This document shows, piece by piece, positions 1 through 64,000 of a stretch of 64,000 bases of DNA. Source of the DNA: Gracilaria domingensis (Eukaryota; Rhodophyta; Florideophyceae; Gracilariales; Gracilariaceae); the NCBI GenBank assembly GCA_022539475.1, contig VCMS01000039.1, positions 186,001 through 250,000 on the forward strand, given 5' to 3'. The stretch's first letter is position 1, and each line of letters begins with the position of its first letter. The notes beneath the pieces were generated by a model. It saw only the letters and a list, made by a program, of their open reading frames with translations. It was not told the DNA's origin and searched no databases. The position numbers were made by a program, and so were the translations under genes.

Positions 1-219
1 CACACTCGGCAGAATTCGTAGAGTGCACGCGAGGAGTTAATATCCAATTTCAATCATTGAGAGCTGCAATCTCAACCAAATATGCAAGTGTTTACTTGCA
101 TTCTGATTGGGCCGCTCTTAACGCTATCTCTCTAGCGTTAAGAAATTTCAGTCCCCAAAGGGTTAATTGCAATGCCTTTAAATGAGCCCTAAATTCTTAT
201 AAAACCGAAAAAGGCGAAT

Positions 220-1020
220 TTACCGCTGTTCCCGGCAGCACCGCGCCGACGCCAGCGCGTGTGCCACACGCGCACTTGGCAATGCGCGTGGCCAGCACAG
301 CGCGGCGCAAAACGCGCGCGCCGTTGCACACGTGGCACACGCGCGAGCCACCGCGCCTCCGCGCCAACCGACAACGCGCCGACATCGCGGCCGCTGCGCG
401 CGCCGCAAATGCGACCGCAGCGCGCCGCTGGCGCCGTCGCACGGCCGAGCCGTCCCGTCCCGCGACCGCGGCGCAGTGCACTGCCCGTCCGCGCCCACGC
501 GCACACCAGTTATGTCCCGCTCGTGCGCGTCCGCACCGCCGCTGTCGCCCTCCGACTGGGCACCGCTCGCCTCCCGCACTCGAACACTTCCGTTTTCTCC
601 TCCGGCAAGCCCGGCTAGGCCATCCTCACTTGCTCCAATGTACTTCATTCGGCCACTCACACTTTCAACTGTTATTGCGCCGCCTCCACTGAACGCTACG
701 CATGTCACTCTTTCCTCACTTGTACCAGAGCTCACGCACCTTCCACTTTTTGAGTTCCACACTCAGAGCGTTCCATTTTCTGACCCAGTTGCAATCATTT
801 CTGCATTCTCACAGAATTGCACACAAGAGAAACCAGATCCGTCTCTGTCCACTGTGTCCGACTCTCCGCTTCTTATGTCCAATTTCCAATATTGAGATAC
901 CCCAAGAACAACCTTCGACCCCGTCCAACTCACAGCAACGCGCGGATTCTCAACCCGCCCTATCAACCTCACAAGTTCGCGGCGCGCGCCACCATTCTGC
1001 AGCTCCAACACCACAAACAT
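220..1020 (-). pseudogene. Decayed WD40-repeat gene fragment
   Basis: Read leftwards from 1020, the translation gives WD40-type blades (for example CVQFCENAEMIATGSENGTL, then VTCVAFSGGG, then SRDGTARPCDGASGAL). A TGA at 763-765 falls inside a blade, in the same frame, between GSENGTL and VWNSKSGRC. Normally an ordinary residue joins these halves, so this is a nonsense mutation. At about 1005 the frame also breaks: RNECLW, the expected lead-in, is in another frame. Below about 500 the DNA becomes very GC-rich and blade-like pieces jump between frames. No NB-ARC domain is present. The relic lies head-to-head with the NB-ARC-WD40 gene that starts at 1596, so it is probably a broken paralogue of that gene's WD40 part. 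A separate WD40 gene cannot be excluded. Confidence 0.72.
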
Positions 1021-1595
1021 TCATTTCGGAACGTCAGGTTCCAACCGTTGGACTCCAACAAGAGGCTGCACAAATTTCTAATCCCATGCCTGACTGTCTC
1101 ACTCCCACAATTTGCTCCAATAAACTCCGACCTTTTTTCAACCCCCTGTTTCGAACATGTCATTTGCGCTCGTTTGCGTTGCACGTTGCCGACCAAACAT
1201 GGCTTCTCACTTACGCGCCTTTGCCTTACAGCAGTCCGCACACGTCAGACCAAGCTCGAGGCCGTGATTGTACCGAGGTACAATCAGCGCTTGCCCACAG
1301 CCCGTCGCGGTGTCGCGTCTGCATATCACTCAGAAACGCGTTGATGGCAGTCATTGACACACGCGACACCACTCTTGAGGTGTCAGACGCAACAGTTGGC
1401 AGTGCTTGACAACTCCTCGATTGTACACGCACACGCTTCATCAAAGCTGGTCCACATTTCACCAACTTCCCCATCACAAAATACCCCGCCGTCAATCCTT
1501 CTCGAACTTCCAGTGCACTCTCGGCTCTTGCTCCTCTCGAACAGTTGCATTTGCTTTTCGCACTTTCTTTCTCCCAAATCTTCATCACACCAGAC
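1021..1595. other. Divergent intergenic region, no gene seen
   Basis: This lies between the WD40 relic (minus) and the NB-ARC gene (plus). Open frames are short and without recognisable domains. The segment presumably holds the promoter of the gene at 1596, but I see no clear TATA box close to its ATG. Confidence 0.5.
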
Positions 1596-4500
1596 ATGGC
1601 ATCAACACTTGTTCCGGGCTTTGTTCCGAAGTTTGGAGACTTTCTCAAAGGGCTGGAGATGTTGGAGAGTGTCATCAACAGCACCTTCGAGCGCAAGGAT
1701 CTGGTGGCTGACAACAAGGATCACCTCGTTCGGGTGCAACGAAAGTATCAGCAGGCAGTGCAGATCATAGTGCATCTGGAAGAGCAGGGAGAACTTGATT
1801 TCATTTCGAACGTCAAACTGCAGGGATTCGCAGAAGAACTCAGCGAGATCGAGAGAAAACTGCAGGATTGGCACAAAAGTATCGAAGATGCGAAAGCCTC
1901 CGACCGTGTGAAAAGAATGAAGCAGATACTAGATGAATGTGAGAGCAACGTCAGGGAGATACTTGATTTCAAGCCCAGCAATTCTTCACAAGAGCCGAAT
2001 TCATCGAGGGATGTGGGTCCCGATGCCTATGTGGAGGGGATGAATAATGTTCCAAGGAATCCACCGCGGTTAACCTTCGACTTCGCATCCAAATCCACGC
2101 CTGAGAGTGAGCTAAAGGCAGCAGTGTTGTCGGTGGAGAGCGAGAGAAGCATTGCTGTGATTGCATCTGGGCTGGGAGGGGCTGGGAAGACATGTGCCTT
2201 GCGTCAAGTCTGCAGAGAAGAAGAAGTTAAATCGAAGTTTCCGGGAGGTATTTTGTTCATGCAGCTTGGAAATGAGGCCAAGCAGTTCACGATCATCCAA
2301 GAACGAATCAAGCTGGTTCTTTTGACAGGAGGAAAGAATTTGGCGGGACGTTTGCGAACTATGAAATCTCTGCAGGAAGTATGCTGTGCAGTAGCTCCGT
2401 GGTTCAACCAACACGAGTACCTGTTGCTGGTGGATGACGTATGGGACGTCAATGATATCAATTCCGAGGAGCTAGCTACTCTGGAAACTTTTTTGAGTGG
2501 CGGCAGTCGTATGGTTTACTCAACAAGGAGTCGGCGTTTGTGTGAACATACAGAGAGCGTGATTGAATTTAGGGAGAAGGAACCACAAGGGCCATTGGCG
2601 CGACGAATGCTAATGACTCACGCTGGTTTTGATTGGGATCAGCAGCTTAGCCAGCAGAATGAGACAGCGGTAAATGTTGTGTTGGAGCAGTGTGGAGGTC
2701 TTCCACTAGCACTCGGTATTGCGGGAGCTGCGGTGCGCGAATACTCGGAGCAGCGTTTGGAAAACTTTCAAAACGCATTGAGCGACTACCTGCGGGGATG
2801 CCGCACCATCAATGAAGTTGATGAAGATCGGCACGGCAAATTGGGACTGATCGTGGACAATTCTTTGAAGGCGTTGGGAAATGAGGAAGACTTTAAGGAA
2901 AAGTTTGAGAAGTTATGCATTGTTCGAAAGAAGCAAGACATTCCTTTGTTGATGTTGCAATGTTTGTGGGGCGCAAAGGACTTGAGAGAAACTATGACGT
3001 GGGCCAAGAAGCTGTACGATGTGTCGGTTGTGCGAATTCGAAGGGAAGATGAAGGCCGTACGTATATTGAGATTCACGATCTTGTTTTGGACCTCGCCGT
3101 TGATAGAACGTCGGAGGAATTCAAAACGGAATGTTTCAAGACGTTAATTGGGACCTATAAGGAAAGGGCTCGAGAAATGGAAATTGAAGTTGTGGACGAT
3201 AGTAGAAATCAGGCGGTTCCCGAACGAAGGGAAGGAAGACTGATGCGACTAATGAGACAATCAAGGAAATGTTTTGGATGTGTTGAAGACCGTGAGATTG
3301 AAGGCAATGCTGATGTTCATGTTGGTAACGAGTGGAAAAAGGAAGTTCGTTGGGCGTGGTGGAGGTTTGAAGATGACAGTTACATCTTGGACAATCTGTG
3401 TCGAGTGCTATATGAATCCGGTTGCTTTGAAGAGATACTGTGGTTGCTTTCGCAACCAAACTGGATTGTGATGCGACTTCAAGGAGACGGCATGTACGAC
3501 GTGAATGAAGACATTGAGTGGGGCAAGTCAGCTCTGCGCAAGACAAACTCGGACACAACTAACCACATGACACATTTGCAGACGGTGCGTCAAGCTGCTC
3601 AGATGAGTCATACGTTCGTTGTGCAAAACAAACGTGAAGCATGGTTCCAAATGCATGGAAGATTGCTGCGACATGCGCAGATTTGCGAGAGAACGAGAAG
3701 GTTTGTTGAAAAGATTGAAGAATGTGCTCCCAGGCCCTGGGCCAACGCGTCGACGGGATTATTACAGCAGGCAAATGAACTTTTGAAAGAAGGAATAGAT
3801 GTGGGCGTCAACTTTCGAATTCTTTGTTCATTTGTCTGGGGTCATCACGTTTACGCTGCAGTGCAATCGCGTTCAGACCTGGATGTGTATTGGAAATCGT
3901 ATGACCTTAAGATGGGGTTTTTGAAAACAAGAAAGTTTCAAACGGAAGGCGAAAAAGTTGCTGAGACCTACGGGGCAGCAATATCAACCGACTTGAGAAA
4001 AGTTGCGCTTGGGGATGTAGTCGGAAGAGTGTTTGCATGGGATGCAGAAACTTGCTCGCTACGCAGAACATTCAAGGCCCACGACGACTCGATCTGGGAT
4101 GTTGCGCTAAACGATGACGGCACGAGAGTGGTGACCGGGTTAGCGGACAGCACTATTCGAATATGGGATGTCGAGAATGGAGAGATGGTGGGACAAGCTC
4201 TGGAGGGCCACACCGCTTCAGTTTTGTGCGTTGCGTTGAGCGGGGACGGGAGTAGAGTGGTGTCCGGATCATCAGACAGAACTGTGCGGATATGGGAGGT
4301 TGGGAGCGGTGAGGCGGTAGGACAGCCGCTGATGGCGGTGAGACAGCCGTGCCAGGTTGCTGCTGTGTACTGCGTTGCTTTCAGCGGCGACGGGAAGCGA
4401 GTGGTGTGCGGGACGATGGAAGTGTCCGGAACTGGGAGAACCGGAACGGTACGGATATGGGAAGTCGAGAACGGAATGATGGTGGGACAGCCTCGAATGG

Positions 4501-5508
4501 GTGACGTTGGATGTGTGTTGTGCGTCGCGTTTAGTGAGGACGGAAAGCACGTGGCGTCCGGGGAGGAGGACGGAACGGTGCAAATATGGAACGCGGAGAG
4601 CGGGGAGCAGGTGGAGGAGCACCATCTGGCTGCAAGAACAGCATGCGCATGCGTGGCGTTTAGTAGCGACGGGAGGGAGGTGATTTGCGGGACAGTTGAT
4701 TGGACGTTGCGGATTTGGGAGGTGGGAAGGAGAGGGGGGCCGTTTGAGCCTCGCGGCGATGAGATTGTTGAAGTGCGGTGCGTTGCGATCAGCGATGATG
4801 AGGGGCGAGTGGTGTGCGCGTCGGGGGGCGCAACGTTGCGAGTGTGGGACGCTGCGAGCGCGCGGGCGGTGGGACAGCCGCTGGTGGGGCACACTGATGT
4901 GGTGGAGTGCGTTGCGCTGAGCTGCGACGGGAGGCGCGTGGCGTCCGGGGCGCGTGACGGGACGGTGCGCGTGGTATCGCCACGCGGGCAGACCGATCTT
5001 GGAGTACTCGCTGTGGGTGTGGCGGCTGCGGGGCGCGCCGGCGGAGGCGCGGCGCGTGGCGGAGCGCGTCGGCGACGTGCGCTGCGTGGCGCTGAGCGAC
5101 GACGGCTCGCGCGTGGCGTGCGGCACGCGCGACGGCGCGCTGCACGTGTGCGACGCGCGCAGCGGCGCGCGCGTGGGCGCGCCGCTCCAGTTGGGCGCTG
5201 CATTGCGCCGCGTGGGCGCCAACGCCGACGGCTCGCGCGTGCTGTGCCAGCTGCGCAGCCGCGCCATGGCGCTGTGCGACGTGCGGCTCGCGCGGCGCGT
5301 CGGCGCGCTGCGCGCGCCCGGCGACCGCGCCGTCGGCTGCGTGCATGTCACGTGGGGCAGCCGCATGCCGGAATGGGCAGCATGGTGCTGGTCTGAGAGC
5401 GGGCCGATCTGGTTGGGCACATTCGAGTGCGGTCTCGTTCGCACGAGCGATCGTGCCGACGAATTCCGCGACGCCACGTTGAGGCCCGTGTGCGAGATTG
5501 AGTGGTAG
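1596..5508 (+). CDS. NB-ARC-WD40 (NLR-like) protein with a 2-bp frameshift near the C-terminus
   Basis: The protein is a STAND-type NTPase, probably a cytoplasmic recognition switch. I place the start at the ATG at 1596 (MASTLVPGF), because upstream in-frame codons are only non-ATG. Order of parts: an N-terminal helical bundle (residues 1-125); a Walker A loop GLGGAGKT near residue 190; kinase-2 LLLVDDVW near 278; RNBS-B SRMVYSTRS near 303; GLPL near 367; an MHD-like IHD near 490; a helical linker with EECAPRPWANAS; then WD40 blades from about residue 800. The blades diverge from each other. After GTVRV at 4971-4974 the frame changes: blades continue only in the +1 frame (VGDVRCVALSDDGSRVACG) to the stop at 5506-5508. 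The junction reads GTGG where a GTGTGG (Val-Trp) would keep the blade whole, so two bases look lost. Unshifted translation would run to 5396 with an Arg/Ala-rich nonsense tail. The paralogue at 35117-39385 shares the whole architecture. GC content climbs steeply over the last blades. It could be a pseudogene, or the shift could be an assembly error. Confidence 0.88.
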
Positions 5509-5529
5509 CTAACGCTAAAAGGTCAAGAG

Positions 5530-5915
5530 CACATTTGTGCTCGTTTTGCGACGCGTGCTTGCGCTCGACGCGCTTCCTGCTCACGCCGCGCGCCGCGCAC
5601 CACCGCAGCTGGCGTCGCAGCCGCACGATGGAGCGAGCGTTTGGCGCGCAACACGGCAGAGAGCACCACGGCGTGCGCGTTTCGCATCGCGCGCTCGACA
5701 AAGATCGCGAGCGCGCACGTTGGTGACGCGGCCTGCGGCGGCGCCGTGCGCGTGTGGGACACGCGCCCACCCCCGAGCAAAAGGGCGTCGCGCCTCCGCG
5801 GCGCGCGCGTCGGCGCGTGGCACGCGCGTGGCGACGCGCACGCCGCACTGCTAGGGCGCGTAAAGTTAGCCAAATCTGGGGCCGACGGCTGTTTTCGTGT
5901 CTCCATACCGTGATG
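5530..5915 (+). pseudogene. WD40-like debris downstream of the NB-ARC gene
   Basis: GC-rich DNA directly after the stop at 5508. One frame reads CGGAVRVWDTR, a typical WD40 blade end, and other blade-like scraps (HDGASVWRATRQ) sit in another frame. No frame is open across the whole segment. It is probably the remnant of another WD40 gene or of extra blades. The call rests on short motifs in biased sequence. Confidence 0.4.
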
Positions 5916-6680
5916 CGCGCTGTGGCGCTGTCGCCAACCGGCGCGAGTAGGCAGAAGAGAGGCGGATGCGGGCGAGGTCGCAGGCGGGTGCACGGACCAG
6001 TAATTTTATCTGGTACTCTCGTTCTGCTCAACGGCGATCTTCATTACCAACGGCAGCGGCTGGTGTTCAGAAGACGGCGGAGCAAACGCGGTAAAGTGCG
6101 CGAATGCCTAGGCTGTAAGTGCAGGCCCCGCCGGCGCTGTGAAGATCTGCCTCCCACGCACTGCTGTTCCGATAAATCTTCTTCTTCGTACCTCGAAATG
6201 GCAGCGCGCAGCGCAACGGAACTCGCGCGGCGCCACCTCCTACACGCCCCACAAGTCATACACGCGCCACACGCAGCCACCGCCTCAGAAGCGCTGCGCT
6301 ATTAGTTTTTTTGAAGGTTAACAAAAGATTTTGGGACAAAAGATTTGTTTTCCGAAGCAATACATGGTGCAAGATCAGATCGAGTTGTTGCTCGTCTCGA
6401 GGAGCATGCCGCCAAAGAGGCTTCAATATCAATTTAAAATTTGTAGTTCACATAGAAATGAAAACGCTAAAGTTTGGAACGTATTCTTTGGCATGCATCG
6501 GCATTGGTTAGCTTACCAATATTGCTAGAATATTGCAAACCCTTTCGGTTTCTGCTAATTTTATTGCAGATTTAGGGCGCTAATGTTGCAATTATTATTG
6601 CAAGATCAGGTGCAGTATATAGAAATACTGTTTATTGCGTTTTGAGGTGCAATTAATTGCAGTTATATTAGTTGCAGCCC
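5916..6680. other. Non-coding stretch with an ATTGCAAT-rich patch
   Basis: No supported gene. From about 6530 to 6680 the sequence is rich in ATTGCAAT/TTGCAA motifs and ends in TTGCAGCCCTG, like an hAT-type terminus. Similar patches occur at 29060-29205 and 53680-53830. I could not find a matching left end or a target duplication. Confidence 0.4.
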
Positions 6681-6684
6681 TGGC

Positions 6685-6990
6685 AGTGGGCCGACAGCAG
6701 TCCACTGAGCGAACCAAATCGCTCGCGTCTCTGAAGTTTCCAAACAATGCATATATCCCAAAGGTAAGGATATTATCTGGAAATAAATACTAGGTCAAAG
6801 CCTAAACTCGCAAAGTGGCTGCACATGTGATATTTGCCAACTACCTTCGTACATAGATGCAATGCAGACGGCTGACGCAAGCTCCGACGCAAATCGTCTC
6901 TGAGTTACAAGAAGCTACCAAAAGACAGAGTGCTGTTCTAGGTTGTGGAGGCCTAAAATTAACGCATATTATTCGGCTACGTACGCAGCG
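6685..6990 (+). repeat. Dispersed repeat A, copy 1
   Basis: The stretch with GGCCGACAGCAGTC, TTACAAGAAGCTACCAAA, GACAGAGTGCTGTT and TAAAATTAACGCATAT recurs at 17070-17285 in the same order. The 17-kb copy has about 45 extra bases between the last two motifs. No coding capacity is evident. Confidence 0.75.
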
Positions 6991-7224
6991 CCAGAACAGA
7001 CGCAGCTTGGCTGCGAAATACAGAACAGAGTCTTGTCTTCGACTCGATTTGGGAACGTCCGCACTCGAGGCCGACGCGTCCTTTCGTCGTGGCTTTCCCA
7101 TAACAGTGTTCTCGAGACACCTTGGAGAGACAGTCGCTCGTCTCGCTCGACGCAATAGGACAAGAGCTCAAGAGCTCTACACGAAAAATATCCAGGGAAA
7201 ACGGGGTGGGTGGGCAATTGAAAC

Positions 7225-7320
7225 ATCCTTTATTAAATTCAACCGGCTTAAAGCCGATTTATAGCCCAGGTATCGACAGTTTGGGACTGTAGCAGTTATC
7301 AAGTTGAGAGGGGGGCATCT
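7225..7320 (+). repeat. Relict LTR end related to the copia element
   Basis: The segment AACCGGCTTAAAGCCGATTT, then AGCCCAGGTATCGACAGT, matches the 3' end of the intact LTR (11119-11160) with substitutions. The bases beyond it (GGGACTGTAGCAGTTATCAAG) resemble those following the intact 5' LTR. This points to an older member of the same retrotransposon family. Confidence 0.6.
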
Positions 7321-7709
7321 AGAAGCTTTTTAGAAGCAACTGGAAACTACTTCGTTCTAGAATGTTCTCTAGAACATATACGTAGAATGCTTTATACTAT
7401 ATGATAGAAACTATATAGAACCCTAGAACACTCTACAACTTTATTGAAACAATATAAAAGAGTAGAAGAGAACTCCATTTTGACGAAAGATAGAAGACAA
7501 GCCGAGTGTCAGTGATTAGAATTACTTTGTGTTTTATCCGAAGTGTTTGTCGTTCTACAACACGAAACATTTATTGCCATGTGTTACATGCATGTAGTGT
7601 AGCCTCCATATTTATTTCGGCCTACACATCAATCATACGCGTTCACGGAACTACAGTGACCATGAAGGTTACTCCACTTCTCTTTCTTCTTTCCAGAGTA
7701 TCTACTAAG

Positions 7710-8225
7710 AACCATTATTCCTTTCCGTCTGCTTCGCTAGAACAGATGGAGCGTCGCTGCTCCAAGTACAGAGTAGGTACTTTACTAAGTTTCGGAACAT
7801 CCGCGCTCCTGGCGGACGTGTCTTTTCGTCTTGGCAACAGCAAATAATTCAGGCTTTTGCCGCCATTGGGACAGTTGCTCGTACCGGTCGGCGCGATAGG
7901 ATTCAAGCTAAAGCTATACTTATTGCCACATTAACTGGGATTGGGAAATTGTGTTGGGTGAGTTAAAAACAAAAGCAAGAGCGCAAAGGTTGAGCACGGA
8001 ATAGGACGAGATCTTTGCTGGCTCAGTAGCGATAAGAGACTCAAGTAGCTTAAATATAGCTGTTGAAGCTCAAAGCCACAGATCTTTAAGACCACAATCT
8101 CAAAGAGGCCACCCAGAAATTGTGATTGCCAAGTAAGCCATAATTTGAATTTGTGGTGCCGTGCAGTGCGCATTTGCGTCTTGCTCCCGTACAATCCAAT
8201 AAATCATCATCTGCGATTTGCCCAG
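7710..8225 (+). repeat. Dispersed repeat B, copy 1 (solo-LTR-like)
   Basis: About 515 bp that is repeated at 49873-50395 with roughly 85-90% identity by eye. It runs from TTCCTTTCCGTC to CATCTGCGATTTGCCC. A 3'-terminal fragment also lies in reverse orientation at 26457-26512. Length, single ends and lack of coding capacity suit a solo LTR, but no target duplication was found. Confidence 0.7.
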
Positions 8226-8420
8226 TAAAGATCCAGTCAGTCCCCAAATTTTCCAATAAATCTACTTTCTCGTCCGGAAAATCCACTATTTAAACGACGC
8301 AGATACGTTGTCCGCCAACGCTGTTATTCAGAGAAGACTTGCTGCTTTTCGATGAAACATAGATGGTATCGTCATAAAAAAAACATTTCTTGCTTCTTGA
8401 CCGCTGTGTACCATTGAAAG

Positions 8421-8911
8421 CAGGGCCGTATTTGTGACTGACTGAATAAGCTAAAAAATGGGTGACTAATGACTGACTGACTACGACGGTAAAAAATATT
8501 TAGTCATTTTAGTCATAGCAAAGTTTAGGTTCTTTACGATGGTGTATTAAACGCGGAAGTCTACCGTGTTACCGAGTTACGAGCATATTCACAAAAATTA
8601 GAGGTTAGACATGCCCTGTTGCACGAAAATAAACTCAAAGGTTTTCAAAAAAATTATTTGCAAACATCCAATTTTTTTCGATTTTTTGTTACGAGTAAGC
8701 TTAAAGACGATTACGTAGCGCAGACTACTCTTATAAATCTTGCGAAATGCACCGAAGGTGCTTTGGTAGACGCCATTGCGTGTTTAGTTGATAAAACTGA
8801 GCAAAAAAATATTTCAAAGCTTTTAATGACTAACATGACTGACTACCTGATTTTTTGTTGTGACTAGTGACTAAGCGAAACTAAATTTAGTCAGTCATAA
8901 ATACGCACCTG
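8421..8911 (+). mobile_element. Non-autonomous hAT element (491 bp) with 8-bp target duplication
   Basis: The left end is CAGGGCCGTATTTGTGACTG and the right end, read in reverse, is CAGGTGCGTATTTATGACTG, so the element has hAT-type imperfect terminal inverted repeats. The 8-bp sequence ATTGAAAG flanks it on both sides (8413-8420 and 8912-8919). The interior holds an 82-codon frame (8619-8867) without a recognisable domain, possibly a transposase remnant. A 184-bp relative lies at 43968-44151. Confidence 0.93.
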
Positions 8912-8919
8912 ATTGAAAG

Positions 8920-9337
8920 GCTTTCACAAGAAAACAACGCACAGTATTTGTCTTTCCGCTTTGCAACATGATTCGCTCTTTCCAGCGTTTCGCTTTTCAT
9001 ACCTTTGTGTTTGATTATCAGCTCTGCATTCGTGTCGTTCACGAGCCAACTTAAATGCCGATACATCTCTCTCATCATAAACTGGATGCCCGTGTTAAAA
9101 AATTACGTCGGTGAATATGAGAAAAATCTGTTAGTTTTGCTTCTATACAATTCTCTTTCATGCAAACACGTACCGATACGAAATGAGACGAGTTCTAGCC
9201 ATTGAGACCTCATTCTTTTCTTTAAATATGAGTACCACAGTGGTTCAAGACCCGCATCTGAAAAGCTCCTATTCTTCCTGTGACACATCTCACCCGCGAA
9301 GAAGGATAGAAAAGATAACTAGCACTGGGAAAAAACG
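8920..9337. other. Intergenic region upstream of the kinase gene
   Basis: No gene-like frame and no repeat recognised. It should contain the kinase promoter. Confidence 0.4.
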
Positions 9338-10570
9338 ATGAATTTCACGAGGGCTTTGACAAGATTCTTGCGTCAACGAACCCCAACCTCTAGACAACGG
9401 ATTACTAGACAGCCTAGCAACCCTTCAATATTCCACTCAGGAATAGTTTGTCGCTATAGCATAGTGCCCTTCTCTCAGAGGTCCATTATATTTAACAATT
9501 ATCAAAGATATTTGAGATCTGTGCTGCGAGGCCAAAGCGCTGTGCCACATGGGCTTGTTCTTTCTAATACTGCAGGTGAAACAGTGCTTAGAAACCTCTG
9601 CAGCAGGTTCGGAGCCGCCCAACGAGGAAGTTTGTCCTCAAACGCAGCTCTGCAAAGCTCTGTAGCGCGGCAGTTTGGCAACGTTCTCGCCTATCCGGCC
9701 GACGGACTGGCTCGGCAACTGTTGGGTAGGCTTCCGGGTGTGCGACGAAGACATTTTACTTCAGGACCCAGCAATAATACTTCATTTTCTGGGGAAACAA
9801 TCGATTTCCGATTCCTAATCGGGGCCGCAGTAGGTGCAGGAGCTTCCGCCACTGTTTTTCGTGCTCGTGATAATGAGAACGAGGAAGAGGAATTAGTGGT
9901 GAAGTTTGCTCTGACTCCAGAGGGTGGCGAGGATTCGGAAAACGGTAGTAGTGCTCAGGAGGAAGCGGAGGACGATTTAGCAAACGAGGCGCAGATATTG
10001 ACAGAGTTGATAAATCGCGCCCCGCACCTTCGCATTCCAAAGATATTTGGAAAGGGACAGCATGAAAATATCCAGTACTTGATATTAACCCGATTTGGCG
10101 ATTCTGTGCAAGACCTGCACGAAAACGCGGAGTTGCAATTCACCAACGCCGAAATTATCACGATAGTAGCTCAAGTTTTCGAGACAATGTGTGGGCTGCA
10201 CGCGTTGAACATGACTCATGGGGACATAAAAGAGTCGAATGTTGCTCGAGGATTGGGAGAGAACAAGAGCAAGTTTTATTTAATAGACTTTGGGCAAGCC
10301 AAATCAATTTCTGGTAATCCGGCCAACGATGTGGGAGACCTGCTTGGAATGATGGTTCGCTTGTTCCGCGACGGGGAAGAAGGGCTCGTGCCGGCAGAGC
10401 AAATAGGGGAGTACCAATGGTACAAGTTGAGCGACGAGCAGCAGGCCACTGTCCTGGCAAACCTGGATAAAGCCATAGAGCATCGAAACAACAAGGGAAC
10501 ACCAATTCCCGAGGTGATCAAGGCCTTCATCCATGAAGCGATTGGGCAGTCGCCGCCGGACTACAGGTAG
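9338..10570 (+). CDS. CK1/VRK-like protein kinase, 3' end truncated by a retrotransposon
   Basis: A Ser/Thr kinase of 410 residues as it now reads. The first 150 residues are Arg/Ser-rich with few acidic residues, like a mitochondrial presequence (inference). The kinase domain shows a glycine loop IGAAVGAGASATVF (about 160-173), the Lys in LVVKFAL (about 190), the catalytic loop THGDIKESNV (about 292), and DFG in YLIDFGQAK (about 315). HGD replaces HRD, as in the CK1/VRK group. Bases to 10564 are original. The last codons, AGG TAG, come from the inserted copia element. Beyond the element, at 16818-16907, an in-frame continuation of 29 codons plus stop is preserved, so the intact gene ended there. 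The catalytic domain is complete, so the truncated product could still be active. Confidence 0.88.
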   Translation: MNFTRALTRFLRQRTPTSRQRITRQPSNPSIFHSGIVCRYSIVPFSQRSIIFNNYQRYLRSVLRGQSAVPHGLVLSNTAGETVLRNLCSRFGAAQRGSLSSNAALQSSVARQFGNVLAYPADGLARQLLGRLPGVRRRHFTSGPSNNTSFSGETIDFRFLIGAAVGAGASATVFRARDNENEEEELVVKFALTPEGGEDSENGSSAQEEAEDDLANEAQILTELINRAPHLRIPKIFGKGQHENIQYLILTRFGDSVQDLHENAELQFTNAEIITIVAQVFETMCGLHALNMTHGDIKESNVARGLGENKSKFYLIDFGQAKSISGNPANDVGDLLGMMVRLFRDGEEGLVPAEQIGEYQWYKLSDEQQATVLANLDKAIEHRNNKGTPIPEVIKAFIHEAIGQSPPDYR

Positions 10571-11158
10571 TCAGATTTTTCTATGATTACATGGGAGGAT
10601 TTGTATGGACATGCAATACTTATATATGCATAAGCAGCAACGCATATCAGATATTGATTTTGTAATGTTGGAGAGATGTCGATTGCATGGCGGATTGGAA
10701 AGTGAACAAGAAATAAGTTAGGCAGTAATCGGTATACAAATCAGAAGAGTACATGAAAGAGATAATATATAGAACAGTAGAGTTGTCTTAGAAAGTAGTA
10801 TAAATAGGGTGGGTGCGGATACTACATGATTGACCTCCTCGGACAATCATCAAGTAAAAAGCAAATAACATCCAACTATCAGGAACCATCTCCGATGCGG
10901 GAGACCGCGCAACTGAGTTGCAACTACTTGTAGTAAGTTAACGAACCACGAAGCGTTATACACTAACCTTGCGTTTGTATCGACCTCTACTGCGTGTGGA
11001 ATCGACAGGTCCGTTCTACCGCAGCACCATTGGGTGCCGCATACCGTTCGCATCTGTGAGAATAAAGGACGTACGAAAACAGCCTCACTGGGGGCCGTGG
11101 ATACTGATCTTTATTGAATTGTCACCGGCTTCGAGCCGATTGAAGCCCAGGTTTCGAC
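10565..11158 (+). repeat. 5' LTR of the copia element
   Basis: Direct repeat of the 3' LTR from AGATTTTTCTATG (10573) to GGTTTCGAC. It carries a TATA-like TATAAATA near 10798 and an AATAAA near 11065. The bases after the LTR (AGTTATAACTGTGCAGC) would be the primer-binding region; I cannot assign a tRNA. Confidence 0.9.
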
Positions 11159-11218
11159 AGTTATAACTGTGCAGCTGTTAAGGTTAACCGCAATTGTAAC
11201 ATTTACCTGGACTACGTA

Positions 11219-14200
11219 ATGACAGACGAGGTATCCGGAATAGCACACGGTGAACTTAGCGAGGCTCACCAAGTCCAAGCGCTAAACGCAGATGCGTTGA
11301 GAGATTTTAGCAATGCACTGTACAACGCAATCGGGGATCCAGATCTCCCGCCACCGGATGCATCAGAAGAAGAAATGAGAAAGTATAGAGATGAAGTAGA
11401 AGCATACGGAAAAGAAATGTTGGCAACATTCGAAAGTACCAAGCTCCAGAATGAAGCATTGTGGTTTGAGTTTACCTCTGTCTTTAGGCCAGCAAGTATT
11501 CCCAATATGTCTCGATTTTTGGTAATCAAATGGATCGATTTCCTTACGAACCGAGGAGTATGGGTGAAACGAAAGCAAGGGTACCCGCGAAAGCGCGCAC
11601 TCGGCGAATGCCTTATGCAGAATAGATTTGTACCTACAGGTACTGGAGAACCAGCATCTCATGGAAACATTGTTGCTAATCAAACCGGCCATCAGTATGG
11701 ACAAGACAGAAACGATAATGCTGAAGCCGTAGTTCTACATCCGCAGAACCCACGAAGCACTTGTAATGAACAACATGAGGAAGTTTTTGTAGAACCTGCG
11801 AACCGAAGTGTAAGAGACGAAGTGCCACAAATCATTCGTCAAGAACCCACGGAACTCAGCCGTGAGGCTCAGAGAAGCAGATTGCAAGATGTTCTCCCCA
11901 ACATCTGCTCAAACCTGCCGGACAGGATTACTCAATCGAAGGGTTACAATTCAGGTCAACCTCCTGATGAGAACGAGAAGAACTCTGGAAAGGGAACGCA
12001 TAGTCTTTTGAAGCTCTGTCAAGGCCGCCCCCGATTCTCTGGACGTCTTCAAGACGATTTACAAGGTACGCTCGAATTCTACGATGCAATGGCAAAGAGA
12101 TGCCGTCTTACAGACATTGAGAAGGCTGAATATCTCCCAACCATGCTTGATGGTGCCGCATTGAAATTCTACCTCAGGAACTACAGAGATGGAGATCCAT
12201 ACGAAGGAATACTTCAAAAATTTATCGACAACTACATGAATCCCGAAGAGAAGAACAGAGCATTACTTGTCTGGCAATCGATGCGTCTTTCTCAAGCGAT
12301 GCGCGAGAGTCCGGAGAAGAGCGAACTAGCAGTTTTCATGTCCTTCTATGAGAAGCTTGTCAATCTCCAACAGCAATTGGACCCAGCATACCGCAACGAC
12401 AATTTTCTTCGCGACCAACTCATCGTTTCTATCGATATGGAAAAAATTACTCAAGCGTTGCGAGAGAGAATCCCCTCTACTTCTCAAGAAGCCCGAAGTC
12501 GGATCGCCACCTTCCTATCAAGTGACCCAAGATCGGCTGACAGCTTTGTTGTTTCCTCAGATAGGAGAAAGACCCGTGACCACTTTGCAAATTACAGTTT
12601 AGGACACAAATATGGAGGCGATGCTAGGAAACATTTGAAAGGCCACCACAGGAAAAGAATGGACTCAAATTCCAGGAAACTGTCGTCCAGATGGATTTCA
12701 GGGAAACGAGGTTGCTACGTTTGTGGCGAAAATCATCTTGCACGCACAAGACACAGCCCACAGGAGGTCAAGGCTGCCATAGACAGGCTGAAAAGCAAGA
12801 GACCATCGGCTTACATCACTATCGAGGACCTAGCATATATCGTTGATGAAGTCACCGGAGATGAGGACAGTAATGTTGATGAACACGACGCCAACGTCGT
12901 TTACTCAAGCGATAGCGATTCAGACAGCGAATGGTCAGAAGAAGACGCAGCCTATATCATCGAAGACGACATGAACCTGCATGAAACGGACGAAGTACTT
13001 CTGGCAAATGCGTCTCTGGTCCATGGTATCGGATTTCACAGAGATATGAACCAAGCCCTAGCCACAATGGAAGCAGAACTCCGAGAAGGTGAGCGAGATG
13101 AATTCAAAGGACTCTACATCGACACCTGTGCAAACCGTTCCAGCGTTATGTCATATGCTCAATACAAGGCGTACTGTGAACAATTCGACGTACCCTGCCA
13201 GATTGACCGAAATAACGTCAAGCGCTTACGAGGAATTGGCGGTAGTAGCCAACCACTTGGTACTGCGACAATACCTGTACCGTTTAAGGATCTAAACCTG
13301 GTGATAGATATTACCTTTCAGATAGTTCAGGACAAGGTACCATCTCTTCTGAGCATGAAGGATATGATTGAAAATGGTTTGGAGATCAGTTTGCAGCGAA
13401 GGGAGGTAATGTACAAGCATTTGCGTCAAGACCTTACGTTTCGGAACTATTTTCTCATACACAATTGGAAACGAGAGGACCTGACGTACTCACTGTACAC
13501 GGAAACAGAACTGCGCAAACTTCACAGAGTGTTTGGTCATCCCAGCGTGAACGCATTTACAAACCTTCTGAAGAGAGCGCGACCAGATGAGATGGATGCC
13601 AAAGTCCGAGAAGCTATAGAAGATCTGACAAAATCCTGTGCTACTTGTGCTGTGAACGCCCCAAGGCCAAGAAGATTCAAGCTCACAGTTGGTACCGACG
13701 ATCTGAGATTCAACCACATCGTAGCAGTGGATATCATGTATGTCAACAACAAACCAGTATTCCATGCCGTCGACGAAGCTACTCATTTCAATTCCGCCCT
13801 ATTTCTGAAGCGAGTGACATCTTCTGAAGTCTGGAAGGCTTTTCTACGTTGCTGGTCCCGTCTATACCTTGGTCCACCTGATTTTTTACGCATTGATCAA
13901 GGCAGCAACTTTATTTCCAAAGAGTTTCATGAGCTATCGGAAGCAGAAGGCATAACAGTTCTTGAGGCCCCAATTGAGTCACCTTCAACAATGACACATG
14001 TCGAGCGCTACCACGGGCCACTACGTGTAGCATATACTAAGATACGTGAATCACTCCCTCGCGCAGAAACAGACGCCGACTGTCTACAAATGGCGGTTAA
14101 ATCTATCAACGATACTCTCGGACCAGAAGGATTATGCCCAACTCTACTGGTATTCGGCTCAATTCCACGACCTGCACGCAGCACGCCCGCCACAGTACAG

Positions 14201-15367
14201 TTGGAAAGATCCAAGGCAGTTGAAACTGCTACAAAGGCCGTTCAGAAGGAACACGCAAAACGGAAAGTAGCATTCGGGCTCAAATCGTACAATGGACCAA
14301 AGGGAAAGGAATATAGCGAGAAGCTGCAAAGACTGCCTGCAGGTGCTCAGGTCTATGTTTACCGAGAGAAATCGAAGAAGTGGGAAGGACCTCACACGTT
14401 CATCAACATCGATGGTGAGACGGTTGTTGTACAGCTTCCTCATGGTCGCCGAATTTTTCGCTCTTGTGTAGTGAAACCCGTCATTGAATCTACTCTGGAA
14501 CAACCCCGAGTAGAGACAGAACAGATCGAAGATACTGTACAGAACAATCTACCCGAACCCAACCTTCATGAATCAGAAAACGTGCAAGGGAATAATGATG
14601 TTTTGTTATCAGACGCGATTCTTTCTGAGATGTTTGGTGAGGACACAGCTATGAGCACTTTATCCACAGCGAGTGAAGAACACGATTTCATTCAGTCAAG
14701 GAAAGACGAGCTAGAGGGGCTGAAGAGACGAGGCACTTTCGAAGTAGTTGACATTGAGACCGTACCAGAAGGGACAAGAATTTATGGATCGAGGTGGGTG
14801 GATATATTGAAGACCGCTAATGGCCGTACGATTGAAAAGTCTCGACTAGTTGCTCAGAATTACAAGGACCGCGGCGCATTGAATATAGAGACAAGGTCAC
14901 CAACTGTCAGCAGATTAGGACAAAGATTGGCCATCGCCCTAGCAGCCATGTTTGAGACACACGATACATATGTACGAGATATCTCCCAGGCTTACATACA
15001 ATCGCAGTCGAAAATCGAACGAGACATATTTCTTCGTCCGCAACCCGAGATGAAACTAGGAAGGAACAAGGTATTGAAGGTTCTAAAACCACTCTATGGT
15101 ATCCCGGAGAGCGGACTACACTGGTTTCTTACCTACCAAGAGCACCACAAGAAACGCCTTAATATGAGACCAACCAATGTAGATCCATGTGTGTTATATC
15201 GACGTAGCGGTTCTAAAGTGGACGGGATGACAATATTACAGGTAGATGACTCTTTTGGGCATGGGAACGATAACTTTCTAGAAGACGAGGAAAACGAATC
15301 CGTTATTTTTCAGTCAAAACCACGAAAAAACTTACAGCAGGAGAATCTACGACCTTCAATGGCATGA
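11219..15367 (+). CDS. Copia gag-pol polyprotein (gag, protease, integrase, reverse transcriptase)
   Basis: 1382 codons from the ATG at 11219. Gag covers the first 490 residues. A degenerate zinc knuckle (CYVCGENH, about 498) has His where the last Cys would be. The protease motif is YIDTCAN (about 635), with Cys in place of the usual Gly of DT/SG. Integrase has the HHCC finger (HRVFGHP near 768, CATC near 804) and the catalytic D, D, E in VAVD (836), RIDQGSNF (891) and HVERYH (927). Reverse transcriptase runs from about 1173 to LQVDDSFG, the YVDD-type box (1340). The frame ends at 15365-15367, before the normal end of the RT domain. The conserved continuation (LTAGESTTFNGM) is in the -1 frame and leads into the RNase H frame, with an A-AAA-AAC heptamer at 15325-15331 as the probable crossover. 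Confidence 0.93.
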   Translation: MTDEVSGIAHGELSEAHQVQALNADALRDFSNALYNAIGDPDLPPPDASEEEMRKYRDEVEAYGKEMLATFESTKLQNEALWFEFTSVFRPASIPNMSRFLVIKWIDFLTNRGVWVKRKQGYPRKRALGECLMQNRFVPTGTGEPASHGNIVANQTGHQYGQDRNDNAEAVVLHPQNPRSTCNEQHEEVFVEPANRSVRDEVPQIIRQEPTELSREAQRSRLQDVLPNICSNLPDRITQSKGYNSGQPPDENEKNSGKGTHSLLKLCQGRPRFSGRLQDDLQGTLEFYDAMAKRCRLTDIEKAEYLPTMLDGAALKFYLRNYRDGDPYEGILQKFIDNYMNPEEKNRALLVWQSMRLSQAMRESPEKSELAVFMSFYEKLVNLQQQLDPAYRNDNFLRDQLIVSIDMEKITQALRERIPSTSQEARSRIATFLSSDPRSADSFVVSSDRRKTRDHFANYSLGHKYGGDARKHLKGHHRKRMDSNSRKLSSRWISGKRGCYVCGENHLARTRHSPQEVKAAIDRLKSKRPSAYITIEDLAYIVDEVTGDEDSNVDEHDANVVYSSDSDSDSEWSEEDAAYIIEDDMNLHETDEVLLANASLVHGIGFHRDMNQALATMEAELREGERDEFKGLYIDTCANRSSVMSYAQYKAYCEQFDVPCQIDRNNVKRLRGIGGSSQPLGTATIPVPFKDLNLVIDITFQIVQDKVPSLLSMKDMIENGLEISLQRREVMYKHLRQDLTFRNYFLIHNWKREDLTYSLYTETELRKLHRVFGHPSVNAFTNLLKRARPDEMDAKVREAIEDLTKSCATCAVNAPRPRRFKLTVGTDDLRFNHIVAVDIMYVNNKPVFHAVDEATHFNSALFLKRVTSSEVWKAFLRCWSRLYLGPPDFLRIDQGSNFISKEFHELSEAEGITVLEAPIESPSTMTHVERYHGPLRVAYTKIRESLPRAETDADCLQMAVKSINDTLGPEGLCPTLLVFGSIPRPARSTPATVQLERSKAVETATKAVQKEHAKRKVAFGLKSYNGPKGKEYSEKLQRLPAGAQVYVYREKSKKWEGPHTFINIDGETVVVQLPHGRRIFRSCVVKPVIESTLEQPRVETEQIEDTVQNNLPEPNLHESENVQGNNDVLLSDAILSEMFGEDTAMSTLSTASEEHDFIQSRKDELEGLKRRGTFEVVDIETVPEGTRIYGSRWVDILKTANGRTIEKSRLVAQNYKDRGALNIETRSPTVSRLGQRLAIALAAMFETHDTYVRDISQAYIQSQSKIERDIFLRPQPEMKLGRNKVLKVLKPLYGIPESGLHWFLTYQEHHKKRLNMRPTNVDPCVLYRRSGSKVDGMTILQVDDSFGHGNDNFLEDEENESVIFQSKPRKNLQQENLRPSMA

Positions 15368-16182
15368 ACATAAGGAAAGAAGTGGGTAACATTATGACTG
15401 TCACACAGACGGAGAAACTGAAGTCGCTGAAATATCCTGAGAACGCAGCAGACTTTGCCAGTGTAAGAGCTCAAGTTCAGTATATTGGTTGCTGCACCAG
15501 ACCAGATATGTGTGCACCTTCTCAAATCTTGGCAAGCGCTGTCAGCAAACCTCAAGCTGCCGATCTGAAGCAAATGAAGAAGATCGTTGACCGATGCCGC
15601 AGCACAGCAGAAGTAGGGTTAAAGTTTGTTCCATTGGATTTGAATTCGACTCGTATCATGCTATTTACGGATTCCTCTTTCGCAAATGTATCTGATCTGA
15701 AGTCTCAACTTGGTTTTGTTATTTTACTGGTGGATAAGGATAACAGAGCAAACATAATACACTATGGCAGCATGAGATGCAAGCGAGTGGCTCGTTCAGT
15801 TCTTGCGGCAGAGATCCAAGGATTAGTTTATGGATTTGACAATTGTTACGTTGCTCAGAGTATGATACAAGAAGTAACAGGACGGAAGATACCAATCGAT
15901 GCCTATGTTGATTCTCGTACGCTCTTTAATGTTATAGCCAAGAGTGGCTCTACTCTGGAAAAGAGACTTCAAATTGATGTCGCGGCATTGAAGGAAAGCC
16001 ATTCAAAAGGAGAGCTTCGTTACTTAGCCTGGATACCAGGACTCGAAAACGTATCAGACGGTCTGACCAAGGGACTGATTGGGAATACTCATCCGCTATG
16101 GAACGTAATGTTGACGAACTCAATCACACTGACACCGACCGGATGGATTGAGCGTAAGAAATTATCAAGAATGGATAACTAA
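15364..16182 (+). CDS. Copia RNase H region in the -1 frame
   Basis: This frame overlaps the end of gag-pol and continues it. RNase H catalytic residues are visible: D in MLFTDSSFA, E in LAAEIQG, and D in AYVDSRTL. The reading frame is already open from about 15326 upstream of its first ATG at 15364. It is therefore more likely to be translated by frameshifting from gag-pol, or was split from it by a one-base loss in the A run, than to be a separate gene. A polypurine-rich stretch and the 3' LTR follow. Confidence 0.88.
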   Translation: MNIRKEVGNIMTVTQTEKLKSLKYPENAADFASVRAQVQYIGCCTRPDMCAPSQILASAVSKPQAADLKQMKKIVDRCRSTAEVGLKFVPLDLNSTRIMLFTDSSFANVSDLKSQLGFVILLVDKDNRANIIHYGSMRCKRVARSVLAAEIQGLVYGFDNCYVAQSMIQEVTGRKIPIDAYVDSRTLFNVIAKSGSTLEKRLQIDVAALKESHSKGELRYLAWIPGLENVSDGLTKGLIGNTHPLWNVMLTNSITLTPTGWIERKKLSRMDN

Positions 16183-16224
16183 GACTATGTTTGACAAATT
16201 TTGTCAAAAGAAAAGTTTTTGGAG

Positions 16225-16812
16225 TGTAGATTTTTCTATGATTACATGGGAGGATTTGTATGGACATGCAATACTTATATATGCATAAGCAGCAATGCAT
16301 ATCAGATATTGATTTTGTAATGTTGGAGAGATGTCGATTGCATGGCGGATTGGAAGGTGAACAAGAAATAAGTTAGGCAGTAATCGGTATACAAATCAGA
16401 AGAGTACATGAAAGAGATAATATATAGAACAGTAGAGTTGTCTTAGAAAGTAGTATAAATAGGGTGGGTGCGGATACTACATGATTGACCTCCTCGGCCA
16501 ATAATCAAGTAAAAGCAAATAACATCCAACTATCAGGAACCATCTCCGATGCGGGAGACCGCGCAACTGAGTTGCAACTACTTGTAGTAAGTTAACGAAC
16601 CACGAAGCGTTATACACTAACCTTGCGTTTGTATCGACCTCTACTGCGTGTGGAATCGACAGGTCCGTTCTACCGCAGCACCATTGGGTGCCGCATACCG
16701 TTCGCATCTGTGAGAATAAAGGACGTACGAAAACAGCCTCACTGGGGGCCGTGGATACTGATCTTTATTGAATTGTCACCGGCTTCGAGCCGATTGAAGC
16801 CCAGGTTTCGAC
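16225..16812 (+). repeat. 3' LTR of the copia element
   Basis: Matches the 5' LTR almost base for base from AGATTTTTCTATG (16228) to GGTTTCGAC (16812). Differences seen: CGCAT/TGCAT, GGAAAG/GGAAGG, two changes in GGACAATCATC/GGCCAATAATC, and one A fewer in the following A run. Confidence 0.9.
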
Positions 16813-16817
16813 ACTAC

Positions 16818-16907
16818 CTGCGAATGAGCACACAGCTGCAGCAGGCGTCCGCCCTCATCGACCCCAATGAAACTCTGTTCGCACGGGGCGATACTCAAGA
16901 CGATTAG
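16818..16907 (+). pseudogene. Detached 3' end of the interrupted kinase gene
   Basis: Directly after the second ACTAC, the codons CTG CGA ATG AGC continue the kinase frame that was cut at 10564. Twenty-nine codons (starting LRMSTQLQQASALIDP, ending GDTQDD) are followed by TAG. Removing the element and one copy of ACTAC restores a continuous frame, which is strong evidence that this is the original C-terminus. Confidence 0.88.
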
Positions 16908-17065
16908 AAAAGGTAGCTTGTAAAAGCAAATAGATTAAAAACTTTAATTGTATTTGATCACTTATTTTCATATTCAAATTTTGAAACTTGCTTTAAATTT
17001 GTTTTTGAACTTTTTTTCATATTCAAACTTCAAAACTTGCTCATGTCTTCGTTCTGCCGCTCGCT
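16908..17065. other. Intergenic, AT-rich
   Basis: Contains two near-copies of TCATATTCAAA(C/T)TT(C/G)AAA and nothing coding. Confidence 0.4.
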
Positions 17066-17069
17066 GACA

Positions 17070-17285
17070 CTACGATTCGGCCTGGTCAGCAGTAGGCCGA
17101 CAGCAGTCGCTGACGTCAGCAGTAGGCCGGCGTAAGATCCGACGCAAAACGTCTGTGTGTTACAAGAAGCTACCAAAGGACAGAGTGCTGTTTTAGGTTG
17201 CGGTTCATATGAACGCGTCTTTTCTTTGGTAAGGAACGTACCTATTGAGGTCCATGGAGGCTTAAAATTAACGCATATCCTTGCC
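17070..17285 (+). repeat. Dispersed repeat A, copy 2
   Basis: Shares with 6685-6990 the ordered motifs GGCCGACAGCAGTC, TTACAAGAAGCTACCAAA, GACAGAGTGCTGTT and TTAAAATTAACGCATAT. The phrase GTCAGCAGTAGGCCG is duplicated in tandem at its left end. Confidence 0.75.
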
Positions 17286-17694
17286 AAAATGAGGAATCAG
17301 CAGAGATAACAGTCTGGAGGACGGGGTTGACACCTTTTTCTACGCCACAGCTCGCGCGACTTAATATAGGCAAGGGTAACACCAGGTCATTTACACCAAC
17401 CTTGCTCGCTGCTACATATCGTGTGAATTACCAATTGCGGCAAGCGAAGCAAGAGATTCATGGCGAAAACTGCTTCCTTTCGCTGACGAGGCGACTGTTT
17501 CCTTTGGTACACAACGCATCAGCAATCTTTAGAAGCCTGTCATATTCAGATTTCTTACCTACAACGGTACAGCACCAGCTCAGTATAAAGCTCGGTTTTG
17601 CTGTTCCGCACCAGTCGTACTTTACCATTTCATCAGTACAGAGGACCATCTGGTGACCTTCTGGTCGTTGGTTCGCGTACCCCACATTGTAAAG

Positions 17695-18984
17695 ATGTCT
17701 GTCGTCACAGTTCATGTGCATATCTATTTGTCCGAAGCCCAGAATGATTCCGGCAGTTCGGCTGAGTATCAAAGTGAGGTGACCCTCATCAACCGGAGCA
17801 CCAAAGAGAAAGCAGAGAGCTGGAAGTATTCAAAGGTCAAAGACAACCGGAAGTACGACCCACCCCTTCTTCTGCAAAATGCGACCCATAAAGTTTACTA
17901 TGAAAAGGGACAGAAAGTCGTAGCGATTTTGAAGATGTTTGAGGATGATACTGGCACGGCTGGTGATGCTATGACAGAAGGGGATGACATCTGTTTCAAC
18001 GACACATATGAGTACGATCCGAGTGCACAGGAGCCGTACGTCAAGAAAAATTGGAAAGGGGTCTACGACAAAGGATACTACACCGTCCAGTTTGTGCCGC
18101 CCTCCGTGAAGAAAATTGTACCAGCAAGTGATAACCATACCAGAGAGCAGCCAGCCGGCGGGAACACCGTGCAGGCGTCCATGGCCAACAGCGTTTGGGA
18201 TGTGAATCATGATAACTTGGTGCAGATTGTGTTTGAGAAACCAATCTGCCCTGCACCAACAATCGTTTGTTCACTTCAAGGGTTTGATATCGATGCCCCT
18301 CGTCTGAAGATAGAGCAGGGAAATGTCAGCTCCACCTCTTGCGCAATCCGTCTTCAAACGTGGTCCAATTCGATACTGTATAATATGTGGTGTGGCTGGC
18401 TTCCGATCCACACCTCCCCAACGTTGCAAACCGGTTCCTGGAGTACGCATGACGTTCGGGACTGGACCGATAATAACCGCACGAAGACAATTGGCCAAAT
18501 TCAGTTCGCAACAGCGTTTAAGACCACACCACGAGTGGTTGCCATGCTGAACGGATTCGATAGCTGCAGACATCGTGTCATCCGTATCGAGCTGGAGGTA
18601 GCGAACGTCAGCAAGGACGGGTTTACTATCGTTGTGAGCAAATGGGGTAATACGCATCTGTCCTCAGCAGATGTGACATGGGTGGCGACTACCGAAGATT
18701 CAAGCAAGGTAGCCATGGGTTATTGGGACAGTCGTTCTGTTCGATCATGGAGAAATGCTGTAAAGCGTACTTCGTGCGGCGTGGAATTTAAGCCGAAGTT
18801 TGCTTGTACGCCGCGCGTGTTGACGGGGTATGCTCGCCTTGATGCGGGCAAAGGAAAGGAGGTGTTTAGAAGTCATTGCATTCCGAGTGACATTTCTGAA
18901 TCTGGCTTTACTGCTAACGTGGCGACCTGGGGCGACAGCATTGTGTACGCTGGTAAGATTGCGTATGTGGCCATGATCGCCTAG
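17695..18984 (+). CDS. Protein with three H-type lectin repeats
   Basis: 429 residues from the ATG at 17695 (AAGATGTCT context; the upstream in-frame GTG is less likely). The N-terminal 150 residues look like a beta-rich domain I do not recognise. Three H-type lectin repeats follow at about 177-245, 265-335 and 360-429. Each has a short strand, then a hydrophobic PxIVxxLxGFD or PRVVAMLNGFD core, and ends in FTxxVxxWGxS...ADVTWVA-like sequence. H-type lectins bind sugars such as GalNAc in snail, Dictyostelium discoidin and gorgonian proteins. There is no signal peptide, so the protein may be cytosolic or exported unconventionally, as discoidins are. A role in self/non-self or cell adhesion would be inference. 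Confidence 0.85.
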   Translation: MSVVTVHVHIYLSEAQNDSGSSAEYQSEVTLINRSTKEKAESWKYSKVKDNRKYDPPLLLQNATHKVYYEKGQKVVAILKMFEDDTGTAGDAMTEGDDICFNDTYEYDPSAQEPYVKKNWKGVYDKGYYTVQFVPPSVKKIVPASDNHTREQPAGGNTVQASMANSVWDVNHDNLVQIVFEKPICPAPTIVCSLQGFDIDAPRLKIEQGNVSSTSCAIRLQTWSNSILYNMWCGWLPIHTSPTLQTGSWSTHDVRDWTDNNRTKTIGQIQFATAFKTTPRVVAMLNGFDSCRHRVIRIELEVANVSKDGFTIVVSKWGNTHLSSADVTWVATTEDSSKVAMGYWDSRSVRSWRNAVKRTSCGVEFKPKFACTPRVLTGYARLDAGKGKEVFRSHCIPSDISESGFTANVATWGDSIVYAGKIAYVAMIA

Positions 18985-19149
18985 TTTGTATCTGGGATTG
19001 TTATGTAACCGATCGATTCCGATAAGCGCCGCTTTGCGGAGAGGTGCGGGAAAGTTGACACATATTATGTACGATAAACGTAGGACAGCAGCTGCCGCAG
19101 ATAACTGGGAGCCAATGACTCGGGCGAGTCTTACCACCTCAATGTCGAT

Positions 19150-19894
19150 GGTCCATCGCACAGTATCACATTCACGCGCGCGTTTGCTGCTGCACCAGAG
19201 CAAAAGAGAGGCGCTTGCCGCCATCGGCAACGAAAAAGAAGCCGACCCGGGAGCCGTGGCACGCGCGCTCGGCGGGGCCGAGCCACAGGCGACGGTCGCG
19301 CGAGGCGCGCAGCCGCAGCGCCGTGGCGTCGTCGAGCACCGCGTCCGTCCACGCCGTGCGGCGCCGCGCCAGCAGCCGGGGCGCCGCGCGCAGCGCGAAG
19401 CGCGAAGCGGTGCGTGGCCACGGCCGCCGCCACGTCGCACAACGCCAACACGTCGCGCTCCACCGCAAACGCCGCGCGCGCACCGGCGGCCGACAGCGCC
19501 ACGCACTCGACGCGCTCCGCGCGCGCGCGCAGCGCGGCGCCCTGGCCGACGCGCGCGCCGGCGCGCGTGTCCCACACGCGCACGCGCCGCGCGCCGTCGC
19601 CTGACGCGGCGCGCGCGCCGTCGGCGCTCGGCGCGACGCTCCACCCGTCGCCGCCGCGGCGCGGCGCACGTGCCACACGCGCAGCGCGCCGTCGGCGCTG
19701 GACGACAGCGCGCACACCGCGTCGGAGTGCACGCGCAGCGCCTCCGGCCGAGGCGCGCCGCTGGCGCCGTGCCACAGCCGCGGCGCGCCGTCCTTGAACG
19801 CCGACGCGATCCACCGCCCGTCCGCGCTCACGCACACGCAACAGTGCAGGAGGCGGTTCACACTGTGAACCGCCTCCTGCACTGTGAACTTCAC
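19150..19894 (-). pseudogene. WD40 pseudogene, GC-rich, with at least two frameshifts
   Basis: Reading leftwards from 19894: CVCVSADGRWIASAFKDGAP and SADGALRVWHV in one frame; then WSVAPSADGARAASGDG, RRVRVWDTRAG and VECVALSAAGARAAFAVERD in a second; then DDATALRLRASRD and RRLWLGPAERA in the first again. These are successive WD40 blades broken by at least two frameshifts. The right edge lies in a perfect inverted repeat (19841-19885). The start of a gene and any NB-ARC part are missing. Codon use is extremely GC-rich, like the last blades of the gene at 1596-5508. Confidence 0.8.
19841..19885. repeat. Perfect 22-bp inverted repeat with a 1-base centre
   Basis: Left arm 19841-19862 (starts ACAGTGCAGGAGG), centre C at 19863, right arm 19864-19885. 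All 22 pairs match. It overlaps the 5' edge of the WD40 relic. Confidence 0.97.
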
Positions 19895-19899
19895 AGGCG

Positions 19900-21860
19900 A
19901 AAGACCAAGACGTGCGGGGAGGTATGGCTAAGGTTAGAGATCATTTTCTAGCGTTAACGTGCCATGATGGCCACGCGTACGACGTTGCCGAACCTTACAG
20001 CAATTTGGCGTTCATTCGAAGTCACCTGCAGAGACGGACGACTGGGATTGGGCATGCGGAAACAGTGGCCTGTTGATTGACAGAAGGGTGCGTGTATTAC
20101 GTGTACATAGTGTAAGGGAACCAAGTGAGCTACGAGAAGCTATTCGAGAGACATCCGAATGGATTTGTGTGAGGCACTCGGCACGCGATGTATTGTTGTG
20201 CCTGGCAAGGACAGATGCATACGTGTTCTAGTAGAACACGTTTGCATGACGGGAAATGTCTCGCCGCCTTCACAAGATCCGCGCCCTCGCAGAGATCAAC
20301 TCTCGATCGCTCCTCCGACCTTCCCAACACTCCGAAACTTCGCTCCCCTGAGTAGCTCCCCTCCGCACGATGGAAAAACGCCAAAAGCTCTCCGCCGCCG
20401 GCCGCCTTATCGCCAAGTCGCGTTTGCCTCACAAACGCGAACCGATCGCAAGCCACCCAAACGCTCTCCACAGCTGTCCGTCTTTCCAAGCAAATCATAG
20501 ACGACGGAAGGAACGAGTCTGCCGCTGAACCCGCTTTTCTCGACAGTAAGCATATTTCTCCTCTTCTCTACGGAATCTGGTCGGCATTGCAGCAAGCAAT
20601 CATCACAGGCGTTTATCAAACTTTAAATCGCAACGCCTGTCTGGTATCGTGTCGCATGGCTCACGGACTTTCCTTCTGTCAGCGATATCCCGTGGGTTGC
20701 CACAACCGCAAAGCCGTCCATTCAACGCAAGTGCCTCGTCGCGCTTCGAAAGTACCTGGTAGCTGTTGCGAAGCCGTCGCAACCGCGCCCAACACTGCGA
20801 TGGCGGATCATCTGATCCACAGTGTTCCACATGACGAGCTATGTTCACCTGCAGTTCAGCTCCGATCGCGGGAGGATGAAATGTCGCACCTTAATCGCCG
20901 ATAATTGCCATGATTGATTTGATGTATCCGAGCATCGCGGGTGGCCTCGGTCTGGCTCGTAGGTGTCTCTGCTCTCGCAGTCTTCCACAGAATTAACTTC
21001 CGCCCAAATAAAAGTTTTGTAAACAAATTGTTTTCGGCCAATTTCGCTTTTTTTTCAAGGTTCCACAAGGAACCCAAGTAGCCTGTTCACTCGCTCCATC
21101 GCAACTCAACCCACGTAACCAAATACGTGTAGCGATATCATCGAAAATCCGCCTTTGACTTTGGAAGCGGGATGACCAGATCGCGCGATTGCCATCTAGA
21201 ATGCTGCCGCGGCAGTCTTGGGTAAACAGGTCTCACCCGTCTCAAGTGGTGCCGTGCCGTGCTATGCGACGCAACCTCCTTCACGCCAGTAACAGCAATT
21301 GCGTGAAGGTGCACTTGTCGAACTATCGCCAACGTTGACGTGTGCACAAATCGTTTTCCAAGCTCTCGGCTTGCATTCTTACCACCTCCAAACCTCCATT
21401 GTTTTGACCCCATCCCTTTACAGCTAATGATGATGCAATCCAGGCCCTGCTTATGAGAATATTCACTGCAACTTTGAACATAATTTCCAACTGCAGAGAG
21501 TGTCCAATTCAAGGATGATATTATACACGTCCTTCACTCTGCTACACAGTTCAGGAGCTACAATCAAATTGGGAAGACATTGCTTCCGTTGAATCACTCC
21601 TTGTCAAGATACCAAGCATTGAGTGGTGACCATACCTGTCAGTCAACGTTGCCCGCCTAAAACAGAGGTACGCATTTAGAAGGCAGTGCAGCATTAGAGC
21701 TTCAACTCAGCAACATATGTTTATCTCGATTCAGTTTTTGTAACGTGGGCTCTGCTTGAGCCAAGGGCCACATACGATTCTACAGTAGAGCTATTAGTGT
21801 AGATTGAATGGGAAAGCGCAACCAGATGAGTGGTACTTAACTTTCGTCTTCCCCCACTTG
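19900..21860. other. Gene-poor stretch
   Basis: Open frames up to about 120 codons occur on both strands (for example 20130-20498 and 21138-21512 minus, 20587-20904 plus). None shows a domain, signal peptide or relation to other sequence here, so I do not call them genes. Confidence 0.45.
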
Positions 21861-21864
21861 CAAA

Positions 21865-22773
21865 TTACGCCTGAGCAATCCAGGCACGAATTGCGTTGAT
21901 CCATGGCGCCCAGTCGTTCGTGAACCTTTTGAACGCTGCATATGCGTTCAGAGCTACTTCTCCCTGTGTCCAAAACGTTTGGCCGATTTGATTAATAATA
22001 TTCTGGCACGCCTCCTTGGCAGCTTGAATGGTGTTAGCGGCGTCCAAAGCCATTTCCAATCTGGCTATGAGCACCAAAATTGCGTCGGAAAACCTGTCGA
22101 GAATGATATCTGCGAGACCTCGGTCAGACTCGGGGAATTCTGCAATGAGCTCCAGCACTTGCGTGTTAAGTTGCCTGAGCGCTTCCAGCGCTCTTTCTCC
22201 GTTTCTCTTTACGGCTTCAATCGTGTTGGATATCACGGCGCTACGGAGAGCAGAGAGCACCTGCCCCATCAGAGAAATAACGAACTGAATCTGATTTGTC
22301 AGCGGGTTGGGTCTGTTTTGTCTAGTCACGGATTCGAGCTTCGCAGCCTTCACAGCCTTCACCGGAACAAGTTCACGACCCTTCGCAGGCGATGATGCAC
22401 TGATCGGCTCTATGACGCTCTGTCTGTCAACATGATTCCACGCTCCTCCGCCGAGGGATGCGTCGTTGGGAATCGATGAGCACACCTTGAACCATTCGAC
22501 ACCATTGTAGCACTTCTTGTATCTTGCCGGCCAGGTGCCTCCCCAGACGCACACACTAGTCGAAGAAACCTTGATGCACTCCACCTGACAGTAATGGCAA
22601 TGATTACGAGCTCGTGCGTTGCCACCGTGGCACCAATATGCCTCATGCTCGCAGCAGCGGGCAGCAGTCGCTCCATCCGCGTGACATTCACCGGGTGCCC
22701 AGGCGTAGACGGAATGAATCAAAATGAGAGAGAGTAAGGCCATGAGGGTCACTTTTGCATGGTGGGCGGCCAT
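21865..22773 (-). CDS. Secreted protein: Cys-rich head, helical tail
   Basis: 302 residues from the ATG at 22773. A classical signal peptide (LMALLSLILIHSVYA) precedes a compact Cys-rich region up to about residue 98, with CC and CHYCQVEC clusters and aromatic residues. After a linker (about 100-150) comes an Ala/Leu-rich amphipathic helical region (about 155-302: LRSAVISNTIEAVKRNGERA and similar). I recognise no family. The protein should be extracellular or in the secretory pathway. A TATA box lies upstream at 22902-22909, so this looks like an expressed, intact gene. Confidence 0.75.
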   Translation of the reverse strand: MAAHHAKVTLMALLSLILIHSVYAWAPGECHADGATAARCCEHEAYWCHGGNARARNHCHYCQVECIKVSSTSVCVWGGTWPARYKKCYNGVEWFKVCSSIPNDASLGGGAWNHVDRQSVIEPISASSPAKGRELVPVKAVKAAKLESVTRQNRPNPLTNQIQFVISLMGQVLSALRSAVISNTIEAVKRNGERALEALRQLNTQVLELIAEFPESDRGLADIILDRFSDAILVLIARLEMALDAANTIQAAKEACQNIINQIGQTFWTQGEVALNAYAAFKRFTNDWAPWINAIRAWIAQA

Positions 22774-22901
22774 TCTGCGGGAGGGGGAAAGGAGAATATG
22801 GATGAAGTCAATCTAGAGCTGTCGGAGTTGTGCCTTTCAAACGTTATTCCTTTCTTTGCTTGGTTTGGGAAGAGAGGAGATGAGAGAGGATGGACGCTCC
22901 C

Positions 22902-22909
22902 CTTTTATA
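22902..22909 (-). promoter_or_regulatory. TATA box of the secreted Cys/helix gene
   Basis: Minus strand TATAAAAG, followed by GG, about 130 bp before the ATG at 22773. The same TATAAAA(A/G)-G form precedes the three vWA genes. Confidence 0.7.
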
Positions 22910-23413
22910 GCCATCTGTTGCATTCTCATCCTGGCTCTTTGAGCCGTTCATTCGGACGAGTGGCTCTATAGGAGAAAAACGAGAAAGAAGCTCTATGAAA
23001 ACTGTGCTGGTCCAAGGAAGCTGAATTTGGGAGAGAGCTAGCCCTTCTTTCTCAATTGTATTAGCGTCGTCGATGAATGATTCGGCTCTGTCTGTTCTAT
23101 CTTTAAGAAAACGCTTCGCAGTTACACTAATGTCGTGTCTAACGCCAATTCGATGGATCTATTTTGACAACTTTAGGAATTGAAAACAACAAAAGCTTGT
23201 TGGTATAGTTGGAAGGCCCAGCTTCACCGTAATAATTCCCAAAGTGAGGTGTACCGACGCACTTTCGGACACAGTTTGGACACTTGCTTCACATCGGCTT
23301 CGACTTTGAGAGGTTCTCGAAAACCTCTTCATGTAACGGCAGTTAACCAGGAGAACCCTACAGATGAGACTATGCCTCCTCGGAGAATTGCTTTACGTTG
23401 AGACTGCCAAACA

Positions 23414-23635
23414 TCAGAAAATGTGGGCTTGAACTGTTGGCATGATGAGCTGTCCTAGGTGCAATTGATTTTCTCTCATTTGCTTTGTCAAGGTGCTTAA
23501 TTTCTCCTTCATCATTTCTCGCGTAACGACATCTGTTATAGGCCTTTTCATGTCTTCGAAAGAAGTCCGGACAATTTCATAAACCTCTGCATTGGATGAT
23601 TGATACCAACAATATGCCTCTATAACGGCATCCAC
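23414..23635 (-). other. Open frame after the membrane protein stop, status unclear
   Basis: Downstream of two consecutive TGA codons (23642-23647) the same frame stays open for more than 70 codons with a plausible helical composition (EIVRTSFEDMKRPITDVV). It could be a former C-terminal extension or chance. No domain is recognised. Confidence 0.3.
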
Positions 23636-23644
23636 GACTTTTCA

Positions 23645-24913
23645 TCAGTTCTCAATTTCGACTTCTGCACTTTCCGAATTGCCTTCGGCGAGCGGTCCAA
23701 GAAGACAATCTTCTCCTATGAGTTCTTTCATAGCCAGGTACGCAACATCATCGAAGTGCGTCACAAAAGAATTCACAATCGCATGAATCGCGGTCACCAC
23801 TACAGCAGCCAAAGTAAGCCATCCATGAGGAACACGAAACGGTTTTACCACGGCCATCAACGGGTTGACACGTTCAAAAGTGTATGGCCCTGTGTAGATC
23901 CACGGTTGACCACTAGAATTGAGCACCAGATTTAAGTCTCGGAGTCCCCAAATCATCGCATCTAAAATCGTTTCCATTGACATATTCCAGTTTGGACGGT
24001 AACCAAAGCTATACGTGTCCACACGTCCAGAAGCGCTTCTATCGGCGTTTGAAGACCACAGTTCGCGGCGAATATCTTCTTTCTCCCGTCCGAGTCGACT
24101 TCGAACCCCGTTCATCACACTGTTTAGAAACGTGATTCGATCATATTTGTTCATCAGATCTGGGCGGAAAGGCATTGTCCTCAACTTAACCCCACTTTCA
24201 GATCGCACATAGGTTGAGAGCTCAACAGCAGTAAAGGTCCCATTTTGAGAGTAAATCATGAAAAGAGTCTTCCCCGAGCCAAATAAAACGTCGACTCTAA
24301 TGAGATCCGTTGCCTCAAATGGAGAGTCTATTGAGACGGGCTTCACGCACTTTAGCACTTTACCCGATCTGAAAATACCGCGTGTGGGTACGAAGAAATC
24401 ATCACAATACTCGCTGAATCTTTCTTGAACGCGAGGCACAAGAGTACCATTGACGGCAGCAACCACCGGATCGAAATTCTGTTCCGCGTAGTACTCCCTC
24501 CGATTGTCCGTCCCTGCTAAAATAGTAGCGAACTCGGCCACAAAGAGAACCGCAAGGGCAACAATTGGGAACAGAATTCGCCTTACGTTTATAAGCGTCC
24601 TGGGTCGATTTGATTCGATGCCCATTGAACCAGAATACGGCTCGCGAGCGGAAAAGGTTCGAAAAATGTGTCGAAAGGAGCTCAATCGTGAAAACACGAT
24701 GTACGAGGAGTAAGCTTCTTCATTGATCCCGGGAACGGAGTAGATTAGACTTTGAAAGATTTTGTGAAGTTGAGAGACAATAATGATAGACAGGATTCCA
24801 CCTAGGAATTCGTTGCCAAGGTCATTCACTGAAAAGGAATTGAAAAATGAGAGGTCAGGAACCGAGAAGAATTCAATCTCCGGTGCCAACCGAGCAGGAG
24901 AATATGAAGGCAT
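23645..24913 (-). CDS. Multi-pass membrane protein, probably the C-terminal part of the upstream ectodomain gene
   Basis: 422 residues from the ATG at 24913, though the frame is open from about 24995. Hydrophobic segments: FLGGILSIIIVSQL (about 37-50), ILFPIVALAVLFVAEFATIL (about 112-131), and WLTLAAVVVTAIHAIVNSFV near 380. Between the second and third lies a large loop with potential N-glycosylation sites (NGT, NMS, NSS), probably extracytoplasmic. No family is recognised. Its reading frame overlaps the end of the secreted Cys-rich frame (24826-25767) with a +1 offset. The upstream extension (CLSRYFWIDDVPKAKLEP) looks coding, which suggests one gene interrupted by an indel or an unrecognised intron around 24975-24995. 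Confidence 0.7.
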   Translation of the reverse strand: MPSYSPARLAPEIEFFSVPDLSFFNSFSVNDLGNEFLGGILSIIIVSQLHKIFQSLIYSVPGINEEAYSSYIVFSRLSSFRHIFRTFSAREPYSGSMGIESNRPRTLINVRRILFPIVALAVLFVAEFATILAGTDNRREYYAEQNFDPVVAAVNGTLVPRVQERFSEYCDDFFVPTRGIFRSGKVLKCVKPVSIDSPFEATDLIRVDVLFGSGKTLFMIYSQNGTFTAVELSTYVRSESGVKLRTMPFRPDLMNKYDRITFLNSVMNGVRSRLGREKEDIRRELWSSNADRSASGRVDTYSFGYRPNWNMSMETILDAMIWGLRDLNLVLNSSGQPWIYTGPYTFERVNPLMAVVKPFRVPHGWLTLAAVVVTAIHAIVNSFVTHFDDVAYLAMKELIGEDCLLGPLAEGNSESAEVEIEN

Positions 24914-25767
24914 TTGTGGTTCGAAGGTTCGGGGTTCAAGCTTCGCTTTGGGGACATCATCAATCCAAAAGTATCTGCTAAGACAGGATAGATGTGTTCT
25001 CTATCGTCCGCTAGACTTGATGACATGCAGAGCGGCCCGACTTGTGCATCCCTCTCATCTTGTATATGTTCGTATGAGAACACTTTTTCTAAGTAAAACA
25101 AGACAGTTGCACACATTTCATCCTCCGGACAGTCAAATGACGTAGAGCAAGGAATAAACTCGATTGGAGTGCAGACGCAAGGGTAAATGGAAAACTCGCA
25201 AGTGGTGACGTTATGTAGCTCGGTGCCAAATTGCCATTCGCCCAGACAACTTCGCGTGCCACGACAGTCGGGGTGTGAGAAGCATCGGTCTCCTGTCAAC
25301 CCCAGACCAGCTAGAGGTGGTGCGGACTCAATAGGTTCGCTCAACACGTAGCGCTCTTCGCCTCTAAAGAAGCGCAAAGAGAGACATTTTCCCGAGGTAA
25401 TTCCGATCAAAGGATCCCACTCACAAAATTCCCCTTCATCGCAGTCGTCATTGGAGCGGCAACCATAGTTCTCAAACACAGGAGATTTGGCGCACAAGCA
25501 AACCGGATCCGGACAGCTGCAGCAAACTCGAGGTGGAACACAATCGCCGCTCCCTCGGCATTCGTCGTTCGTGAGCCCGGAAATACTCGAAAATGGCGGG
25601 GTTGATTTGTTCGGCCAATAGCCGTGTTGCTCGGCGAATACTTTGTGCATATCCTCGTGGGTCAGCAAAATCTGTGGGTTTGGATTAGAATTCTGGGCGC
25701 GGACAACATGAGCTAGGGATGACGACAGCAAATACAAAGAGGATGCGATGGCCCAGGCGGAAAACAT
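24826..25767 (-). CDS. Secreted Cys-rich ectodomain protein
   Basis: I prefer the ATG at 25767 because MFSAWAIASSLYLLSSSLAHVV is a good signal peptide. An ATG at 25851 would add 28 residues. The mature part has many cysteines in spaced pairs (CRGSGDC, CCSCPDPVCLC, CRSNDDCDEGEFC, CFSHPDCRGTRSC, CSTSFDCPEDEMC), reminiscent of repeated small disulphide modules of the form C-x3-5-DC-x3-6-C. The last 45 residues (after LADTFGLMM) look unlike the rest and overlap the membrane ORF, so the true reading probably switches frame there. Intact, the locus would encode signal peptide, Cys-rich ectodomain and about three membrane spans, a receptor-like layout. Confidence 0.72.
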   Translation of the reverse strand: MFSAWAIASSLYLLSSSLAHVVRAQNSNPNPQILLTHEDMHKVFAEQHGYWPNKSTPPFSSISGLTNDECRGSGDCVPPRVCCSCPDPVCLCAKSPVFENYGCRSNDDCDEGEFCEWDPLIGITSGKCLSLRFFRGEERYVLSEPIESAPPLAGLGLTGDRCFSHPDCRGTRSCLGEWQFGTELHNVTTCEFSIYPCVCTPIEFIPCSTSFDCPEDEMCATVLFYLEKVFSYEHIQDERDAQVGPLCMSSSLADDREHIYPVLADTFGLMMSPKRSLNPEPSNHKCLHILLLGWHRRLNSSRFLTSHFSIPFQ

Positions 25768-25859
25768 TCTTTCGGGAAAGGAGGGATGGCTGAACGTCTT
25801 GATGGACGAGGAGATTCGCGAGACTCTCTGAAAGCAAGCTACGCAGCTCATGCTTCAAA

Positions 25860-27556
25860 GCCTTCCTTCAGCATGTTCAAGGGCTGCTCCAGTGTACAAT
25901 AATATCCCACATTTAACCACAATGAAGCGGATGGTTGTCATTTCCCAGCGACACGGTGATACAGTGACAAAATTATATTCGGCCTTATAAAATATTAGCT
26001 GCATACACTACAGTTACACTGACCGCAACGCCAGTCAGATAAGCTAACCCGATGCGCAGAACTTCAAGCAGTCTCCTAATTACGTACTGTTTCGGAAGGC
26101 AACTGACAAAAACAAAGGCCAGTGCCAGTAAGAACATTTGTCTGGCATAGAATTACACTTGGTCTACAGTCAAAGAGAAAGTTCTAAAACGCAACACCAA
26201 GAGAAGTTCTGCCACTCAGATGAGCTAGTTTTCTTGGCCGTCGAAACAAGAGGGTGACTCCAAGTCTGCGAGCTACGCCCTAAGGGCGTACAGAGAGCCT
26301 GCAACATCCAAACAAATGATGAGGTGCCTGGTAGGTCTAGTATCAGCGCTTTGAGAAGTGAACTTCTCAAAGTAGGAGGCGCAAAGCTCCTACAGAGCTA
26401 TTCTTTTCTCCGGTATCATACAATCTTAACCTTTCGAGAAGGAAATAATGGACCAATCGCAGATGATGATTTATTGGAGCGCACGGTAGCGAGACGCATA
26501 TGCGTGCCAAATCATGGATACAAACGCTTGATACAGGTTTCGAATAAAACGAAACGTTTTAAACGCGTTTTAAACGTATTTGAAACAAGGGACGTTCAAA
26601 ACTGGTTCAAAACATTACACTGAATGCGCATCACTGTAATGGAGCGGTGTAAGCCACGCTGGTCGCGTGGACACGCCGCGTTAGTCAAGTGCCACGCCTG
26701 CACGTGCGAGCTTGGACAGGTCTGCACCTGAACGCGTGCGGCGTGTGACAAGGCGCGCTGCAGGGTGCCGCCGCTCGCCGAAACAGCAAACAATCTCTCC
26801 AAACGCATGCTCTTTCTTAGTACAACTCATTTTTCAGCTTTCTATTCGTAAGATAGTACAAATACTGCGCTATTATACCTCGACTTCTATTTTCCAAGAC
26901 ATAAATTTAGCACCTTCTGTCTTGTACTTCTTTGGCTTTGTTTGTCCGTGGAGAGCAAGAAACAAGTGCATCACACAATTTGTCTTTTATTTCTATAAAT
27001 TCGCACAATCCGGGGAACTTATATCATAAGAGGCTACGTCAGCACGTTTTGGCTCCTATCCGCCGCGCCGTTTACTTTTTCCCCAAAAATGGCCTCATCA
27101 CTGATGAGCATGTGTCCACACCAGTAGAAACTTTGGAAACAAAAAAAGTACAGCAAAGATGTCTTATACAGAGCAGTGATTATATATGCGCGAATTGTAC
27201 ACATGCGCTTTAAGCACTGCTTTTGTACATGGTAGATACGTCTGCAAAAATATAAGTTTGTGCCTAGCTAGAAAACTACTATATAAACAAATCAAAGTAG
27301 CTCTTACTACAAAAAAGTATTTGCAATAAACCAGTATCGTTCTGCACGAACAGGATCTTCTCACATGTAGACTAACTTTCCTTCTCCTTTCTTATCAAAG
27401 TTACTAAAACGGATCCAATCACACCAGAACAGGCGGAGGCATCCGTCGATATACTGCATGATCACTTACTGGAATGAGATTCAAAGCTGTCCGCATGCTC
27501 TTGAGAAAAACTCAACGCCGATTCTGACGAAGAAAATGATTTGAAATCACGGATTT
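25860..27556. other. Gene-poor stretch with a repeat B fragment
   Basis: No gene supported. At 26457-26512, in reverse, is a piece of dispersed repeat B (shared AATCGCAGATGATGATTTAT). The rest is AT-rich beyond 26800. Confidence 0.5.
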
Positions 27557-28698
27557 ATGATTCGTTTTAGTTTTAAAATCAGTCTGAAATCATCATGTAA
27601 GTCACAAACGTTTCTTCAAAAAGAATTTGACATTGTTCGTAGCAATGCGTCAAAATTTTTTTCGGAGAGTTGGAATGAGGGAAGGGGTCAAAAAGATACG
27701 TTTACAGAGAGAAAAATATTTTTTATGAACCTTACTACTCTGAAGCATGGAGGCAAACAGGACTGTTTGGAACAGGTTTTCAACATCAATGGTAGGACAT
27801 TTGAGAGGTTGATAACGAAAGTTATTTTAGCCGTTTTTTTGCAGTTGTACAATAGTTTCGTGGATATAATCGTTGGACGATGGGCGATCAAAAACATTCT
27901 GCATCTCAATTTAGAGTTTACTAATTTTATGCATTGCTGATATGCTACCGACGTTATTGTACAGCAGTAATATCGTCCGTTTGGTAGTTCGGCTGTATTA
28001 AAAAGTATTTTAGTGGAAAGCACAAACTGTATGGTTCAAAGAGTAAAGTGTCAGTTTTTTCGAATGTATTTTCCATTAATGTTTCCGAACATGCACCGGG
28101 ATCTACATCTGATTTGATTTGAATATTTTTTATAAATATTCAAACACATAAAGTGGCATTAGAAAAGCGTGTTGAAGAAGGCATTAATTTTATTATTGAT
28201 GTTGGGAAAATACAAGATAAATGCCCAAATTGATAAGGCAGTTTAATGGAGAAAGGCCACGAAGGAGCCGCCGAACATGTATAAGCTGTGATGCCGAAGA
28301 AAAAACCTATAAGGAGACATTTGTCACAAGAAAAGCTGAAAACTATTCGGAAAATTAGTTCTAATCGAGTGATAGTCGAGAATTATTTCGGACTCCTGAC
28401 GCAGTTGTGGAATGTAATTGGTTCGAAGTACAGATGGGGATAGAAGTTTTATGATGATATTTTATCTTTCTGCCTTTTGATGACAATTGCGCATATTTGA
28501 TGACATCCGTTGCGGGCTACAGACGGAGAATTTTTTAATCGATTTAAAAATCGTCTGAATGCAATTGGCGAAGAGATGGCTAGGAAACGTAAATTAACGC
28601 AGCAGAAGTATCGCGAAAAACGCAGGCGCCGAATGCAAGCTCCATACATTGGTATTAGGTCGGATGAAGATACTATTCATTCAGCCGAAAACATTTAA
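27557..28698 (+). pseudogene. Dead PIF/Harbinger-type (DDE_Tnp_4) transposase
   Basis: The N-terminal part is the open frame 27557-27940 (LTTLKHGGKQDCLEQVFNIN, GRTFERLITKVI), matching the helix-turn-helix region of this family. Near 27940-28080, pieces like YATDV, RPFGSSAVLK and STNCMV recall the DVT...RP...G...F.GKH.LYG segment. From 28290 to 28698, DLSQEKLKT-like sequence, then SSNRVIVENYFGLLTQLWNV, then HPLRATDGEFFNRFKNRLNA and a Lys/Arg-rich tail give the C-terminal third. Several stops and frameshifts separate these parts, and much of the catalytic core is unrecognisable. I found no clear terminal inverted repeats. Confidence 0.82.
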
Positions 28699-28699
28699 T

Positions 28700-30203
28700 A
28701 TGCTTTGAATATAAGTCTTGGTGCAAGAACTGTATCTTTTATAATTGAAGCTTAATCTCTGCTTGAGTTCTTTTTTACTATTAAATGTTTGATTTGTTCC
28801 ACTAGCTCGTCTTTTGACATGTGAGAAGCTTCAAATGATAATGACGCTCTTTCAGCATGCACTTAGTATTTCACAGAAAGATGTAATGGCTCAATCTGAT
28901 TGCGTGCAGTTAAGATTGCAACAGTACATTGAGGGACAACAGATAATGTCGAATGGAGTTTGTATTCTTGATTACAAAGAACAATATCTATTTAGAAAGC
29001 TACTTCGTGAAGCATAACATAGTCTTAAAGCATGAGTTCAATTGCCAACTCATTGCTACTGTCTGATATTATTGCAGCAATATTGCAGATAAGTTTTTAT
29101 ATTGCAATGCTTATCGCGAAAAGTTCAGTTTGATATACAATGTTGGATATTGCGTTCTGTAGACCAATATAATGCAATAATATTGTGAGCAGCCCTGTGT
29201 ATGATATACTTAAATACTGCAGTATCGCTATTCTGCAAGTAAGTTATTCCAAAACCGTTACTTTATATTAGAGGTATAATTTGAACTAGAAAAATGCGCC
29301 GAGTCACACGGCGCATGATGCTTAGTTTTTGAAGAAACCCGTTAGAATAGGTCAGCTTATGCCAACAAATTAAAAATCATGCAAAAGAAAATTACGGCAA
29401 TCAGTATATCTGGCAGTGTGCTTCTTGTACCTTCCACAACATGGACTGTACAGAAAAATCTCGTAACCAAAGCTTCCGAGGTTTTGGATGTTTACAAAGC
29501 TAATTTATAGGTTTTACACAATAGTATACTGTGATTTTTGAATAATTTCTTGCTATATCTAAAAGAAATTATTTTATTCTTTTTAGCTTGTGGCATAACT
29601 TATTGCTTGCGATCGGTTGGGCAATGTATGTATTGGATTTACATTCTTTAAATGGATATGTGCACATGAGTTTTCTTTCTAAAGCTACCGAAATTTTGGG
29701 GCAATAATACAGAAGTTGTAATAACATATAAACTTTTCATTAACGCAAATGCTTTCATTCCGTATAGTCTCTTCTTGAATATTATATTGCAACTTTATGA
29801 AATTAAAAGACGTCTACAACCTTCAAGGTTTTGCTAACATATAAATATACTCAAACGTTCAACAAAGGAGCTTCCCGAATTTTCGTTGAGAACACTCCTT
29901 CTCAAAAAGCTGATTTGTAGGACTCGATCCAAGACATCTGTGCTTGTGCGTTGGTCACCGCCGTCAGTGACGCGGTGATAACGATCGGCAGTTTCTTGAT
30001 CTTGCCATTTGAACGTTTCTTGAAGCTAGGATCGCGCTGCGATCTCTGATTCGGTTAGTGTGTTTTTGTTCCCACCCAACCCGAACCCGGATAGTTGATC
30101 TTGTTGAGAGTCAACCAGGCAGAAAGGATGCGGCCCTTTTCACCTTTACCAAAATTAAACACGACACAGATGTCTTGTGATCTCTGCGATACAATAATCT
30201 ACA
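28700..30203. other. AT-rich gene-free stretch
   Basis: Includes an ATTGCAAT-rich patch (29060-29205), a palindromic repeat (29290-29400, see separate entry) and otherwise simple AT-rich DNA. A weak 67-codon frame at 28814-29017 has no support. Confidence 0.5.
29290..29400. repeat. Dispersed repeat C, copy 1, with ATGCGCCG...CGGCGCAT palindrome
   Basis: AAATGCGCCGAGTCACACGG (palindromic ATGCGCCG...CGGCGCAT core) followed by diverged AT-rich sequence (AAACCCGTTAGA, GGTCAGCTTATGCCAACAAA). A clear relative in the same order lies at 44715-44815. Confidence 0.6.
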
Positions 30204-32758
30204 TTATTCGACCTCGGTCATTTTAACGCTCTCAGCAAACAACAGCTTCATGCCAGCTTCCACGAAGCCGTCTTCTCCAATCACATCTCTGTCACATCCG
30301 TGTTGCGTCAGCAATTGGTCCACTTCCGCCTCATTCCATTCTCCTCTTGTCCGTCGAAAAGACAACTTGCAGTTTGAACTGCATTGAAAGCCCGATTCTC
30401 TGAACAATTGACGCAGAAGCTCCTTGGCGACAAACAATTGCAGCTCCGAGTCCGGCATGGTGGCGGTCCGGAACCTCTCGCAAAGTTCCACGGGAACTTC
30501 TGGCCTCCTTGATTTTGGATACATCTTCTTTAGAACGGAAAGAGCCATCAAGAATGATTCAAAGCCAAGGCGACCAGTCCTCATGTTTGCTTGTTGAATA
30601 ACCACTTCTTGGACATCCTCGGGTTTCACATCCTTCTTCAATCGCTTTTGAAGCATGTGATTCAGCTCCTCGATAGCGTCGTTTGCTCGTACTGTTTCCA
30701 GGTTGCTTGAAGAAGCCAAAGCATTGAACCGTTGGCGCAACTCCGTTTCTTCGTTGCTTGATATTGGCAGCGACTTCTCCTCCTCCTCGAGCTCCATTAT
30801 CATCTCTTGTACATGCTGTTGAAGACTTGGAAGCGATTGGAAATCGCTCTGCTGCACTGCACACTCCACTCTCTGTTGAATAACAGGATCCAGGGTATTC
30901 AGGAATTTCTTGCTTGTGAGCACGCCAATGCTTCGATAGTTGCTTAAATCAACCGATAACAACTCTGATACCACAAAGGCCGCTCCTGAGAACGCGTTCT
31001 CGACTTCTACCCCAAACAACACCTCCGTCGCAGCAAATGCGCCTCCAGAGAGTGCTCCACCAATGACGGGGATCATGCTCAGACAAATCCCAAGAAGCAT
31101 GGCAATGGTTCTGTTCCGCTGATGCTTCCGCAACACAGCATGTAGCTGATTCAAACTCGTACTCATATTCTGCAAGTCTTTCACCACCTGTTCATGTCCA
31201 TTACATACCATACGAAACTGTTCCGCCGTCTCTTTGGTCCACTGCTCTAGTTTTTGGACACGATGATCCAGGAAGTCAATTTTGCGAGCAAGTTTGACGA
31301 GAGCTGATTGCAGTTGCAAGTTGGTGTCCCGAATTTCCGATCGCAATTCGGCAACAACCTTGACACAAAAGTGGCATGCCCGTCCCGAATAAAGCCTACT
31401 TTCTCTGCATATGTCAAGATTCGACAAACGAAGAACTTTTGCTCCTGAGACAGGTTCAACTTGGTAACAGGCAGATACACTTGCTCTAGAACAAAGTCTC
31501 GATTTCCAGACAGAAATCGTACTTCTCTCCATCCAATCACTCGTAGGCGAATAGCAAGCAAGAGTAGATTGTGAGCTAGGACGAAATTCTCAAATGACGT
31601 GATGTAGTCGCATTTCAGAGCAGTGAGAAGGTCAGAGCGAGACAGGACCGATCCTTTTGCCTGGATCCACAGCGTTTCTAAACGTGAGGAAGAAGGAGGG
31701 AGATTGACGGAACAGAGCTTTCTGTAGAGCTCGCTGTTGTTCGGGAGCATTGAGAGCGCGCTCTCGCCTTTGTTGTTCTTCTTTGTCGGATCCGCTCCAG
31801 CTGCGAAGAGCCGAAGGGCAACAGCTTCCTGCTTCTGACGAACTGCATATATAAGAGACGTATCTCCTTCATTGTTTCGCCAATCGACATCAAAACAAAG
31901 TTCCAGAAGCTGGTCGACTATTGCAGCATGCCCGTTGTAGGCCGCGAATATCAAGGCAGTATTGCCATATTTGTTGGCGTGGTTTACGTCCGCATTTGCT
32001 CGCAGCAGTTGGTCTACCGCTGCAGAGTGACCGTTCTTGGTTGCGATCAGCAATGCTGTGGTGCCATCTTCCCTCATGTGATCCACTTTGGTACGTGCTC
32101 GCAACAGTTGGTCCACTACGGCAGAGTGCCCATTCTTAGCCGCCTGCATCAACGCGGTGGATCCCGTTCCCCATGCAAGATTAACGTCTGCGTTCGCTGC
32201 CAACAACTGCTGAACGACTGAAAAATGCCCGTTTTGAGCGGCAAGAATCAACGCGGTGACACCATCTTCTTTTGACTGATCCACTTTGGCTTGTGCTTGC
32301 AACAGTAACTCCACCACGTCCGAGCGGCCTTTCTCAGCTGCCAAAAGTAACGCGCTACATCCCCTCTTGGTGACAATGTTCACGTCGGCGTTTGCTTGCA
32401 ACAGCTGGCCCACAACTGCGGCGTGTCCGTTCTGAGCGGCCTGAACCAGTGATGTGGAACCTGTTTCCCACGCGTGATTGACATCTGCCCTTGCTTGCAG
32501 GAGCTGTTCTACAATCTGCAAGTGCCCGTTCTGAGCGGCCATAATCAAGGCGGTGCACCTTTGATACCCCACATGGTTTACTTCGGCTTTTGCCTGAAGC
32601 AGCTTGTGCACTATTGCGGAATGGCCGTTTTGAGCGGCAGCAATCAGTGCAGTGGACCCGCGTTCGTTTTCGGCATTGACCCGCGCTCCTTTTCGTAACA
32701 AACAAGTGACGGTGGGCAAGTCTCCATTGAGAGCAGCAGTGAACAAAGATGGAGGCAT
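30204..32758 (-). CDS. Ankyrin-repeat protein with coiled coil and Gly-rich hydrophobic segment (frameshift inside)
   Basis: I start at the ATG at 32758 (MPPSLFTAALNGD). About ten 33-residue ankyrin repeats follow (TALIxAAQNGHxxVVxQLLxAxADVN) to about residue 360, then a helical region (YITSFENFVLAHNLLLLAIR). At 31361-31370 the frame breaks: the ankyrin frame runs to a stop at 31247, while real-looking sequence continues in the other frame (KVVAELRSEIRDTNLQLQ). An extra GT in a GTGT run explains the shift. The second part has a coiled coil, then a Gly/Ala hydrophobic stretch (LLGICLSMIPVIGGALSGGA) like a glycine-zipper membrane helix, then acidic helices to the stop at 30204. Total would be about 850 residues. 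Ankyrin repeats bind proteins. The Gly-rich segment suggests membrane insertion, as in HeLo- or MLKL-type cell-death effectors; this is inference. It could be two adjacent genes instead, but the fit at the break argues for one. Confidence 0.78.
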
Positions 32759-32877
32759 ATTGTGTTCTTTCGACGCAAGAAGCAGAACGTATGAGGGCGG
32801 ACCAAAGAATCTGTTACTCGGCACACGCACTCGGACAGAGGGCAAGTACGCAACAATGGATAATTGTTGGCGGCAAC

Positions 32878-33180
32878 AAGTTTCGTCGTGGTTGCACGTG
32901 CATATTCTTTACAGTGGCCCAGAAACGTGTCGGTGGCATTCTGGCCACGTGTACGAGTTTAAAAATCTCGCACGTGTTCCGTGGCTGTCGGCGGACGGTG
33001 ATGTGGCTCTGGCGTTGTGTTCAAGAGGAGAACTAGAGAGGCGTCAGGCTCTTGTTGTAACTAGACACGTTCGGCTGCCAACGCGAATTCTCTCTCTTGC
33101 TGCGTTGGATTGTCGCTACATGCATGTCTGTACCAAAACCAGAGGTAGCTCGCTCCGAAGAGCAACGCACGAGTGACCGT
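32878..33180 (+). pseudogene. Fragment of the secreted Cys-rich gene (cassette copy A)
   Basis: The stretch GTTCCGTGGCTGTCG, GACGGTGATG, CCAACGCGAATTCTCTCTC and GCTCGCTCCGAA matches the 3' end of the gene at 40141-40755 in order. The protein frame keeps VPWLSADGD but has lost the cysteine pattern. It lies directly 5' of a Cys-rich membrane gene, as the intact gene does at 40-41.8 kb. Confidence 0.75.
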
Positions 33181-33334
33181 GTAAGCATTGCCGACTAAGC
33201 AAGTGACGAAGATGCACACACGTGGCATGCAACTTGATCCACCTACAATTGAGGATGAGAAAGAGTAGTTGCTAATTGTAAACCAAGCGTTGTAAGCGCC
33301 TGCGCCTGTGAAGATCAGGCAAGAGAAGTCACCA

Positions 33335-33922
33335 ATGACGAGATACGGCACGGCGCCGCGGTCGGTGCGTTCCGCCGCGCCAATGCCCTTCGTCAACGCG
33401 CCTCGCCGCCGCCCCGTCGGGCTCTCCGCCGCGGTGCTGACCACGCTGTCCGTACTGCTTCTGGGCGCGTACATCAGCGCGCCAGCCAGCCGCGCACGCT
33501 CTCTCCATCCCCCCCGCGCTGCCGCCAATCCGCGCCGCGACGACGGCACGCTGCCGAGCGTGCCGCGCGCGCAGTTGCTTCGCACACGCAGCTGGCATTA
33601 CCACCACCGCCACGGGGACGGCGGCGCGCTGTTCTCCGGGCCGCCGGGGCGTCCCACGCGCCCGCGGCCGTCCAACTACGCGTGCCACATGCCGCCGCTG
33701 CGGGCGTGCATGGGCGCGTGCGGCCGGCGGGCGGCCGCTTGGAACGACGCAGCGCGGCGGCGGTGTTTCGCGCGCTGCGCGCGCGGCAACTGCTTCGCGG
33801 TGGGGCGCGCGTGCGCGCAGCGGCAGTTCGACGCGTGCGCGCACGAGTGCGCTGCGCGCGACGCGTTCGTGCCGTGCGCGCAGACGTGCTTCGACCGCGT
33901 GTGCCCGCTGCACGCGTGGTGA
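33335..33922 (+). CDS. Type II membrane protein with Cys-rich C-terminal domain (copy A)
   Basis: About 195 residues. I start at the ATG at 33335 (MTRYGTAP), which aligns with MTSYGSTP of the paralogue at 41030; the earlier in-frame codon is GTG. A short basic N-terminus precedes one hydrophobic span (LSAAVLTTLSVLLLGAYISA), predicting a type II signal anchor. A linker with a small His cluster follows, then a Cys-rich domain: YACHMPPLRACMGACGRR, RCFARCARGNCFAVGRAC, FDACAHECAARD, PCAQTCFDRVCPL. Compared with the paralogue, the linker lacks the long His/Asp/Gly-rich part. Composition is very rich in Arg, Ala and GC. I know no named family with this pattern. Confidence 0.75.
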   Translation: MTRYGTAPRSVRSAAPMPFVNAPRRRPVGLSAAVLTTLSVLLLGAYISAPASRARSLHPPRAAANPRRDDGTLPSVPRAQLLRTRSWHYHHRHGDGGALFSGPPGRPTRPRPSNYACHMPPLRACMGACGRRAAAWNDAARRRCFARCARGNCFAVGRACAQRQFDACAHECAARDAFVPCAQTCFDRVCPLHAW

Positions 33923-33956
33923 GCTCGAATTGACGCGCGCGAGCAGTAGTTTGTAA

Positions 33957-34240
33957 TTGCAAACGCGATTCGCGCAATTCAAGGTGTGTCAGCGGTGTGC
34001 ATCCGCATTACAGCGCGGGTGTGCCGGCCGCCGCAGCAAGAACGCCACACGTGCTGCGCAACCGTCGCCCTTCACCGTCACCCCCAACACTTCGTCGCCG
34101 CCGCTCCGCTTCGCCGCGAGGGCGTCGTACGGCGGCGCGCCGCGGCGGCGCTGCTTGGTGCGCGCGCCGCCTCTGCTTCGCGATGGGCAGCGCGTGCGAT
34201 AAGGTGCAGTTCGACGTGTGCGCCGAGTACCGACGGTGGT
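33957..34240 (+). pseudogene. Remnant of a further Cys-rich membrane gene
   Basis: The leader (TTGTAATTGCAAA, then GCATTACAGCGCGGGTGTGC) matches the 5' flank of the gene at 41030. The start codon region has become GAGGGCGTCGTACGGC in place of ATGACGTCGTACGGC. Only the piece CFAMGSACDKVQFDVCAEY of the Cys-rich domain remains; the membrane span and linker are deleted. Homology stops exactly where the 34233-34291 palindrome begins. Confidence 0.8.
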
Positions 34241-34291
34241 GAGACGGGCGCTGCCAGCAGGGCCTGCTGGCAGCGCCCGTCTCACCACCGT
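34233..34291. repeat. Perfect 29-bp inverted repeat with a 1-base centre
   Basis: Left arm 34233-34261 (starts ACGGTGGTGAGACGGG), centre G at 34262, right arm 34263-34291. All 29 pairs match. It sits at the broken 3' edge of the Cys-rich gene remnant. Confidence 0.97.
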
Positions 34292-34299
34292 GCTGAGCA

Positions 34300-35116
34300 G
34301 GCTCGACGCGTAGCTGCCGGCAGCGCTTGCCGTGGCCGAGCGAGCGCACATGGGAAATAAAAATATTATTTTGTTCTTGTATTCAAATCCGTGTACAGGT
34401 CGTCATCTTGTCCACGTATGCCAACTCTTACACGTCGGTGACAAGCCAAACGCCTTGCCGCTGAGCTGATTGCTGGCGCCGTGTTATTGCCGCCACAGCA
34501 GAGCCGCCGCCAGCAGCGGCTACGGGCTGCGGTTCCGCCTCCGCCGCATCTCCCACGCCGATCGTTGTGCATCCCCGGAACGCAGCGCAACCGCACCCTC
34601 TCCAGCGGGGCGAGCGCCGACGCCCAGAACAGCCAGTTGCAACAGCCGCAAACAGCTAAACACCGTGCTCGGGTGTCAGCTGCTTTGCGCTGTTTCGAGG
34701 AGCATGTTCCCAACAACGCTTCCAAATCAAGCCCAATTGCGAGTTGGCTTGCTGCGCGATGGCATCATTCCCGAGCAGAACCTTTCGGCAACGCTCGAGC
34801 GTGAGTCAGCCGAATCAAAAGTTGTGAATGGAAACCAACCTTTGCGGCTATCACACTAATTGATAGATAAACAAGTACCCATCACTCAGTTCACGTTTTA
34901 CCACTCCACTGTTGCACGCGCATTTGCACAGCAGCGCAAGTGCATCAGCGGGAGCCATACAGCATGCCGAGTTGACAGTGTTAGCGCTGCAAGTGCTGCC
35001 AAGCCGACGCCACGCTTCACCGCTGCTCCCAGCACCGGCCAGCGTACTTGGTGTGCTGGACCCAAAGCGTCGCCATGACGCCAATCACGGAGTAAGACAA
35101 TCACTCGTCCAGCTTG
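34300..35116. other. Intergenic region, no gene supported
   Basis: Several open frames of 70-130 codons on both strands overlap each other and show no domains. The region lies between the palindrome and the 3' end of the second NB-ARC gene. Confidence 0.45.
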
Positions 35117-38100
35117 CTATCGCACAATTCTGCAGGTGCGAAAAAACGACGACCAGTACCTGCCGTCACCGGCCAAGGTCTGCACCTCTGTCTCGCATGT
35201 AGCCAGTGTGATCCCAGGGCCACCGTTGGAACGGTCGCACACCTCACGCGAATGCGGCCGCCACACATACGACGACCATGACAGGTCGAGCGCATCCACG
35301 GTAGACTGCCATGCAGCCTCATCTGAAGTGAGCACACACTTTCCAGCGCTCGCATCCCACACTCTTCCTAAACGAGACCAATCGAACGAAACAATCTGAG
35401 AACCCTGAGCACCCACCCCAACGCGAGTTACAGCGCCACTATGCTGAAGCGGTGCCCCAAGCGCTTTCCCGTTCACTACGTCCCACACCCTCACTGTCTC
35501 GTCCAAAGACCCTGACACAGCCCGACTCCCATCGCTGCTTATCGCCACACACCTCAACGAATCGGTGTGACCTTCCAGCGGCGGCCCGATTGCCTTCGCG
35601 TTCACCACGTCCCACACCCTCACTGTCTCGTCCGAAGACCCTGACACAGCCCGACTCCCATCGCTGCTTATCGCCACACACTCCACCGTACGGGTGTGAC
35701 CTTCCAGAGGCGGCCCGAGTGCCTTCGCGTTCACCACGTCCCACACCCTCACTGTCTTGTCCAAAGACCCTGACACAGCCCGACTCCCATCGCTGCTTAT
35801 CGCCACACACTTCACCAACTCGGTGTGACCTTCCAACGGCGGCCCGACTGCTTTCCCGTTCATTAAGTCCCACACCATCACTGTTTTGTCGTTCGACCCT
35901 GACACAGCCCGACTCCCATCGCTGCTTATCGCCACACAGTTCACCGTACGGGTGTGACCTTCCAGCAGCGGCCCGATTTCCTTCGCCTTCACCACGTCCC
36001 ACACCCTCACTGTCTCGTCGTCCGACCCTGACACAGCCCGACTCCCATCGCTGCTCATCGCCACACAGTTCACCCAACTCGAGTGACCATCCAGCGGCGG
36101 AGGGATTGCCTTCGCGTTCACCACGTCCCACACCCTCACTGTCTTGTCCAAAGACCCTGACACAGCCCGACTCCCATCGCTGCTTATCGCCACACAGTTC
36201 ACCATAGAGGTGTGACCTTCCAGCGGCGGCCCGATTGCCTTCGCGTTCACCACGTCCCACACCCTCACTGTCTTGTCGTAAGACCCTGACACAGCCCGAC
36301 TCCCATCGCTGCTTATCGCCACACAGTTCACCGAACCGGTGTGACCTTCCAGCGGCTGCCCGATTGCCTTCGCGTTCACCACGTCCCACACCCTCACTGT
36401 CTGTTCCCAAGACCCTGACACAGCCCGACTCCCATCGCTGCTTACCGCCACACACTTCACCCCAGCTCTGTGACCTTCCAGCGGCGGCCCGATTGATTTC
36501 GCCTTCACCACGTCCCACACCCTCACTGTCTTGTCGTCCGACCCTGACACAGCCCGACTCCCATCGCTGCTTATCGCCACACAGTTCACCGTACGGGTGT
36601 GACCTTCCAGCGGTTGCCCAACAAGTTCACCACTTTCCGTCTTCCAGATTCGAATCCGGTGATCCCAAGTCTCAGAACACAGTCTACTCCCACCGTTGCA
36701 GAACGAGATGAAACTCTCTCCTACCCCAAATTGTCCCATTTCATCACTTTCATCGCTTTCTTCACATTCTTCACTTTTGTCCTTATCCAACAGCCCGCAA
36801 AAACAGCTCTTCAGTGCTCCAAAACGTTCACCCTTCCCACCGTGCCATCTTGGAGAAAGCCGCGAGTCATCACGTGCACCAAATCCCTGGCACAGTACAA
36901 CCCTCTGCATTCTGCCGGTTTCTCTGTTCCAGAAAACAATCTTGCCGTCCCTGTACGCCGTCGCCACGCTTTTGCTATCTGACAAAAAAGCACTGCACCA
37001 CGGCCGTGACAGCAAATTCTCTTGTCCTTCTTCAATCACGAATTCTCGCGATTTGAAAACACCAGTGGTCTGGTTATATCGTCCAACGCCCATAGACTCG
37101 TTGCCATAGCCACGCCTCCAGAAAAACCAGATTTCATCCAGCTCCATACTAACGCAGGTCACCCTTCCCGGGTTCGGTATAGTATCTAGTCCGGCACCTC
37201 CTGCTTGCTGCAAGAACCCCAAAGATGCTTTCACCCATGGTCTCGGTGCACACTCTTCGATTTTTTCCACGAACTCCCTCGTCTTCTCGCATTGCCCAGC
37301 GTGCCACAATAGGCGCCCATACAGTTGGAACCAAACCTCACGCGGATTTTCGCTAACATAAACACTGCTCATTCGCGCTGCCTTCCCAATCACTTCCAGA
37401 TATTCTGCGTGACTCGAATGTCTGCCTGACTTGTCGTCTGCGATCGCTTTCCCATGCCTTAGATCTTGTTCCACTTTGTAAATTCCTCCTCTCAACAGAC
37501 GTCTCTCAATCCACTGTGGCTGTGACAACAGCCAAAGCAGTTCGTCAATGTGCCCCGCACTCCGAAGTGTTCTACACACGTTGTCGTAAATATATCCATC
37601 ATTATCACAGTTCCACCACTCCCGGAACATGAACGAATTGCCGGTATCTGACTCACCCGCAACCCTTTGATACGATACATGCTGTGAATCTGAGGACGTC
37701 GCCAAGTGATCCCCTGTTGCAGTTTGGGTAAATTTCTCCTGTGAACCAGTCACATCAGACACTGACATATCCATTCTTTGCTTCCTCCCATCAAGTGGCA
37801 GGTAGTTGTCAATGAGTGTCTCAAACATTTTCTGAGTTTGGTAGTTCTTTGACGCTTCATAAACGGCAATATCCAAAATCAAATCGTGCAAGTGCACAGA
37901 AATCAAACCACCCTCACTCCTCATCTCAATCACTGAAGCATCAGCAAAAGCATCCGCGATCATCCTAGCCTCCTCTAAGCACCCCAAACTCCACAGCTTC
38001 TGCAGCATGCAAATCGGAACAGATTGCTGTTTTTGAACAACACAAAACGCCCGAAACCGTTCACGAAACCTTTCCTCTCCACTGTGCTTCTCCAGAACCT

Positions 38101-39385
38101 CCAAAGATATGCCCACAAGCTTCGACAGCTCACCATACTGCCCAGCGGAATACTTGAGCAGTCCCTCGTTGTGCGACTCCATATCATGGCGAAACTCTGA
38201 CCAAGCGTCTTGTCTCTGATTCGGACAAAGATCCGCATACTTGTACACCGCACGCCCAGCAATTCCCAACCCAAGTGGAAGTCCTTGGCACTTGTCCAGA
38301 ATCGCTTCGAGGGCGCTCCTGTTCTTCTCGTCCAGCACCGCATCTCCTTTGAAATCAGCGTGTCTCATCAACATTCGTCGTGCCAATTCGCCACGCGTCT
38401 CCTTCTCCGTGAATTCAATCTTTTCGTCCGTTTCACCCACAAACCTTCTGTCCCTGGTGGTGTACACCAGTCGGCTGCGTTTGTTCACCAATGCTCCAAG
38501 AATGTTGAACACGTCGGAGTCAATATCGTTCACCATCCATATATCATCAACAAGAAACAAACACTTGTGATCAGCAAACCAAACCGAGGCCTTTCTTGAG
38601 GCCTCCTGCAACGTCTTGGCCAGTCTAATTTCTTTGGCCAAACTGGAACCCCCTGTGCATTCCACAATATCAGCAATGCCTTCTTGCAGGTCGGCTACAC
38701 TCGCGTCGTTTCCAAGCTGAATGTACAGGATTCCTCCATCAAACTCATCCCTGATTCCACAGCACTCTGCAAGCCCTCGCAAAGCGCATGTCTTTCCCAC
38801 CCCACCTTTTCCAGTAGCAAGAACGGCCACTATGGGGCCTGCTGCCTGGTCTAGAATAGCAGCTTTCAACTGACCTTCAGATGTTTCGGTTGTGTCATAA
38901 TCGAGAGTGAGTCGAGGTGGATTCAGTGGGACGTTGCTGCGACCCTTGCAAAAATTTTCACCCTGATTCGGTGCCGGCTCTCGAAGTATCGGAGATACAG
39001 TACCATCCAAGAAGTCAGCAACTTGGTTCAGGTTCTTTTCGCACTCCTGCAGCATATCGTTCATTCGCCTGACTCTCTTTGTGGCGTTCGCGTCCTCGAT
39101 TTGCTTCTGCAATAAGTTGAGGGTGATAGCGTTCTTGTTCAAAAGTCTCTCATACCTTCGCAATTTCTCACACGTAAGCAAGTCCAACGCTGAAGGGGGT
39201 TGCATAAGCAGTTCGCCAAGGATACCTTGCGCAATAGAGTTCTCTTCTTTCAGCCATTCAAGCTTGTCCTTATTGTCCTCAACAAGATCCTTGCGTTGAT
39301 ACACTCTCTTCGCAAACTTTTCCAGCGTTTCTACCAAGGCAAGTCCGGTCTCTATTCCAGTGGCTACTGTAGCAACAACTTCCAT
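35117..39385 (-). CDS. NB-ARC-WD40 (NLR-like) protein with nine near-identical WD40 repeats
   Basis: 1422 residues, uninterrupted. I start at the ATG at 39385 (MEVVATVATGIETG), which matches the N-terminus of the paralogue at 1596. The upstream open frame is Cys/Ser/Thr-rich and not conserved. Parts: N-terminal helical bundle (1-130); Walker A GKGGVGKT near 190; kinase-2 FLVDDIW near 275; RNBS-B RLVYTTRD near 305; GLPLGLGI near 367; an LHD (MHD-like) near 497; helical linker with EECAPRPWVKAS; two or more divergent WD40 blades with an acidic insert (EECEESDESDE); then nine 43-residue blades (35444-36604) and a degenerate last blade. STAND NTPases of this layout act as ligand-triggered switches, with the repeat end sensing. 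A role in immunity or allorecognition is inferred. Every nucleotide-binding motif needed is present. Confidence 0.92.
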   Translation of the reverse strand: MEVVATVATGIETGLALVETLEKFAKRVYQRKDLVEDNKDKLEWLKEENSIAQGILGELLMQPPSALDLLTCEKLRRYERLLNKNAITLNLLQKQIEDANATKRVRRMNDMLQECEKNLNQVADFLDGTVSPILREPAPNQGENFCKGRSNVPLNPPRLTLDYDTTETSEGQLKAAILDQAAGPIVAVLATGKGGVGKTCALRGLAECCGIRDEFDGGILYIQLGNDASVADLQEGIADIVECTGGSSLAKEIRLAKTLQEASRKASVWFADHKCLFLVDDIWMVNDIDSDVFNILGALVNKRSRLVYTTRDRRFVGETDEKIEFTEKETRGELARRMLMRHADFKGDAVLDEKNRSALEAILDKCQGLPLGLGIAGRAVYKYADLCPNQRQDAWSEFRHDMESHNEGLLKYSAGQYGELSKLVGISLEVLEKHSGEERFRERFRAFCVVQKQQSVPICMLQKLWSLGCLEEARMIADAFADASVIEMRSEGGLISVHLHDLILDIAVYEASKNYQTQKMFETLIDNYLPLDGRKQRMDMSVSDVTGSQEKFTQTATGDHLATSSDSQHVSYQRVAGESDTGNSFMFREWWNCDNDGYIYDNVCRTLRSAGHIDELLWLLSQPQWIERRLLRGGIYKVEQDLRHGKAIADDKSGRHSSHAEYLEVIGKAARMSSVYVSENPREVWFQLYGRLLWHAGQCEKTREFVEKIEECAPRPWVKASLGFLQQAGGAGLDTIPNPGRVTCVSMELDEIWFFWRRGYGNESMGVGRYNQTTGVFKSREFVIEEGQENLLSRPWCSAFLSDSKSVATAYRDGKIVFWNRETGRMQRVVLCQGFGARDDSRLSPRWHGGKGERFGALKSCFCGLLDKDKSEECEESDESDEMGQFGVGESFISFCNGGSRLCSETWDHRIRIWKTESGELVGQPLEGHTRTVNCVAISSDGSRAVSGSDDKTVRVWDVVKAKSIGPPLEGHRAGVKCVAVSSDGSRAVSGSWEQTVRVWDVVNAKAIGQPLEGHTGSVNCVAISSDGSRAVSGSYDKTVRVWDVVNAKAIGPPLEGHTSMVNCVAISSDGSRAVSGSLDKTVRVWDVVNAKAIPPPLDGHSSWVNCVAMSSDGSRAVSGSDDETVRVWDVVKAKEIGPLLEGHTRTVNCVAISSDGSRAVSGSNDKTVMVWDLMNGKAVGPPLEGHTELVKCVAISSDGSRAVSGSLDKTVRVWDVVNAKALGPPLEGHTRTVECVAISSDGSRAVSGSSDETVRVWDVVNAKAIGPPLEGHTDSLRCVAISSDGSRAVSGSLDETVRVWDVVNGKALGAPLQHSGAVTRVGVGAQGSQIVSFDWSRLGRVWDASAGKCVLTSDEAAWQSTVDALDLSWSSYVWRPHSREVCDRSNGGPGITLATCETEVQTLAGDGRYWSSFFRTCRIVR
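35444..36604 (-). repeat. Nine tandem 129-bp WD40 units
   Basis: Each unit encodes one blade beginning GHT and containing CVAISSDGSRAVSGS and TVRVWDVV, with unit length constant at 129 bp. Units are almost identical except at the two residues after GHT (RT, AG, GS, SM, SW, RT, EL, RT, DS), the residue before CVA (N/K/E/R), the residue after SGS (D, W, Y, L, D, N, L, S, L) and the residue before TVRVW (K/Q/E). Confidence 0.95.
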
Positions 39386-40140
39386 GGTGCGAGGAACCGC
39401 GGTGGTGCTTGGATTGATCAGGTTTCGAGTGAAGCTTCGATGTGTGCCAACGGAGGATAGGTTGGCGGTGCAAGGAGGATGGGTGGGGGTGAGAACAGCT
39501 CGGTGAGGAGCACTCTCGCACACTTCTCTTGTTGTTGATGAGTCGCTCAGTTCCGTAACTGAGAAAGTTGGCAGTCGAGGGGGACAGAGACAACTCGCAG
39601 CCAATAGCAATCCAATGCGGCAAGCACAATTAGCGAGATACACATCTGAAAACGTGGAGCTGCACAAGTGGTCCAATTAAGCACAACACACGGAGAACAA
39701 AACAATCGGCAGCAATACGGACCCATCTCGCGACAACTTCGTCTGGCATCTTGCCCGCGTTGGATTCTACGCACTACAAGCGACTCGCTTGAAGCGAGTC
39801 AGACGCGCCAACTGCGCTTTGTCCTCCGTGGATGACTGTGACTCATGGTCACCTGTCCACGAGTACACATATTGCCCTTGCCAGCGGTGAGCGACCTTGA
39901 CAGAGAGCAAGCGCTGGCGGTGCCGTTGGCGTTTGTTTGGCACACATGATGCAGATAGAGGGCTACCAACCAGGGTGCCAATTTAGTTACATGCGTGTTA
40001 TCTGTTCAACACGCTGTTGAGCAAGCTCACCTTCGTTACACCTATAGAAAAGAGTTGAAGCGATTGCACACCACTGCAACCGTACCGCGAGGTGTGTGTT
40101 CTACATGCTTTTGTTCGCGCGCCGTCGATTTCAAAGCACA
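39386..40140. other. Divergent intergenic region
   Basis: Upstream of the minus-strand NB-ARC gene and the plus-strand secreted gene. It holds a small perfect hairpin at 39782-39800 (9-bp arms, 1-base centre). No other gene is seen. Confidence 0.45.
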
Positions 40141-40755
40141 ATGCGGCGCGACTCTCCACGCTCCATATCGCTTGCCATGCTGGCCCTCTTCCTCGTGCAA
40201 CTGGCCGCCGCTCCGTGTTCTTCGACGCCCACGCACGAGCGAGCAATTCTGACAGACGTGTCCGTGATGCAGAGTGCCTCGAGCGCGCCACAACACTTTG
40301 ACCTGGAGCAGTTCATTTACCTGGTGGAACAGATGCTGCCAACGCCGCCGCTGGGCCCGCTGCCGCCGAGCTTCATGCTCACGTGCGCGTCCAGCAGGTG
40401 CACCACGAAAGCGGGGCATGTTTTCGACTGCCGAAATGAGGAGATGGACATCTTCCCGCCCGATGAGGGCGGAGCTGACGTGCTGTTGCTGAAGGTGGAA
40501 TTTGACGCTGAGAGCTATGAGTTTCGTGCCCGCTATCGAGCTTTGTATCCCAAGGAGTGCCTGGGGCAGGCTTGCCTCGAAGATCTGTGCCCTTACCCCG
40601 TTCCGTGGCTGTCGACGGACGGTGATGCCGCTCCGACGGTGTGTTACAAGAGAAGAATTGGGAAGCCGTTTGGCTCGTGTTGCAGGGCGTGCTCTCATCT
40701 GGAGGCCAACGCGAATTCTCTCTCCTGCTGCGTCGGATGTCTTTACAAGAAGTAG
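40141..40755 (+). CDS. Small secreted Cys-rich protein (cassette copy B, intact)
   Basis: 204 residues. I start at the ATG at 40141 (MRRDSPRSIS), which gives a good signal peptide (LAMLALFLVQLAAA); an ATG at 40105 adds 12 residues. The mature protein has 14 cysteines, an even number that fits disulphide bonding. They include CCRAC and CCVGC near the end. The middle (DVLLLKVEFDAESYEFRARY) is beta-like. No known family. A degraded second copy is at 32878-33180, in the same position relative to the Cys-rich membrane gene. It probably acts outside the cell. Confidence 0.75.
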   Translation: MRRDSPRSISLAMLALFLVQLAAAPCSSTPTHERAILTDVSVMQSASSAPQHFDLEQFIYLVEQMLPTPPLGPLPPSFMLTCASSRCTTKAGHVFDCRNEEMDIFPPDEGGADVLLLKVEFDAESYEFRARYRALYPKECLGQACLEDLCPYPVPWLSTDGDAAPTVCYKRRIGKPFGSCCRACSHLEANANSLSCCVGCLYKK

Positions 40756-41029
40756 AGAGACGGCTCGCTCCGAAAGAGGCGGTCGGCCGAAGGTGAACGC
40801 CAGTTTGGCGTTTCACGAAAGGGATGCACATATGTTGCATACAAAACCGTGACCCCACTAAAATTAAAGACAACACGGAGTAATTTGTAATTGCAAAAGC
40901 CGTGCGCATTCCAGCGCGGATCTGTGCCGGTCGCCAGCAGAAGAACCCTAGCCAGCGCCGCGCCGCGCCGCCGCGCTTTCCCGCCTCCGCCGTCGCCCGC
41001 GCGCCCCCCCCAAAACCGTCGCCTCCGCC

Positions 41030-41758
41030 ATGACGTCGTACGGCTCGACGCCTTCCGCGCCGCCCGCCGCGCCGCCGCCGCGGCCGTTGCCCCGCGCGCC
41101 GCGCCGCCGCGCCGTCGCGCTGGGCGCGACCGCGCTGGGCGCGCTGTCGCTGCTGCTGCTGGGCGTGTACTCCGGCGGCGCGCCCGCCCGCCCCGCCGCC
41201 GCCGCCGCGCCCGAGCGCGCGCGCGCCGCCGCCGACCTGCGCGCCGCCGCCGACCTGCGCTCCGCCGACGGCGCGCTGGCGCGCGTGCCGCACGCGCAGC
41301 TGCTCCGCGTGTTCGGCAGACACGCGCACCACGCGCCGCACCACGCGCACCACGACCACCACGACCACCACCACGACCACCACCACGACCACCACCACGA
41401 GCACCACGGCCACCACGACGGCGGCGGCGGGGCCGGCGGCTCGTTCTTCTCCGGGCCGCTGGGGCACCCGACGAGCCCGCGCGCGTTCAGCTACGCGTGC
41501 CACATGCCGCCGCTGCAGGCGTGCGCGGCCGCGTGCTTCGAGCAGGCGCGCGCCGGCGGCGACGACGGCGGCGACGGCGACGGCGACGGCGCGCCGCCGT
41601 GGCGCTGCCTGGCGCACTGCGGGCGCAACTTCTGCTTCGTGGTGGGCGGCTCGTGCGGTCAGGCACAGTTCGACGTGTGCGCGGGCGAGTGCGAAGGGCG
41701 CGACGCGCTGGTGCCGTGCGCCGAGGCGTGCTTCGACCGCGAGTGCCCGCTGGCGTGA
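41030..41758 (+). CDS. Type II membrane protein with His-rich stalk and Cys-rich domain (copy B)
   Basis: 242 residues from the ATG at 41030. Pro/Arg-rich cytoplasmic tail, one span (GATALGALSLLLLGVYSGGA), an Ala/Arg helix, then a His/Asp stalk (HHAHHDHHDHHHDHHHDHHH, about residues 103-135) that could bind metal ions. A Gly/Ser linker and the Cys-rich domain follow: YACHMPPLQACAAACFEQ, an acidic Gly/Asp insert, RCLAHCGRNFCFVVGGSC, FDVCAGECEGRD, PCAEACFDRECPL. Paralogues: 33335-33922, and relics at 33957-34240 and 50750-51225. Its stop lies 87 bp from the stop of the convergent vWA gene, an arrangement kept in the copy at 51 kb. The membrane orientation is predicted only. Confidence 0.78.
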   Translation: MTSYGSTPSAPPAAPPPRPLPRAPRRRAVALGATALGALSLLLLGVYSGGAPARPAAAAAPERARAAADLRAAADLRSADGALARVPHAQLLRVFGRHAHHAPHHAHHDHHDHHHDHHHDHHHEHHGHHDGGGGAGGSFFSGPLGHPTSPRAFSYACHMPPLQACAAACFEQARAGGDDGGDGDGDGAPPWRCLAHCGRNFCFVVGGSCGQAQFDVCAGECEGRDALVPCAEACFDRECPLA

Positions 41759-41845
41759 AAATGTTTTTGTAAATTCAAGAGTAGTTTTATTGTTGCCTTA
41801 CACGTAGCCACGTAGATCACGAGTACACGTGGTGTGGTTCGGCGC

Positions 41846-42496
41846 TCAGTTGCTCTTCTTCTCGCACTCGAGCACGCGCTCCTCGATGGCGTCCACCACG
41901 TCGAAGAACGCGTTCGCGCCGAACGTGGAGCCGCCGCCAGCCGCCGCGATGTCCTCCAGTACCGCCACCCTCGGCAATCCCACCCCAATCGTTTGCAGCC
42001 TTCCGCTGGCGCCGAAGCGATGGGCGAAGCGCTCGGCCGCCGCCACGGGGTCCTCCCCAGCCGTGTTGGCACCGTCACCCAGCAGAATCAGTTCCGTCGT
42101 GGCAAGGTCGCCAGCATTGGCCGCCAGCAGCTCCGCGCACCCCGAGATGCCCGCCCCGATGGAGGTGCGCGCCGCTTGCAGCGGCACCTTGCCGTCCAGT
42201 CGCGATAGGAATTGGTCGCTGTCTGCGGTGGCGTCCGAAATGGCAACGCTGCGGACGCCGTACTGAACGGCGGAGAAATATGCGGGCTTGAACTTGTCCG
42301 CAAGTAGGGCGGCCACGAGTGTAGCAGTGTCAAGTTGCTTAAAGAACGCATCGCTTCCCAACGAGGCGCTGCCGTCAAGCGCAAAGCAAACGATTGGGCT
42401 GCACTTACTGTCGCTCACTTCTGAATTCCTGATGATGGCGCCGGTGGCCATGCAAAAAGCCAACGCAAAGAGCACCAAACATTTTGAGGCGTTCAT
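41846..42496 (-). CDS. Small secreted vWA-domain protein, copy 1
   Basis: 216 residues from the ATG at 42496. Signal peptide (KCLVLFALAFCMATGA), then a single von Willebrand factor A domain. The metal-ion site (MIDAS) is complete: D-x-S-x-S in FALDGSASLG, the Thr in QAARTSIG, and the Asp in ILLGDGANTAG. vWA domains of this kind bind protein or matrix ligands through a divalent cation. A TATA box lies 105 bp upstream. It is nearly identical to the gene at 51292-51942: eight residue differences, and about 13 base differences by eye. Confidence 0.88.
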   Translation of the reverse strand: MNASKCLVLFALAFCMATGAIIRNSEVSDSKCSPIVCFALDGSASLGSDAFFKQLDTATLVAALLADKFKPAYFSAVQYGVRSVAISDATADSDQFLSRLDGKVPLQAARTSIGAGISGCAELLAANAGDLATTELILLGDGANTAGEDPVAAAERFAHRFGASGRLQTIGVGLPRVAVLEDIAAAGGGSTFGANAFFDVVDAIEERVLECEKKSN

Positions 42497-42601
42497 GTTG
42501 ATGGAGGCTTGGCACGGAGCAGTGGATCGGGCTTGGAGTGGCGTCGAAGCGTGTGAGTTGTGAGAACGGCTCGATGACGCTGCACAACATGCGGCGCACC
42601 C

Positions 42602-42609
42602 TTTTTATA
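42602..42609 (-). promoter_or_regulatory. TATA box of vWA copy 1
   Basis: Minus strand TATAAAAA followed by GGG, 106 bp before the ATG at 42496. It is identical in the duplicate at 52048-52055. Confidence 0.75.
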
Positions 42610-42890
42610 CACTTGCGGAGTGGCCTTAGCTTCGAGCTCCATCATTGCCTATCTTCCTGCTCCGGACAAAACGTATCATTGCCAGGAGGGCGCCTTGTTG
42701 GGGAACACATCATGGCATTTGCCGCTGCCATGAAGGATTCAACGCCACACCGCCTTTTCATTTACAAAAAAAGAAAGAGAATAGATACAAAAGAAAAAAA
42801 ATTGCATGTGAAGCTGCACTCGTGACTACGTTGTTATATAGTAAGTATACTTTTGAAGTAAATTTATAGCACTTGATACGTTTTTGGTTG

Positions 42891-43373
42891 CTGGCTATTT
42901 AAAAGTTGAAGATGGTTCGAGCTTGGCAAAACTCGAGTTGATACTGACTGCGCAATGCGCAGTCAGTGCACGTTTCCTGAAAACACAAATCGCATGTTGA
43001 GCATACGTATTTCTACGCGTGGGTGCACAATAGTTTTGTTTTGTGTGCACGCAAATCATCAGATTTGTCCGAGCCTTCTAGCGAGCACGGACGAGTGGTG
43101 TACACAAATCTTGACGGCCGAAAAAATAATAAAAAAAAAATCAGGCTGAATGTTCATGCAGTCTACCATAAACTGCGCCGTCATGGTTTTGTCATGATCG
43201 ATCACGGTTTACTCCGTGTACCATTTTTGTGTTTTCAGGAAGCGTCCAGGATCTAAAATGCACAATGCGCAGTCAGTATCTGCGTAATTATATATACTGA
43301 TTGCGCAATGCACAGTCAGTATCTGAACTCGAGTTTGCCAAGGTCGAACCATCTTCATCTTTTAAATAGCCAG
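42891..43373. mobile_element. Foldback/MITE-like element, long copy
   Basis: About 80-bp imperfect terminal inverted repeats start CTGGCTATTTAAAAG and contain GAAGATGGTTCGA, AACTCGAG and a palindromic ACTGACTGCGCAATGCGCAG. The ends are at 42891 and 43373. No transposase. A shorter copy at 52372-52662 lies at the equivalent place of the duplicated segment. I see no target duplication. Confidence 0.8.
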
Positions 43374-43967
43374 TCTCTGTTCCAAAATAGGCATCTCCTG
43401 AAAACACAAATCGCAAACGCCTTTTTTTGCGCGTTAGCGCGTTTGCGTTACAATTATCCTTCAGAAAATCGCGAGCGCCCAAATCGCCTCGCCACCTCAC
43501 ATACAGCCGTAGCCGTAGAGTAGTATGCATTCTAGATATCATGTTTCTCACCGTCACTTTCGCAGCGCGCCATCATCGTTTCGGACTACAACAATTGTAG
43601 CGTCTACAGGGCGATGATGCCAACAATCAGGATACCATACAAGCTTCAAGTCTTTCGCGGTATCCTAGGTGCTGGCGTCATCGCTGAACGCGTACGGGCT
43701 AGGACTCGCGTTGAAATTGCAGTTCGCATCATAACGAAAATGAAGGCAGGACACGTAGCTTGACTCGGCGGTAGGGTATGCAATTCTGCATAGACATGCA
43801 AGCAGAAAGGCGCGTTTGAGTGCACCGCGCAAACGCTTCGATCGTCTCTTCACGCCGAGCGAAACCGATGACACAAGTACTTGTGCACACAAAACACACA
43901 TGTGTAAACCGTGACGATTAGAGAGCACACAAAAAGCGTTTTTCATTTTCAGGAGATGCCCACTAGT
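43374..43967. other. Intergenic, no gene supported
   Basis: A minus-strand frame of 121 codons (43665-44030) has no recognisable feature and runs into the hAT element. Confidence 0.4.
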
Positions 43968-44151
43968 CAGTGGCGTATTTGTAACGACCAAAATAGCCGA
44001 AAAAATAGTCAAATAGTCACAAAATTTCAAAATCTAGTAGTCAGACCGCCGAAAAAGTATTCAATAAATAAGATAATGACTACTTGTTTTGCCGGAATGG
44101 TCAGTCAATGTCCATAATTTAGCAAAACAGGTAGTCATAAATACGGCCATG
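43968..44151 (+). mobile_element. Non-autonomous hAT MITE (184 bp) with 8-bp target duplication
   Basis: The left end is CAGTGGCGTATTTGTAACGA and the right end, in reverse, is CATGGCCGTATTTATGACTA. CCACTAGT flanks it on both sides (43960-43967 and 44152-44159). The termini resemble those of the 8421-8911 element. Confidence 0.92.
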
Positions 44152-44482
44152 CCACTAGTGCAACAAGCTGTTGAAATCATAGTTTTGAGATACAAGCTTC
44201 TCCGAAGAAAAAGGCATCGCAAAGCTCCCAGAACATACTTCTAATGCAATAGTGATTTTGTTGTTGTTTGATTTGCTGTAGATGCAGTGGATTGCAGGGC
44301 GTGAGTGTTTTTCAGTTTTGGAAATGGGAAAGCTTGATGTAATACAAACGTAGCGATTAAGCGAATAACATGCGTGATTTTCTTTTAGATCCAGTTTAAT
44401 AAAACAGCAGGACATTCTTTGTAGAAATGTCAGGTATCACATAGCTTGTTCTAGAGATAGACGAATCTAGAAAACTACGATA

Positions 44483-44532
44483 ATAGCAAAGCTCCTACTA
44501 ACAAACGATAGCAAAGCTCCTACTACCAAACG
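44483..44532 (+). repeat. 25-bp tandem duplication
   Basis: Two units (44483-44507 and 44508-44532) beginning ATAGCAAAGCTCCTACTA, differing at one base. Confidence 0.95.
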
Positions 44533-44714
44533 AGCAGAACTAAAGTTGAGCTAATCTAGCACTTTGCTCAAAATAAAACATATTTTAAAGCACCAAAAAG
44601 CTGGTTTCAGGTATTTTGAACCTACTGTTTGGTACACCCTCAAATTTTACCGCTTATAATTAGAACCAGTCATTTTTCTTGACTAACAGTACCATCAGAC
44701 AATGAAAAATTTTC

Positions 44715-44815
44715 AAAAAATGCGCCGTGTTACACGGCGCATTTTCATTCGATTTTGGAGAACTCCCTTACATTAGATCAACTAACGCCAAAAAATTAAA
44801 ATTCAGCAAAAAAAA
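44715..44815. repeat. Dispersed repeat C, copy 2
   Basis: AAATGCGCCGTGTTACACGG palindromic core followed by TTAGATCAACTAACGCCAAA. It aligns with 29290-29400. Confidence 0.6.
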
Positions 44816-45112
44816 ACTTTCTGTCATCACATAGTTTTGGAGACAATGCTTATACACATCCTAAATCGTAAGTTGATAGCATTCTTTGAAAAGCTTTGTC
44901 ATTACTCGTCCCAAAACGTTGGTACTATGCAAATGGGATTCTAGAAGCAGAGACAAAAATATCCCATAAAACTCTGAAAGTTTTTGAACATACTGTTAAA
45001 GTGCTGTTTGTTCAACATTACTATCTTCCCAAAGAAGGCCTAGTTTTCGAAAATTTTTCATCAAACTGATTTCTCATTGGCTTCATTCGAGTAAACTTTT
45101 AATTCATTTTAA

Positions 45113-45162
45113 AAGGTCATATATGGAACAAAAAGTTAAGGTCATATATGGAACAAAAAGTT
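45113..45162 (+). repeat. 25-bp perfect tandem duplication
   Basis: Two identical units (45113-45137 and 45138-45162) beginning AAGGTCATATATGGAAC. Confidence 0.95.
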
Positions 45163-47290
45163 CTAGCACCCTTTCGAACAAATAGAAATCACAGGTAAAC
45201 AAAACAATACAAATGTAACGATCTGTGTTATTGAAAGAAGTATATAAAAATTAATTCTTGCCAAACCTTGGATATTCTTCATTACATTTTTTCGTAATTT
45301 TTATTAAAGCTCGCTTTTAAAAGCACAAATTAAACTACTATTAAAATAGTGCAACGACAGCGTTGCTGTTTTTTCTGAAGCACTTGCTTTGCACGTATAA
45401 GAAATGTTTTTTTGGACAGGTTATATACATCTTTGACAGATTTAAAATTTGAGCTTCGTTACTTGTTTCTATCAAGATGTAGTCATTTGTGCTTGATCAA
45501 AATTCTTTTTTAATGGAATTAAAACCCCTTCAGCTTTGTTCTTGCAGACTTTGCGGAAAAGAACAAAAACTTGCATCTCCCTGGCGCGGGACCGAATTTC
45601 TGAACACTTCCAAATTTCTGAAGGAGTGGCGGTCTGGCTATTTCTGAATGCATCCAATGAATATACGAAGTGAAGGTAAAACTAATGCGTCATCATAATA
45701 GGGGGTATCGAGTACACATGGACACGTGGCAAGCTGCACGTCAGGCACACGTTGCAGGCCGTAGGCATAGCGTCGTTAACCTCGGTAAGCACTGTTCTTG
45801 AAACCAATGTCACTTGGCAACAACGCAAGGCGGGCTGAAGATCAGCCGTCAACGTCGTCCAAAAGCGACGCTTTTAAGCGTTTATGTTTGAGTGCATAAT
45901 AATACTATTATTCTGAATCGTCGAATATTTTTCGAAAAACAAAAAATGGACGTTCCAGAATGTGACACGTAACTTCGTATTACATGTTGTCAACGGGAAC
46001 CCTAGTGCAACATGTCGTCCAAACGCATCAGGGCCACTCGCGATCGTCGGAAGGTACAAAAGTCGCCCTCTCGCTCTGAATTGTCGCGCCCATCGAGTGA
46101 ACGATCACTTCAAATACGATGGCGTTGACGTCGTTTCCTCCCCCTGACCATTCTGCACTCTTTGTTACCAACTCTTGACGCCTATGGGTCACCCTTGAAC
46201 AGCGGCGACTAACAGTCTTTTGCCTGCGCATGTCTAGATATATTGTTTTGTCTCGCTGCAGCTCCGTGAGTCACACTCAATGTGCGAGCGCCATTCAAAC
46301 TCTCTCGCATATCAAAATGGGCTTTACGGATCGTGTAACAAACATTTGGTACTAAGCGCAGCAAACAGCTTGCTGTGAGAATGAACACGTCGCATCTGTC
46401 GAGCAAGTGAGCGCTGAACCATCATCCAAAGCGTTTCACGTTGATGGCCTCTTCGGCATGTACCGTTTCGTATACCTGGTGAAGCTTTGTAGGACCTTGA
46501 GCCGCCATGGTCTCATTTTCCGAACGAAAAAAAGAGAAAGCATGCTACCCGAACTGAGCCGCTACGCCGCTGAAGGTTAGGAGAACATATTGAAAGTTAT
46601 GGCAGGATAAGGAGCTCATGCATGTCCATCTTGTACATCTTTTGCCCCATTTTGTTAGTTCTTTGTGCGTAATACAAGCTTTGAACATTCACTCTTTTGT
46701 GGCTCTTTGCACTCGCCCAGTAGAGACTCAGAAACTGAACTCCTTGGCCATTGTGTTCGATTTGTTGTGACAAGAGAAGAACTGATGCGAAATATCGGAA
46801 AGCCGAGACTATGTGTGGAATAACAGCCATGATCTCTGCGATCACAAACTATGACAAACAGACATAAGGGCTTCTCCCTTCAATGTTTCTCAGTACCTTT
46901 AGTGAGTGCATCTTCGGTAGATTTTGGGCCCGTTGCCTTCTTTCCAGAATAATTACAAGGCGTTGATGAACACTATCACTGTGTGAGAGGTAATGGACCA
47001 TTGGCAATCAGACTCACTCTGCAACACAGAGACAATCTGAAACCCCAAGTTACGCCCGATCACCGCGCTTGGTTTTAGCTGACGTGTTGCGAGACAGTCA
47101 GAGACAGTAGGTAGCTTGTGGCATAGTCGTACATCTCTCTACGCTACAACAAGATCTGTACTAAAGGAGCGTCAGCCGACCTTCCCTCCATTTGGAGACG
47201 GCCAGACTTCACCCAACCATTGTAGCATTACACACTCACATCAACATGCATGATTTTACTTCAGAACGAGACCAAGGCGCGTTGTCTTTC

Positions 47291-48628
47291 CTAACAAGCT
47301 TGGACAGCGATGTCCTTGTAGTATATCGGTTGAGCGATGGGCCAATGACTGAGAGATTCGTACCCCCTAACAATATCTACAAGACGGATGGTGCAATTGA
47401 ACGGACCACTCTGGCAAATACCATAAGGAAGATCAAGTTTCACCTTTCCAGTAGTTTGCGCAGGCTCGCTTACATACTCTGAAATTCCGGTCACATTCAC
47501 AATCACCTTGTCATCACATCCCGCAAGGCGTGGTTCTGCCCACGGATAACTAATCAAATACCCCGGCGGAGGATTCCATGTTTCTGTAGATATGAAGATA
47601 CGTGCCCCAGGGCGATTTTGGTATCCCCTGTTTGGCTTTCTTCGCACAATGTCAACAGCTCTAAGGAAAGCAGTAGCAGTGATGGACTGCACAACCTCAC
47701 CATCCGTCTCCTGCGCAATCTTGCTGGCCTGACCAGGTTCCACACCCTGCGGATCCGCGGGTACGGAATCGTTTGCGCAGGACGGAATCGGGGGAAGAGC
47801 AGCATCTAACCCAGGTGTTCCTAAGCTTACCGATATCACTGAGAATTTGTCATGGATGAAGCTGGCCAAATATTCGGAAACTGTATCCCGTCCAAGCTGG
47901 TTTGAGCATTCAGGTTCCCGCCCTGGGGTATCGCCAATGAGCACAATAATCGTTCTACGTCGACGAAGCAAAAGCTCTTGTGCATAGCGCTGAATAGATA
48001 AAAGGGCTGTCAACGATGTGCGTGGCCCATCCGGAAAACTCGGAATGTTCTCCAAAGCATTTAGAGCAGAACGAATATCTCCTTCGGCCTTGGAAAGGAT
48101 TGTCATTCCTTTTTCATCGAAGGAATTCTCTCCACCATACACGACCACACCGACATTAGCAGTTCCATTCAGCTGCTGAACAAATGAGATCAATTCGTTC
48201 TTCATAGCATCCAATTTAGGCTTGGTTGACTCACTGGCATCAATAAGAAGAACAACATCCAGATCGACTCCCTTCAGTTTGACCGCGAGATCAAATTCCA
48301 CTGGGAAATTTGGTCGTAGTGTAACCTTCCGGACTTGAACTTCTTCATTAGGGCAGCTATTGTTCGAAGCAATCTGTGAATGTAACGCACACTGGAAGTT
48401 CTGCTCTGAACATCTTCGATAGAGGCATCCGAATTGCATCTTTGCCTGGCATTGTTGGTGCACATCTAGAGCGTAGGTGGTACATTGAGGCTGGCAGGAG
48501 ACGAACGGGAATGTTCTCATATTGCGACATATAAGGCCAGAACGATCCTCATTAATCCAGTAGGCAGACGATAATGAGGAGAGGAGCAGAAGAACAAGAA
48601 AAGGTAGCAGATTCGGAGAGAAATCCAT
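47291..48628 (-). CDS. Secreted vWA / integrin-I-like protein
   Basis: 445 residues from the ATG at 48628. Strong signal peptide (LLPFLVLLLLSSLSSAY), a Cys-rich N-terminal module (residues 33-92, with CQPQCTTYA and CLYRRCSEQNFQC), then a vWA domain at about 125-310 with a full MIDAS: DASES in VVLLIDASES, Thr in GPRTSLTALL, Asp in VLIGDTPG. A beta-rich C-terminal region ends in ...IAVQAC. Several N-glycosylation sequons. The layout of a Cys-rich PSI-like head plus I-domain recalls integrin beta extracellular parts, but no membrane span is present. It should be an extracellular adhesion or recognition protein. A TATA box lies about 70 bp upstream. Confidence 0.85.
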   Translation of the reverse strand: MDFSPNLLPFLVLLLLSSLSSAYWINEDRSGLICRNMRTFPFVSCQPQCTTYALDVHQQCQAKMQFGCLYRRCSEQNFQCALHSQIASNNSCPNEEVQVRKVTLRPNFPVEFDLAVKLKGVDLDVVLLIDASESTKPKLDAMKNELISFVQQLNGTANVGVVVYGGENSFDEKGMTILSKAEGDIRSALNALENIPSFPDGPRTSLTALLSIQRYAQELLLRRRRTIIVLIGDTPGREPECSNQLGRDTVSEYLASFIHDKFSVISVSLGTPGLDAALPPIPSCANDSVPADPQGVEPGQASKIAQETDGEVVQSITATAFLRAVDIVRRKPNRGYQNRPGARIFISTETWNPPPGYLISYPWAEPRLAGCDDKVIVNVTGISEYVSEPAQTTGKVKLDLPYGICQSGPFNCTIRLVDIVRGYESLSHWPIAQPIYYKDIAVQAC

Positions 48629-48697
48629 CTTTAGGATCGGTTTGAAGGGTCAGAGAGGTAGATGACGGAAGAAAGTCAAGATGGATAAAGAAAATGC

Positions 48698-48705
48698 CTT
48701 TTATA
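48698..48705 (-). promoter_or_regulatory. TATA box of the larger vWA gene
   Basis: Minus strand TATAAAAG followed by G, about 70 bp before the ATG at 48628. Confidence 0.7.
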
Positions 48706-49872
48706 CCGTCGTCTGTGATAGTGTTGAACAGATAGTCTTGGATGTCTCATGATGGCTTTCCACGTTTTCCTGTCTTTGTGTCATGATGTGCCTCGTGAAC
48801 AAAAGATCAATCAGACAAGTCTCAAACACTTGTGATATTTCATACCCACTTCAGAATGACGGATTGCGAAGACCTCCCTACTCCCTCACTTCCAATCGTC
48901 GACAAGCGGTTGGCTCAAAAGCGTGCGGAGTTCAGTGCTAAAATTCCTTTATCACCCCCAAACACTCAACATAGTTTGTTTCGGTTTTTACGATTTGAGA
49001 AGGAGTCTATCGACAAGGTGCCATGTGCCTATCACCTATCACTGCCTTGTGCGGAGAATATGTGTGTAAGTTAGAAAATGTTTTGAAACAAGATGTCCAG
49101 TTCATGAGTGCCGAGGCACAGCAGTGAAATAATGGTTAGATAACATTTAGGCGAGGACAAAACGGTGCAGAATACGAAGCCAAACGTTTCGAGCAGGCCA
49201 TCACTTGGCGTTGCACCAATGTTCTAGCTTCTAAAGATTCTAAGCTTTCATATGTTTTTGGACGAAGTAGGCCAAACTGTGGTTACAACAAGAGATTCTA
49301 ATGCTGTCTTGTCTATCTTATCCTTCTACCTCATAAAGTTCAAGTTTGCAAAGTTACATGACTACCAATGAGGTAGGAGAGGTTGTTTAGGCGCTCATCT
49401 GCTCTGTTGCATGCTTCGTTTTCGTTGTCGGACGAACAGAACAGCATCATCACGACGATGGCGAGGTATGAATGCGGTAATGAAACCGTTCAAGCCCGAC
49501 TAGGGCAAGCAAACTGCACCAGCGCCTTGGATACGGCAAAAATTGCTTCCGTGGTTGGAATCCGTCCGCTCTTTAATGATTTGAAAGCAAATCTCTTCCT
49601 ACATCGAAAGGGTGCTCGACAAAGAGTTGTGTAGATCCAATGAAGAGCTAGTTTCAGTAGCCAGGCTATATGCCTGGAATAGTGCACAGCAACTGCACGT
49701 TGCCATGTGTACCACTTTTCGCAGGTGGATCACGTGAACAATAATGCACGAGTTGTTCGTTCCAATTCCATCGTCGTCCACGGATGACAGTCCAGCGTGG
49801 AACGGGTGGAACTGCTGTGCTCATCGAACAAAGACCGCCGCGGGTTGCACATTGGCGTCTCCGACAAGACAA
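48706..49872. other. Intergenic, no gene supported
   Basis: Two plus-strand frames of about 80 codons (48832-49074 and 49383-49634) show no domain or signal. Confidence 0.45.
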
Positions 49873-50395
49873 TGTTTTTTATTCCTTTCCGTCCGCTTCG
49901 CCAGAACAGATGGAGCGTCGTTGCTCCAAGTAGAACAGAGTAGTTACTTTACTCAGTTTCGGAACATCCGCGCTCGTGGCGGAAGTGTCCTTTCGTGTTG
50001 CCAACAGCAAATAATTCAGGCTTTTGCTGCCGTCGGGACAGTTGCTCGTCCCGGTCGACGCGATAGGACTCAAGCTAAAGCTTACTTAATGTCACATTAA
50101 CTGTGATTGGGAAATTGTGGTGGGTGGGTTAAAAACAAAAGAAGGAACGGAAAGGTTGAGCACGGAATAGGACGAGACCGTTGCTGGCTGAGTAGCGATA
50201 AGAGGGGCAAGTAGCTTAAATATAGCTGCTAGAGCTCAAGGCCACAGATCTCCAAGATCACAAGCTCGAAGAGGCCACCCACAAATTGGGATTGCCAAGT
50301 AAGCCATAATTTGAAACGGCACTGCCGTGCATTCAACATTTGCGACGCATGTTGCTCCCGTACAATCCAATAAACCGTCATCTGCGATTTGCCCA
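49873..50395 (+). repeat. Dispersed repeat B, copy 2 (solo-LTR-like)
   Basis: Aligns end to end with 7710-8225, from TTCCTTTCCGTC to CATCTGCGATTTGCCC. Confidence 0.72.
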
Positions 50396-50745
50396 TTTTT
50401 GCATTTAATTGTCGCTAAGTGATACAGAAATGCTTTTGCGAGTCTGAGACAGTGCTACGCTCTGCATAACAAGCATGCGTGTGTGTGTTGTTGTTTGTGT
50501 CATTTACTCTGCAGGGAGCACGGCGAGGAGCAGTTTCTCGTTGACCATGTCTGTTTACTGCTGTTCAAATTGGGAATGGTGCGCTTGTTCCGCTTCGAGA
50601 ACGAGGGACTGCTGGTCCACAGAATAAGATGTTTCCCTTGTTTCAAATTAAGGAATGGCGCTTGATTCAAGGAAAAAATTAATTCACCGGACTTTACGAA
50701 TGGTCAAGTCGACTCTAGGATCTACTGAGTAGTGGCATGGGGTAG
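50396..50745. other. Intergenic
   Basis: No gene supported. A 60-codon frame at 50483-50665 has no features. Confidence 0.4.
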
Positions 50746-50749
50746 CGGG

Positions 50750-51225
50750 CTAGCCAGCGCCGCCGCCGCAGCGCCTGCCCGCTACCGCCTTTTCCCACGG
50801 CCCCCCCAAACACCCGCGCCGTCGCGCTCGGCGCGCTGTCGCTTCGGCTGCTGGGCGCGTACTCCGGCGGCGCGTCCGAACGCGCCGCCGCCGGCCAGCG
50901 CGCCGCCGCCAACCTGCGCGCCGGCGCCGACCTGCGCTCCGCCGACGGCGCGCTGGCGCGCGTGCCGCACGTGCAGCTGCTGCGCGCGTTCGGCAGACAC
51001 GCGCACCCCGCGCCGCGCCACCTCGAAGGCCAGGCGCCGCACCCGCGCCAGCACCCGCACCCGCACCCGCACCGCCACCACCACCACGACGGCGGCGGCG
51101 TTCAGCTACGCGTGCCACATGCCGCCGTGGCGCTGCCTGGCGCACTGCGGGCGCAACTTCTGCAGGCGCCGTTCGACGTGTTGGTGCCGTGCGCCGAGGC
51201 GCGCTGGCGTGAAAATGATTTTAGA
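50750..51225 (+). pseudogene. Broken copy of the Cys-rich membrane gene (cassette copy C)
   Basis: It aligns with 41030-41758 from VALGA... through the span (LGALSLRLLGAYSGGA), RVPHVQLLRAFGRHAH and a shortened His/Pro stalk. The ATG and N-terminus are missing. The frame then shifts to FSYACHMPPWRCLAHCGRNF and back to FDVLVPCAEA. Two internal deletions within the Cys-rich domain (after CHMPP and after CGRNFC) remove most cysteines. The 3' end still abuts the convergent vWA gene. Confidence 0.87.
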
Positions 51226-51291
51226 ATTTCAAAAGTAGTTTTATTGATGCCTTACACGTAGCCCACGAGTACACGTGGTATGGTTCGGCGC

Positions 51292-51942
51292 TCAGTTGCT
51301 CTTCTTCTCGCACTCGAGCACGCGCTCCTCGATGGCGTCCACCACGTCGAAGAACGCGTTCGCGCCGAACGTGGAGCCGCCGCCAGCCGCCGCGATGTCC
51401 TCCAGTACCGCCACCCTCGGCAATCCCACCTCAACCGTGTGCAGCCTTCCGCTGGCGCCGAAGCGCTCCGCGAAGCGCTCGGCCGCAGCGACGGGGTCCT
51501 CCCCAGCATTGTTGGCACCGTCACCCAGCAGAATCAGTTCCGTCGTGGCAAGGTCGCCAGCATTGGCCGCCAGCAGCTCCGCGCACCCCGAGATGCCCGC
51601 CGCGATGGAGGTGCGCGCCGCTTGCAGCGGCACCTTGCCGTCCAGTCGCGATAGGAATTGGTCGCTGTCTGCGGTGGCGTCCGAAATGGCAACGCTGCGG
51701 ACGCCGTACTGAACGGCGGAGAAATATGCGGGCTTGAACTTGTCCGCAAGTAGGGCGGCCACGAGTGTAGCAGTGTCAAGTTGCTTAAAGAACGCATCGC
51801 TTCCCAACGAGGCGCTGGCGTCAAGCGCAAAGCAAACGTTTGGGCTGCACTTACTGTCGCTCACTTCTGAATTCCTGATGATGGCGCCGGTGGCCATGCA
51901 AAAAGCCAACGCAAAGAGCACCAAACATTTTGAGGCGTTCAT
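51292..51942 (-). CDS. Small secreted vWA-domain protein, copy 2
   Basis: 216 residues, signal peptide plus a vWA domain like the gene at 41846-42496. MIDAS residues are kept (DASAS, Thr in ARTSIA, Asp in LLGDGANN). Eight residues differ between copies. Roughly ten of about 13 base differences change the protein, including two-base changes within single codons (His to Glu, Thr to Asn). Promoter and TATA box are duplicated too, so both copies are probably expressed. Confidence 0.88.
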   Translation of the reverse strand: MNASKCLVLFALAFCMATGAIIRNSEVSDSKCSPNVCFALDASASLGSDAFFKQLDTATLVAALLADKFKPAYFSAVQYGVRSVAISDATADSDQFLSRLDGKVPLQAARTSIAAGISGCAELLAANAGDLATTELILLGDGANNAGEDPVAAAERFAERFGASGRLHTVEVGLPRVAVLEDIAAAGGGSTFGANAFFDVVDAIEERVLECEKKSN

Positions 51943-52047
51943 GTTGATGGAGGCTTGGCACGGAGCAGTGGATCGGGCTTGAAGTGGCGTCGAAGCGTGT
52001 GAGTTGTGAGAACGGCTCGATAACGCTGCACAACATGAGGCGCACCC

Positions 52048-52055
52048 TTTTTATA
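52048..52055 (-). promoter_or_regulatory. TATA box of vWA copy 2
   Basis: Minus strand TATAAAAA followed by GGG, at the same distance from the ATG as in copy 1. Confidence 0.75.
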
Positions 52056-52371
52056 CACTTGCGGAGTGGCCTTAGCTTCGAGCTCCATCATTGCCTATCT
52101 TCCTGCTCCGGACAAAACGTATCATTGCCAGGAGGGCGCCTTGTTGGGGAACACATCATGCCACAATTCGCTCCAAGTTGGCATGAACAAGAGCGAATGA
52201 GAACTGTGGCGGAACGAAGGTACCCGCTCGATTAGCCACTTTGATTGCCATGCGCGGCTGCCATGAAGGATTCCACGCCATACCGCCTTTTGATTTATAA
52301 AAGAAACTACGTTGTTATATACTAAATGTAATTTTGAAGTAAATTTATAGCTCTTAATGGGTTTTTGGGTG

Positions 52372-52662
52372 CTGGCTATTTAAAACTTGAACATGTTTCG
52401 ACCCCGTTTTGGAAGCTCGAGTTTTGATACTGACTGTGCATTGCGCAGTCAGCAGACGCTTCCTGAAAGCACAAATCGCATTTTGAGCATACGTATTTCT
52501 ACCGTGTACAATTTTGTGTTTTCAGGAAAGCGTCCAGAATCTACAATGCGCAATGCCCAGTCAGTATCTGCGTAAGTTAAGATACTGACTGCGCAATGCG
52601 CATTCAGTATCTAAACTCGAGTTTTGCCAAGGTCGAACCATCTTTAACTCTTACATAGCCAG
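52372..52662. mobile_element. Foldback/MITE-like element, short copy
   Basis: Same terminal inverted repeats as 42891-43373 but about 190 bp of the centre is missing, between GTATTTCTAC and CGTGTACA. Directly after it, at 52664, another terminal repeat (CTGGCTATTTAAAAG) begins a partial third copy that fades near 52820. Confidence 0.8.
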
Positions 52663-52824
52663 ACTGGCTATTTAAAAGTTGAAGATGGTTGTATGCAACA
52701 TACAGCGATGCAGCTTGCATGCCTCGGACCATGTCAGGATTGTCATACACCCCCCTATGCGCCTCTATCAATCTGCACATGCAGAAGAATGACATTGAGG
52801 TTGATCTCCGCAATTGCGCAGTCA

Positions 52825-55390
52825 GCTTACAAGTGGGATAGTTCTTAATTTATATATCTATTGACAAGTACACGAGATCTGTCGAGTTGGCAGAAAACCG
52901 ACTCGACGGGGGTACGCATAAAACGCCGTCCGCGCCTGCGAGCGGTAACTCACGAGAGGCAGAGGAACAATCGTGAGTGTGCCCTTTCTCGCTCCTTCAC
53001 TTGCCCTTCAAGACCTTTCTTGTTCCTCTCTTGCCGCCCGACGGAACGCCGCACGGGACTCAACAACAGACTTGCTACAGAGTCAAAAGGGTGTTTGATA
53101 GTAGCCACCGAGGTGCTTGACGAAACGCATGGCGTACTTTACGAGTTTTTGTCAAATACACGGAGATTAATTCCGCAGTCACACACAATCATTCGTTTGC
53201 AAAGCTATAGAGAATCCATTCTAGCCAGGCCCGTATTTGTGACTAAATTTTCGAGCAAGTCCAAAAGTCAAAGTCACTCGAAACCATCCGTAGTCAGTCA
53301 CATTTAGTCACATTTTTCTTGGTTTTTTCTCTAAGCGCGTTTGCCTAGAAATTAAATTGCGCTGCTCTTAGTCGGAGATATATAAGTATATATGTCAATT
53401 TGCTTAGCCTCTAACAAGGTATAGTCGTTCTAAAAAATGTTATTATCAAACTTCAAGTTTTAGAAAAGTTTTTAAAAATAAGCAAAACATTGAAAAAACA
53501 GCAAAATTAATCAAACAAAGGGATATCTTAACAAATTGATAACTATGTTTACTATTTATAGTCAAAAATAAACTTAAGACTTAATTTGAAAACCATTTAG
53601 GCTATTATATTAGACACGTCTAGGAAAATTAGTGGTTATAAATGTGACATATATGTCGGCAGGTCTGTGTTTCAATTAATTGCTATTGCAATATATTGCA
53701 ATATGTAATAATTATTGCATATTGCAAGTAGTATTGACTATTGCAATACGTGTTGTAGTTTCACTTCATATTAGAGCTCATATTGCAAAATGCTATGATA
53801 TTGTTAGATTTATTGCATTCAAAAAATTAGTGCCGTGATGAATTTAGCTTTTGCAGTTAAATGTAACAATCACGTAAACATAAAAGCTTGCGTATCAGAA
53901 AACAGAAATACATAAACTACGACTTTATTTTAGGATCAGTAGCCAAGGTGGAAAGACGTTGAAGCATCCCAAAGAACATAATGTCTCACATTAGAAAAAC
54001 TATTAAGTCAAAAATTTTTGGAGCATTAATATTTTTAAAAATTGACAAATAAATTTAAGACAAAGATTTGAAGCAAGATCAGACCGAGTTCTGCATAGAT
54101 CAGACCGAGTTCTGCATTGCCTCCAAAAGCATTATGGGCGTCTTTTTTGGACGGAATGACGCGGGTGGTGACAAAACCAACGGAAGTGCCAGGGGGTACC
54201 AGCCAAATTAATGGCTGTGTGCAGATGTGCACAATGAAATAAATAACCAAAAAAAATACGCCCAAAGCCAACGCCAACTCCAAACGAAGACTCAAAAAAA
54301 TTTTGCTAAAACCTGCGTTGGACATCAGACACAGATTCGAAATCAAGGGGTTAAAGCCAACGCCAACTTTAGACGAGGACTTAAATAGACACGGCAAAAG
54401 CTTGTGCCAAACTTCAGACACAAGCTCGAAAAGACTTCAAAAAAGAAAAGTGGGAGCCAATTCCCAGACGTAGGCAAAAAAGGTTTGATAAAAGAGAAAA
54501 AAAAAGGAAAAAGCCAGAACCACCAAGTAACCAAAACGGCAGTATTAGAGAGAAGCCCACCACACGAAAAGAAAGAAGAAAGGAAAGATTCAAAGGAAAG
54601 TTGACAAGCAGGTGTTGCTGTTTATGTGGGGGTGTGGTGGGCGGTAAGTGGTTGGAGAGGACCGAAGAAGGGTCAACTCGAAGGCCACCCTGCTTATATA
54701 GACGATTGCTACTCTCTATTCTAGTTTTTGTTCGAGGGTAGCAAATCGTAGAAACCATATCTACGCCTTTCTAATTTCTACTTTATCGCAAGATTAATTC
54801 CAGACACTTTTTCGCCTTACTAATGCCTTACTTGTTCCTCCTCTGAAGCTCCAAGCCACATGTTTTCTCCTAACATGTTGTTCGAGACCTTCTTGAATTT
54901 CTAGATTGGTGAGAAGACTTCTAAACAAGTCATTCATAACGTTCTAGAGCGCCCCGTGTCCTAAATATAGTGACTTTAAGGGTTCCGCCAGGAGATCTCG
55001 ATACTCTCCGGAGTCCATCCAGAACCTTCTGGTTTTTTCAAGGGTGGGGGATTACAGAACTTTCTAGTATGTTCTCCAATATTCCAAAAAATCCCTGAGT
55101 CCCTGAATATCCCCTGCGCTTACTGTTGTTTAGAGCAACGCGTTTCGCGAAACTTTGTCGTTTATGCGATTCATACTAATCGCTGCGGTACGGAGGTCAG
55201 GTGTAGCTCTTTATGAGTTGTATGCGGATTTGCCAATTACTTCGGGATGGTCACAATGGAAATTGGTCACGGTCGTGTACAGAGTTTTGCTGGATTCTTC
55301 ACACACGTGTAGTGCTTGCCACGCCCATTCATAGGGAGAACTAGTATTATTTCTAACGTTTTAGATATTTAGAATATTCTACTAATTGGT
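52825..55390. other. Gene-poor AT-rich region
   Basis: Holds one hAT-like end (CAGGCCCGTATTTGTGACTA at 53229) without a matching partner, a short hairpin at 52881-52907, an ATTGCAAT-rich patch (53680-53830), a 21-bp tandem duplication (54076-54117), and an internal repeat of about 80 bp starting AAAGCCAACGCCAACT at 54258 and 54355. The open frame 52861-53307 has no domain. Confidence 0.5.
54076..54117 (+). repeat. 21-bp perfect tandem duplication
   Basis: Units 54076-54096 and 54097-54117, beginning AGATCAGACCGAGTTC. Confidence 0.95.
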
Positions 55391-55810
55391 AGGCGCATGG
55401 TCATCGTTTTGCCTGCCAAAGAAGAAACCGTCGGCGTGATAGATACGATGGGCGTAGCATTCACCGTGATGTCGGGCAAAGGAGGCGCCGTCGGTGTGAC
55501 CGATACTGCATGCGCTGCAGTCATAGTAGTGTCAGCGAAAGGAGAAACCGTCGGCGTGAGGGATACGACAGGCGTAGCAGTCACAGTGGTGTCTGTGACG
55601 GGAGAATCCGTTGGCGTGTTGGATACGGTAGGCCTAGCAGTCATTGTCGTATCTGCGAAAGGAGAAACTGCTGGCATGATGGATGCAGTAGGCGTAGCAT
55701 TCGTTGTGGTATCTGCGAAAGGGGAAACTTTTGGCTGGATTGATTTGGTAGGAGCGCTCATCGTGGCGTCTACGAAAGGAGAAAACGTTGGAGTGATTGA
55801 TTCGGTAGTG
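55369..55810 (-). repeat. Seven 60-bp tandem repeats, possible mucin-like coding sequence
   Basis: Units start at 55424 and every 60 bp to 55784, without length change. On the minus strand an ATG at 55761 opens 130 codons of 20-residue repeats rich in Thr, Ser and Pro (TPTVSPFADTTMTA), typical of mucin-like stalks. The plus strand is also open (VSAKGETVGVxDT). Length conservation in multiples of three favours coding. No signal peptide or flanking domain is seen, so this may be a fragment. Confidence 0.6.
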
Positions 55811-55887
55811 TAGTGTCAGCGAGCTGCAGATCGAAGACACTATCAGTACTTCAACACCTCCAGCCATGTGCCCTGGGCAAGCACATG

Positions 55888-55967
55888 GGCGGCGTTAGCT
55901 CAGCTGGTAAGCACCGTGAGTACTTTTTCCACGAAGTCCGTACACAGGTTCGAGCCCTGGCACGGCC
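55888..55967 (+). tRNA. tRNA-like sequence, probably degenerate
   Basis: A good A box (TTAGCTCAGCTGGTAAGC) and B box (GGTTCGAGCCC) lie at tRNA spacing. The acceptor arms GGCGGCG and CACGGCC pair at only five of seven positions, the T stem has a mismatch, and the anticodon stem-loop is abnormal (CGTG/CACG around an 11-base loop containing TTTTT). The T run could end Pol III transcription early. A tRNA pseudogene or tRNA-derived SINE head is likelier than a working tRNA. I cannot assign an anticodon. Confidence 0.5.
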
Positions 55968-55969
55968 AT

Positions 55970-57310
55970 GGGAAGAGTTACGATCGCCCGGGGTAATTAA
56001 ATGAGCAAAATCCACCCGGGTGCCATTACGAGCTATAGACACCCGGGTGCCGATACCACCTTTAGTGACCCCGGTGCCTGTTGGCGCGTCTCAGGAATCG
56101 GCGGAGTAAGGCATAGTACGAACAGAAGGGGAAAAGTCGCAGTAGAATAGGGAGCAAGGGAGAAAGAAATAATGGGCACACCGAGAGAGCGGTAACTGGC
56201 TTGCGTCTTCTGCACCACTGCCTCCTGCTCCTCGGTCGCTTCTGGCTTTTGCGCCAAAAGCTTTTATTTAGTACTGCCCAGAGAATAGCTCGAACTACCT
56301 CTGTAATTAGGTACAGCAATGAAATCCTCGTCGCCGCATATTTGCCTACTGTGGCTCACATGGTCGGCTCTATTGAAGGTACGAAGTGTACGGAGGGATG
56401 CAACAGTGCGCAAATCATTTTCACCGGTACTGGATATTAGTTCCGTCCACGTCACAGTTAACTGCGCTCACCAGTAGTGTGTGTAGTTCTGTCCGGAATG
56501 AGCACAATCTAGATATTGGATTTGTACAGGTAATCCCGTCATCGTCCTTGTACTACAAATTACAAAGATTCAAAACCTGAGGCACACGGTAGCAAGCCAT
56601 GACTGCCCTCATAATACGGTACGAACCCAAGAAACTGGCAAATGGAAACTTTCTCGCGCATGAACCACGTGTCTTCATCCATTCAAAGGATTCACGATGG
56701 GTCTCATAAATCAAAACTTTTAAACTTTTGAATACTCCACGACGTGCTCTTGTCTCACAAATGAGTGCACATGAATACTACAGCTTAACCTTACCACACT
56801 GTTGTGTAGCACTTCCAATGTCACTGTGAAAGTGGTTTTGGAAACTGAACTTGGATATATACTACAACTACAGCGCACGTAGGTGTAGTGTAATCTAGAG
56901 CTGGCCCAAGTGGCGCGTAGAACGCGCCACTTGGCCCAGCAAACTTACCGAAGCATGCTCTAAATGTTTTGAATCGAAGAAAATTCTATATTCTCCGCGT
57001 TTGCGATGCTGCGTACCTTTTGTCTGCATTCTCTGTCCTCAGCTCTCTCCAAGTACGATCTCAAATTGTCACAGTCCGCACCTGCCAATGTTTCCTACAC
57101 TTTCCCAGCTAAATCCACTAGTCTGCAGTTGTTCAGTGATTCCCGTTTTTAGCATCCTTCTCTATCTCCCGCATAATCTACACTACGCTGAGTCACATTG
57201 CGCTTGAAAACATTGCACGGACACGGCTACACTTATCGGACGCTGGAAGAATCGCAAATCCAAAGCCCAACACTACGTTTTCTTGAAACCTTTCAGCTCC
57301 GTTCCGGATT
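55970..57310. other. Intergenic region before the hAT transposase
   Basis: No supported gene. The hairpin at 56901-56939 is listed separately. No hAT terminal repeat was recognised here. Confidence 0.45.
56901..56939. repeat. 18-bp inverted repeat (one mismatch, 3-base loop)
   Basis: CTGGCCCAAGTGGCGCGT, loop AGA, then its reverse complement with one mismatch. It is a strong potential hairpin. Confidence 0.93.
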
Positions 57311-59780
57311 ATGTCGGAAAATATCTCCACGTCGCAGACGTTAACAGATGAGAGAGAAGCCGAATCGGCATCAAGCAGGCGAGCAAAAAAACGAAAATGG
57401 TACACAGAAGAACTGTTTGAATAGCGCACATACCTTGATGACGACAAAGATTATAACACTGGAGCAAAATATCTTACGTGCAAAAACATGTTCTTGGTTT
57501 AGCACAGCAAAAGTTGTGAACGCATCGAAGCTCGGGGAACACTTGCTTCGGTGTAAATGAGTTTCGAGAGAAAATCGTCGTCGCTTACTCGAAGATCCTC
57601 GTCTTCAGACAATCAATCGAGAAAAAATAGACACAGAAGGTTCTGATCTGTTTGGTATTCCGATAACTTCGATAGTAGCAAAGAGGCGCAAACTCACCGC
57701 CCCTGTTGTGAAGATTGAACGAAGACCTCTCCTACCTCACCCTCGTTCTGCGCCGGGATCTACGCTCGTCGAGTTTTCACAATTCAACACTCACCATTCG
57801 GGAAGTGACGAAAGTCTGAGCTCTCGAGATCGTCGATCACAATTCAATGATCTAGTCACACGCTTTTTTGTAAAGTACATGCTACCGTTTTCTCTTTTGA
57901 GTCGCAGAGCCGGTTGTGATGAGTTTTATCAAATAATTCGATTGGCGAACTATAAAATCAGCAAACGGCTTCCCGATGCGCAAACAATGGGCTCAAAGAA
58001 CATTAACATTTACTACGATACTATGCACAGTCGTGTGAAGGAATCAATTGCCGCTTCGCTGAAAGATTCTTTTGGCACGCTCGTTTTCGATGGATGGACA
58101 GATGCAAACAACGAAGTCGTAAATGTATTGCTTTCTCTTACGGGAGTAGAAATTGTGCAAAAGACCTTTTTCATGAAGTCTATATACACAGGATCCACGA
58201 CATGCGATTCTTCTTTTTATGCAAAGGTTATTGAAGAGACAATGTTGGAGTTTGGTGACATGAACCGAATTTGCGCTGTCGTGAGTGAAAATAAAAGCTC
58301 ATGTGTGAAGGCTAAAGAAAAACTCTTCGAGAGGCACAATCACATGATCAGTTGCCGAAATCAGACCGATTTGGCTAACCTGCTCATGCAGGATATGAGT
58401 AAATTGGTTTGGATCAACAACATACTGTCAATGGTGGCGGCAGTGATCGCGGATCTTCGGAACCATCCAAAGCTCTACCATCGCTTTAAAGAGCTTAAAA
58501 CACAATTCAATCTGAGGACTGATCGTCTTCGATCTTCGGGCGAACTAGACGAATATGGAAGAGTTCTGCTCCCTCCGATTGCAATTCTTCCAACAAAAAT
58601 GGCTCAAACAGGGTTTGGATCATCTGAAAGCATGATTGCTTCATTCTTGAGATGCAAAACAGTGTTACGAGAGCTTATTGAGTGCTCTGACTTTCATACT
58701 AATCTGTATGGCTCTCGAAACAGGGAAAAGAGGGAGGTTTTCAAAGCAACAATACGTAACGACGCGCTATATGAGAAACTATTGGACATCTACCACATCT
58801 TTCTTCTTATACGCCAGTACCTGAGAATCTTTGACGACGAGTCTTCGCTCCTTTCAGAAGTTTACCCGGCCACTATGCAACTTTTAGAAAAGATCAACAA
58901 GCTCCCAGTCACGGCTTTCTATACTGTTGAGAGAAAGGAAGAAATTGTTAACCTCTTCAAAGAAAGAATGAATGGGGAGGGGCGGAAAGTGGCGTTGGTG
59001 ACTCCCATACACTATGTCGCGTACACGTTGGATATCAGAAGCCTCTCCGAAAGCTTGGCGCATTTTCGTCCTCATCTCGTGAAACATGTTCTCTCCTTTG
59101 TGCGATCGGATTGCTTCCGGGCTAGTGAAAAGGTAACTAGTGTAGGTGGTGAATGCGGAACGGTTGATCGAATATGTAAGGAGTTCGTTTCTGTGCGCAT
59201 GGCGTGGCGCTCACAGATGCAAGACCCGGTTTCAAGGCATTCTTTAATGATGTATAGTCGAACGCCGGTATACTATTGGATTGAGTACCCAAAGGCATCC
59301 CTTCTCCGTCAGTTTGCGCTTCGGGTTCTCTGCGCCAGTGCACCATCGTCCTCCGTCGAGCGTAGTTCCAGCTTCCGAGGTCGCCTTAGAACATCTTCAC
59401 GTAACCGGTTGCAACAGAAGAAAGTGGCAAAGTTAATATTCTGTGCGTTCAATGAGTCTCTATTTCAAACTCGCAACAGAACTGTCAAGAAACTAGATCT
59501 GGAAGAGTACACGGAACGTAGGTTCGGTAATGCACGCCAAACGATGGACCCGGAATTAGCAGACCCAGAAACGAGTGGGGGGTGTACTCTAGGTTTTTGG
59601 ACGACGAGAGCATTTCTCTTGATATGTCCCACGATTTGTGTGAAGAGCTTGAATTAGATGAGCTGAAGAACTGGGAGTCTGCTTTTGTCTCTACCTCTGA
59701 GGCAATTCAGATGCTTCAATTTCGTCTGTTCGAAGGAATACTTTACTTCTCGTACCTTTTCTTCTTCTTTGCTTGTTTGT
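57311..59780 (+). pseudogene. hAT-family transposase, damaged at both ends
   Basis: The main frame 57708-59657 encodes about 650 residues: the DUF659-type segment (FGTLVFDGWTDANNEVVNVL, about 125-145), the RNase-H-like core, and the C-terminal hAT dimerisation region (YYWIEYPKASLLRQFALRVL, then SSSVERSSSFRGRLR). Upstream from the ATG at 57311, a Lys/Arg-rich start and BED-finger-like pieces (YLTCKNMFLV, LGEHLLRCK) lie in frames broken by stops. At the 3' end, a run of six G (59577-59582) moves the acidic tail (SRFLDDESISLDMS) into another frame. The tail overlaps the convergent gene that ends at 59743. Confidence 0.85.
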
Positions 59781-61275
59781 AGGATCCGCATTTGGCTCTG
59801 CTTCCGTTCTTGCGTCGCTTATTAGTCTTTCTCTTTAGTTCTCTGATTTCAGAGACCAAGCTCACACCAGAATTGCTTCCTGTCGCGGCCATTAATATTG
59901 GCTTTGATAAAGTTTGTGGATGGGCTTCGGAGCTGTCTAATAGCTCGCCTTTATGCAGATCAATGCACACGACATGATCCACATCAGAATCTCCCTTCAG
60001 CCGTAGAAGCAACACCCCGAATAGCTTAGTCTCGATGGAATTCCACACAGAGTCCAAGTCCCGTGCCGCAACTTTAAATGGTATGAGTTCTAGATATGGC
60101 ATGTACAGTTCCAGCCATTAGCACGCGTCCGTCATACACACCATCGGTTCTACAACCTTGTCAGCGAGTACACTTTGTGCTGATTCCGTATCAACTACTC
60201 TACTTATTGCATTAATCAGCGCCAGTTGTAGGCAGAACCCCGGGCTTCTTGATACAGCCATACGGGAAAAGTGTCTCAGACCTACGCCCTTTACCTCTTT
60301 GTCCTGGCCCCCCGGGCAGCGAATATCTACGGCACTCCCAACATGGTTCATACACTATACATCAATGGCCTCAATACATTTGAACGGCAAGTATTCGTCC
60401 ATATCAACGGCCAGAGATCCGTCCAAATTCCTACTGACCTCAACGTCGCAGCTTCCAGACATAATCTGCAAACGATAGAGTGCGCTCGCTAACGTCGCTT
60501 CGCGTAGAGTGTGAAGCTGTATCCGATACCAGGATGTGCTTTCCGTTCTATTTCTGCCATAGTACTGCGTGGGAAGAACGCCGTTTTCAGATGTTATTTC
60601 ACCGGAGAACATCACCTCTTGAACACTCCAAGGCTCTCCGTAGAAACTTTCGTCATCCTCAAGAAGGCCCAAACGGTAGGCGACATCGGTTGTTAGCTCC
60701 TTTCCTGTGGTTGCAGCGCACCACTTTGTCACTTTTTGGCCACACCAACGGTCAAGCTTTGTAGCGTGAACTACTTCATCCGGCCAGCCAGCCGATTTCA
60801 CCAGAAATTTCATTCCAGTTGATGTCTTTATTCCACGTATGCTGCGGATATCTAATCGTGTGTCCTCTTCTTCCATATCTTCCATGCTCTTTTGTGCTGC
60901 TCTACCCCTGACACGTGCTACCGTAGCTGCTTGTCGCCTAGGTCTCTGCGTTCCAATTGCAGCCGATTTTGAGGCTACTTCGTTCGGAGATTCTTCGTCT
61001 GCTACTTGCGCACATTGTGTTGAATGTTCGCTGTGCTCATCTTCCTCGCGACATGATCTCAAAAAGGCCATACGGCGGAGCTTGCGACTTCTCTCTGACT
61101 CATTTTTCATCCTAACAACAGCCACGCTGGGCCACAGCAGACCGCCGATAGACGCCAGGAAGAGACGAGGAGTACAGTCACAAAGGATTAGAGATGATAA
61201 GATTAAGCTTCTGCGACGATTGCGGCGCAAAGAGAAGTTCATGTCAGCGAAACGTCTTGCGGAGACGTCAAGCAT
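59743..61275 (-). pseudogene. Chromodomain-like gene with two in-frame stops
   Basis: One frame from the ATG at 61275 to 59743 is interrupted only by TAG (60355-60357) and TAA (60118-60120), so about 510 codons were once continuous. The N-terminal 100 residues are basic, then a segment like a chromodomain (IRSIRGIKTSTGMKFLVKSA, GWPDEVV). After the first stop comes a motif PGFCLQLALINAISRVVD that resembles Cys-peptidase active sites (speculative), then VVCIDLHKGELLD and a Lys/Arg-rich end. Placed tail to tail with the hAT transposase, it may be an accessory gene of that element or a host gene. Confidence 0.65.
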
Positions 61276-61922
61276 AGGTCACAATTCGTGGGTTGCACTC
61301 ATCACTCTTTCCCGCCATTCCAGTCTCTCCATGTTATGTAACTGCCATATTACTTGGCGCTTTTAATGTTTGGGTCGTCACGGAGTCAATTGCGGCAAAG
61401 CGAAAGCCAGTGGGAGCGGATCGGGGCGGATGTAATGAGGGGTGCGAACACTACGCACATTATCCTGATAGCTAACGGCGACAGCGAGCTGTTTAGGTGG
61501 TGCATAATGGAAACGCTACATGCCGGGCACGATAGACTGTAAAGGATGACCACGTAGTGCCCCGAACCTCCAGCGCGCGTGACCAATGCGGTTGCCCGTG
61601 CGCGCATACCGGCGCGGTGTCCGCCGAGAGCGAAAAGAGAGTAGCGCACGGATGCTGTGCAACGCATAGCTGCAAGGCATGAACTGCGGCGCCTAGCTCA
61701 TCCCAAAACTGGGTCGGGCAGCGTGGGAGGAGTATATAGAGCTCATGCTCGCGACGGGAGAAGAACTCGTAATGATGGTACGCGCGCCGGGGAGTAGTGC
61801 GCACAGCTAGTGCCCTTCTTGGTTCCGGAGCTCCCGCGCGTGGTGGCGTTTGAAGTGACGCCGACGGGGAAGCACTGGGAAAAAGAGGCGCGCGACGCAA
61901 TAGCGCGCCCGACAAGCGGATC
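61276..61922. other. Intergenic, no gene supported
   Basis: A minus-strand frame (61493-61981) has no recognisable domain. GC content rises towards the 33-bp repeats. Confidence 0.4.
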
Positions 61923-62153
61923 CGCGACGCGCATGGCGCGCTCGTCAAGCAGCCGCGCAAAGCAAATGGCTCTCTCGACAAGGAGCTGCGTGAGGCGCAT
62001 GGTGTGCTCGCGAAGCGGCTGCGCGACGCTCATGGCACGCTCGACGAGCAGCCATGCGACGGGCATGACTTTTTCGACAAGGAGCTGCGCGACGCGCATG
62101 GTGCGCTCGCGAAGCGGCTGTGCGACAAGAACAGGACGACGCTGATCGGGCTC
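61923..62153 (+). repeat. Seven 33-bp tandem repeats (11-residue units)
   Basis: Units of exactly 33 bp encode RDAHGALVKQP, RKANGSLDKEL, REAHGVLAKRL, RDAHGTLDEQP, CDGHDFFDKEL, RDAHGALAKRL and a decayed seventh, ending in TAG at 62160-62162. Eleven-residue periodicity suits a long helix or hendecad coiled coil. The minus strand is also open. The frame is the same as that of the coiled-coil relic downstream. Confidence 0.85.
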
Positions 62154-62384
62154 CACAGCTAGCCTTAAGTGGCGTCGTGCGCCGTTCGGCGTAGTACGTG
62201 CGAGCGGCGGCGTTCTCTGCGATTTGCCTTCCTATATGAAAACGATTGAAATGCTGGTAACCCTTTACAATTGGCGAACTGCAAAGTCGGTGCCCATCAT
62301 CGGCGCTCGCGAGCCCAGACGCGCCAGAGACTCTCTGGCAGAGAGACGCAGCGCGTACTACGCCGTGTCTGCCACGCAGTGTCA

Positions 62385-63860
62385 AAGAAGGACGCCCTCA
62401 AGGCTGAGGAGAAGGGAAAGCATATTGCTCAGTAGCTTTCGTAAACCTCTGATGACAAAGTCATGGACATGAAGCGCGAGCTGAAGAAGCTCTCGAAGCA
62501 GCTCGATCGCGAGCGGAGCGCCTACGAATCTGAGAAGGAACGCAGGGAATCTGCTAAAGTCGACGAAGTCTCTCAGCTAGAGCAGAAAGTTGAACAACCA
62601 AGATCCGAATATGCTGACTCCAAATGGAGGGCGAGCTGTTCACCGCAAATGAGAAGGGCACTGAGCTTCAGAAGTCAAGTGGCGAAGTTCCAAGCAGAGT
62701 TGCGTTCCACTGAATCAGCATTCCAAGATGGGGAACAAACCCGGATTTCTATGCTGGGTGTGATCATTGAGTGGAAGAAGCTTATTGAACAATTGAAAGA
62801 CACTGTTCGGGACCATCAGAATTCGGCCCACAACATGCAAGAGGCCATTGACAAGATTTCTGCTGAGCTGGAGAAAGAGAAAGAGGGTGCGTCCTCTTTG
62901 GCTGCTCAACTTGGGAGGGTTTCAACTGCAGAAGAAGAGCTTTACAGGACGGAAGACGATCTGAAGCGATGTCTTGAACGTTTTCAGAAGGAAGTTGAGG
63001 AAGCCAAGAACTAAGTAGAAGAGCTGGAACGCGGCAAGCTGCTTCTCCAAGACAGCATTGAAGATCTTCGGGAAAGACTTGTTACAGAAACGCGAGAGAA
63101 GCACGATGCACTGTCAGCCGCAAAGAAAATCACCGTCCATCTGGAAGAGAAGGATGGTATCGAGAAGAAATTGGGCGAGAAATTGCAAGATAGGGAACTG
63201 AATGTGTCAGAGGTATCCACCAAATACAACGATGCAAACGCCGAAGTGCGGAAGCTCTCCAACATCATAGAAGAAAAGTCTCGCGATGTGGCAGCATTAT
63301 CGATGGAGCATCAAGGTGGTCTTCAACGATTGGAACATGTTGAATTAGGAAGAGTAGCTGAGACGGCTCGGAATGTAGACGGAGTACGTAATCTTCAGGG
63401 GCGAAAACGACGGTCTAGCCCATGAGCTGAACGGCTTTAAGCAGAGGCTCATGGAACTGGAGTCTAAGGCTGCTAGTACAGAGGTTCGTCATGTCGAAGA
63501 AGTCTCTCAAGTGAGTGAGGCGCTTGCTAGCAAGCATACCGAGATGACATCGATGGCTGATGAACACACAAATGTTTCAAAGAAGCTTCGATGCTTGCAG
63601 ACTGTGATGAGGAAGTGGCTACTCTTCAGGAGGAGAAAAAGTCTATGTCGTAACAACTCGAGGAGCTTATTGAATTGGCCGAATCTAAGGTGAACGCGAT
63701 CACCGCAGATCGCGATGACTTGGCGGCCGAACGTTACGAACTAGTGGCGACCAGGACGGAGCTGGAGAGGCAGACTATGCAAGCGGATGAGGACAACGAG
63801 AACCTTTGGATTCTAAAGTGTATTGCTCCGGTAGTCAGAACTACGATACAGGCATTTTAA
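62385..63860 (+). pseudogene. Long coiled-coil (myosin-tail-like) gene relic
   Basis: Heptad-rich sequence runs almost throughout: SKKDALKAEEKGKHIAQ, then TAG and TAA (62433-62444), then DDKVMDMKRELKKLSKQLD to EEAKN, a TAA at 63012-63014, then directly in the same frame VEELERGKLLLQDSIEDLRE to about 63380. The frame then shifts (ENDGLAHELNGFKQRLMELE, to about 63590) and shifts back (CDEEVATLQEEKKSMS, a TAA, QLEELIELAESKVNA) to 63860. The TAA codons sit where Gln (CAA) would suit. At least four stops and two frameshifts make this a pseudogene. Any motor or head domain is absent, so the parent could be a myosin, kinesin-like or other filament protein. Confidence 0.8.
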
Positions 63861-64000
63861 AACCCGTTCTCGGACCAGTTCGAGTCGCTCAACGTTGTCC
63901 TTATATCTGCTGTTCGCCATCAATCTCGGAAAAACTATTGTTTGGCCTAATTTGCTCACAAGGATGAGTTCAGCCATTTCTTCAGCCCGTGTAACTATTC

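Follow-up and report, generated by a model that had tools for sequence, protein, structure and literature searches.

Homogenised yet hypervariable WD40 blades in a candidate NLR-type receptor, probably from a red alga

How can the repeats of a single protein be almost identical and at the same time hypervariable, and what might such a protein recognise? The question is raised by a locus in a 64,000-nucleotide stretch of DNA (hereafter the window), where an earlier note had proposed an NLR-like receptor whose nearly uniform WD40 units change in the same few columns of every blade, as in the fungal HET-D/HET-E proteins. The reading that we favour, at a probability of about two in three, is a cytosolic NLR-type receptor with a WD40 sensor that is kept alike by exchange among its units and diversified at its contact positions by selection. 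Published work, including PMC1805685, PMC12222747, PMC4986451, PMC12881547, PMC9806590, PMC7145615 and PMC2873952, is cited from the parts of each source that were available to us. The gene has the following features.

35117..39385, minus strand: whole coding sequence of the NB-ARC/WD40 receptor-like protein, 1422 aa from ATG in a single open frame
38981..39385, minus strand: N-terminal helical domain, aa 1-135 (AF2 model of low confidence, mean pLDDT 66.9)
38246..38827, minus strand: NB-ARC nucleotide switch, aa 187-380 (Pfam PF00931, E 6.3e-12, 45.7 bits, cut-off 23.5)
37871..38065, minus strand: APAF-1-like winged helix, aa 441-505 (PF21296, E 0.0033, under the curated cut-off)
37418..37606, minus strand: APAF1_C helical region, aa 594-656 (PF17908, E 0.0007, 20.0 bits, under the curated cut-off of 22.8)
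36614..37168, minus strand: about three divergent blades N-terminal to the array, aa 740-924 (by reading)
35453..36613, minus strand: nine homogenised 129-bp WD40 units (unit 1, 36485-36613; unit 9, 35453-35581)
35120..35452, minus strand: about two divergent blades C-terminal to the array and the C-terminus, aa 1312-1422 (by reading)

The Pfam match supports the NB-ARC switch that had been proposed for this protein. Reading of the translation gave GKGGVGKT (aa 192), LFLVDDIW (aa 276), LVYTTRD (aa 306) and GLPLGLG (aa 368) and, outside the PF00931 match, an MHD-like HLHDLILD (aa 498), all of which we take to carry their usual NB-ARC meanings. At the C-terminal end, WD40 repeats were recovered in nine stretches (PF00400, E 4.4e-98), and the first divergent blade past the array matches the unit weakly, at 8 bits. 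The N-terminal domain is a candidate signalling or death domain, its helices being placed at aa 2-28, 32-60 and 69-126 by a low-confidence AF2 model built from a two-sequence alignment. Searches with this domain (aa 1-135) found nothing at the Pfam cut-off, no PDB profile match better than E 0.17 and, with the model (pLDDT 66.9), no Foldseek match as good as E 0.001; against plant NLR coiled-coil domains the model scored a Z similar to that against FAT, the vinculin tail and designed bundles. The domain is common to seven of the nine family members read (in L003 for the first 72 residues only), and the other two, L007 and L008, begin with a TIR domain (TIR_2, E 7e-16 and 1.3e-16, respectively). 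In the focal protein itself there was no Pfam match to TIR and no NCBIfam match, and neither a HET family nor NACHT was among the Pfam matches at E<=1 for aa 1-662, a list that, owing to the HMMER filters, lacks most matches weaker than about 0.1.

The nearest solved sequences include Apaf-1, and this, together with the weak matches to APAF1_C and the winged helix in the linker, would suit a death switch of the Apaf-1 kind that acts in development or stress and whose internal ligand is fixed. In the available part of PMC8891106, the order NB-ARC, winged helix, helical linker and WD40 is shared by Apaf-1 and by APAF1_C/WD40 proteins of algae, among them Ulva, although here the winged helix and linker matches that make up this order are weak and under their curated cut-offs. 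The focal family, unlike Apaf-1, is large and diversified, and the N-terminus of the focal protein is helical. It numbers at least 32 loci in the 78-Mb genome, the focal gene included (nine of the 32 with in-frame stops), plus a second copy within the window, and this number, with the diversification of the blades, is unlike one conserved switch, so that we regard this explanation as quite improbable. Our family comparison took in the focal gene, seven paralogue loci and the second window copy; a scan of prokaryote genomes gave one distant locus (28%) in a Lewinella sp. MAG (L009), which was left out of the analyses.

The nine 43-aa units lie in register, starting at aa 925, 968 and so on to 1269 with zero indels, and TRF likewise reported a 129-bp period with 8.9 copies, 88% matches and zero indels. 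Their mean pairwise identity is 88.4% in nucleotides and 79.6% in amino acids, and the near-identity noted earlier is thus confirmed. So is the concentration of changes in a few columns: four or more residue types (four to six each) occur precisely at columns 7 and 8, the two residues after GHT, at column 10, before CVA, and at column 26, after SGS. Column 28, before TVRVW, which had also been called variable, has three residue types, as have columns 6, 14, 40, 41 and 43, and it ranks within the top six for non-synonymous changes. All nine focal units differ from one another at the contact columns; the same holds for 40 of 40 units at columns 7, 8, 10, 26 and 28 in five genes, and in a survey of eight genes 60 distinct combinations were counted among 61 units. 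Columns 8, 10 and 26 coincide with R1-2, R1 and D-1, the top-face contact hotspots of WD40 proteins described by Wu et al. in the available part of PMC3419727, which supports the proposal that diversification falls on surface positions. The placement of the columns on the surface follows those hotspot rules because a propeller model from the single sequence reached a pLDDT of only 36.

Near-identical repeats assemble poorly, so that the array might be too short or too long in the assembly, or the gene might be a pseudogene, as the stops in nine of the 32 loci and the broken L003 locus could suggest. The focal frame is nevertheless open over its 1422 codons, and its nine units are each 129 bp long with no two identical. 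Moreover, pN/pS is 0.57 outside the hot columns, and between the NB-ARC/helical codons of the focal gene and those of its closest paralogue, L003, pN is 0.075 and pS 0.258; constraint has therefore acted, and we consider an artefact or a pseudogene very improbable.

If the gene is functional, what keeps its units alike? Inside the focal array pS is 0.098 (with six columns masked), which is lower than the 0.258 that separates the gene from its paralogue, and the array has therefore been re-homogenised after the duplication. All nine focal units have their nearest neighbour within their own gene; in L003 this is true of only one of eight, with two more tied. In L005, a single base of 129 separates units 3 and 7, which lie in a tract that spans unit borders and has four mismatches over some 240 bp, a conversion-like pattern by which variable cassettes may be moved. 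Two pairs of focal units also have a stretch in common without any mismatch: 90 bp in units 4 and 7 (columns 11 to 40) and 73 bp in units 1 and 6 (columns 1 to 25). On the far side of each tract the contact residues differ, so that the two variable patches appear to recombine; some exact sharing is to be expected where units are this uniform. In all nine genes the array has a higher GC3 than the sequence upstream of it, which is what GC-biased gene conversion would produce. The low pS, the own-gene neighbours and the shared tracts together support concerted evolution, as the earlier note had it. The ANK repeats at 31247-32908 were considered as a second case of the same regime and rejected, being 52% identical in amino acids among eight of ten units and not homogenised.

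Top-face positions are variable in WD40 proteins at large. Ordinary recent amplification might accordingly suffice, with blades lately copied and their differences due to neutral drift at such positions, a variability with which the R1 spread in the available part of PMC3419727 agrees. Amplification repeatedly produces near-identical blades, which PMC9218822 (in the part available) describes in cyanobacteria and in numerous further lineages, and pS in the focal array is merely 0.10. Yet L002 and L003, which split off before the focal units diverged, have the same 129-bp unit (seven and eight copies, with nine in L004), so an old array that was re-homogenised is more likely than one made once. 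The cyanobacterial WRAP and 2ymu propellers also have near-identical blades, but those of 2ymu vary mainly at one contact column, whereas the focal ones vary at four to six: in the printed 2ymu alignment every blade except one has S,S at columns 7-8 and D at column 26, and the variation falls mainly on column 10. The excess of non-synonymous change in the contact columns also argues against simple amplification, which we judge unlikely.

That excess was measured by parsimony, which presupposes a tree that recombination breaks; on such counts, columns 6, 7, 8, 10, 26 and 28 of the focal array underwent 31.5 non-synonymous and 2.5 synonymous changes, against 21 and 11 in all other columns (Fisher p 0.004), and the six columns ranked highest for non-synonymous changes were 8, 7, 26, 28, 10 and 6. 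Three close paralogues (24 units) gave a ratio of 95/10 in the contact columns versus 87/74 in the others (Fisher 6e-11), and five genes (40 units) gave 187/29 versus 230/238. Taken singly, no column of the focal gene was significant in binomial tests (best p 0.09); without correction, column 7 reached p 0.045 in the three-gene set, and columns 10 and 7 reached p 0.017 and 0.032 in the five-gene set. The support for selection therefore lies in the contact columns as a group, and comes from tests other than the published FEL and Suzuki-type ones. At columns 8, 10, 26 and 28, pN/pS was 2.43 in the focal gene, 2.18 in L002, 1.71 in L003 and 0.85 in L004, and in the hot columns of older arrays pN did not exceed pS (0.62/0.61 in L006, 0.64/0.76 in L008).

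Identity, pS, neighbour and N/S analyses used in-phase core units only (seven of nine matches in L002, eight of ten in L003, nine of twelve in L004), and the N/S counts took seven of eleven matches in L008 and excluded L005, L006, L007 and the second window copy. The eight-gene survey, which yielded the count of distinct units, GC3 and the older-array pN/pS, dropped partial or indel-bearing matches: five of seven in the second window copy, one each in L003, L004, L005 and L006, and two in L008. The two remaining units of the second window copy stand outside the per-gene counts of the survey, and the survey includes a tenth, divergent focal match, so that its focal figures differ from those for nine units.

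Could mutation alone, as a hotspot or through targeted hypermutation, have produced the variable columns with no selection acting on the protein? Few codons hold the variation, synonymous variation is raised in the same focal columns (pS 0.21 versus 0.10), and in L002, L004 and L008 the third bases of the variable codons are about as variable as the first and second ones. In the focal array, mean heterozygosity at codon positions 1, 2 and 3 is 0.55/0.58/0.33 in columns 7, 8, 10 and 26, 0.43/0.11/0.32 in columns 6 and 28, and 0.06/0.04/0.10 in the remaining 37, so that variation in the four main columns is not equal to that at third positions, as it might have been had the earlier proposal been wrong. 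All nine units have G as the third base of column 8, where the first two bases vary, and eight of nine have T as the third base of column 7. Mutation alone would not spare these third bases and is therefore an unlikely source; of all the explanations weighed here, we give it the slightest chance. On sequence evidence, then, the propeller repeats are kept alike by within-gene exchange while the top-face contact positions are diversified.

A close published parallel is with the HNWD/NWD proteins of Podospora anserina (HET-D, HET-E, HET-R), which likewise join an NTPase switch to a WD40 sensor with very similar, exchange-homogenised repeats in varying number (7, 8 and 9 among genes here). In the available literature, the diversifying codons of HET-D/HET-E are 7, 9, 25 and 27 of the WD40 unit; focal columns 8, 10, 26 and 28 have the same 18-residue spacing, and in both cases each pair flanks one conserved residue. 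Seven high-dN/dS positions are also given for het-d/het-e (10, 11, 12, 14, 30, 32 and 39), and at an offset of -4 all six leading focal columns (8, 7, 26, 28, 10 and 6) are among them. The parallel drawn earlier thus stands as to the columns but not as to kinship: HET and NACHT were not found, NB-ARC and weak Apaf-1-like linker matches stand in their place, and similar blades occur in other lineages. The likeness is drawn here from paralogues in one assembly. By its domains the focal gene is not a member of the HET-D/E family, but it very probably diversifies by the same mode.

As a special case of the receptor reading, the protein might serve allorecognition, detecting variants of a self protein once cells have fused, in the way that HET-D/HET-E detect HET-C. 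The matching columns and similar repeat turnover of het-d/het-e favour this; besides the missing HET and NACHT domains, three NB-ARC+WD40 genes of Pyropia that are raised during Pythium infection (PMC6928737, in the part available) point instead to pathogens if the focal genome is that of a red alga, and we think allorecognition possible but improbable. Pathogen or parasite proteins are the most likely targets.

NB-ARC-WD40 proteins have already been published for red algae. In the accounts available to us, Chondrus crispus has 61 NB genes, 58 of them NB-WD40 and 23 of these 58 with TIR, and the dozens of NB-ARC-WD40 loci here, some with TIR, fit this picture. The NB-ARC-WD40 and TIR-NB-ARC-WD40 proteins of Chondrus crispus and Pyropia yezoensis, compared by description rather than by sequence, have the same domain order and form a large family with some TIR members, although the focal protein has helices where the TIR sits. 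Neither homogenised nor hypervariable blades are mentioned in the available parts of these accounts, and we found no earlier report of the pattern in algae among the matches listed, drawn mostly from open literature. More tentatively, and at somewhat less than even odds, a non-fungal eukaryote, probably a multicellular red alga, may have independently built an evolvable repertoire of dozens of genes from an Apaf-1-like NB-ARC-WD40/TIR-NB-ARC-WD40 family, in which conversion shuffles two contact patches of each blade while the scaffold stays frozen, to provide anticipatory receptors that police cell fusion or parasites.

The favoured receptor would have a helical signalling domain at its N-terminus, followed by an NB-ARC switch and a helical linker of the Apaf-1 type, and its sensor would be a WD40 beta-propeller. 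Through gene conversion and unequal crossing-over, the contact cassettes (columns 7-10 and 26-28) would be spread and recombined while the scaffold stays fixed; new binding faces could thus arise quickly with the fold intact, and selection would retain those with useful targets. Once a non-self or modified-self protein bound to the propeller face, the NB-ARC switch would be released and oligomerisation would follow, with defence or cell death triggered by way of the N-terminal helices or, in the sister genes, of TIR.

In summary, the focal gene is a good candidate, as far as its sequence can tell, for a fast-evolving recognition system beyond fungi. The genetics of homogenised yet hypervariable WD40 diversification have been established in a single family of fungal proteins; if such diversification also holds on an NB-ARC, Apaf-1-like chassis outside fungi, this suggests a repeatedly reached route to variable recognition that needs no somatic recombination. 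It would also offer a candidate for the discrimination of self from non-self in a seaweed-like organism. Red algal parasites transfer nuclei into host cells by cell fusion, and in a red alga this would make such receptors directly relevant.

The focal receptor-like gene of Gracilaria domingensis and the tandem WD40 array within it are placed as follows:

35117-39385, minus strand: focal coding sequence, 1422 aa in a stop-free frame
35453-36613, minus strand: array of nine WD40 units, aligning without indels

The frame is open further upstream, to 39676, and the ATG at 39385 is the start of a segment homologous to the starts of paralogues. The NB-ARC switch claimed by the earlier note is borne out by a Pfam match (E 6.3e-12), accompanied by weak matches, under their cut-offs, to an APAF-1-like winged helix and the APAF1_C helical domain, and by nine WD40 stretches. 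By reading, the propeller part comprises about 14 blades: the nine-unit core of 43-aa repeats, about three divergent blades before it and about two after. The structure model of the N-terminal helices is of low confidence, and their matches to plant NLR coiled coils are no better than those to unrelated bundles. Long frames in other phases over the array (35439-36626, minus strand, 395 aa; 35332-36207, plus strand, 291 aa) are a consequence of the 129-bp period and not necessarily genes.

The nine units share a mean identity of 88.4% in nucleotides and 79.6% in amino acids, and columns 11-25 of the 43-residue unit are codon-identical in all nine except at columns 14 and 25. Columns 7, 8, 10 and 26 each carry at least four residues and columns 6, 14, 28, 40, 41 and 43 three, in keeping with the near-identical units with changes in a few columns described beforehand; the combination at columns 8, 10, 26 and 28 is distinct in every unit. 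Variation equal to that of third codon positions had been named in advance as a refuter, and the codons of column 8 (ACG, GGG, TCG, ATG, TGG, ACG, TTG, ACG, TCG) have an invariant third base.

The variable columns also fall where the earlier note placed them, at surface positions like those of fungal HET-D/HET-E. As Wu et al. describe the top-face contacts of WD40 propellers (PMC3419727), R1 lies within a (V,L,I)-R1-R2-(V,L,I) bulge, the position two residues ahead of R1 is R1-2, and the one ahead of the Asp of the DHSW tetrad is D-1; with V9, x10, C11, V12 and D27 in the focal unit, these correspond to columns 10, 8 and 26. The strongest positive selection reported by Paoletti et al. for HET-D/E (PMC1805685) is at codons 7, 9, 25 and 27, paired around conserved residues 8 and 26, while focal columns 8, 10, 26 and 28 are paired around V9 and D27; the spacing is 18 in both. 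In the printed alignment of 2ymu, a control with near-identical blades, S,S is kept at columns 7-8 and mainly column 10 varies; homogenisation alone therefore does not produce the focal pattern. The gene very probably diversifies in the manner of HET-D/HET-E yet falls outside that family, with neither a HET nor a NACHT domain matched in the protein by Pfam.

Changes were counted on a tree of units, comparing the contact columns (6, 7, 8, 10, 26 and 28) with the rest. Non-synonymous/synonymous counts were 31.5/2.5 against 21/11 in the focal units (Fisher p 0.004), 95/10 against 87/74 in the 24 units of the focal gene and its close paralogues L002 and L003 (6e-11), and 187/29 against 230/238 in 40 units, with L004 and seven L008 units added (1.5e-22); changes are non-independent where units recombine, which weakens these tests. 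The six columns were picked with knowledge of both the fungal positions and the variation in the focal gene; they are exactly the top six by non-synonymous changes in the focal gene, and all lie within the seven used for het-d/het-e. The chance of the top six of 43 falling inside a given seven is, computed by hand, about 1 in a million, a figure that ignores the usual WD40 variability there. In the per-column comparison suggested earlier, no single focal column reaches significance (best p 0.09). In older arrays, where pN/pS values at the variable columns are 0.62/0.61 (L006) and 0.64/0.76 (L008), the contrast comes from constraint on the rest of the unit, not from pN exceeding pS.

Concerted evolution, also claimed beforehand, is upheld: pS among focal units, contact columns left out, is 0.098, against 0.258 to L003 and 0.354 to L002 in the NB-ARC/helical part. 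The nearest neighbour lies in the same gene for 9/9 focal, 6/7 L002 and 9/9 L004 units, and for just one of eight in L003 (two more tied); the within-gene closeness of the three close genes was reached in 0/5000 label shuffles. Last units resemble each other between genes (focal unit 9 shows 11 differences from L003 unit 8 and 13 from L002 unit 7), as if array ends exchanged less. In paralogue L005, units 3 and 7 differ at a single base and belong to a tract some 240 bp long (four mismatches) whose ends both fall inside neighbouring units, whereas other pairs at that offset show 18 to 46 differences per 129 bases. Focal units 4 and 7 are identical over 90 bp (columns 11-40) and differ at columns 7, 8 and 10; units 1 and 6 are identical over 73 bp (columns 1-25) and differ at column 26. 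Tracts like these are to some extent expected where units are this uniform, but they suggest that the two variable patches of the blade are recombined. GC3 is higher in the array than upstream in 9/9 genes (0.56-0.78 against 0.43-0.59; the upstream part is short for L003 and L007, and the array of the second window copy has two units), as would be expected if gene conversion were GC-biased.

A six-frame search of the assembly that holds the window as C39:186001-250000 (77.9 Mb, 680 contigs) gave at least 32 family loci, counting the focal one. The figure is a minimum, because 33 candidates out of 400 were scored and the list lacks the second window copy; family-wide statistics cover seven paralogue loci and that copy. 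In-frame stops lie within the matched parts of 9/32 loci, and contig C220 holds three copies inside 17 kb. The loci C104:5455-8790 and C494:14731-18066 score identically, show equal stop counts and may be a single locus assembled twice. Arrays vary in length, from seven (L002) and eight (L003) to nine (focal, L004) and at least ten units (L005, one left out of statistics). The match starts between query residues 1 and 17 at 14 loci and between residues 126 and 180 at the other 18; L007 and L008, the sole loci read among the latter, both begin with TIR. Alternative N-terminal domains on a common NB-ARC-WD40 body are thus present in two of nine members read, and are likely in further ones.

The second window copy (1410-5396, plus strand) has an N-terminal helical domain related at 34% identity, blades less alike and a GC-rich last part that does not read as WD40 and may be out of frame. 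GC-rich sequence at 18745-19940 (minus strand), with WD40-like motifs in its frames by eye, is perhaps another array's remnant. An ankyrin-repeat protein (31247-32908, minus strand) has ten 33-aa units that are not homogenised, given 52% amino acid identity among eight of them; the adjacent frame 30204-31589 includes a glycine-rich, hydrophobic stretch and matches no Pfam family at E 0.01. The window further holds a protein with three H-type lectin stretches (17533-18984, plus strand); two copies of a stretch, 95% identical and roughly 9.4 kb from each other (41707-42700 and 51162-52146), each containing a VWA-domain gene that looks secreted (41846-42604, the one searched with Pfam, and 51292-52050); a Copia-like retroelement across two frames (11144-16182, plus strand; rve and RVT_2 in the first); a hAT-like transposase (57561-59657, plus strand; DUF659, hAT dimerisation region slightly under cut-off); and an ARAGORN tRNA-Gly (41273-41350, minus strand) that adjoins GC-rich tandem repeats and may be spurious.

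What the sequence establishes is the domain order, the homogenised scaffold, the diversified contact columns and the exchange footprints. In the proposed working, the propeller face would bind a ligand, binding would open the NB-ARC, and oligomers would gather the N-terminal helices (or TIR) and so set off defence or death. For Chondrus crispus, publications describe NB-ARC-WD40 genes both with TIR and lacking it: 58 of 61 NB genes are reported as NB-WD40, and 23 of those 58 carry TIR (PMC7145615; see also PMC9806590). In Pyropia, three of the NB-ARC+WD40 genes are reported to rise by over 1.5-fold when Pythium infects (PMC6928737). Homogenised, diversified repeats have been published for fungal NLRs, and such high internal conservation, over all ANK, TPR and WD repeats, is put at 0.4% of cases for green plants, 0.8% for animals and 1.2% for Dikarya (PMC4986451). 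No report joining the two was found among the literature matches listed. The focal receptor may serve allorecognition, but by default we take it to sense pathogens or parasites.
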